Part shown: one piece after another, positions 1 to 35,777 of the stretch
Layout: every line of letters begins with the position of its first letter
Position numbering within the stretch: the stretch's first letter is position 1
Source of the DNA: a virus
Length of the DNA: 35,777 nt
Reading direction: 5' to 3' (one strand)
Virus record (IMG/VR): IMGVR_UViG_3300014914_000015
Span: 1 to 35,777 of that record
Translations under genes and position numbers: made by a program
The notes under the pieces: model-generated
Database searches by the model: none
What the model saw: the letters and a program-made list of their open reading frames with translations, nothing else
Told to the model about the DNA's origin: nothing

Positions 1-2658
1 CGTTGATGTAGACGTAGATGTACTTGAAGTCGAGGTCGTTGAACTGCTGCTCGTTGACGTTGAGGAGAACGTGCTTGTGCTTGTCGATGTAGTGCTAAAA
101 GTTGAAGTTGTCGAACTAAACGTACTGGTTGATGTTGAAGTGGTGCTGAACGTGCTTGTAGATGTGCTGGTACTGGTACTGGAACTACTCGTTGTACTAA
201 ATGTTGACGTTGATGTGCTTGAAGTGGAGAACGTGCTTGTAGATGTACTGGTACTTGAACTGGATGATGTCGATGTTGTGCTAAATGTGGATGTTGAACT
301 ACTTGAACTTGAAGTGGTGGAGAAAGTACTTGTAGAAGTTGATGTGGTTGAAAAAGTGCTTGTGGTACTTGCAGTAGAACTGGTTGTACTCGAACTGGTT
401 GTAACAAAGGTACTCGTTGTGGACATAGTAGATGTAGAACTACTTGAACTGGAACTTGTCGAACTGGTACTAAATGTTGAAGTTGTGCTGAATGTCGATG
501 TTGATGTGGATGTCGAACTAAAGGTAGAAGTAGAACTTGAACTACTGGAACTCGTAGTTGAGAAAGTGCTTGTCGAAGTAGAACTTGAACTCGTAGTGGA
601 GAACGTACTCGTAGATGTACTGGTACTGGAGCTTGAAGTAGAGAACGTACTCGTAGATGTCGAACTGCTTGTGGAACTACTTGTGGTAGAGAACGTACTT
701 GTCGAGGTACTGGTAGAACTGCTCGAAGTACTTGTGGTACTATATGTTGAAGTGCTTGTTGATGTACTGGAACTCGAAGTTGAAGTAGTACTGAAAGTGC
801 TGGTAGATGTAGAAGTACTGGAACTCGAAGTCGATGTAGTGGAGAAAGTACTTGTAGAAGTAGAAGTACTTGAACTGGATGTTGAAGTTGTGGAGAACGT
901 GCTTGTGCTTGTAGATGTACTGGAACTTGAAGTAGATGTAGTAGAGAAGGTGCTTGTGCTTGTAGATGTACTGGAGCTTGATGTACTTGAAGTAGAGAAC
1001 GTGCTTGTAGAGGTTGAAGTAGAACTGCTTGAGGTACTTGAAGTAGAGAACGTGCTTGTCGATGTACTGCTTGAAGTACTTGAAGTGGAGAACGTACTCG
1101 TAGATGTGCTGGTAGAACTACTTGAAGTGGAGAACGTACTCGTAGATGTGCTGGTAGAACTACTTGAAGTAGAGAACGTGCTTGTCGATGTACTGCTTGA
1201 AGTACTTGAAGTGGAGAACGTGCTTGTCGAGGTACTGGTAGAACTACTGGTAGTGGAGAAGGTACTTGTGCTTGTGGAAGTACTCGTACTGGATGTAGAT
1301 GTAGTAGAGAACGTACTGGTACTTGTAGATGTTGTGCTAAAAGTGCTGGTAGAAGTAGAGGTACTTGAACTTGATGTACTGGTAGTCGAGAACGTACTTG
1401 TGGATGTTGAAGTAGATGAACTCGAAGTACTGGTAGTCGAGAATGTAGAAGTACTTGTGGATGTCGAGGAGCTTGAGGTAGATGTTGTGCTAAATGTACT
1501 GGTACTGGTAGAAGTAGATGAACTCGAAGTACTGGTACTGGAGAATGTAGAAGTGCTTGTTGAGGAGCTGGTACTTGATGAACTTGTCGAACTAAAAGTA
1601 CTGGTACTTGTAGAAGTAGTGCTGAATGTCGAGGTTGAGGTAGAAGTACTTGTACTCGTTGTGGACAAAGTAGATGTTGTGCTAAATGTCGATGTAGAGC
1701 TACTTGAACTGGAACTTGTGGTAGAGAAGGTGCTTGTACTTGTCGATGTCGAGCTAAAGGTACTGGTAGAGCTTGTACTTGTCGAAGTAGTGGAGAAGGT
1801 ACTTGTCGAAGTAGTAGTGGTAGTAGTGGAAGAAGTTGTCGTTTCACCTGGGGATGTAGATGAAGTGGTACTAAATGTACTTGTCGATGAATAAGTACTG
1901 GTAGAACTGGTAGAACTGCTCGAAGTGGAGAACGTACTCGTAGATGTGCTGGTACTTGAACTTGAAGTACTTGTGGTGGAGAAGGTTGATGTTGATGTTG
2001 AAGTAGAACTGCTTGAAGTAGATGTTGTAGAGAAGGTACTTGTCGATGTTGAACTGCTTGAAGTAGTTGTAGTAGAACTACTCGAACTGGAACTTGTCGT
2101 GCTGAATGTCGATGTTGATGTGGATGAAGTGCTTGTAGATGTAGAGAAGGTGCTGGTACTTGTACTTGAACTGGTACTTGTACTTGAACTGGAACTGGAT
2201 GTTGTGCTTGAAGTGGAAAATGTACTCGTAGAAGTACTGGTACTTGAACTGGATGTTGTGCTAAAGGTGGATGTTGCCGTCGATGTAGTGGTAGAGCTAC
2301 TGGTAGTCGAGAATGTGCTGGTACTTGTACTTGAACTGGTACTTGAAGTGGAGAACGTACTCGTAGATGTGCTGGTACTTGAACTGGTAGTAGAGAAGGT
2401 ACTTGTAGATGTTGAAGTAGAACTACTTGAAGTGGAAAATGTACTGGTACTTGTAGAAGTAGAGCTACTTGAAGTGGAGAATGTGCTTGTAGACGTTGAA
2501 GTAGAACTGCTTGAAGTAGAGAAGGTACTGGTACTGGTGCTTGTCGAGGTGCTGGTACTGGAACTTGTGGTACTTGCAGTACTTGTGGTACTTGCTGTAC
2601 TTGAACTCGTGGAAATAGTTGATGTGGTTGAGAAAGTACTTGTAGTTGTGGTAGTACT
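1..2658 (-). repeat. Ser/Thr/Phe codon repeat tract
   Basis: About 886 consecutive codons encode Ser (all six codons used), Thr (all four codons used) and a periodic Phe. The DNA is an imperfect alternation of GTA/GTT/CTT/GAA-like triplets on the plus strand. Synonymous positions are scrambled, so the protein pattern is conserved better than the DNA. This argues for selection on the peptide rather than recent simple-repeat slippage, apart from local perfect duplications such as 1043-1210. Confidence 0.9.
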
Positions 2659-2880
2659 TAATCGGACTATATGTTCAACTTGGAAACATATCGAATCCCT
2701 GGGGTAAACAAAACCTATTGCCCCTTTATTAAATCTACCAAGCACATCTCTGTAAAACAGATAAACAGGCTTTACAACTACTTCAATTACTTCACCGGTA
2801 CCACGATAAATATGAACCAGCCCTTTAGTTGATCGGGCTAAAGCTCCATAAAGTAAACCTTTGGATGGTCGTAGTACCAT
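1..2880 (-). CDS. Giant Ser/Thr/Phe low-complexity virion protein (3' end outside window)
   Basis: The minus-strand frame opens at an ATG (2880-2878), directly after an in-frame TGA, and stays open to base 1, so at least 960 codons are present and the C-terminus is missing. Residues 1-74 are a small beta-rich domain with a KGLVHIYRGTGEV stretch. Its end (IGF..PRDSI) resembles the ends of the paralogous domains encoded at 15694-16203 and 14417-15691, just before their own Ser/Thr tracts. From residue 75 onward nearly every codon is Ser or Thr, with a Phe every 7-20 residues in STFST contexts and very rare Ala, Val, Ile, Met or Tyr. One break, Pro-Gly-Glu, lies near residue 344. No charged residue was seen elsewhere in the tract where I checked. 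The gene starts 4 bp after the stop of the upstream fibre gene. A virion-surface, possibly glycosylated fibre is inferred, not shown. Confidence 0.85.
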   Translation of the reverse strand, partial: MVLRPSKGLLYGALARSTKGLVHIYRGTGEVIEVVVKPVYLFYRDVLGRFNKGAIGFVYPRDSICFQVEHIVRLSTTTTTSTFSTTSTISTSSSTASTTSTASTTSSSTSTSTSTSTSTFSTSSSSTSTSTSTFSTSSSSTSTSTSTFSTSSSSTSTSTSTFSTTSSSTSTSTSTFSTSSTSSSTSTSTFSTTSSSTTTSTATSTFSTTSSSSTSTSTSTFSTSSTTSSSSSSTSTSSSTSTSTFSTSTSTSSTSTSTFSTTSSSSSSSTTTTSSSSTSTSTFSTTSTSSSSTSTSTSTFSTTSTSSSSTSTSTSTFSTSSSSTSSTSTYSSTSTFSTTSSTSPGETTTSSTTTTTTSTSTFSTTSTSTSSTSTFSSTSTSTSTFSTTSSSSSSSTSTFSTTSTLSTTSTSTSTSTSTFSTTSTSTSTFSSTSSSSTSSSTSTSTFSSTSTSSSSTSTSTSTFSTTSTSSSSTSTSTSTFSTTSTSSSSTSTSTSTFSTTSTSSSSTSTSTSTFSTTSTSTSTFSTTSTSSTSTSTSTSTFSTTSSSTSTSTSTFSTSSTSSSTSTSTFSTSSSSTSTSTSTFSTSSSSTSTSTSTFSTSSTSSSTSTSTFSTSSTSSSSTSTSTSTFSTSSTSSSSTSTSTSTFSTTSTSSSSTSTSTSTFSTTSTSSSSTSTSTSTFSTTSTSSSSTSTSTSTFSTTSTSSSSTSTSTSTYSTTSTSSSSTSTSTSTFSTTSSSTSSSTSTSTFSTSSSSTSTSTSTFSTTSSSSTSTSTFSTTSSSSSSSTSTFSSTSTSTSTFSTTSTFSTSSTSSSSSSSTSTMSTTSTFVTTSSSTTSSTASTTSTFSTTSTSTSTFSTTSSSSSSTSTFSTTSTSSSSSTSTSTSTFSTSSTSTSTFSTTSSSSTSTSTSTSTFSTTSTSTSTFSSTTSTFSTTSTSTSTFSSTSTSSSSTTSTSSTSTSTST
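1043..1210 (-). repeat. 42-bp tandem units in B-A-A-B order
   Basis: Four consecutive 42-bp (14-codon) units are seen. Units 1085-1126 and 1127-1168 are identical to each other. Units 1043-1084 and 1169-1210 are identical to each other but differ from the first pair. Each unit encodes one Phe in an STFST context. The arrangement suggests recent unequal recombination or segmental duplication inside the Ser/Thr tract. Confidence 0.85.
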
Positions 2881-2884
2881 TCAT

Positions 2885-5557
2885 TTATTGCTTTACAATC
2901 TTAATGTCATCCATTTCATCATCTGTCCAAGTGGAAGTAACAAGATAAGTTGCTATCACATTACTGTCCGTTCCAACCGATACAGCATCCGAGTACAATC
3001 GTATTCTTGCAGATGTCATTTGTTTTATTTCATTATATGTTTGGTATACAGTTTGATCCATGTGATGATTTTCTTGCATCAAACCAAGCATTCTCAAGGC
3101 TACATCGTCTGCCCATACTGCATCTGCTACGGCATCAGCAGTTACTACTTTCACGGATGTTACCTCCATCAAGTCAATATACATATTATGAGAAGCATTA
3201 TATGTGGTGGTATGGTGACGTAATCTAATCCGAACTTGATTACTATTTGTCCGGTCAATATGGCGTTCATAGTATTCATGTTGGTGTGTTCCGTCTGAAG
3301 TATTGCCTCCAGGCAAGAACTCCTCAAATAGCAACTCCCAAGTACTTGTTTCATAATTCCATGCCCATAAATCAATATGATGGGTAGCGGTAGGGTTCCC
3401 AGTATACCGTCCAAACACAGACACTACACCTGGTCTATGATCAGCACTTGGTAAGTAAAATACCATATCAGCAACTATACCATCAACAGCATCCTCTTGA
3501 ATTTGCCAATACGTTCCATCTCTACTTGCCATTGAAGCATATGTACCAGTAATTACAGTACCATCAATTGCAACACCAGAATCAGCAGAGGATTGGTCGG
3601 TGGACACTTGGGCTGCAAGGTCTGCTTTTGTAGCAAGTTCGGATCCATAAGATCCAGCAATAGCGTGGTCAGCCAATTCCTCATCCCAAACATGGTCAGC
3701 AATGAAGTCTTGGGTAATAAAACCTTCAGTATCAACATCACAGCCAGCACCTGAATTATCAGCTTCCAAGTAACCTACACCGAGTAACTGAATCTTACCT
3801 GCTACACAGGTAGAATCGATTATGATATTACCCGAGTTGCAGTTTACTACCGTTCTATCTGATCCAGTTTTGTCCTTCAACTTCAAATTACCTGTCCATT
3901 GGGATATGTTTAATGAGGCATCCCCTATCGAAAACTCTACCTCATTCGTGGGGTCTCCTCCTGCAGTACCCATGATGATCGTGGCCCATTGATCTAAACT
4001 GATTTCAGAGCCTTGGGCAAAGGATACATTGTTCATAACACCACGGAAGTTATCTAAATTTCCAATAGAGCTATCATATACCAGTGCTTCATCTCCTATT
4101 GTCATTTCACCAGACAAGTTGACATTTCTAAAGGTGGTCCCATCAGCATCACTCCCCGACTCCAATACCACATCAGTTCCCATTAGACCAATAGTTCTAA
4201 CTACTATTCCACTAATGTCATGTGCGGCTGTGACTGTTACATCAGATTGTAATACAAGGTCTTTGACTTTTCCGTAAAACATAATTAACAAAGCATCAGC
4301 TAAAACACTACTGGGTTTAAATGTAGTACCAACAGGCCACCCAGTTCCTGATACTCCATTAACTGAATCAAATAGTACCAAACCAAGTTGATATGATGCT
4401 CCCCGAAGAGCAGTAGAAGCCGAGTTCTCTATTATGTAAGTACTCAGGTCTTTATTCCAAACAGCACTGGCAATGGAATCATTAGAAATCAAGGCAGAGG
4501 TATCAACTGTGGCCGTTCCTCCTGATTGGTCAATGCATGTACCAATCCCAGAAATTATGATAGTACCAGCAGTTATTGTATTGCTAAGTACTATTGCTCC
4601 TGCATCAAGGCCTACTCCTACCTCTTGCGTTCCGTCGCTTAGATTGTTCAGGGTGGCTAGGCCTGAGTAGTTTGGCATTACGAGACTTTGACCCGAACCG
4701 CCCAAATTGATTACTGGTGGATCGTCTTGATCTACCGTGTAGCAATCGTTTAGGATTCCGTCTGCTCCACCCGACAATTCTATGTCCCCTATAAGTCCAC
4801 AATTAAATAACCTCCCATTTACATATTCCAAATCCAATACCGTACAATCAGACAAGAAGTTTTGTCCATCCAGAATCCCAGTGACAGTAGCATTTTTGAT
4901 TTCCACACCATCAGTAGTTGCAAGACCGCTGATGGTAATTAAAGTCTTGGCAGGGGATTCTCCAATGAGCGAATAGTCAGTTAGATTGAAAGATCCATCA
5001 AGGTCGGCATCACTATTAATATAGAACGTTGTGAAACCACGAAAATCTGCAATGAATAAAGCATCCGTCCAGTTGCTTGAAGGTTGAGCCGGAGTACCTG
5101 TAGGAAAGATAGACCCAGCAACAGCCCTGCCCGATGTGTTGTTTTGATCAATAGTCACACCACCATTAAAGGAGGCATATTCGATTTGGGCATTTGAAAT
5201 AAGACCGGCGGCATTGTTGATGATAAGAGACACTTGATTAGCAACTTTTACATCACCAAGATTGTGATTAGCACTTGTACAGTTGATAGTATATTGCCCA
5301 TCTTCAAATTCAACGGTATAAGGATCAAGCATTTCCACGATTCGGGCATACACTAATCCAGAAAGCTCAACTTCTGTATTGTGATCATGTGTCCTCAACA
5401 TGCACATATTATAAATCTCATTGTCCTCCAACGCCTTTAATTGCAACCGAAACCAATTAAGATCCAACTCACGTACTTCTGGGGTGGCTTGGATTAAATT
5501 TAGATCGGCTCTTGGGACAGATACAACATGTGTCATAGGATCGATTGTTATAGCCAT
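2885..5557 (-). CDS. Large modular tail-fibre-like structural protein
   Basis: 890 residues. The N-terminal 125 residues (MAITIDPMTHVVSV..., an aromatic helix, then a beta segment) look like the short virion-attachment domain common at the start of modular phage structural proteins. Two related beta-rich modules follow, at about residues 150-350 and 403-620. Each begins with a G-x-P-x(4)-PSS-x(3)-ADAL-like segment and runs through an SG-x-SP/IT region to a TAGTI..GIG-type end. Short AVW/HVW-D/N-x-x-L linkers recur near residues 366, 640 and 815, and the C-terminus (LGLMQENHHMDQ, then a helix and strands) looks like a terminal connector. A fibre or appendage is inferred from modularity and position. 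No catalytic motif was seen. It lies between the coiled-coil gene at 5563 and the Ser/Thr giant gene. Confidence 0.75.
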   Translation of the reverse strand: MAITIDPMTHVVSVPRADLNLIQATPEVRELDLNWFRLQLKALEDNEIYNMCMLRTHDHNTEVELSGLVYARIVEMLDPYTVEFEDGQYTINCTSANHNLGDVKVANQVSLIINNAAGLISNAQIEYASFNGGVTIDQNNTSGRAVAGSIFPTGTPAQPSSNWTDALFIADFRGFTTFYINSDADLDGSFNLTDYSLIGESPAKTLITISGLATTDGVEIKNATVTGILDGQNFLSDCTVLDLEYVNGRLFNCGLIGDIELSGGADGILNDCYTVDQDDPPVINLGGSGQSLVMPNYSGLATLNNLSDGTQEVGVGLDAGAIVLSNTITAGTIIISGIGTCIDQSGGTATVDTSALISNDSIASAVWNKDLSTYIIENSASTALRGASYQLGLVLFDSVNGVSGTGWPVGTTFKPSSVLADALLIMFYGKVKDLVLQSDVTVTAAHDISGIVVRTIGLMGTDVVLESGSDADGTTFRNVNLSGEMTIGDEALVYDSSIGNLDNFRGVMNNVSFAQGSEISLDQWATIIMGTAGGDPTNEVEFSIGDASLNISQWTGNLKLKDKTGSDRTVVNCNSGNIIIDSTCVAGKIQLLGVGYLEADNSGAGCDVDTEGFITQDFIADHVWDEELADHAIAGSYGSELATKADLAAQVSTDQSSADSGVAIDGTVITGTYASMASRDGTYWQIQEDAVDGIVADMVFYLPSADHRPGVVSVFGRYTGNPTATHHIDLWAWNYETSTWELLFEEFLPGGNTSDGTHQHEYYERHIDRTNSNQVRIRLRHHTTTYNASHNMYIDLMEVTSVKVVTADAVADAVWADDVALRMLGLMQENHHMDQTVYQTYNEIKQMTSARIRLYSDAVSVGTDSNVIATYLVTSTWTDDEMDDIKIVKQ

Positions 5558-5562
5558 GACTC

Positions 5563-5823
5563 CTATTCCTTATCGCCATCGGCATAAGATGTAGTTCCTC
5601 TGGCATAGAATTGTTGTTGTAAATTTGTGAGTTGAAGTCTAATTTGGTCTTGTTCCGCTTTCATGTTCATTACGTTCTTTTGCAATATATCGAACATGTT
5701 ACTAAGTTCTAAAACCATCTTGCGGGTGCTGTTTGCAAATTGGATACCTGATTCAACATTCCTTCTGATAACATCTTCCGATGCTCTAACAGCTTCCCTT
5801 TCTCCTGGCGTTACATCTCCCAT
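5563..5823 (-). CDS. Small coiled-coil protein between fibre genes
   Basis: 86 residues, strongly helical. An amphipathic stretch from about residue 20 to 72 (FANSTRKMVLELSNMFDI, then Gln/Leu-rich heptads ending LTNLQQQF) suggests a coiled coil. A GGGGGAA ribosome-binding site precedes the ATG. It sits 5 bp upstream of the 890-residue fibre gene and 10 bp after the 677-residue gene. The size and position would suit a fibre-assembly chaperone or a trimerising connector, but I do not recognise the family. Confidence 0.7.
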   Translation of the reverse strand: MGDVTPGEREAVRASEDVIRRNVESGIQFANSTRKMVLELSNMFDILQKNVMNMKAEQDQIRLQLTNLQQQFYARGTTSYADGDKE

Positions 5824-5833
5824 AATTTCCCCC

Positions 5834-7867
5834 TTATTCGTCTGAAACTAATACGGCGGTTGCGGTTAATCCTGCGGATGTGTCAATCGTACCTGTTATG
5901 ATTCCTTCCTGATAAAAAGGTTTGTCAGATATAGTATTTCTGGCCCATCCGCTTACAGGTTGGGCAGTAATATAAATTCTTGAAGTAGCAACTATTCCAT
6001 CAGCATCACTTAAACCAAACAATGCTACAAACGTTGCTGTGATTGTGCCAGTTGGGGATGATCCGGGTGTGCTTAACATTGTGTAACTATAACTACTGGT
6101 GCTAATATAGGTGATCTGATACACTCCTTCATTTGCATCTAAACTACCACCTTCAATGTACACATAATCACTTGAGCCCATACCATGCCCGGTATGAGTA
6201 ACCGTAGCAGTTGTGCCACTATTTACTATAGTTACTGTATCCTCTGCTGGAAAGGCTCCTCCTACCCGATAGTCTTCATCACCGTCTGGGAAAGCATCTG
6301 AAGAAAGAGACAATGAGGTTTCCGAATCTACGGCAGTAACGGTTGCTGAAGTACCATCAGTTTGATTGAATGCTACATCATCGACCTCCACACCATCAGT
6401 CTCAAAAGTGGCATCGGTATCAACCAGCTTACTTGCTGTATCCGTTGTTGCGGTTCCAGATGATTTTGGATCTGCTGCGACATATACTCTAATGTCCTCA
6501 AGTTCTGTTCCATCTGTTTTAACACAAGTAACCTCTACTGGTACAGCTCCAGCAATAACGTTCACCGTAGCTCCAGCCGATCTTACATGGTAATCTAACG
6601 TAACTCCTGATCCACCGGAAACTGTTAGGTTGACTGTTCCAGTAGCTATGTTTACATAGATTGCTTTGTTAGCAGCAGTACCAGGATTTGCAATATCATA
6701 TCCTGTAAAAACACAATCGGTAAGGGTTAAATCGGCAGCAGTTCCTCCTATCTCCAATCCATGACCAGTTCCACCACTTATAAAAATAGAATCTGTTATC
6801 AAGGCAGCGTTGGCAGGTGACGATACAATCACAGCTTTTGTGGAATCACTTGTATCATCAAATGTACAACCGTCAACATCTGCTCCACCAGTAGTCACTA
6901 ATCCACACCTTCTAAATATAGTAGCAGTTAGCGCACTATTTGATTGGAATATAAAGGTGCCCAGGTCTGTAAACTGGCAAGAGTCAAAATCAATTGGAGC
7001 ATCTGCAACCGCTTCAAATTGACCTGGAGATACAGTACATAAACTGACTATATTTATATTTGACCATTCGATATTTGAACTGGTATTGTTTACTTCAATT
7101 TTGTTAAAAGTTGATTGCACCCTTCTTGTGTTATCAACAACTATATTTCTATTAGAATCCCTAAAGTCAACTAAGGTGGCAGCACTACCTAAGGACATTA
7201 AACCTTTCCAAATATAACTACCACTTTGTGATGAGAACAAACCCCACTTATTGTTTGTACTATCATTTTCAGTAGCCATGCCATCAAAAGTAGCATAGTT
7301 AGCAGCCTCACCATAGGTTACTTCCAGTTCCCCCCTTCCATACCTGATAACATCGATACCGTAGGGCGAGCCTTTCGATATAGCAGAGATGACTTTACAA
7401 AGCATACCAACCCACCGATAATTAGTTCCGGGTGTGCCTGTAGTAGTACGACCAGTTGTAACCTCAGGATCAACTACAAAGTTTTGCCATCCACCATAAG
7501 GATAACGACCAAAATCATTACCACCAACTGTCCATCTGTGAAAAGCTGAAATAGCTGATCCAATAGCCATTTCTATACCGCCATTAGCATCAGAATCTAC
7601 AGCAGCAGGAGCCAAAAATATTCCCCACAGAAAGATACTCCAACCACTTGTCCATGTTATGTTTGAGCCATAGTCAGAAGCAAGGGAACCAGTTGCAGCA
7701 GTTCTTTGTTCCGCAGAAGCATGTTGAGTTCCCTGAATAGGAAAATCTTCATCTTGATCCTCTCCCTTAGCTGTAGCGGTATAGCCAACCATTTCTGTAG
7801 AAATAGTACTGGCAGCTTCAAAATCTTCAAAGTCAGCTAAATCAGTATTGTATGCGGGAACAGTCAT
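5834..7867 (-). CDS. Beta-helix-containing virion/tailspike-like protein
   Basis: 677 residues. Residues about 1-240 form an aromatic-rich beta region. Residues about 250-430 show the short-strand pattern of a right-handed beta-helix (repeats like FDSCQFTD, VDGCTFDD, LTDSIFISGG, LTDCVFTG), as in tailspikes and pectate-lyase-like folds. Residues about 470-610 hold two small beta-barrel-like modules (one with GVEVDDVAFNQTDGTSA and a following AVDS-x-T-SLSL stretch), and the C-terminus is a further strand-rich domain. No hydrolase active site can be identified by eye. A GGAGAAGAGG ribosome-binding site precedes the ATG. It is probably a host-range or surface-binding virion protein, from architecture and neighbours. 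Confidence 0.72.
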   Translation of the reverse strand: MTVPAYNTDLADFEDFEAASTISTEMVGYTATAKGEDQDEDFPIQGTQHASAEQRTAATGSLASDYGSNITWTSGWSIFLWGIFLAPAAVDSDANGGIEMAIGSAISAFHRWTVGGNDFGRYPYGGWQNFVVDPEVTTGRTTTGTPGTNYRWVGMLCKVISAISKGSPYGIDVIRYGRGELEVTYGEAANYATFDGMATENDSTNNKWGLFSSQSGSYIWKGLMSLGSAATLVDFRDSNRNIVVDNTRRVQSTFNKIEVNNTSSNIEWSNINIVSLCTVSPGQFEAVADAPIDFDSCQFTDLGTFIFQSNSALTATIFRRCGLVTTGGADVDGCTFDDTSDSTKAVIVSSPANAALITDSIFISGGTGHGLEIGGTAADLTLTDCVFTGYDIANPGTAANKAIYVNIATGTVNLTVSGGSGVTLDYHVRSAGATVNVIAGAVPVEVTCVKTDGTELEDIRVYVAADPKSSGTATTDTASKLVDTDATFETDGVEVDDVAFNQTDGTSATVTAVDSETSLSLSSDAFPDGDEDYRVGGAFPAEDTVTIVNSGTTATVTHTGHGMGSSDYVYIEGGSLDANEGVYQITYISTSSYSYTMLSTPGSSPTGTITATFVALFGLSDADGIVATSRIYITAQPVSGWARNTISDKPFYQEGIITGTIDTSAGLTATAVLVSDE

Positions 7868-7899
7868 TTCCTCTTCTCCGATACTAAGTATGTTTCATG

Positions 7900-7949
7900 C
7901 TTAATCTTACCGCCCATGCTAATTGAACATGGGCGGTATTTTGATTAAG
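7900..7949 (-). terminator. Strong stem-loop after the 840-residue structural gene
   Basis: A perfect 11-bp stem (7908-7918 with 7928-7938, loop CTAATTGAA) is enclosed by a second 7-bp stem (7900-7906 with 7943-7949). It covers the stop codon of the upstream gene (TAA at 7947-7945). On the minus (transcribed) strand no U-run follows, while TTTT follows the inner stem on the plus strand. It may be an RNA-processing or 3'-stabilising hairpin, or a weak terminator separating fibre genes. Confidence 0.45.
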
Positions 7950-10467
7950 TGTCACTTGTTCTGGTAATACCATGTGTTGCATTGGAGTTTGTAAACGTAT
8001 GACGTTTTTTATCCTCTTTGATTGGTGTACCATCACCATCTCGTACAACCACTGTTAGATTCAAATCAACATCGTAGACAGCAGCAAAGGTTTCACTTGC
8101 TAATGCAGCCGCCTTGTCAATATAGCTTATATAAGCACCGCTTCCGATACTTACCTGCTCCGTTAAACCATCACCGGAGAAATCTGCACTGGTAATTGTG
8201 AAGATATCAGTGGCATCAACATATAATGAATAGGGATGGCGGATATGAAAGCCATCATCATTGACAATACGCATTGTTCCACTATCAGGAGTTGAACCTG
8301 GAATGGCATTCACTTCAACGGACGTAACTGCACCACCAGTAAGAGCAGTCGTTACAACATGCATCTGATAAACAAAGCAGTAATTACCTATTGCTACGGA
8401 ATCATTTACTCCAGAACCAGAGAAGTCGTGTGATGTAATAGTGAATGTATTTGGACCTGTTGCATATCCTGAATATACATGATCTACAACAAGACCTTCA
8501 TCATTAACAATTGATATATAACCAGAAGTTGGTAGCCAAGTATCAATGTCAGTTTCAGAAAGGTCTTGATCAACAGTAACGGTTACTTCTGCACCAGTGG
8601 TCAAAGCCGTTGCAATCGTAAAATATGCAGCGCCAACAGTTGGATCACCGTTGATGTCAGTCGTGAATCCATCAGTTGCAACAACCAATATCTGATCATT
8701 GGTAGTACTTAGACCAGAGTAGGTATTTGTAACTGACAACGGTGGTGAGATCGGAGTGGTCTCACCAAGTGGAACAACCTTATCAGTTGCACTCAATACC
8801 CCTGGATCATTATCAACACCGACACCATGGGCACCAATGAGTGCAGTTCCAGTAGAGACACCGATATAAGGTGCTGTTCTTGAAAGTGAATATTCGGTAA
8901 TGGTATCAACTTCATTGGCAACCAGCAGATAATCAGTATGATCCGCCGCCCCCAAAGAGGTTCCAGCATAGTACAATACATCATCATCACCTGGCATGAG
9001 ACCTTTGAGAACTTGCACATACAGAATATCATTGGTATCATCGTTTGCCAGAACATGAAGCACACCACCATTGGTAACTTCCGTTGGATCAGAAGTTGTT
9101 TCGGCATCTGCACCGGAAGTTATTCCCCAAAATTGGGTAGTATTTCCGATGGTTCCAGAATCAATGTAAACCACCATGGAATCTTCACTTGTATCAATCG
9201 ACAATATAGTGGCATAAAAAGTGGGTGGGGTTCCACCAGATGGGTCTGCATCAACGATTACTTCACCTACAGCAAAAGAGCCCGTTGGCACATCATGGTC
9301 GATGTATGTTCCCCAGACAAGCATATCATAATCACTTACTACAATTGCACCGGCTTCACCATCATAACCACAAGAGTGTGTTACACCCCTAAGAACCTCA
9401 CCGTCCAACCCATGTACGGTATAATCAGTTCCAGTACCGTTATGATCTGCGGTTTCACCCATGGCCCTTTGGAACAAGTCATTGATATCATGGGAACCTG
9501 TCCAAGTCAGCTTGCCGAAGTAGTCCTCATCGTTTCCATCATCATCAACATCAAACTGTTGGAAACCTAAATCTTCACCGGAAAACTCCGAATCCCATGT
9601 AGTACCGATAACTGTTTGAGGGGAAGTATCGAAATTAAGATCCTGTGAATCAGAAAGAGCAAGAACGTTGTTTCCACGAGATGTACCATTGATTGGGAAC
9701 CATGCAAACGTGTTACCCAACCTGCGGCACATACCAACGAGGCGTCTACCATCGATATCAGCACCGTTTTCTCTCACTTTAATCATAAACCTATGAGAAA
9801 TACCCTGTCCTGAATCTGGGTTAAGCGGTACACCAAGCAAGTAAGTATCGGCTGAGGTGTTGTAATTGTTTGTTCCACCAGTGAGTTCAGTTGTCGATCT
9901 AAACGTAACCTGATCATTTGTATTTGAAAGAGCAATACCTTTACACAGATCGGTTGTGTTTAATATCGTGTAACCAAGGAGGGTTAATCCAGTAAAGCCA
10001 CCCGTATCATCCAGATATTCTCCCGTTCCATCTGTGGAGTCACAAGCTGCACCGTAGTTGTAATTCCAATAATCATTTGTAACAAGGGCTCCGTCTTGGA
10101 TCATCTGGATCTGAACATTTGCACTACCAAAGTTTACAATACCATCCCAAATATCGTCACCACCATATTGAATAATACTACCATCGTAAAGATGCTCGAT
10201 AGCAGTAGCATCAACATTAAATCCATTAACAAGAGTGATGATGTTGTCAGTGGATCTATCCGATGCTTTCGGAATTGGAATGTACATCTTGTCACTTATG
10301 TTTGCAGGGGCCTGGTCATCGGACAACTGACCCAACCATCTATGCAGTTGGATAACCGTAGCATACGATGGGGAGGCTCCGTTGTGACCATTCCCGATGT
10401 ATCGTATGTTTCCAGTTATGTTGTCCACAGTCCAGTCTGCCGGGACTAAACTATAAGTTATAGCCAT
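7945..10467 (-). CDS. Large structural protein, probable virion fibre or appendage
   Basis: 840 residues with an AAAGGAGAAAG ribosome-binding site just before the ATG. It is Asp/Gly/Thr-rich and almost entirely beta-predicted, with no signal peptide. Two tandem 55-residue repeats are visible near the C-terminus, about residues 648-702 and 729-783, sharing an S-G-x-x-x-IVNDxG start and FTITS-x-DFSG-x-G core. The first half (YIGNGHNG..., IPIPKAS, DGSIIQYGGDDIWDGI) looks like a beta-solenoid or jelly-roll virion domain. A glycine/asparagine-rich adhesive appendage is inferred from composition and from its place at the head of the fibre block. I do not recognise a named family. Confidence 0.7.
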   Translation of the reverse strand: MAITYSLVPADWTVDNITGNIRYIGNGHNGASPSYATVIQLHRWLGQLSDDQAPANISDKMYIPIPKASDRSTDNIITLVNGFNVDATAIEHLYDGSIIQYGGDDIWDGIVNFGSANVQIQMIQDGALVTNDYWNYNYGAACDSTDGTGEYLDDTGGFTGLTLLGYTILNTTDLCKGIALSNTNDQVTFRSTTELTGGTNNYNTSADTYLLGVPLNPDSGQGISHRFMIKVRENGADIDGRRLVGMCRRLGNTFAWFPINGTSRGNNVLALSDSQDLNFDTSPQTVIGTTWDSEFSGEDLGFQQFDVDDDGNDEDYFGKLTWTGSHDINDLFQRAMGETADHNGTGTDYTVHGLDGEVLRGVTHSCGYDGEAGAIVVSDYDMLVWGTYIDHDVPTGSFAVGEVIVDADPSGGTPPTFYATILSIDTSEDSMVVYIDSGTIGNTTQFWGITSGADAETTSDPTEVTNGGVLHVLANDDTNDILYVQVLKGLMPGDDDVLYYAGTSLGAADHTDYLLVANEVDTITEYSLSRTAPYIGVSTGTALIGAHGVGVDNDPGVLSATDKVVPLGETTPISPPLSVTNTYSGLSTTNDQILVVATDGFTTDINGDPTVGAAYFTIATALTTGAEVTVTVDQDLSETDIDTWLPTSGYISIVNDEGLVVDHVYSGYATGPNTFTITSHDFSGSGVNDSVAIGNYCFVYQMHVVTTALTGGAVTSVEVNAIPGSTPDSGTMRIVNDDGFHIRHPYSLYVDATDIFTITSADFSGDGLTEQVSIGSGAYISYIDKAAALASETFAAVYDVDLNLTVVVRDGDGTPIKEDKKRHTFTNSNATHGITRTSDT

Positions 10468-10531
10468 TTTACTTTCTCCTTTCGTTTAAGTTTCGGCAGA
10501 ACGGACTTTAGTAAGTTCTCAGATATGCCCA

Positions 10532-10678
10532 TCAGTTTGTTACCTTTATATTTATATTGATAACTAAATATGTACTATTACCTCGGTGGTCTTCTGTAAT
10601 AGAATAGTGGTCCACCTTCTCTTTCACCACCTCCTTTATAATAGAATCAATTAGTTTTTTGGCTTCTTTTTCTTTCAT
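10532..10678 (-). CDS. Small 48-residue basic/acidic ORF in the 349-bp gap
   Basis: Starts ATG at 10678 and stops TGA at 10534-10532. The peptide begins MKEKEAKKLIDSII and ends INIKVTN, with an amphipathic Lys/Glu-rich helix followed by a beta-like end. No convincing ribosome-binding site precedes the ATG. An internal AAGGAGGTGGTG could in principle serve an internal GTG start. It lies after the structured-RNA candidate and about 65 bp before the 840-residue gene. It could be a genuine small regulator or chaperone, or chance. Confidence 0.35.
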   Translation of the reverse strand: MKEKEAKKLIDSIIKEVVKEKVDHYSITEDHRGNSTYLVININIKVTN

Positions 10679-10696
10679 AGCATAAATACAATTGAA

Positions 10697-10820
10697 TTGA
10701 AATGCGGATTATCTTTTATAGAGTAAGTTCCGGTTAGAACTTTTGAACCGATCTGCCTGTGTGCAGAACAGACCCGTCCGCAGTAACTTAACCCTTTTTT
10801 AATGACAATCCGCATTTCAA
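10697..10820 (-). ncRNA. Candidate structured RNA bounded by a 14-bp inverted repeat
   Basis: A perfect 14-bp inverted repeat (10697-10710 and 10807-10820) encloses nested complementary segments: a 6-bp helix (10724-10729 with 10785-10790), a 5-bp hairpin (10731-10735 with 10746-10750), and a double helix (10753-10756 with 10780-10783, stacked on 10757-10760 with 10768-10771, 7-nt loop). Together they make a three-way-junction fold. The distal arm overlaps the stop codon of the FN3 gene upstream. No long U-run follows on the minus strand, so it does not look like a plain terminator. The function is unknown; a cis-regulatory or processed RNA, or a decayed tRNA-like element, are possible. Confidence 0.4.
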
Positions 10821-11170
10821 GATCCTCTACTAATTATACGCAAATTCTGTATTTCACCATTACCTAAAACAACTGTTGTTTGTTCTACTGAATAGTCAGA
10901 CTCAAACCCTTCAGTATCAAATGCTGTTGCCACCCAAAAGTATTCTCCAGCTGGAACACCAGCATCTGTACATTCAGAACAAGTGATATCATTTGGCCCA
11001 CATGGTATTTCTAAAATCATCACATAACCTTGGCCGCTCTGTGTGCTACGATATAAACGATATCCTGCAAGATCAGGTTCTACATTTGGATCCCATATAA
11101 AGTTAATATTATCTGCAAACAACAAAGATGGGACAATATTTACAAGCAGAATTATGAATAGGGTCCTCAT
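10817..11170 (-). CDS. Exported fibronectin type III-like protein
   Basis: 117 residues. Residues 1-19 (MRTLFIILLVNIVPSLLFA) form a clean signal peptide with predicted cleavage after LFA. The rest is one FN3-like domain: FIWDPNVEPDLAGYRLYRS at the first strands and AGEYFWVATAFDTEGFESDY at the later strands are hallmark FN3 signatures. A Cys pair (CGPNDITCSEC) could form disulfides after export. The start overlaps the previous stop by 4 bp (ATGA). The gene belongs with the two upstream exported beta-sandwich genes. The role is unknown; periplasmic or surface binding is inferred. Confidence 0.7.
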   Translation of the reverse strand: MRTLFIILLVNIVPSLLFADNINFIWDPNVEPDLAGYRLYRSTQSGQGYVMILEIPCGPNDITCSECTDAGVPAGEYFWVATAFDTEGFESDYSVEQTTVVLGNGEIQNLRIISRGS

Positions 11171-11898
11171 TGTATTTCCATATCTTCATCTTTAACGAAC
11201 ATGCAATCCCAACCTGTGTGTCCATCATCAGTTGGCCCAAAAGGAAAGTCAGACTCATTTCCTGCATAATCTACAGCGGTTGCCACTACACAATAATATA
11301 TATCAGCAGGGATATCAGGGGTTGTAAATTCTTGTTCTTCATCTGGAAGAGACATTGTTTTTGTAACCTTCCATTTATACCCTGTTTCCCATGTCTGGTC
11401 CATCCGTCTGCAATACATCCAAAAGTAATCAACTTGGGATGGATAAGAATGCTTGAATCCAATAGTAATTCTCCATGTATTGGGAACAAAGTTCATGTCA
11501 TTTGACAAAATGATGGTTGTTATTTTAGACCCATCTTCTCTGGGCCTTACTGATATAGAATGGGTACCTACTGAAAAGTTAAATATAATAGGATCCGCCC
11601 CGTCTCTCTCATTTGCTACATCCCAATCAAACTTGTCAGGTTCTGTTCTTTTAAGGTCCCATATTCGATCAAGCGTATCACCATCCACCATGATAAATAA
11701 GGAATCACTACTGCCATCTGGGGCTTGCACTCTGCCCCAGATGACATAGTTTCCAGCTACTGTAACCGTAAAAGGATAAAACGTTTCACCCTCTATAATT
11801 GGGAATTGAATCTCCTCTGATTGACAATCAGGTATAAAAGCAATTCCAACAAGAGTGAGTAAAATCCAGATAAAAGCTATAGTAATCTTATAAAGCAT
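11167..11898 (-). CDS. Exported carbohydrate-binding-like plus FN3 protein
   Basis: 243 residues. A hydrophobic N-terminus (about residues 5-24) is a signal peptide or anchor. Residues about 30-135 match the strand pattern of a CBM-like sandwich: G-x-YVIWGRV..PDGSSDS, a VDGD turn, a W-D..W-D pair, and SVGTHSISVRPREDGSK. An FN3-like half follows (about 140-225) with IPADIYYCVVATAVDYAGNES. The protein ends with a Trp/Cys-containing tail. The start is preceded by a hairpin that covers the ribosome-binding site (11902-11925), so it is probably coupled to the gene before it. Carbohydrate binding is inferred from pattern only. Confidence 0.65.
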   Translation of the reverse strand: MLYKITIAFIWILLTLVGIAFIPDCQSEEIQFPIIEGETFYPFTVTVAGNYVIWGRVQAPDGSSDSLFIMVDGDTLDRIWDLKRTEPDKFDWDVANERDGADPIIFNFSVGTHSISVRPREDGSKITTIILSNDMNFVPNTWRITIGFKHSYPSQVDYFWMYCRRMDQTWETGYKWKVTKTMSLPDEEQEFTTPDIPADIYYCVVATAVDYAGNESDFPFGPTDDGHTGWDCMFVKDEDMEIQ

Positions 11899-11901
11899 GG
11901 G

Positions 11902-11925
11902 CCTCCACCTCCATTGTCAGGAGGT
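11902..11925 (-). promoter_or_regulatory. Hairpin occluding the ribosome-binding site of the CBM/FN3 gene
   Basis: On the minus strand ACCTCC (11925-11920) can pair with GGAGGT (11912-11907), with a 7-nt loop. The paired GGAGGT lies 8 nt before the ATG of the next gene and is its best ribosome-binding site. The upstream gene stops at 11929-11927, only two bases before the stem, so a terminating ribosome would open it. This is the classic geometry for translational coupling. Confidence 0.45.
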
Positions 11926-11926
11926 T

Positions 11927-12481
11927 CTACGGGACAATTATCAAACCAGTCGCAGTCGGAGGCTTTACTGCTGAGAAAGGGTCCGACCAATCAGCTGGCC
12001 AACCTCCTTGACCAATAGGTTTTACTTTGAACGTATGAGTTCCAGCAGGTAATAGATCGACATCATATTTCAAACTACCGTCTGCTTCAGCGGCAACCCC
12101 CTGCACAACGGCTCCATCAACATCAACATCATAAGTAGCTACTCCCGCCATTGGGGCTGTTACAAGGTCTGCTGCCATAACCTGAGGACTCATCAATAAA
12201 AGGGGCAAAAACAAAGTGAAAAAGACTAAGGTAACTAATTTGTCTTTGACGGCATCGATTGCTTTTGATACGGCTGCTTTTGTACTGTCACTTCGAACCA
12301 GGTTATAAACTGCATAGACCAAAGGACCAAGTCCCAAAATGATAACTTGCATCATTTCAGCATTGACCCACCTCGCTCCCCCATATCCAAGAATAGTAGC
12401 CAGTGCTATAATTCCTCGGATGGTAGAACTTTCTTTTATCCATTCGTACCAGTTAAAGGGTGTTTTCATTTCCTCTGCCAT
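11927..12481 (-). CDS. Membrane protein with exported beta-sandwich domain
   Basis: 184 residues. Hydrophobic segments lie around residues 22-40, 43-62 and 82-103. The third (LVTLVFFTLFLPLLLM followed by MAAD) reads like an internal signal sequence with an AxA-type site. About 75 beta-rich residues follow, with a VATYDVDVDGAVVQGV strand pair and LPAGTHTFKVKPI, resembling an FN3/Big-type domain. The N-terminal part looks like a small phage holin-type membrane protein. The ATG overlaps the previous stop (TAATG) and has AAGGAGG. It could be a holin fused to an exported domain; no family is recognised. Confidence 0.6.
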   Translation of the reverse strand: MAEEMKTPFNWYEWIKESSTIRGIIALATILGYGGARWVNAEMMQVIILGLGPLVYAVYNLVRSDSTKAAVSKAIDAVKDKLVTLVFFTLFLPLLLMSPQVMAADLVTAPMAGVATYDVDVDGAVVQGVAAEADGSLKYDVDLLPAGTHTFKVKPIGQGGWPADWSDPFSAVKPPTATGLIIVP

Positions 12482-12777
12482 TATGAACCTCCTTTTAGTT
12501 GTTGTCGGAGCACTCTTATTTGGTGCTCTATTTGCATTATAAATCTTTTGTCAGTTGGTGTAAGAGGAATACGAAGTTTTTGTGCATTCATCCTAATGTC
12601 AAATATCTGTCTCTCAAGGGCAAATATTTGATCATTAAGGATCTTCTGGTCAATCCTCATAGCTACCAAATCCACATATGCTTTATCAGCTTTTCTAAGA
12701 TCATAGGCATAAAGACCACCTATGATAGTAAAGAAAGCAACGATTATTCCTATCCATACAGACACCTTGTTTGTCAT
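12481..12777 (-). CDS. Single-pass membrane protein with coiled coil, spanin-like
   Basis: 98 residues: a hydrophobic segment at about residues 6-25 (VWIGIIVAFFTIIGGLYAY), then a charged helical region with heptad-like Leu/Ile spacing to the end. This N-in, C-out layout beside holin and endolysin genes fits an inner-membrane spanin subunit. No overlapping outer-membrane lipoprotein gene was found, so the call is tentative. It overlaps the GTA-type holin gene by 4 bp and the next gene by 1 bp. Confidence 0.5.
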   Translation of the reverse strand: MTNKVSVWIGIIVAFFTIIGGLYAYDLRKADKAYVDLVAMRIDQKILNDQIFALERQIFDIRMNAQKLRIPLTPTDKRFIMQIEHQIRVLRQQLKGGS

Positions 12778-13190
12778 CGTTTAAACTCCTTCATTATTTT
12801 CTCTCCAGATCGTCCAACTACATATCCACCAAGACCAATCTTGATCAAGGCCCACAGATCAGGTGGTGTTTCAAGCAACGGTGCTGCTTCCCACAGTAGG
12901 CTTAGATACGGATAGAGAACATAATTGTTAAAGATGATAAAACCAAATAGTATCATCAACCCGGGTCTCCAGTTTCTTTGAAGTGGTGTGCCCTGTGCTT
13001 CAGCAACAATAATATCACGTTGAGCCTTTAGCTGTTCCGTGAACTTGGTCATGTCTATCTTTTGCCATTCTATAAGCAGGTTGGCTTTGATCTTATTAGC
13101 TTCATCTTTATCCTCAACAGCTTTATCGATGAGGCCTATACCAGCTTTGATAACATCACCTACAATTGGTATTGCTTCCCATAAGGCCAT
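12774..13190 (-). CDS. GTA-type 3TM holin
   Basis: 138 residues. The signature is clear: an amphipathic N-terminus (IPIVGDVIKAGIGLIDKA), a charged helix, then QGTPLQRNWRPGLMILFGF, a second hydrophobic stretch, and KIGLGGYVVGRSGEKIMK at the C-terminus. This matches the 'holin of 3TMs for gene-transfer release' family known from gene transfer agents and related phages. The role is timed permeabilisation of the inner membrane so that the endolysin can reach the cell wall. It sits in the lysis cluster, overlapping or abutting its neighbours at both ends. Confidence 0.82.
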   Translation of the reverse strand: MALWEAIPIVGDVIKAGIGLIDKAVEDKDEANKIKANLLIEWQKIDMTKFTEQLKAQRDIIVAEAQGTPLQRNWRPGLMILFGFIIFNNYVLYPYLSLLWEAAPLLETPPDLWALIKIGLGGYVVGRSGEKIMKEFKR

Positions 13191-13501
13191 TACTTCCTCC
13201 TTATCTTGAAAAACTTATGAATTACTAATGGAACCATAACCAACACAGTCAAATAAACAGGAGGTACATATTTTGTCCTTACTAATAAGAACATAAACTG
13301 ATCATAGTCAAGGTACATAAATAATCGTGCAACCCACAAGTAACTGTAATTAGAAGCAAGGGCTAAGAACAGAACAGCCATATAAGCATCTTCCACATGA
13401 CCATTCATACCTTTCCTAATGCCCCAGGAATACAAAATAGCAGCTACAAGAAATAATACAGATGCAATAAATGTTCCCCAAAAAACAATATCTGTTTTCA
13501 T
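13190..13501 (-). CDS. Small membrane protein, putative second holin
   Basis: 103 residues with three hydrophobic segments at about residues 7-26, 40-62 and 78-96, ending in a Lys/Arg-rich tail (HKFFKIRRK). The topology and position in the lysis cluster fit a holin or antiholin. The start overlaps the upstream stop (ATGA). No family signature was recognised. Confidence 0.55.
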   Translation of the reverse strand: MKTDIVFWGTFIASVLFLVAAILYSWGIRKGMNGHVEDAYMAVLFLALASNYSYLWVARLFMYLDYDQFMFLLVRTKYVPPVYLTVLVMVPLVIHKFFKIRRK

Positions 13502-13941
13502 TCGTAAGGTTTCCCGTTATTCTTAACGTTGTTGTGCATTAGCTTTAAAAGAGCACTTCTAAAATGTACATGCTCTGCATTAAATATAACTAACTTTTCA
13601 TTGATCGATTTTATTTCAGACTCAACCACAATAAGCCCTTTCTCAACTTGATGATTCGATTCAAGTATCCGATTCATTGTCTCATAATTTGCTGTTGTTG
13701 CAGCCTTTGAGGTATAGTAATTAATCCCGCTTACTATGGTAATCAAACTCATTATAATACCTATGCCCCATTTAAAGTTCCCGTAAGACACCCTGCTATC
13801 TAATGCTTTCCACATATCTCCTTGCTCCGCCGTAGTAGTATCGCTATGTTTCTCCAAAGTAGAAATCGCTTTAGAGTGTTCCCTATGAGATACACAATCA
13901 TGGCAATCACGCCGTCTTTCTTCCGTTGATTTATCATTCAT
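13498..13941 (-). CDS. Membrane-anchored coiled-coil protein of the lysis cluster
   Basis: 147 residues. The N-terminus has CHDCVSHREH (Cys13, Cys16, His19, His22), a possible metal-binding knuckle. A single transmembrane segment lies at about residues 58-76 (KWGIGIIMSLITIVSGI), followed by a long charged helix. The layout resembles XhlA-type holin-associated proteins, but with the soluble Cys motif in front. It overlaps both neighbours by 4 bp. Confidence 0.5.
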   Translation of the reverse strand: MNDKSTEERRRDCHDCVSHREHSKAISTLEKHSDTTTAEQGDMWKALDSRVSYGNFKWGIGIIMSLITIVSGINYYTSKAATTANYETMNRILESNHQVEKGLIVVESEIKSINEKLVIFNAEHVHFRSALLKLMHNNVKNNGKPYE

Positions 13942-14417
13942 GGTTTCACCCTTTTGATTCCTTTGTTTAACTTATCCCAATTCCTATAATCAAGATGTAG
14001 CCAATCGACATCAACCTCTATACATTTGATGTACTTAAAATCCTCATGAAAAGGATCATTCATTATATCTTTTCTAATCTCTTTCACAGAAACACCACTC
14101 ACTGGGACACTATCTTGGGCTCGGCCAAATCTGTGTTGAGATATATTTCCAAAAGTTGAATTAGGGTTCTTTACATAAGGAGAATGTTCATCTCTATAAC
14201 CTCTCCATTGGTGAACACCGTACATATCCATCATGCTATTACTAAACCAAGTGTTCATTATGAAAGGAGTATCATATCGTTCCCTTAATCTATCAGAAGT
14301 TATCAAAGCCCTGTAATCAATTACGGACCAAAGCAGATCGCCATAAATTGGAAACATTGCCTTGAAATACGAAGGTGGAAACCATTCTTGCAATTTGAAG
14401 TGTTTGGGTTTGTACAT
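13938..14417 (-). CDS. Endolysin, peptidase M15-type
   Basis: 159 residues. The zinc-peptidase signature is SQHRFGRAQD (His95, Asp102) and, downstream, IEVDVDWLHLDY (Glu134 as likely general base, His141 as third ligand). This matches the M15 D-Ala-D-Ala carboxypeptidase/L,D-type fold used by many phage endolysins to cut peptidoglycan cross-links. There is no signal peptide, so release by the neighbouring holins is expected. The ATG overlaps the previous stop (TAATG) and has AAGGAGA at good spacing. Confidence 0.8.
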   Translation of the reverse strand: MYKPKHFKLQEWFPPSYFKAMFPIYGDLLWSVIDYRALITSDRLRERYDTPFIMNTWFSNSMMDMYGVHQWRGYRDEHSPYVKNPNSTFGNISQHRFGRAQDSVPVSGVSVKEIRKDIMNDPFHEDFKYIKCIEVDVDWLHLDYRNWDKLNKGIKRVKP

Positions 14418-15691
14418 TATGAAGATTCTCCTTGTATATAAACATCCAAAGAACCTGACGAACTTTGACTCATTACCAAGTCTGTTGAAAAAGGTGGATC
14501 ACTTGTATTATATCCAGCGTAGCCTGATGAAAGTCTTCCAGGTATTAATCCTTCTGTATTAGTAGAATGAGTATAGAAAATAAGCCCGGTGGATGCAGTC
14601 ACAGCAAATGGTGTGAAGTCTATTCCTGATGTCAAAGTGATCCACCCAGTTGATAAGCCGCCCACATCAATAACTTCAGTATAGCTATCAAAAGTAAAAG
14701 TTGTCCCTGAGAATGTCCCTTTCCAAATTCTAAGCCTGCCACCTGCTGTATTGTTGTATATTTGTATTTGATGGACAGTACCAGCAGCAGAAAACAATTC
14801 AGGAGTACTGGATCCTGAATAAGCTGTGTAAATATACCCACTTGGTGTTTGACTGTTATTGCTTCCATTACCTGATGCATAATCCATATCTAATACGGGC
14901 GGGCTTGTCGTTGTAGTGGTGCTGAAAGTACTTGTCGATGTCGATGTGGAACTCAGCGTTGAACTACTTGATGTGGTCGAACTAAAAGTTGATGTGGTAC
15001 TGAATGTACTTGTCGAACTCATTGTACTTGAAGTTGTACTGAACGTACTTGTGGTACTGAACGTACTGGTTGAACTCATTGTACTTGATGTTGTACTAAA
15101 AGTACTGGTTGAACTCATTGTACTGGTAGAACTCGTACTGGTAGAACTCGTACTAAACGTACTTGTAGTACTAAACGTACTTGTAGTACTTGCTGTACTT
15201 GAGGTCGTTGTGCTTGAACTGGTTGTTGTAGTAGACGAAGTGGAATAGCTCGAACTATCACGAACAGATATATGGAGATCAATGGTATCTGTATCAGTAG
15301 CATATCCAATCGGCTGATAAAACCAATCGGGTTTAGTTTGAGTAAAAGTACCTGCAACACTATCAGATAACCAAACAACTTTTCTTGGTGTCAAGGACCA
15401 ACTGGCTACAGTAATAATCCCTTTCCTACGAACTCTAATTTCATCATCTAAAATACCCCCTTCAGTAGCAACACCTAAACAAGGTTGCTGTGTCCCATCT
15501 GCTAATGCTTTATACCACTTAGAATCACTATCGATATAAAGACCATCTCCTTCAACAACAGTCTCACCAAGAGTTGCTAACATGACAGATTGTATAATAT
15601 CATCCAGGAATTCAATGTTTTCTTTCAGTTTACGGTTCCACCCTGTGGTTCCATAATCAACATGTATTAACTCGTAGATAGAAGTTGGCAT
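14417..15691 (-). CDS. Accessory virion protein: beta domain, Ser/Thr/Phe linker, jelly-roll-like C-domain
   Basis: 424 residues in three parts. Residues about 1-145 are paralogous to the product of the next gene upstream, at 15694-16203 (shared ATLGE..EGD/E-L-Y, YKALAD, VWLSD, TQTKP and IG..DT-I/L-D motifs). Residues about 146-263 are a Ser/Thr-only linker with TFSTTS and TMSST motifs. Residues about 264-424 form a beta-rich domain (GYIYTAYSGSS..., FTPFAVTASTGLIFYTH) like a carbohydrate-binding jelly roll. The gene has no recognisable ribosome-binding site: it follows the upstream Ser/Thr tail by TAATT then ATG, so reinitiation is likely. It lies between tail tip and lysis genes, so it is probably an accessory appendage of the tail tip. 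Confidence 0.7.
   Translation of the reverse strand: MPTSIYELIHVDYGTTGWNRKLKENIEFLDDIIQSVMLATLGETVVEGDGLYIDSDSKWYKALADGTQQPCLGVATEGGILDDEIRVRRKGIITVASWSLTPRKVVWLSDSVAGTFTQTKPDWFYQPIGYATDTDTIDLHISVRDSSSYSTSSTTTTSSSTTTSSTASTTSTFSTTSTFSTSSTSTSSTSTMSSTSTFSTTSSTMSSTSTFSTTSTFSTTSSTMSSTSTFSTTSTFSSTTSSSSTLSSTSTSTSTFSTTTTTSPPVLDMDYASGNGSNNSQTPSGYIYTAYSGSSTPELFSAAGTVHQIQIYNNTAGGRLRIWKGTFSGTTFTFDSYTEVIDVGGLSTGWITLTSGIDFTPFAVTASTGLIFYTHSTNTEGLIPGRLSSGYAGYNTSDPPFSTDLVMSQSSSGSLDVYIQGESS
14903..15258 (-). repeat. Internal Ser/Thr/Phe linker tract
   Basis: About 118 codons of Ser/Thr with recurring STSTFSTTS and SSTMSSTSTF phrases. It has the same composition and Phe spacing style as the tract at 1-2658, but with Met appearing in several copies. 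It joins two folded domains, which shows the tracts can act as linkers as well as tails. Confidence 0.85.
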
Positions 15692-15693
15692 AA

Positions 15694-16203
15694 TTATACC
15701 GTTGTGGTTGTTGTAGTAGTTGTTGTTGAACTGGTTGTTGTAGTTGATGTCGTTGTTCCATACGAAGCAATATTACCTATTTGTATTCTTATATCTAAAG
15801 TATCTGGTCCTATAGCAATTCCTATCAATTGCTCTGTACTTGGTTTAGTTTGAGTCAAAGCCCCTCGGGTAATATCTGATAACCAAACACCAGTTCCTGA
15901 AGTAAAAGACCACCCTGTGACTTGCATAACCCCGTCTCTTTGCATTCGGATAACTTCTCCAGAATTACCATCCTCAATTGCAAGTCCTAAAGAAGGCATC
16001 CTTCTATTGTCAGCTAAAGCCTTATAGTAAAAACCATCAGTTTGAAGGTAAAGGGCTTCTCCTTCATCTACATCCTCTCCTAAAGTGACTAATGCCCAAG
16101 TGTCTACCACTTCATCAAGAACTTCCATTGCAGATTTATATATGGCATTCCACCCTGCTGCGGTGTAGTCAGCCGTTTCCATATCGTATTTTGGTGTAGC
16201 CAT
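15694..16203 (-). CDS. Accessory virion protein: beta domain with Ser/Thr tail
   Basis: 169 residues. Residues 1-148 form the same beta-rich domain as the following gene (MPSLGLAIEDGNSG, GVWLSDITRGALTQTKPS, IGIAIGPDTLDIRIQIG). The last 20 residues are almost only Thr and Ser. It starts 3 bp after the second tail-tip gene. The pair of paralogs directly after the tip genes suggests proteins displayed on the tail tip. The domain family is not recognised by name. Confidence 0.72.
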   Translation of the reverse strand: MATPKYDMETADYTAAGWNAIYKSAMEVLDEVVDTWALVTLGEDVDEGEALYLQTDGFYYKALADNRRMPSLGLAIEDGNSGEVIRMQRDGVMQVTGWSFTSGTGVWLSDITRGALTQTKPSTEQLIGIAIGPDTLDIRIQIGNIASYGTTTSTTTTSSTTTTTTTTTV

Positions 16204-16206
16204 ATT

Positions 16207-17619
16207 TTACCCCTTTGTTACAAGAATGATTCTGGAAATAGACTCATATTCAATTGAACCATCTGTTCTATAATTTGTCACAGCAAAAGTCAGAAATGGA
16301 GACAGGCTCCCATTATCAGCCGTGTTCATGGTAGAATCATAAGTCCAAGTATAGGTTGTTAAACCACTGGTTGTTCTTACTAAAGTTTGTGTTCCAGTTT
16401 TTGTGGTATGTGCATAAACCCGTACCCGAAAGAAACCTTCATGTGTAGGAGAAGCATCTGTAACTGAAGTTGGAATACCCATCCCAGCCCCAATTCCACG
16501 GTATCTTGGTGCCCATGTAAGAACATTATCCCCTGTATATTTTGAATACAAGTTACTATCATTTGATCTAAAATCATGGACAGGGTAAGGTTTTCTTGCA
16601 AACCCAGTAAATGTGTAAGTCACAGGATTATCGACAAGGGCTATATCCAAAGTAGCTCCAGAAGAAATAGGCAAGAACTTATATAAACGAGTGGCTCCTG
16701 TAGGTTCATCACCAAAAGTAATAAGTTGTCGGAAGTTGTCACCTACAAAGAAGAAAGTAGTACCTGGGGGATGGTATGTTTTCTCAGTACCAGCAAAACC
16801 TCTGTGAACTCCTTCTAATTTATAAGTTGTATCACTAACAAGGGATATTGTCTGAAAAGTTATCCATTCTGTTTCTCCCAATATTGCCATATTGAGTGTG
16901 CCAAACAATTCAGACATAGTTATATTACCAATCACACCTTCATCACCTGACGTAAAATAAACAGTGAGACCTACCCTTTTATCTATATCTGGGGTTACAT
17001 CATAAGAGTTCAGTAACACACCAAAAGGGTTGAAAGCTGTAACCGTGTCTATTTTACTGTAAGAGGTACCACTATCTATGCTTTGATAAACCTCATACCC
17101 TACTTCTCCTCCAGTTCTCATTGCAGCGAGAGGTAGCATTTTTACATAGTCTCCACCAGCTATAAGGTACGGTGGTTCAACAACAGTTAAGGCAGTTAAA
17201 TCTCCCAGAGAATCAGTTGGTGTGTCCCATTGAGAAGTAGGTGGTGTTATCTCAGAGGTAGCTATCGTACTGGAAATATAATCCACATCCTCAAGGGCAA
17301 CTACATCAATTTCCTCAGACCCTAACTCCTTCTCGGAAATCTTGACAACCCGACAGATCATATTAGTGATGCCCCAATTGGTATAACTGAAATTGAACAA
17401 ATCTCCTGCCTGCAACTTAAACAACTTTCTATTCGTTACAAATTGAAATTGTGCGAGAGGATAAGAAGCTGTCTTTAACAACCTATCTGATTTCCAAAAA
17501 GCAGTCTCCGGTCGAGTGAACAAATTCAAATTAACACTCTTAGACGCAGTATATCCCTGGATCCTTTTGTTTGCAGGATCATAAACAATTAAATTAGCTT
17601 CGATTAAATCTACTGGCAT
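16207..17619 (-). CDS. Tail tip protein, C-terminal half (split J/GTA gp15-like)
   Basis: 470 residues. It begins inside what is normally one long tip protein: the first residues (DLIEANLIVYDPANKRIQG) continue the hub domain, followed by SYPLAQFQFVTNRKLFKLQAGDLF, a typical J/gp15 hub motif. Later motifs GVHRGFAGTEKTYHPPGTTFFF and NVLTWAPRYRG also match the distal part of that family. The start codon overlaps the stop of the 993-residue gene (TAATG), so the two halves are made together and probably assemble as one tip complex. The break falls at the LRR insertion. Confidence 0.72.
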   Translation of the reverse strand: MPVDLIEANLIVYDPANKRIQGYTASKSVNLNLFTRPETAFWKSDRLLKTASYPLAQFQFVTNRKLFKLQAGDLFNFSYTNWGITNMICRVVKISEKELGSEEIDVVALEDVDYISSTIATSEITPPTSQWDTPTDSLGDLTALTVVEPPYLIAGGDYVKMLPLAAMRTGGEVGYEVYQSIDSGTSYSKIDTVTAFNPFGVLLNSYDVTPDIDKRVGLTVYFTSGDEGVIGNITMSELFGTLNMAILGETEWITFQTISLVSDTTYKLEGVHRGFAGTEKTYHPPGTTFFFVGDNFRQLITFGDEPTGATRLYKFLPISSGATLDIALVDNPVTYTFTGFARKPYPVHDFRSNDSNLYSKYTGDNVLTWAPRYRGIGAGMGIPTSVTDASPTHEGFFRVRVYAHTTKTGTQTLVRTTSGLTTYTWTYDSTMNTADNGSLSPFLTFAVTNYRTDGSIEYESISRIILVTKG

Positions 17620-20600
17620 TAAGTTCCTCCACCATCATCAATATCCCACCCTTTACCTGTTAAAGTGGCACGTGCTGCGGCTGCTGCTCCACCTGAGGTA
17701 TATACTGAGTTGTTCATTTCAAGGGTAACACCAGATTGAACACTTTGAGGCGCCCATCCAATAAGAAGGGCATCATAATTTACAGTTGTCATGTTATTAG
17801 ATTCAAAGAAGTTGTTCGCAGAGGTGACATTTGATACATCCCAACCACTTATATCTTGTTCAAAAGCGGAAGCTCCTTGGAACATACCACCAATGCTTTG
17901 CATATTCGTAGTTGTCCAACCACCTATATCTTGATTAAAAGCCTGATTCCAATAGAACATGTAGACAAAGGCTGCTATATTTGAAACATCCCAAGTAGTT
18001 ATGCTCGCATGGTTGAAGCCGCTTTGCCTAAACATACTATGTAGACTGGTCAAACTAGGATGCCAAGTCCAACCAGCTACACTTCCATTAAAGTCACGGG
18101 CTTCACGAAACATTTGATAGAAATTAAGACTTGACGAAACATCCCATTGATCCAAATCCTGGTTGAATGATTGGGCACCACGGAACATCTCCTCCATACT
18201 TTCTACTTTAGATACATCCCAACCACCAATATCTTGGTTAAATTGATTGGCTGAGTAAAACATACGATACATATTAGTACAGCTTGAAGTAACCCAACTT
18301 GAACAATCTCCATTGAAACTACCAGCTTGTGCGAACATGGAATTCATATTAGTAACATTTGAAACATCCCAACTATTCAAACTGTATGCACCTGGGTTTG
18401 CACCATTAAACATAGCCTGCATTAGTATAGCACTTGAGACATCCCAACTACTACAGTTCGGAGACCAAGGAGTAACAACGGATGTGTTATAAAACATAAA
18501 AGAAAAGTCTTCTACGTTTCCTGTTTCCCATCCACTTACATCTTGATCAAAACGGTAGGTCTGATAGAACATAGATGCCATATTAGTAACACTTGAAACA
18601 TCCCAACCACTTAAATCTTGATTAAAATCATAAGCTTGCATAAACATACCAGCCATATTAGTGACATTTGAAACATCCCAACCACTTATATCCGAATCAA
18701 AAACCTCTGCTCCATAAAACATTTGAAACATAGATGTAATCCGACTGGTATCCCAATAACCAATATTAGGAACACCTGTCAAAGCATCGCAACCTAAGAA
18801 CATTCCTGCAAACGAGGTTGTCTTACCAAGGTCAGGGGTATCGGTGGCAGTTATTTGTAGGTTCTCACATTTGTAAAAGGTGTAATTAAAGGAGCCTAAA
18901 CTCAAACAACCCCACTGCGTGACATCATCTATCAGATTTCTATCTGGATGCTCTCCTGGGCCATAGAAACTGAATCCATCTATTATTCCTTTAATAGTTA
19001 TATTGTAAGATCCTACAGCACCATAAACATGTGTAGCCGCACCATCATTATAAGCTGTGATAGTGCTTTCTGCTGTATTATCCCCCCAATTTACAATAAA
19101 ATTGTAAGTTCCCCCATCTTTCAAAGGTAAAGCAAACGTCAAATTATAAGAAAGTGTGGTAATCGAAAATTGAAAAGGAGGATACTCAATATAACCTGAC
19201 ACTTCATAATGCTTGGCTTTTATTTCATTATGAGTTTCAAGCCATGTGGGCCTTGTTAAGGTTGGCTCAACCAACAAATTACCTTCGTTTATAGTAGGTA
19301 AATTTGAGGTATCTTCTGTCCCTCGCAACAACTTGAAATGAAACTTAGGATTACCACTTGCGTCTGTTTTGTAAGTCATGGTAGCATCGATATGTTGTAA
19401 AATGCTTTCTACATAACTAAAAACCTTAGTACCGCCCTCCATCAAAAACGAAACTCCCATATCTTCTATATATAAATCATCTGCCAAAGTATTGAGAGAA
19501 GGGACATCAATAAAATCAGTGGACATTTTACCTGGAACTGTCAACATATAGTATAAAGCATGTGCTGGATTATAATCATCAAACACCTGAATATTGGTAT
19601 TTGTAAATGTACTGAATGTTGGGTACTTTGCCACTATAAAACTCATTGTAGGAACACTGGTTCCACCTAAATAACAATGCTGGAAAGATGCCCAACACAA
19701 GCCCCTCATATTTGCCGTTGGTCTACCACTACCACTACCTGTGTCTACTTGGTCATCAGTACCAAAATAGAAGATCACATCCCCCATTTGGTCCCCTTCA
19801 GTACTTGTCTCCTTAAACGATTCAACATAGGTTAACCAAATGAATAAATCCTTTTTGCCGTATTCATCATTAAATGAGCAATTATCAGGCCATGTGTCAA
19901 AGGTAATTAAAGTGTATTCCTCAAGGGTAGGTCCATTCCAAAAGGATAAAAACTCAATGTCAGTCATGGTTGAGCGATCCACCCCGCCCCTACACATAGC
20001 CTCTGCTGTAACAATACTACGCGGTGATATAGTATAATTCTTAAAAGCCCACCCTTTTATTCGAACTTTACCATCTTGTTCCCTCCACCCCTTCGAAGAA
20101 TTGTTCTTAGAATCATATTCAAATCTTACGGTATCTATCTTTTCATTGGTTCCTGTAATACCATCCCCCATAGACAACACAACCTTACCTGAGGGGTTGT
20201 CAGATAAGCTTTCATATCCCTGCCATACAGTTTCACCATTTCTATAAACACCAAGAATAGCATCCACGGGTCCTTTACAAATACCTAACCACCAGGTAAG
20301 CTGGTAGGTATATTCATCATCATCCTTATCTCTGTCTTTATCTCCATACCATAATATGTTCCCACCTATTTTAGAAATACCAAGCAAATCAGTTACTTCC
20401 ATACCTTTGCTTGCTTCATTTAAAGACCAAGCAGGAGGTGCCCCAGTATCATTATCTGGGTCAAGGGGGTCAATCATAGAGCCAATGCCATACCCAATAG
20501 TGAATCCTACATAGGCTGTGTACAAATTAAAACCAGGACCGCCCATAAATCCACCAATAACAAAACCAACAACCCCGCCTAATATTGATCCACCACTCAT
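17619..20600 (-). CDS. Tail tip protein, N-terminal half fused to PKD and BspA-type LRR domain
   Basis: 993 residues. Residues 1-60 are Gly-rich and hydrophobic (GGVVGFVIGGFMGG), as in J/gp15 tip proteins. Residues 60-490 carry the conserved tip region (DLLGISKIGGNILWYGD, GVYRNGETVW, TRPTWLETHNEIK). A PKD-like domain follows (about 495-570: IVNWGDNTAES, HVYGAVGSYNITIKG). At least 13 BspA/DUF285 leucine-rich repeats run from about residue 616 to 935, with WDVSNVTNM..MF as consensus. The C-terminus (LTGKGWDIDDGG) is the usual end of free-standing BspA adhesins. It is probably the receptor-binding part of the tail. The start overlaps the peptidase stop by 4 bp. Confidence 0.8.
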   Translation of the reverse strand: MSGGSILGGVVGFVIGGFMGGPGFNLYTAYVGFTIGYGIGSMIDPLDPDNDTGAPPAWSLNEASKGMEVTDLLGISKIGGNILWYGDKDRDKDDDEYTYQLTWWLGICKGPVDAILGVYRNGETVWQGYESLSDNPSGKVVLSMGDGITGTNEKIDTVRFEYDSKNNSSKGWREQDGKVRIKGWAFKNYTISPRSIVTAEAMCRGGVDRSTMTDIEFLSFWNGPTLEEYTLITFDTWPDNCSFNDEYGKKDLFIWLTYVESFKETSTEGDQMGDVIFYFGTDDQVDTGSGSGRPTANMRGLCWASFQHCYLGGTSVPTMSFIVAKYPTFSTFTNTNIQVFDDYNPAHALYYMLTVPGKMSTDFIDVPSLNTLADDLYIEDMGVSFLMEGGTKVFSYVESILQHIDATMTYKTDASGNPKFHFKLLRGTEDTSNLPTINEGNLLVEPTLTRPTWLETHNEIKAKHYEVSGYIEYPPFQFSITTLSYNLTFALPLKDGGTYNFIVNWGDNTAESTITAYNDGAATHVYGAVGSYNITIKGIIDGFSFYGPGEHPDRNLIDDVTQWGCLSLGSFNYTFYKCENLQITATDTPDLGKTTSFAGMFLGCDALTGVPNIGYWDTSRITSMFQMFYGAEVFDSDISGWDVSNVTNMAGMFMQAYDFNQDLSGWDVSSVTNMASMFYQTYRFDQDVSGWETGNVEDFSFMFYNTSVVTPWSPNCSSWDVSSAILMQAMFNGANPGAYSLNSWDVSNVTNMNSMFAQAGSFNGDCSSWVTSSCTNMYRMFYSANQFNQDIGGWDVSKVESMEEMFRGAQSFNQDLDQWDVSSSLNFYQMFREARDFNGSVAGWTWHPSLTSLHSMFRQSGFNHASITTWDVSNIAAFVYMFYWNQAFNQDIGGWTTTNMQSIGGMFQGASAFEQDISGWDVSNVTSANNFFESNNMTTVNYDALLIGWAPQSVQSGVTLEMNNSVYTSGGAAAAARATLTGKGWDIDDGGGT
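17790..18760 (-). repeat. BspA/DUF285 leucine-rich repeat array
   Basis: About 13 units of roughly 25 codons, each with a W-[DEVT]-x-[ST]-x(4)-[MF]-x-x-MF core followed by an FNQDI/L-S-G-like segment. Units differ at many positions; none was seen to be a perfect copy. The array gives the tail tip a long curved binding surface, as known for BspA adhesins. Confidence 0.85.
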
Positions 20601-21043
20601 GATCTATCCTTTAATCTAAAGACAAACCTTTTTCGCTTTTGCCACTTTCTATTTAACCAGGGCATATCAGTAACCCCCATTCCATACAAAGAATGATGCA
20701 CTGTTCCCTTTAGATATATTCCTGTATGTGCAATTGATTTACCAACTTTATACATTATAATATCACCATCTTTAGGGTTGTTGAAATCCCCATTCTCAAC
20801 ACCAAGATTTATGGTACCATCAACTAATACATCATCTTTGGTATGTAGGAAATACCAATCTGAATGGGCTGGAATCAAAATTCTATTCCTCGCTCCACTA
20901 TCTACCAACACCCCTGCCACATAATTTGAACAATCAGCTCCTCGGTGCTTAATACGGGCATTAAGCATCCAGGGGGTTCCTTGCCAACCTTTAATAGCTT
21001 GGGACAGTTTATCTATATTTTCTGGTTTATCGAAATAGAACAT
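20597..21043 (-). CDS. Tail-tip NlpC/P60 cell-wall peptidase
   Basis: 148 residues from the ATG at 21043, which overlaps the upstream stop as TAATG. A GTG 9 bp further upstream gives a longer form but lacks suitable spacing. The catalytic Cys38 is in HRGADCSNYVAG and the His106 is in IAHTGIYL, followed by a second His pair, as in the NlpC/P60 family. In GTA and phiJL001-type tails this gene sits in the same place, after the DUF2163 hub, and cuts peptidoglycan peptides during DNA entry. The local gene order supports the same role. Confidence 0.83.
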   Translation of the reverse strand: MFYFDKPENIDKLSQAIKGWQGTPWMLNARIKHRGADCSNYVAGVLVDSGARNRILIPAHSDWYFLHTKDDVLVDGTINLGVENGDFNNPKDGDIIMYKVGKSIAHTGIYLKGTVHHSLYGMGVTDMPWLNRKWQKRKRFVFRLKDRS

Positions 21044-21873
21044 TACTGCCACACCCTTACTCTTGTTGGGTTTATCTCTGGTATATACGGAAACCCCAAA
21101 AAGTTGTCTTCGTTACTAAACTTATCAGTACAGGTAGAAAGATCACCATCACAACCTGGGTACAAATATACTGTTCCAGAAGGAGATGTATTGAATTTAT
21201 ACCGAACACTAATTGAATCTCCAATATTACTGACAATCATTCTATAATCTACTGTGGCCCCTGAGCCCACTCTTATAAAACCTAAAGTGAAATAACTATC
21301 AGCCTCAGTCAACGACACAAAATCAATGGTCAGTCCATCCGAGCTTACAGAACTTATCGATTTAGCTATCCCATAATCATCTTCTAAAAGACCACAGCCT
21401 TCATCAAATAGATTATGATTGCATTGATTTTGGTATCTAAGGATACAAGCAGGTCTGTTCAGATAAACTTCAAATCCAACTACCGTTGCTTCTGCTTTGG
21501 TCCCAGACAATGTGATGGTGCTTATTTGTCCAACGAAAATGACATCAACTTCATATGGGGTCTGATCTGAAAACAACTTCAAAACTTGAACCCAGGTTTG
21601 CTGAGTAGGACTTTGTGCTATAAACTGGGAAACAGCTGGATTTAAATAATCAGTAGTTACCACCATCTTACTTATTTCCAATTCTGCATTATACTCAATA
21701 GGACCACGAGTTACAGTAGCTGGCTCATAAGTGTTGCCGCCATAACTAATAGCTATATCAGAACTGCAAAAGCGTTGATCAAGGGTTAGATCATCATAGA
21801 AATGGAAAAGCTCAATGGGTTTGCGTATCTTGGCTTCTTCTTTACCTGCATATTCATCTGATGGAGTTTTCAT
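21043..21873 (-). CDS. DUF2163/phage BR0599-type tail hub protein, probable Fe-S binder
   Basis: 276 residues. The N-terminal half (PIELFHFYDD..RFCSSDIAISYGGNTYEP) matches the DUF2163 (phiJL001 gp84) pattern. The C-terminal half has the BR0599 Cys pattern: QNQCNHNLFDEGCG (Cys151, Cys160), then PGCDGDLSTC (Cys241, Cys248) and NFLGFPYIPEINP. Homologs such as the GTA hub and lambda gpL bind an iron-sulfur cluster through such cysteines. The gene lacks a ribosome-binding site and follows a Ser/Thr tail by TAATT then ATG, so it is probably made by reinitiation. Confidence 0.82.
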   Translation of the reverse strand: MKTPSDEYAGKEEAKIRKPIELFHFYDDLTLDQRFCSSDIAISYGGNTYEPATVTRGPIEYNAELEISKMVVTTDYLNPAVSQFIAQSPTQQTWVQVLKLFSDQTPYEVDVIFVGQISTITLSGTKAEATVVGFEVYLNRPACILRYQNQCNHNLFDEGCGLLEDDYGIAKSISSVSSDGLTIDFVSLTEADSYFTLGFIRVGSGATVDYRMIVSNIGDSISVRYKFNTSPSGTVYLYPGCDGDLSTCTDKFSNEDNFLGFPYIPEINPTRVRVWQ

Positions 21874-21875
21874 AA

Positions 21876-22514
21876 TTATGCCGTTGTCGTTGTAGTGGAA
21901 GTATATTCGTTTGGTAACTCAACAAAATACAACTTTGTAGATGCTACCTCTGGAGAAGAATACATCCATTCAATTGTTTCTAAATCTAATCTTCCCATAT
22001 ACAAAAAGCTGATGAACTTTACCTGAGATTTAGGTATATTCCTCCCTAAAGCACTATCAATATTAATTTTGGTTGCTGTGTACCCTGTTAATCTACGAGC
22101 AAACCATATGCTATCATTTACATAAATAAACAAGTATCTACCAGTACCTCTCCCTGGTGGATAAAAAACACTGTAATTTTCAGTTGTCAGAACATCAATG
22201 GTAGTATCTGTAGAAGCAATATCCCCATTTATCTTGAAATCAGCGATCCAACTTGGGAACCATATATTCTCAATTCTTCCTTTGAGTGAATCAAACAGGC
22301 CATTAACCACTGAAATATCTTCTTTACCAACAAAATTGTATATGAAATTTGTACTGTAGTTTGGGAAGTTAGACAAAGGTTCGGAGTAAGTGTATCCAAA
22401 AGTAGTACCAATTATATCAGTCCTGTTCCTACTTAGTTTACCTGGGGATTCTTCCCAAATAGGACCAACATGAAAAACAGGTTTGTATCTATAGTCAGTA
22501 AAAGAAAGGGTCAT
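21876..22514 (-). CDS. Minor/distal tail protein with short Ser/Thr tail
   Basis: 212 residues. It has beta-rich halves with GLFDSLKGRIENIWFPSW, which resembles the start of DUF2460-like distal tail proteins, and a small inserted strand module (STDTTIDVLTTENY ... IWFARRL). The C-terminus ends in a Thr tail of about eight residues. It sits in the position of the GTA gp12-like protein (after tape measure, before the DUF2163 hub). The start overlaps the previous stop (ATGA). Confidence 0.65.
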   Translation of the reverse strand: MTLSFTDYRYKPVFHVGPIWEESPGKLSRNRTDIIGTTFGYTYSEPLSNFPNYSTNFIYNFVGKEDISVVNGLFDSLKGRIENIWFPSWIADFKINGDIASTDTTIDVLTTENYSVFYPPGRGTGRYLFIYVNDSIWFARRLTGYTATKINIDSALGRNIPKSQVKFISFLYMGRLDLETIEWMYSSPEVASTKLYFVELPNEYTSTTTTTA

Positions 22515-23089
22515 GTGTAACTGTATCCTCTAAATGATTCAATAAAGTGCATCTTAATTGCAAACACTTCGGGCACCTTTGCTCCAAACTCTTGGGCAGC
22601 CGAAAGATTAGCTCTCAAAACAGGGTACACTTTAGTACCTATTCCCCAACTGCTTGTTAAGTTGGTTACAGTTGTTATTTGACTCGTTGTAAAGCTCTGT
22701 ACCTGTATCACTTCGTAAGTTTGATAGTCTGTGTACAAAAGAACATAAGATAGCGCGGAAAGCTCTCTCCATTGCGTAGAACCTACGTTTAGAGTAGAAG
22801 CACCTATGCTTGCTGCTTGTGTTAGTGTCATATCATACACCCAAATAGGAACACCCCATGTTTTATGAAGGTAAGCTTTCAAATACTTCTTTATATGGTA
22901 TGTTTCTATTTGGTTTCTGGTAATAACATCATAAATAATTTCCCTTCTAGGATAATGGTGTAATAAAGACCTTTGTTCCACTCCAACTAATGCCGTTGTT
23001 ATTGAACTCATATAGGATCTTCCGTAATTAAAACCAGAACCCCAGTAAACAGGGTGTACAAAATATGCAGTTGGTTGTTCGAGATCCAT
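22511..23089 (-). CDS. Minor tail protein (distal tail-like)
   Basis: 192 residues, beta-rich, with aromatic strands at the N-terminus (AYFVHPVYWGSGFNYG) and a KTWGVPIWVYDM motif followed by a LTQAASIGASTLNVG strand module also seen in other proteins of this tail. It directly follows the tape measure with the stop/start sharing one A (TAATG). Position and pattern suggest a distal tail ring component. No specific family was recognised. Confidence 0.6.
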   Translation of the reverse strand: MDLEQPTAYFVHPVYWGSGFNYGRSYMSSITTALVGVEQRSLLHHYPRREIIYDVITRNQIETYHIKKYLKAYLHKTWGVPIWVYDMTLTQAASIGASTLNVGSTQWRELSALSYVLLYTDYQTYEVIQVQSFTTSQITTVTNLTSSWGIGTKVYPVLRANLSAAQEFGAKVPEVFAIKMHFIESFRGYSYT

Positions 23090-26000
23090 TATCGAAGCAT
23101 CCTTTTAACTGTTGATGGGTTGGAGCCTATCACATTTAATATTGATTGCTTGCCCCGAGGTGTAGCAATGTATGAATCTATCAGTTTAGTGTCCGTAATA
23201 TTCACAATATTGATTTCTTGATTTCCCAAAGCTGCCATTTGCTCAGGAGTGAATATCCCTTCACCTTTGTGTGCTATAATAGGAACTTCATCTTTTCCTG
23301 CTATACCACCCCCACCGTATTTAGGAGCGTTTGAAAATACAGCAGGGTTTACTACTCTTACAGGGGAAGCACCGCTTCCAGCTATACCACCTTGATGGTC
23401 TACACCAGCCCACATACCGCCCATTACAGCAGGCATTCCAGATTGGCCACTGCCCATACCACCCATCAGACCCTGCAAAGCATTTAGAATTGTTTGCCTG
23501 ATGATTATTTTAGCAAGCCACTGTACAGTATCTCGGGCAAAATCTGCGAAAGCTTCTTTTGCAGATTTAGTACCATCTATAAAATCCCAAAGAGCATCGG
23601 TCATACCAGTTGCTAACTTATCATTTAGTTCTGAACCAATACGCAACATAGTTTCTTTCCAATTATCAGCATCTATAGCAGCTTTTTCGAGCCCTATCTT
23701 GAAAGCTTCTCCCCAAGAAGCATCATTGAGTTTTTTGGTGTCGATATATTGGGCATAACTAATTTGCCCTCGTTTATATGCTTCCTCAAAAAGAGCCATC
23801 CATTCTTCAGTATACCGCTCTGTGGTATCCAATTGGTATTTCAGTTGTTCATTATAGTCCTTTATTTCTTGCTTCTTTAAAAGTTTACCTCTGTCATAAT
23901 AAAGCTCGGAAAGGGCATACCGGGCTTCCCAAAGTTTAGTATCAATCTCTAAAAACTCCTTCGTTGATACTTTTTCATCAGTTAGCATTTCCTCCTGGCG
24001 GGCTTTTAGATTAGATACCTTCTTCTCGGCTATATTAATATCTTGCTCTAATTCCAGTTTACGGAAATGCTTATTCTCTGTTGCCCATGCTACATTGGTA
24101 GCTTTCATTGCTGAAAGTCTTGCTTTCGCCCTTATATCTTCCCGTTTCAAATCAGCCATAGCATCATCAAACTGAATTGCAGATATAGATTGAACGTACT
24201 TTCTCTCGGCAGCAAGAATTAATTCCGCTTTCTGCCTCTTTAATTTAGCCACAAGTACTTCATGTTTTTCCAGCTTTTTAATCTTGTCATCATACTGTTC
24301 ATCAAGGTCCTTCAATTCCTTGTTAAGAATTGCTTTGGCCTTTTTAGCTGCATCTGTTTCATAACGAGCCAATAGGGTGTAATATAATTTATCGTATTCA
24401 AGTTTGGTTTGTTTAACTTCTATAGCTTCCAGATCAAGAGCTTTTTGTCTCGCCTTTTCTCTGTTCACTTTTACTAATTCAACCACTACTTGTGCAAAGG
24501 CCCATTTTTCCTCCATTGTTATTTCTTTAAACTGAACAACTTCGAAAGCAAGATGTTTGATGGCTTCGGCAGACATATCATGCCTCATACCAAATTCAGC
24601 TATTTCGAGCTGGGTAAGTTTTAATGATGTCCTATAATCACTTAATAGTCCCTTCATTTCCTTTATACGATCTTCTTCACTCTGATATAACCAAGGTAGC
24701 CAGGATTTATTCAACCAACCATCCCTTACTTCATCTACCCTCGCCATAATATCAGTAAGCTCCTCCATTTGAGCAGTCCACTTAGGAACTTTGTTCATCT
24801 CCCTATCAAAAGCTATTACTTCAGCACGAACCTCTTCAAAACTCATTTTGGTTATGTCAAGCCTATCTGCTAATACTTCATGGGTAGTAAGCATCCTCCT
24901 AAGAAAATGTATATACTCTCTGTTTGTTTCTGTTCCCTCCTTATGTTTATCATGGAGAGCATCTAAACCACCAATAAGAGCATCAAACTCCGTACTTAAT
25001 CTGCCTACATCCACAATCATCTTTCGGGTAGTAGCTAAAGACTTCTTCGCCCTGTTTTCCCATTTATACCAGGCTAATAAAACAACACCTATCCCAGTAG
25101 CTACAGCACTTAGTACTGTGACAAATGATACAAATACCGTCCATAACTTCTTAACAACTGCAACAAGGTAATAAAAAGTCCTTGATAGTAACCCAATATA
25201 TTTAGGAACCCCCATTCCAACAAAGTTAATCATAAGCATGGTGAAAGCAGCAGCTAAAGCCCTTAATGCTGTAGTTGTAAGGAGGATAGTAGCAGTCAAA
25301 GCTCCAAATTGCAGTATAGCTTTACCTAAGGGGTCTTTTACAAGAATCTCAAATCCTGTAATTATCTTCGCCAGGATATCAACCAGTCCTTTCATAACAG
25401 TAATAAGACCAGCCTCACCAAGAGCAATAGCTAAATTCTTTGCCCTGTCTGCTAAGTTCTTCAGCTTGAAAGCAAGACCCTCTGCCTGGGTTTGTGCCAT
25501 TCGTGAAGCTGCTCCTAACTCATATACAGCCTCATGCATTTCTTCCCAACTGCCTTTACCTACCAAAGTAAATGATTTGCCTAAAATAGCAGCAGCTTGG
25601 GCACCTCTTAATCCAAACAAAGTATATGCTTTTGACATATCAATGACACCTTTCTCAGTGTCATATATAGCAGGTAATAGATTTTCCATTACCTCTGCAA
25701 AGGTGTTGTATTTGGGATTTACGGAATCAAGTTCAATTCCATGTAATTTAAATTCATCTCGGAGTTTTCTACTCGGGGCCATGAGGCGGGCAAGCACCTG
25801 TCGCAAACCAGTACCAATTGTGCTTGCTCGTATACCAGCATTAGCAAGAACCATCATGGATGCGGCTGTTTCTTCAAGAGAAAGCCCTGTTTGAGCGGCA
25901 GCAGCACCAACAAAGTTGAATGCTACTCTCAATTTATCAACGTTGAGTTTAGACCTATTGATCGCATTCGCCATAACATCTGCTATTCTGCTTGTTTGCG

Positions 26001-26613
26001 AAGCATCAATATTGAATGCACGAATTGTGGTAGTTACCAGGTCAGCAACAGTTCTGAAGTCAGAAAGAGTGCCTGAAGCAAGATCAGCGGTGGCACCAAC
26101 AGCAGCAATTGATTCCTCAGCGGTCAAACCTGCTTGACCTAATAGAACCATACCTTCAGCTATTTCAGATGCCGAGAACTTAGTTCTTCTGGCAACATCT
26201 GTAATAACCTCTCCCATTGCTTGTATTTCTGCTTCAGTAGCATTGGTAATAGCTTTCAAGTTAAACAAAGCCTGGTCATAATCAACTATAGCAGCTATGC
26301 CTTGTCGAAAAGCGTTTGTAACTGCAAATATAGCTGAGGCAGCTATACCATATGAAGCGGTAACTCGCATGGCACCATAAATACGATTTAAGGCGCCCGA
26401 CATACCACTTAATTGTTTATTCAAAGGGGTAAAAGACTTCGTAAACTTCTTGTTTACGTCTGCCATCCTATTAGCATTAGCAGAGAAGGTCTTTAGGCTT
26501 TTGTTAAGCCCTACAAGAGAGCGATTAAGAGTCTTATCCAAGTTGCGTATAACACTATTTACTTGCCCCTTAAATAAGATTCCTAAAGTAAGGTCTTTAT
26601 CACCTACGGCCAT
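23089..26613 (-). CDS. Tail tape measure protein
   Basis: 1174 residues. An N-terminal helix region (NRSLVGLNKSLKTFSANANR) precedes the conserved TP901-type core at about residues 90-400 (ITDVARRTKFSASEIAEGM, NAINRSKLNVDKLR, LFGLRGAQAAAILG). Hydrophobic segments follow at about 440-520, then a long charged helical region (about 540-960), then a Gly-rich end with GGIAGKDEVPIIAHKGEGIF. Using the usual 0.15 nm per residue, the tail would be near 175 nm. It starts 3 bp after the stop of the frameshifted chaperone. The length and hydrophobic patch fit a siphovirus tail. Confidence 0.93.
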   Translation of the reverse strand: MAVGDKDLTLGILFKGQVNSVIRNLDKTLNRSLVGLNKSLKTFSANANRMADVNKKFTKSFTPLNKQLSGMSGALNRIYGAMRVTASYGIAASAIFAVTNAFRQGIAAIVDYDQALFNLKAITNATEAEIQAMGEVITDVARRTKFSASEIAEGMVLLGQAGLTAEESIAAVGATADLASGTLSDFRTVADLVTTTIRAFNIDASQTSRIADVMANAINRSKLNVDKLRVAFNFVGAAAAQTGLSLEETAASMMVLANAGIRASTIGTGLRQVLARLMAPSRKLRDEFKLHGIELDSVNPKYNTFAEVMENLLPAIYDTEKGVIDMSKAYTLFGLRGAQAAAILGKSFTLVGKGSWEEMHEAVYELGAASRMAQTQAEGLAFKLKNLADRAKNLAIALGEAGLITVMKGLVDILAKIITGFEILVKDPLGKAILQFGALTATILLTTTALRALAAAFTMLMINFVGMGVPKYIGLLSRTFYYLVAVVKKLWTVFVSFVTVLSAVATGIGVVLLAWYKWENRAKKSLATTRKMIVDVGRLSTEFDALIGGLDALHDKHKEGTETNREYIHFLRRMLTTHEVLADRLDITKMSFEEVRAEVIAFDREMNKVPKWTAQMEELTDIMARVDEVRDGWLNKSWLPWLYQSEEDRIKEMKGLLSDYRTSLKLTQLEIAEFGMRHDMSAEAIKHLAFEVVQFKEITMEEKWAFAQVVVELVKVNREKARQKALDLEAIEVKQTKLEYDKLYYTLLARYETDAAKKAKAILNKELKDLDEQYDDKIKKLEKHEVLVAKLKRQKAELILAAERKYVQSISAIQFDDAMADLKREDIRAKARLSAMKATNVAWATENKHFRKLELEQDINIAEKKVSNLKARQEEMLTDEKVSTKEFLEIDTKLWEARYALSELYYDRGKLLKKQEIKDYNEQLKYQLDTTERYTEEWMALFEEAYKRGQISYAQYIDTKKLNDASWGEAFKIGLEKAAIDADNWKETMLRIGSELNDKLATGMTDALWDFIDGTKSAKEAFADFARDTVQWLAKIIIRQTILNALQGLMGGMGSGQSGMPAVMGGMWAGVDHQGGIAGSGASPVRVVNPAVFSNAPKYGGGGIAGKDEVPIIAHKGEGIFTPEQMAALGNQEINIVNITDTKLIDSYIATPRGKQSILNVIGSNPSTVKRMLR

Positions 26614-26616
26614 ATG

Positions 26617-27347
26617 TCACCTTCCAATCTCCTTTAAACCACCACCAACTTCTGATTTATGAAGGTCTTTCATCTTTTGAGTAAGTTCTTTTCGTTCCTC
26701 TTTTGACAGATGTTCATAATCACTTGGGTCACCAAACTTAGTTGGTGTGGGTGCTTCTTTTGTGGGAAGAACAGGGTCCGGTTTTGCTAACTTAGCACCA
26801 TGTATGTTTGCTTGAAACCTTATTCGGAGTTCTTCCCTCTTTAGAGTGTACTCTAATAGGACAATTAACTGCCCTCTTGTAACTCCTCCTTCAATGAAGC
26901 TCTTTTGGTAGAAGTGTTCGAGTCTGTACCCTGGGTACTTTTCACAGACGATTGAGACGGCCTCCCCGATTTTAAGTCCTGAATCTTCTCGAAGAGGCCT
27001 TTCACTTTTATTGTTACAGTCTCAAAGTTTACCTCATAAATGATTTCTGCTATATCTAAAGCTTGGTCATTCGAAACTTCCGACAACTCTACATCTTCCG
27101 TTACCATCTCAAGGACATCCCCTAAGTTATTGATAATAACTTCCAATATAAAGTTGACGGTTGTTTCGTTGGAGACATCTCCTTTGCTACTTTCATAAAA
27201 GGAGATTAATCCATCTCCAATTATCTTCGACAGTTTAATTTCATCAGCTAATGATAGAGGATATACCTCTATTTCCCTCAGGGAACGTGTTCCTACTTCG
27301 AGCTTCCTAATTTGAGGGTTGAGTCGGCTTTCATCGATCTCCGGCAT
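26617..27347 (-). CDS. Tail assembly chaperone GT, -1 frameshift product
   Basis: The G gene is followed by a -1 frame (open from 27021 to the TGA at 26619-26617) that has no start of its own but reads as a real protein: IGEAVSIVCEKYPGYRLEHF, then a Lys/Glu-rich helix, then GDPSDYEHLSKEERKELTQK. The overlap of the two frames, the position just before the tape measure and the G-like first part match the lambda G/GT system of tail chaperones that shepherd the tape measure. No canonical slippery heptamer is present; C-TTA-AAA (26976-26970) and the GGGG run (26967-26964) are the best slip sites. The fusion length is about 243 residues. Confidence 0.72.
26865..27347 (-). CDS. Tail assembly chaperone G
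   Basis: 160 residues from the ATG at 27347, which has AAGGAG at 27360-27355 with 7 nt spacing. A TTG two codons earlier is too close to that site. It is acidic and helical (VYPLSLADEIKLSKIIGDG, VNFILEVIINNLGDVLEMV), as in siphovirus G chaperones. The last 30 residues (Ser/Lys/Thr-rich) are lost when ribosomes shift into the -1 frame. It lies between tail tube and tape measure, the expected place. Confidence 0.75.
   Translation of the reverse strand: MPEIDESRLNPQIRKLEVGTRSLREIEVYPLSLADEIKLSKIIGDGLISFYESSKGDVSNETTVNFILEVIINNLGDVLEMVTEDVELSEVSNDQALDIAEIIYEVNFETVTIKVKGLFEKIQDLKSGRPSQSSVKSTQGTDSNTSTKRASLKEELQEGS
26964..26976 (-). promoter_or_regulatory. Probable -1 frameshift region
   Basis: Reading the G frame here gives GAC TTA AAA TCG GGG AGG. 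Slipping back one base on TTA-AAA keeps AAA paired and turns TTA into CTT (Leu). Slipping on GGG keeps GGG paired. Either moves the ribosome into the GEAVSIV frame. The exact site cannot be fixed by eye. Confidence 0.4.
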
Positions 27348-27358
27348 GATCAATCTCC

Positions 27359-28018
27359 TTATGACGTGGTTGTAGTAGTAGAGGTACTTGTGCTACCTGT
27401 ACCATCATCCCATAGTACTCTTCCGAGCGGTTGGGCATCCCAAATAGTATGCCCATTTGTGGTTCCTCCTGCTTCATTAATCCAGGAAGTTGCACCATCA
27501 GCCCTCTTTGACTCAAGGGTAATGGAAACAGCCGCGGGTTCCTCCGAAGCAAAGTCAAGCTCAAGACTTGCAACTACCTGGCACCTCGGAAACACAATAG
27601 TCATGGTATTTACACCATCTGGGTAAGTATAAATAGCTTCCATTCTGACAGACAACGGGGCAGCAATGGAACCCAACCCAATATTACCTAAGTGCTCATC
27701 GGCATAACCACCTGCAGTAGGATCAAGTCCTCTTGCAAGGGCAAGGTTGTAAGGGGTTATTTCCTTGAATCCACACTCAAGGGAACATCCTTCTCTCAGT
27801 GGAAACACAGCATCCTCCAACATCGGGAAACCAGATTCCAGTTTGAAAACTTCTACGGTAGACATAAACTTGGTATCAGCCAAAGCACCAATTGATGCAG
27901 CCAAACCTAATATCGGTCGAATCTGACCAATATAAGTCTCACATGTACCAATTCGAATTTGAGCCAAACCAAGGGCTACAGTTGAACTATCTTTTGTAAT
28001 AGGACCTGTTCTCGCCAT
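27359..28018 (-). CDS. Major tail tube protein with short Ser/Thr tail
   Basis: 219 residues. The pattern (IGTCETYIGQIR, KFMSTVEVFKLESGFPMLEDAV, EAIYTYPDGVNTMTIVFPRCQV) fits a siphovirus tail tube protein, and the gene precedes the chaperone and tape measure genes. A near-perfect extended ribosome-binding site (AAAGGAGGTGA, 28033-28023) predicts high expression. The last dozen residues are a Ser/Thr tail. The tube polymerises into the tail channel, so a C-terminal tail would be repeated along the tail surface. Confidence 0.8.
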   Translation of the reverse strand: MARTGPITKDSSTVALGLAQIRIGTCETYIGQIRPILGLAASIGALADTKFMSTVEVFKLESGFPMLEDAVFPLREGCSLECGFKEITPYNLALARGLDPTAGGYADEHLGNIGLGSIAAPLSVRMEAIYTYPDGVNTMTIVFPRCQVVASLELDFASEEPAAVSITLESKRADGATSWINEAGGTTNGHTIWDAQPLGRVLWDDGTGSTSTSTTTTTS

Positions 28019-28034
28019 AGTATCACCTCCTTTA

Positions 28035-28322
28035 TTAAGTTACTGTTGACGCCGGGGCTTTCTGTCGATTGGATTTAGGAAAGTAATTGAACACTTGCCA
28101 GTGGCCACATTCTATCCTAAAACAGCGGATCTTCAAAGATCCATGAATATATATAAACACAGAATTCCAGTCCTGTGTTGTATTCGTATTTGGGTTTCTC
28201 TTTCTACCACGCCCATATTTGAACTTCCATAAACCATTCTGAAGTCTTTCAACCAGGGGCTGTCCGCACTTTTCACATTTGTACAGAACACCACGTGGTT
28301 CCTTTTTTGCATCATTCAACAT
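28035..28322 (-). CDS. Com-like zinc-ribbon protein
   Basis: 95 residues. Two Cys pairs (YKCEKCG with Cys16 and Cys19; KIRCFRIEC with Cys67 and Cys72) frame a basic middle region, as in the small Mu Com-type zinc fingers often found near phage tail genes. The second pair has C-x4-C spacing rather than C-x2-C. Mu Com is a translational activator that binds RNA. An RNA-binding or regulatory role here is only inferred. It overlaps the terminator gene stop by TAATG. Confidence 0.6.
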   Translation of the reverse strand: MLNDAKKEPRGVLYKCEKCGQPLVERLQNGLWKFKYGRGRKRNPNTNTTQDWNSVFIYIHGSLKIRCFRIECGHWQVFNYFPKSNRQKAPASTVT

Positions 28323-28792
28323 TATATTATGCTCGCAAACCTTGATATGATAGTTAATATTTTGTATTTGGTTTCATCTTCAGCTAAAAACTGGGCACTT
28401 TCAATAATCTCCTGTACAACAATCCCACCTATCTTCTCCCAGGGAAGAGTTGAATGACTACGGTAAAAGGGAACTCTCATAATACCATCTCCTGTATTAT
28501 TTGATAAGTACCCCATCACAAGATCACCTAATTGAGCAATACGAAAACCCTCATTGTCCTGTCTCGTACAGCAGTATATCTCTACAAAACCCGTAGATAA
28601 GTGGCCCCTGCTTAACTCTCCAAAACGAACATTCACCCATCTTGTTGTCTCTTTATGCCCTGTTAAGTAAGGAGTAGCCATTGTTCGATCAAAGGTAACT
28701 TGTACACCTGAAATGGTATATATGTTATCTACTAAGAACTTCTTCCAACTATCACGAAAGTTGGACTCCCGGGCTGTCGGGTCCAAGGTCAT
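28322..28792 (-). CDS. Tail terminator-like protein
   Basis: 156 residues. Its alternating strands and helix (RWVNVRFGELSRGHLSTGFV, IAQLGDLVMGYLSNN, GIVVQEIIESAQF) and its place before the tail tube match the tail terminator (lambda gpU-type) that caps the tube and joins it to the head. A GAGGAGG ribosome-binding site precedes the ATG, so its 41-bp overlap with the upstream gene looks real. Confidence 0.65.
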   Translation of the reverse strand: MTLDPTARESNFRDSWKKFLVDNIYTISGVQVTFDRTMATPYLTGHKETTRWVNVRFGELSRGHLSTGFVEIYCCTRQDNEGFRIAQLGDLVMGYLSNNTGDGIMRVPFYRSHSTLPWEKIGGIVVQEIIESAQFLAEDETKYKILTIISRFASII

Positions 28793-28994
28793 TTTTGACC
28801 TCCTCAGTTAATTTATCTAAAATCGGAAAGAACTCATCTTGGACAAACAATAAGGTCTTTTTGAATTCGGGTTCTTCTGCACCATCAAATGTTACCTTTG
28901 CTCTTGATAAGAAATCAAGCAGCATGTTTATTTCCGTTAATGATACTTCAAAAGTGACATGGATATCTTTTGCCTGGACATCTAAAATCTTCAT
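28752..28994 (-). CDS. Small acidic helical protein
   Basis: About 80 residues from the ATG at 28994 (overlapping the upstream stop as ATGA, with GAGG 9 nt before it); an ATG at 29000 would add two residues. It reads KILDVQAKDIHVTFEVSLTE, then a helix ending LDKLTEEVKNDLGP. It sits between neck and tail-terminator genes. The function is unknown. Confidence 0.6.
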   Translation of the reverse strand: MKILDVQAKDIHVTFEVSLTEINMLLDFLSRAKVTFDGAEEPEFKKTLLFVQDEFFPILDKLTEEVKNDLGPDSPGVQLS

Positions 28995-29539
28995 CGCCAT
29001 TTACCTCTTATCCTTAATAGAGAGCGCATACCTTGTTTTGGAAGATATGCTTTCTTGTACTGCAAAGCAGTTGGTCTGAACAATGGTCTGGCAGGTACTT
29101 TGCTATTACCATATTCATTGACACGGGCATATAAAGCTATTTGAGTAGGAGCACCCGAACCTGACCAATTTTTACCACCTGAGTCATAAATACCACCGGG
29201 AACTCCCGCCATCCAAGAAACCCCACCTTTTCTCCCACTGGGGTCCATGCTTGTAAGAGCGGCTGACTTTCTAAAGAATCTGATATTATTAGCAAGGTCT
29301 CCTCTTAATCTCCAATATATCAAAGGGTAGCCCATCTTAATTTTCCATTTACGATAGGCCTTACTATAAGATTGATATAGAAAAGACTGCTTGTTTATAT
29401 TTCCAATAAGAAGGTTCCGTGCTTCAATGGCACAACTGCGGGGAAGGTTATTTTGCTGGCGGAATATCTCTTTTACGGTACGAGATATTGCCATCCTAAC
29501 CTTTCTGAGGTCACTACCATCAATTACAGCATAAATCAT
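28991..29539 (-). CDS. HK97 gp10-like neck/tail completion protein
   Basis: 182 residues, basic. The C-terminal motif VNEYGNSKVPARPLFRPTAL followed by a helix is the hallmark of HK97 gp10-type head-tail joining proteins. The start codon overlaps the previous stop (ATATGA), and no ribosome-binding site is present because the preceding sequence encodes a Ser/Thr tail; coupling is expected. Confidence 0.75.
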   Translation of the reverse strand: MIYAVIDGSDLRKVRMAISRTVKEIFRQQNNLPRSCAIEARNLLIGNINKQSFLYQSYSKAYRKWKIKMGYPLIYWRLRGDLANNIRFFRKSAALTSMDPSGRKGGVSWMAGVPGGIYDSGGKNWSGSGAPTQIALYARVNEYGNSKVPARPLFRPTALQYKKAYLPKQGMRSLLRIRGKWR

Positions 29540-30291
29540 ATCGTTGTAGTTGTAGTGGTAGTTGATGAACTTGTGGAGGTCGAGTTGGTTGAACTGGTTG
29601 AAGCCGTTGTACTACTGGTTGTCGTTGTACTGGTTGTTGTAGTAGTACTGGTTGTTGTAGTAGTAGAGAATGAAGCCCTGTTATCTTCTCCTAACTCAAG
29701 GACATCCATTCCATCATAACGTCTAGGTTTGACAGTTTCTACACGATAATAAACAGATTCAGAAAGGACGATTCTATCAAGGGGCTGTACTCCCCAAGAA
29801 GTGGGAACATACATCTCATGCATTTCCAAGCCCAATAAAGCTAATTCCTCATCTGTTTCAAGAGAGTGCCCATATAAAGGTGCTGTTATTAATGCTCTGG
29901 CACTTTCTTTGATATAACTCCACGTGGTAGCCCTATGATAATTTTGAGGATCATAATTAGGGTTCGTAGGCCGCCTAATATCACAAACTACATTGGTTTT
30001 ATAAAGAACAGCTTGGTATCTCCATATTTCATTCTCAAGCATATCCGGAGACTTATTCATCACAAAATGATAAGATCCGGGAACTACTAATAAAATGGTA
30101 TCACCAACAACTGCTACAGAATCATAAGATAACCAACATTCAGTAAAAAACTCACGGATAAAAGGCTTTGTAACCTGAGCGTTACTGGCATACAAGGTGT
30201 TCTCTCCAGTAACGTTTCCTGCATCTCGTATTATCGTATAGGCCTGCCCTACTTCGGCAAGAACTTCTTTTATATCAAGACCTATTGACAT
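29536..30291 (-). CDS. Head closure-like protein with 43-residue Ser/Thr tail
   Basis: 251 residues. Residues 1-208 have a connector pattern with WGVQPLDRIVLSESVYYRVE and MDVLELGEDNRASF at the end, as in head-closure (stopper) proteins. The final 43 residues are Ser/Thr with a few Ala and one Asn. The tail DNA runs directly into the start of the next gene, which therefore lacks a ribosome-binding site. Confidence 0.65.
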   Translation of the reverse strand: MSIGLDIKEVLAEVGQAYTIIRDAGNVTGENTLYASNAQVTKPFIREFFTECWLSYDSVAVVGDTILLVVPGSYHFVMNKSPDMLENEIWRYQAVLYKTNVVCDIRRPTNPNYDPQNYHRATTWSYIKESARALITAPLYGHSLETDEELALLGLEMHEMYVPTSWGVQPLDRIVLSESVYYRVETVKPRRYDGMDVLELGEDNRASFSTTTTTSTTTTTSTTTTSSTTASTSSTNSTSTSSSTTTTTTTI

Positions 30292-30746
30292 TATGTATTC
30301 TCATTTGGTCCGAAATCAACCTTGTTTGCCTCCAGGTAAGTCTCATCCCTACCCGTTAATGAACCATACGAAAAGCCCGCATCGACTTTGGTTCCGAATA
30401 AATGGAAAGAATCTACACCAGCAAACATATCAGGTCTTGCATCTTGAATATCTACAAAAGCCTGATCCATTTGCTCTAAAACTGAACCATAGTGCTTAAA
30501 TTTGTGCTCCAAGTGTATTTGCTCAACTTGGAACTTGGCAGCACTTTCTGTCCAAAGATAATATATCAACCAGCGTTTAGATCGATTCAAATACCATTGA
30601 ATCTGAAAAGAATCGGTAACAGGTAAAGCCCATCCCGTATCTCTTGAAGCGGCAGCTTGGGCATTCTTGTAATCAGCACTCACAAGATAAGATGTCAGTC
30701 CTTTTACTTCCTGCTTCAAGAGAGCCGTACAAGCTGATGTATTCAT
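30291..30746 (-). CDS. Head-tail adaptor-like protein
   Basis: 151 residues, largely helical with Trp-rich segments (IQWYLNRSKRWLIYYLW). Its position after the capsid gene and before the closure protein suits an adaptor that extends the portal. The stop and start overlaps (ATGA with the gene before, one base with the next) support tight coupling. The family is not recognised. Confidence 0.55.
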   Translation of the reverse strand: MNTSACTALLKQEVKGLTSYLVSADYKNAQAAASRDTGWALPVTDSFQIQWYLNRSKRWLIYYLWTESAAKFQVEQIHLEHKFKHYGSVLEQMDQAFVDIQDARPDMFAGVDSFHLFGTKVDAGFSYGSLTGRDETYLEANKVDFGPNENT

Positions 30747-31033
30747 AACTTCCGCCTCCTCAAAACTACTGGCTGTGATTTAATTTCAACATTGCTATTG
30801 GTAATGATGTTGCTAACTTTAGTGGGGTTCGAATTATCAACAACTATTTTGGGAATATCCCCTATCGAAATACCTTCACTTCTTTCTATGACTTCGACGG
30901 TACCTCTATTGAGGCGAACTTCTTCAAGAATATCGGAAGGGAAGGGACCATCCTTACGATCAAGAATAGTCCCCTCCTCCCATATATTCTTACCTGCTTT
31001 CAAAGTCTTCTTTATTTCTATTTTCTCAATCAT
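30743..31033 (-). CDS. Small protein after the capsid gene
   Basis: 96 residues: KIEIKKTLKAGKNIWEEGTI, then DKxxPFPSDILEEV-like helix, a VEVIE strand and a basic end (VLRRRKL). Small proteins of this type are common between capsid and connector genes. The function is unknown. It starts 33 bp after the capsid stop with GGGAG upstream. Confidence 0.6.
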   Translation of the reverse strand: MIEKIEIKKTLKAGKNIWEEGTILDRKDGPFPSDILEEVRLNRGTVEVIERSEGISIGDIPKIVVDNSNPTKVSNIITNSNVEIKSQPVVLRRRKL

Positions 31034-31066
31034 GGATTTTCACTCCCATTATTGACACAACCGCTA

Positions 31067-32383
31067 TTAAGCAGTAGTTGTGGTAGTAGTCGAAGACGAA
31101 GTTGTGGTTGTGGACGTTGCGGATGCTGCTGCTGTAGTAGCAACCTCGATAGAATAAATAGCATCACGATGATACAGAATGGGCAGGCCCTTATCCCGTA
31201 CTCGGATAAAGATACCTTCCGGGTCCCATTCTTCATGCTTGTCTGTTTGCAGACCATACTGACGGCCTAAACCAAACGGAGCTTGTTTGTACTCTGCGAT
31301 TGCTTCACCGTCTATAGAAGTAGACATGAAAACAATCTTGTTATCCGGCACAAAGTATTTCCGCATGGCAACAGAATCGAGACCAGCTTTGTATGAATTG
31401 TCCGTCGGGTATTCAATCTGTAACTGGTTGGTAAATGTATCAACCGAGAGAATAACACGATCCTCATAGGCACCTGTGGTATTGTTATGAATGCGAACAG
31501 TCTCAAAAGCTGTGAAATCAGAAGCATCCTGAACAGAAACCCAGGTACTCGAACCACCGGAAAGAGTACTGGTTATCCAGCTTTTAATTTCATACATCTC
31601 ATCATAAACAGCTATATTGGGAATGTCGAGCAAACGAGCAATAACATTGGCATTGGCTTCAACGAAATCATTTCCACCACCACTACCAAACAGATTACCC
31701 TCTCCAAACATGTTCTTTTGGAGAAGCTCTCGGATGGTGTCATCGTCTGCCAGCATAGCAAGGACAGTAGAATTACAGATGGCATAATTGATTTTGCCAC
31801 CGCAATCTTCTTTCACCTTTCTTTTGGCATCACGAATATCACCAATAATGTTGGCGGCCGTTTCACCCCAACGAGCATTACCTGCTAAGGTAACACGGTG
31901 ATCCGAAGGAATCTGATAATCAACAGAAGACATATAACCACCTTTTCGCATGTAGTTAAAGCCATTGTTGAAGATCATTTGAGCAAACATCCACTCTTTC
32001 CTGCGGTTTGAACGATTAACAAGTCCGGCTAATTCTCTTGCCAGACGAGTTTTCGAATCCAGGTACTCGCCTTCTGTACCTTCTTTGCGGAGATTGTTCA
32101 AAAACTCCTCATCGAAGTACATTTTCTCTTTCCAATAGGCGGCCTCCGCGATATGTTGTGCTATACCGAACGGTGCCGTTCTCGGAGATGGAGAGCCCGG
32201 GGCGACAAACGGTGTCATACCACGCCCACCCCTCATGCTTTCCCACTTAACAGTACTGGACGGGGAAGGAGAAGAACCGAACAAGTTCATCAGCATAAGG
32301 TCCGGAGGTGACATGAATTGCGTTATAAAGTTTTGGAGAACTTCTAATCGAAGCTCAGGTATATCAGCTTTTCCTCTTGGCAT
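31067..32383 (-). CDS. Major capsid protein (lambda gpE-like) with insertion domain and Ser/Thr tail
   Basis: 438 residues. Residues 1-270 follow the gpE-like pattern (FMSPPDLMLMNLFG, HIAEAAYWKEKMYFDEEFL, NRSNRRKEWMFAQMI, LLDIPNIAVYDEMYE), and KYFVPDNKIVFM and a final REDGI-like strand (DPEGIFIRVRDKGLPIL) complete the fold. Between DEMYE and KYFVPD lies an extra beta module of about 75 residues (WVSVQDASDFTAFETVRIH ...). The C-terminus is a 19-residue Ser/Thr tail. An extended AAAGGAGGTGA ribosome-binding site predicts strong expression. It assembles the head shell with the decoration protein. Confidence 0.88.
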   Translation of the reverse strand: MPRGKADIPELRLEVLQNFITQFMSPPDLMLMNLFGSSPSPSSTVKWESMRGGRGMTPFVAPGSPSPRTAPFGIAQHIAEAAYWKEKMYFDEEFLNNLRKEGTEGEYLDSKTRLARELAGLVNRSNRRKEWMFAQMIFNNGFNYMRKGGYMSSVDYQIPSDHRVTLAGNARWGETAANIIGDIRDAKRKVKEDCGGKINYAICNSTVLAMLADDDTIRELLQKNMFGEGNLFGSGGGNDFVEANANVIARLLDIPNIAVYDEMYEIKSWITSTLSGGSSTWVSVQDASDFTAFETVRIHNNTTGAYEDRVILSVDTFTNQLQIEYPTDNSYKAGLDSVAMRKYFVPDNKIVFMSTSIDGEAIAEYKQAPFGLGRQYGLQTDKHEEWDPEGIFIRVRDKGLPILYHRDAIYSIEVATTAAASATSTTTTSSSTTTTTTA

Positions 32384-32400
32384 ACTCTCTCACCTCCTTT

Positions 32401-33102
32401 CTATCGAATGTATAGGAACTCACCGAAAGAAGCCGCCGACAAGTCTACCTTGCTGGCTGCATCAAGATTGGTAAGCATTCCTTCGTAAAGAACGCAATTT
32501 CCGAGAATTAACTCAGCAGGTGCGCCCTGTGCATTTTGTCCGGTACCTGTATCTCTGGAACTCATAAGAATCCCTACAGCATCCGAATAGCTATTGCCGC
32601 TGGTGCCTGCTTCAATAAACACATTTGCAAAGCGAGCAGTTGTGAACGAAGTACCGCCAGTTGCCGTGGTAACTGTAATAACTGCAAAATTGGAATAAGT
32701 TGTTCGGTCTATTGCAGTAATAGCCCCCAGGTTTTCTGCGGCCGTCGTGTCATCATTAATAATAAGATCATCACCAACAGCCATTTTGTAGCTGTCATCA
32801 AGAGTAACCTTGACCGTGGAGGCCGTTGTTCCTGAATCAGAAACAAGAAATGCCCGACCCGGGTGATCTTCTTTGCCAGTAAAAGTTGTTGGATTATAAG
32901 GTACAAGCTTGTCACGTCCACCAGTTTTCAGATTCGAAAGATTCATGGCGAGAACAGTACCCATGGACAAAACACCATAACCGGCTGCCAAAGTGATTGG
33001 CGCGGTGAGGGCTGCCATGTGCTCTGAGTAAAAAAGAACCTTATAATCGGACTGGACCCCGTAAAGAATATGCGGAGAATCGCCACCGATATGTTCTACC
33101 AT
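32401..33102 (-). CDS. Head decoration protein (lambda gpD-like)
   Basis: 233 residues, longer than lambda gpD. The N-terminal LTAPITLAAGYGVLSMGTVL and AFLVSD, and the C-terminal LILGNCVLYEGMLTN, fit the gpD family. An inserted beta module (VGDDLIINDDTTAAENLG, then AVITVTTATGG) lies in the middle. The gene sits just before the capsid gene, as in lambda, and shares its extended ribosome-binding site. It trims the capsid surface at the threefold positions in relatives. Confidence 0.75.
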   Translation of the reverse strand: MVEHIGGDSPHILYGVQSDYKVLFYSEHMAALTAPITLAAGYGVLSMGTVLAMNLSNLKTGGRDKLVPYNPTTFTGKEDHPGRAFLVSDSGTTASTVKVTLDDSYKMAVGDDLIINDDTTAAENLGAITAIDRTTYSNFAVITVTTATGGTSFTTARFANVFIEAGTSGNSYSDAVGILMSSRDTGTGQNAQGAPAELILGNCVLYEGMLTNLDAASKVDLSAASFGEFLYIR

Positions 33103-33117
33103 ATTACCTCACCTCCT

Positions 33118-33675
33118 TTATTTAGGTTTTTGTCCTGCCAATGCTAACAGACCATTGGAGACTTCTTTGTTTTTTGCTGACAGGGTTGTTTCTTCCGGAT
33201 CTCCGTCTCCACTCTTGCGAGTAAAGCCAGTGCCCTGGATAGAACTCCCTTTCATTCTGCCTTCCCAGTCTTTTATTTCTGCATCGACTGCTTCAGCGAA
33301 TGCGGTTTCATCCAACACATCATCTTTCACAAACTTGGTGTGCGTAATCATTGCCCGGATCTTTTCGTGCATACCGGCGTCCAATGCGCTCTCGGACAGT
33401 TTAGACTCCCAAATGCGATCGGCTAAAGTTTGACGCTCATTGGCCCCTCTAATGGTGTCATTCTTTTCCAGCTGGGCAAGACGGGTGCCTTGACCATCAA
33501 TGGTCTGGTCTTTCGCGGCGAGTTTCGCCTCTAAGGCCGTCTTTTCAGCATTGAAGCCTTCGGTAAGTTGGGTAGTTACTAAAGCCGTAACTGTTTCGGT
33601 TACAGAGTTCGTAACCTCTTCGGTCAATTGCACAACCAAATCAGGATGTTTTTCACGCAATTCTTTTACATCCAT
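33118..33675 (-). CDS. Nested scaffold protein (internal start)
   Basis: An in-frame ATG at 33675-33673 (residue 221 of the protease) has a perfect AGGAGG at 33689-33684, 8 nt upstream. Starting here gives a 185-residue protein beginning MDVKELREKHPD, the usual start of Mu-like and lambda Nu3-like scaffolds. The nested arrangement is known in lambda C/Nu3 and Mu I/Z. The strong site supports separate production of scaffold without protease. Confidence 0.72.
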   Translation of the reverse strand: MDVKELREKHPDLVVQLTEEVTNSVTETVTALVTTQLTEGFNAEKTALEAKLAAKDQTIDGQGTRLAQLEKNDTIRGANERQTLADRIWESKLSESALDAGMHEKIRAMITHTKFVKDDVLDETAFAEAVDAEIKDWEGRMKGSSIQGTGFTRKSGDGDPEETTLSAKNKEVSNGLLALAGQKPK

Positions 33676-34335
33676 CAGCTTTTCCTCCTTTCCTTGGTTA
33701 ATTGTTTTGAGTATCGTTTGTTTTCCTTCCTCACTTAACAGGGAACTCTCACCTCCTTTATCAAGATATTCAATATCGACTTCTTCCATTTCAGTTTTGG
33801 AAAAGGCGGAAGCCTGTGTTTTACCATCCCATCCAAAGACGCAAGCAGAGCATTCCTTAAAAGCTGCCTTTCTCCAAATAGAAGCTGGCCCTCTAACAGT
33901 CATCCCGTTGACTTCAGCCTTTTCACCATCAGATAGTCTTTCAACAACAGATGGGCGGGCGTAAATACTCGACTGATAAGGGAACCCAGCTAAAGAGTTC
34001 TTTTGAAATTGACGGCTTGCTTCGGTGTCTAAGAATTTGGATGTCTCGGGATTCAATTCAAGTTTTCCATTCGAAACATCTGGTTTGCCTGTAAAGGCAA
34101 TCTTTAAATCTGTATTGTGATCTTCCAATACAGGGTACTTACTCAATGGAAATTCCATACCTTTAAGATCAATTGCAAGATCACCCCAGTACCAATGCCC
34201 TTTGATAAGACCCCCTGAATAACCCACCATCTTCAGTTTAGGCGGTTTATCTTCAGCAAGTTGCTCAACTACTGCAAAACAATCAGGGCCAGTTTCTACA
34301 AACCTCATTGCTCCTCTTGGTATCTCGTTTTCCAT
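33118..34335 (-). CDS. Prohead protease with C-terminal scaffold domain (Mu I-like)
   Basis: 405 residues. Residues about 40-135 are the protease: FPLSKYPVLEDHNTD gives His73, and GFPYQSSIYA gives Ser122/123, as in the PWQASI motif of Mu gpI-type serine proteases. From about residue 220 the sequence changes to a helical scaffold (ELREKHPDLVVQL, then coiled-coil-like Glu/Lys/Gln-rich helices). Such proteins are cleaved during prohead maturation. The stop codon is part of the AAGGAGGTGA that serves the decoration gene. Confidence 0.8.
   Translation of the reverse strand: MENEIPRGAMRFVETGPDCFAVVEQLAEDKPPKLKMVGYSGGLIKGHWYWGDLAIDLKGMEFPLSKYPVLEDHNTDLKIAFTGKPDVSNGKLELNPETSKFLDTEASRQFQKNSLAGFPYQSSIYARPSVVERLSDGEKAEVNGMTVRGPASIWRKAAFKECSACVFGWDGKTQASAFSKTEMEEVDIEYLDKGGESSLLSEEGKQTILKTINQGKEEKLMDVKELREKHPDLVVQLTEEVTNSVTETVTALVTTQLTEGFNAEKTALEAKLAAKDQTIDGQGTRLAQLEKNDTIRGANERQTLADRIWESKLSESALDAGMHEKIRAMITHTKFVKDDVLDETAFAEAVDAEIKDWEGRMKGSSIQGTGFTRKSGDGDPEETTLSAKNKEVSNGLLALAGQKPK
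33684..33689 (-). promoter_or_regulatory. Internal ribosome-binding site AGGAGG inside the protease gene
   Basis: Perfect Shine-Dalgarno core within coding sequence, 8 nt before the in-frame ATG at 33675. It decides the nested scaffold start. Confidence 0.75.
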
Positions 34336-34363
34336 CTTACTTTCTCCTATTAGAGGTTATAAT

Positions 34364-34413
34364 AGCAAGGAGGGCTAAACGGATGGACTGGGCACCCGTC
34401 TGCCCTCCTTGCT
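34364..34413 (-). terminator. 12-bp perfect stem between portal and protease genes
   Basis: AGCAAGGAGGGC (34364-34375) pairs with GCCCTCCTTGCT (34402-34413) around a 26-nt loop. It lies in the 100-bp gap after the portal stop and before the protease start. No U-run follows on the transcribed strand (ATTATAACC). It may be a partial terminator or an RNA processing or stability element that sets the ratio of portal to protease and capsid. Confidence 0.45.
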
Positions 34414-34435
34414 GTGTTCCAGAAGTAGTCGGCCA

Positions 34436-35777
34436 TTACTTCTTCTGGTTATTGCTTTCTTTTGTTGGTGCAGGTTTAGGTTTGCCAGGTTCTAATTTTC
34501 TCTCCTGTGAACCCTCTGCATCTGCCCCCAGCTCGTATTTCAGCTCGGGGTATTTGTCATCCTCAGTAGCCTTTCTAAGCCTCATCCTGGGATAACCTCC
34601 CATCCCCATCCTACGAGCAACTTCTACATTCGGAACCCCCATCGACTCAGCAACTGGTCCATGTTTGACTCCTAATAACCCTCTTGCTCTGGCTTCAAAG
34701 TCAATGACTTCTGATACCGGGAATGATATTTCAATGAGTCTTTCTGGTGCTCTTTTGACATCTTTGAATATTGGCTTCTTTTTCTTCCATCCAACAGCTT
34801 CCCTAACTGAGAATAACTTTGGAAAAGCTTTATCACCTAACATAGCATTTCGCAAGAAGAAAATACTTCTCCAAAAGTCATATTTCAACCATCGATCAAA
34901 ATAAGCAATCTCATCTGATACCCTATCAGACATGGGTCCACGAGATGCTTTCACAGCAGCAAACGTTCCTTTTGAAGAACCCGTCATAATATCATCAGGT
35001 TCATTCAAACCTGAGGCTACCATCTCTTTAATGTCGGTATCTTCTTCTCGAATTTGTGGTAATTGGGGATTTATGACTTCTACAGTCATGCCTGGGGGAA
35101 GAACTAAAGAGGAGCCAGGTGTCTTTTTAGAGATAATACCTGTCTTCCTTTTATCAGTATCATCCATTGCAAGCCATATTTTAAATGACCTGGGGTCTTC
35201 TATCTTGAATACCCAAAGATAAGCTCCAGCAGATTTCTTGTGGTCAATTTCATACTTCTTGAGGTTTTCGTAGTAATTCAACCATATTAGAGTAGTTCGT
35301 AGATGGGAAGCTGCCCTTTTCGTTACAAAACCTTTGTCCATCGAAACTATGAACCTTTTGTAACCACCAAATTGAGAATGTATTTTCCTTCGAGAACGTA
35401 CACTCTTTTGCAATTTTGGTGCCCAATCCTTGTGTTTTGATGCTATAAAACGCAATTCAGGGTACTTGGCGATGAAAATTGATGGGATTTGATCAGTTAA
35501 TGTTCCCCCGACACTTATATTGTAAAATAGAGGCAAATTGGGCTTATCTGGGTGAAATATGATTCCTGTCTCACTATCTCCCTTATCACAGATAGTTCCC
35601 GGGTCTACAAAGTCCACTTCAGTAAAACCGTCATCATGTGGGGACATACAAAGGAACAATTCTCCTTCGATGTTGTACCTTCCCATGTATTTTGGCCAAT
35701 AGGTATACAGCCTGTTTCTCCAATCAAGTTCGATCTCATTAATCACCTCTTGTATATCAAACACCTCTGAAGTTATC
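34436..35777 (-). CDS. Portal protein (5' end outside window)
   Basis: The frame is open to the right edge. A GTG at 35764 would give 442 residues, but no ribosome-binding site is seen there, so the true start is probably outside. The sequence is portal-like: DDGFTEVDFVDPGTICDKGD, then PELRFIASKHKDW, WVFKIEDPRSFKIWLAMDD, SLVLPPGMTVEVINPQ, EMVASGLNEPDDIMTGSS and a Lys/Pro-rich end. The gene is the first seen in the head operon, before protease and capsid. It forms the ring through which DNA enters the head; the terminase would lie to the right. Confidence 0.78.
   Translation of the reverse strand, partial: ITSEVFDIQEVINEIELDWRNRLYTYWPKYMGRYNIEGELFLCMSPHDDGFTEVDFVDPGTICDKGDSETGIIFHPDKPNLPLFYNISVGGTLTDQIPSIFIAKYPELRFIASKHKDWAPKLQKSVRSRRKIHSQFGGYKRFIVSMDKGFVTKRAASHLRTTLIWLNYYENLKKYEIDHKKSAGAYLWVFKIEDPRSFKIWLAMDDTDKRKTGIISKKTPGSSLVLPPGMTVEVINPQLPQIREEDTDIKEMVASGLNEPDDIMTGSSKGTFAAVKASRGPMSDRVSDEIAYFDRWLKYDFWRSIFFLRNAMLGDKAFPKLFSVREAVGWKKKKPIFKDVKRAPERLIEISFPVSEVIDFEARARGLLGVKHGPVAESMGVPNVEVARRMGMGGYPRMRLRKATEDDKYPELKYELGADAEGSQERKLEPGKPKPAPTKESNNQKK

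Follow-up and report, generated by a model that had tools for sequence, protein, structure and literature searches.

A minus-strand gene at one end of the 35,777 bp IMG/VR virus record that was analysed here in its entirety (referred to below as the window) probably encodes a virion stalk resembling mucins and the serine-rich-repeat proteins (SRRPs) of bacteria, O-glycosylated by phage-encoded enzymes, a reading to which we assign a probability of about two in three. In the proposed arrangement, a small head domain would anchor the stalk to the particle, enzymes of the phage would O-glycosylate a long serine/threonine (S/T) chain that is interrupted every 10–17 positions by a hydrophobic or aromatic residue, and binding to the host, or to what surrounds it, would fall to a C-terminal domain lying beyond the end of the contig. 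The capsid, connector, tail-tube and cement-like proteins carry short S/T tails that may act as further acceptors, such that glycans would be spread over the whole particle. The odds seem to us even on the broader proposal that these acceptors and the stalk together form a mucin coat over the entire virion, modified by a dedicated phage cassette of glycosyltransferases, methyltransferases and, in some cases, sulfotransferases. From gene order we infer that the proteins bearing tracts and tails are on the virion surface, and the action of the cassette enzymes on the tracts, the chemistry of the glycans and the presence of a cassette in the window phage are likewise presumed.

At least 177 contigs from the environment belong to the lineage, which among those examined is mostly tailed (that is, with structural proteins ending in S/T tails) and presents sequence signs of coat-wide O-glycosylation with stalks of up to 1195 residues. 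If the proposal is correct, these bacterial viruses would bear a self-contained glycocalyx, and possible roles of a phage glycocalyx in shielding, in adhesion to mucus or polysaccharide and in host choice would become testable. It would also provide a source of bacterial O-glycosylation enzymes whose acceptor motif is simple and repeated, and would account for a class of low-complexity proteins that is readily dismissed as artefact.

The tract and selection on its peptide

The tract gene (1..2880, minus strand) is open from an ATG at position 2880 to base 1, giving 960 codons without a stop, as the original prediction had stated, and its 3′ end is open where the contig breaks inside the tract. 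The first 74 residues (2659..2880, minus strand) form an orphan head domain with no homologue in viral_contigs, Pfam, PHROGs or the fetched loci. The remaining 886 (residues 75–960; 1..2658, minus strand) are made up of 461 Ser, 357 Thr, 55 Phe and only 13 others (four Ala, two Tyr and one each of Ile, Pro, Gly, Glu, Leu, Met and Val), so the nearly pure Ser/Thr/Phe tract that had been described after the head is indeed present. Phe does recur through the tract, although its spacing ranges more widely than the 7–20 residues first claimed, from 6 to 37, with modes at 14 and 17 (14 occurrences each) followed by 10 (eight occurrences). All 55 Phe residues are preceded by T-S-T and 54 are followed by Ser, the module reading S-T-F-S-T/S-T/S-S, and an IUPAC motif of the tract has 26 matches in the window versus 0.00 in shuffles. 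Adjoining the tract gene are proteins of 890, 840 and 677 aa (2885-10467, minus strand), for which Pfam gave no match and the fetched loci no homologue.

Relatives were found with a degenerate DNA pattern of the tract, searched in viral contigs, and by a capsid profile search that gave 177 uncultivated relatives, 80 of which were kept for analysis. Three assemblies of one 87.8-kb virus (G001–G003) carry a complete analogue of 1651 aa, in which a tract of 1195 residues (316–1510) is closed by a C-terminal domain and Tyr (84) is used largely in place of Phe (14). The same virus encodes a second tract protein of 1056 aa with two tracts, and a further virus of 67 kb, G004, encodes more S/T tracts. 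The capsid, connector and tail-tube proteins of the window are 55–65 % identical to those of G004 and 52–59 % identical to those of G001, and all of them are tailed. A heptad (3.5-residue) periodicity considered for the Phe spacings of 10, 14 and 17 was dropped because spacing in G001 is mostly even (6, 8, 10 and 14), being set by the number of ST dipeptides. The original prediction had turned on there being homologous tracts in related phages; these were looked for, and the relatives carry them.

Across 61 tracts from 33 sources a common module, S-T-X-S-T-T-S, is found, in which X is Y, F, A, L, H, I or V according to lineage and the flanking positions are S at −2 (87 %), T at −1 (93 %), S at +1 (83 %), T at +2 (82 %), T at +3 (89 %) and S at +4 (80 %), a trend that persists when the window and G001 are left out. 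Within the window tract there is also an island, SPGETTTSSTTTT (1807..1863, minus strand), whose common form TTTTTEPGETxTSSTTTT is present in two copies in G001 and three in G004. Its retention with different codons in the window, G001 and G004 suggests that the tracts of these three viruses share descent. One locus, L085, contains poly-Ser open frames with periodic Ile, Leu or Val (SSSSSSISSSSSSS), which may be a non-coding frame.

Among the cultured phages of INPHARED there was no DNA match to the window (positions 17619-35777 tested) and no tblastn match for the GT4 glycosyltransferase of the relatives or for the tail-tube protein, and the lineage therefore appears to be uncultivated; capsid matches to cultured phages reach only 25–27 %, to Gordonia and other phages. 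A scan of bacterial and archaeal genomes for the S/T-F/Y pattern returned mostly short T-rich runs and nothing comparable to the long S/T tract with its regularly placed F or Y.

Judged from its codons, selection on the tract is at the level of the peptide, since synonymous differences far outnumber non-synonymous ones and an exact repeat of 71 residues has diverged codons. When units of the same length are anchored at the aromatic residue, the codon pairs that differ do so synonymously in 2027 cases and non-synonymously in 356, which upholds the earlier contention that codons are scrambled while the peptide pattern is selected; a single mutation placed at random in the tract would be synonymous in only 28 % of cases and would leave S/T or F/Y in 60 %. 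The 71-residue peptide occurs twice in the window tract with a codon identity of 32 %, versus 26 % by random synonymous choice, and the longest exact peptide repeat in G001 extends over 106 residues (codon identity 48 % versus 37 % expected). Shuffling the order of S and T leaves no repeated peptide longer than 22 aa, and so the order of Ser versus Thr is maintained and not hydroxyls alone. The tract DNA contains 37 repeated exact 40-mers, versus none in a synonymous shuffle, from which it follows that the tract grew by duplication and then drifted synonymously to near saturation. Active scrambling of codons against recombination was ruled out by this same excess of exact repeats. The tract genes are identical in G001–G003 and population pN/pS is thus uninformative.

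S/T tails as a set across structural proteins

The original prediction envisaged a single surface fibre, and while the tract behind it is real, the S/T feature is genome-wide and not the property of one fibre. The major capsid protein (MCP; 31070..32383, minus strand, as are all the genes in this paragraph) matches the Pfam major capsid protein E family (Phage_cap_E) at 114 bits, above the gathering cut-off of 22.9, and a PHROG major head protein at 1.5e-41, and it ends in an S/T tail at 31073-31117. A candidate head-tail connector of 251 aa (29539..30291), placed by gene order, has a 44-aa S/T tail (29542-29673), and the probable major tail (tail-tube) protein of 219 aa (27362..28018), placed by synteny as the second gene before the tape measure, has one of 11 aa (27362-27394). 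A tail assembly protein of 212 aa (21879..22514) ends YTSTTTTTTA. A protein of 424 aa (14420..15691) has an S/T/F linker (aa 146–263; 14903..15256) between a cement-like N-domain and a C-terminal domain, and its cement-like paralogue of 169 aa (15697..16203) has a C-terminal S/T tail (15700-15756). The tandem cement-like domains of these two proteins are 43 % identical, and their folded domain is weakly like Phage_cement_2 and PHROG 4368 (tail-fibre and cement proteins), the 169-aa protein scoring 19 bits against Phage_cement_2, below the Pfam gathering cut-off of 24; unlike those families, the two proteins are fused to, or end in, S/T tracts. The tail module also contains a 993-aa tail protein (17619-20600) with many DUF285 (WDVSNVTNM) repeats of bacterial-surface type.

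MCP tails are present in 65 rows of the comparison (window included) and absent in 15, with one row cut off. Connector tails track them closely: among rows in which both proteins are readable, 50 of 51 tailed MCPs are accompanied by a tailed connector and 12 of 12 tailless MCPs by a tailless one, and the lone mismatch is a truncated ORF; tail-tube proteins agree with the MCP state in 33 tailed cases and one tailless case. S/T runs of at least 15 residues on the coding strand are found in 53 of the 65 tailed loci versus none of the 15 tailless loci (185 kb). On the MCP tree the tailed rows form one deep clade and tail state changes a single time, so that the co-occurrence of tails and cassette counts as roughly one independent event; treating joint tail presence as many independent events was rejected on this ground. 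In two of three protein pairs the tail endings are more alike within than between genomes, and in two of three pairs the codon identity of the tails is near the between-genome level, with some excess in the connector/tail-tube pair. Such likeness of tail peptides without a matching likeness of codons fits a shared, trans-acting factor that reads the peptide better than it fits copying of DNA.

It has to be asked whether the tracts are simply unmodified, disordered polar spacers that hold folded domains together, perhaps aided by aromatic ‘stickers’, and whether the tails are no more than flexible leftovers. We think this unlikely. Tracts do connect folded domains, both in the 424-aa protein and in loci L171 and L172, where the domains are of the F5/8 type C and kelch types (an arrangement that would also suit a stalk displaying domains that bind carbohydrate), and F and Y swap between lineages. 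Yet the tracts contain hardly any of the residues usual in linkers (G, P, N, D, E and K), the order of S versus T is kept over 71–106 residues though codons are near-saturated, and a glycan cassette adjoins the tract genes, while tails at protein ends tether nothing and are gained or lost together.

An ordered, self-assembling β-fibre of stacked S/T strands with an aromatic ladder, which might bind polysaccharide or ice, is in our estimate quite improbable, even though the S/T residues around X keep a fixed pattern and AlphaFold2, given the head and 126 tract residues, predicts regular strands of 10–11 residues centred on each Phe (STSTSTFSTSS; pLDDT 60–76 there). AlphaFold2 is prone to false β-solenoids on repeats (PMC11795689), the overall pLDDT of the tract model is 54 and a PDB fold search with it gave no significant match; the spacing of the repeats is irregular (6–37), moreover, and Ala or His may stand at X. 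The earlier suggestion of self-assembly thus gains no real support from strands that are a known artefact on repeats. The model of the 424-aa protein, with a pLDDT of 39, was unusable.

Sugar-enzyme genes beside the tracts

For the O-glycosylated stalk that we prefer, candidate enzymes are encoded next to the tract genes of the relatives. Directly downstream of these genes in G001 and G004 are genes for GT4 and GT1-like glycosyltransferases, methyltransferases, further glycosyltransferases including GT2, and Sulfotransfer_2, the 1651-aa tract gene of G001 coming after the cassette. Seven of the G001 cassette proteins pair to six G004 genes at 28–52 % identity. The GT2 (PF00535), sulfotransferase (PF03567), radical SAM, Methyltransf_24 and G001 GT4 domains pass the Pfam cut-off, and several other cassette matches score under the curated cut-off. 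The radical SAM gene (PF04055, 4.5e-19) is found in G004 between GT4 and a GT2-like gene (L051:10237-11214, minus strand).

A GT4 profile identified 21 loci, 15 of them with S/T runs of at least 15 residues, and in those the last run is mostly 0.1–2.4 kb upstream of GT4; the core five-gene set GT4 / GT1-like / methyltransferase / glycosyltransferase / GT2 recurs in several of the GT4 loci. Sulfotransferases are detected by Pfam in two of 25 records. Among records of at least 24 kb, GT4 is present in nine of 12 that are tailed and none of six that are tailless, numbers that reflect shared ancestry, tail state being one change. The long tailed records from which it is absent are G019, G023 and G025, and it is present in G018 (the record of L095), which is among the nearer relatives of the window on the MCP tree. 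No glycosyltransferase was found among the window ORFs scanned, and the contig stops before the expected cassette site, so a cassette in the window phage is an extrapolation from relatives. The search for adjacent glycosyltransferase genes that had been proposed was accordingly positive in the relatives and gave none in the window, which ends before that region.

The GT2-family gene carried by the tailless relatives G008, G010, G011, G013, G014 and G015 is a different one, which in some of these viruses follows the capsid gene about 4 kb downstream, and glycosyltransferases as such are therefore not exclusive to tailed phages; this GT2 possibly belongs to a separate glycosylation system. Its presence could be taken to mean that the cassette modifies host surface glycans, as a block to superinfection, or phage DNA, with its location explained by late-gene organisation, and modification of DNA and of host antigens is a known activity of phage glycosyltransferases, as discussed in PMC12619734. 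We give such targets only a small chance, as GT4 is limited to tailed viruses in the sample and directly follows S/T genes in a diverse set of loci; in two of these, L173 and L174, the gene just upstream of it encodes a cement-like homologue with an S/T tail.

Simple-repeat expansion or an assembly artefact without protein function, for which one could cite the duplication history visible as excess exact repeats and the contig break in the tract, is already largely refuted and extremely improbable, given that codons are scrambled while the peptide is invariant, that the 1651-aa gene of G001 is identical in three assemblies, that the S/T/F linker of the 424-aa gene is protein-identical in contig L005 (99.87 % identical to the window) and that tracts of this kind recur in many diverged viruses.

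Comparison with known glycosylated systems

Animal mucins and viral mucin-like domains combine a dense Ser/Thr content suited to O-glycans with an extended stalk. The proposed glycosylated stalk differs from these in its near lack of Pro, in the absence of a eukaryotic secretory pathway and in its conserved S-T-X-S-T-T-S order, and homology is not indicated; the likeness to mucins and serine-rich-repeat proteins drawn in the original prediction holds up as an analogy. Among CC-licensed papers on poly-Thr, Thr-rich or mucin-like phage proteins, there was no report of such tracts.

SRRPs, such as Fap1, PsrP and the L. reuteri SRRP, have a long O-glycosylated S/T repeat and are encoded beside 2–10 glycosyltransferase genes (PMC6973325). 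The tracts described here are similarly long and S/T-rich, Ser alternates with a lineage-variable residue in the SRRP repeat, and in G001, G004 and other relatives glycosyltransferase genes cluster with the tract gene, the window contig ending inside its tract. SRRPs are, however, Gram-positive cell-surface adhesins with accessory Sec and GtfA/GtfB, whereas the tract genes are in a phage structural module, their S/T tracts have regularly spaced F or Y, and capsid and tail proteins are tailed as well. A GtfA/GtfB pair with DUF1975 was not found, Pfam and NCBIfam scans of the cassette giving generic glycosyltransferase families only, and there was no accessory SecA2/SecY2 or cell-wall anchor among the cassette genes scanned. 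Because there is no DUF1975 GtfA/GtfB or accessory Sec near the cassette, the tract system is not considered to be an SRRP.

The ICTV 2025 profile names carbohydrate in tailed-phage virions for certain mycobacterial phages only. In mycobacteriophage virions, glycans are found at the C-termini of capsid and tail-tube proteins and are linked to phage glycosyltransferases (PMC12619734, PMC11256854 and PMC12451611, citing Freeman et al. 2023). The same kinds of protein, capsid and tail-tube, have C-terminal S/T tails in the sequences here, and phage-encoded glycosyltransferases are likewise present in the relatives, with none in the window itself. Unlike the mycobacteriophages, the present lineage, apparently an uncultivated one, has extended S/T tails, tracts of hundreds of residues, and methyltransferases and sulfotransferases in its cassette.
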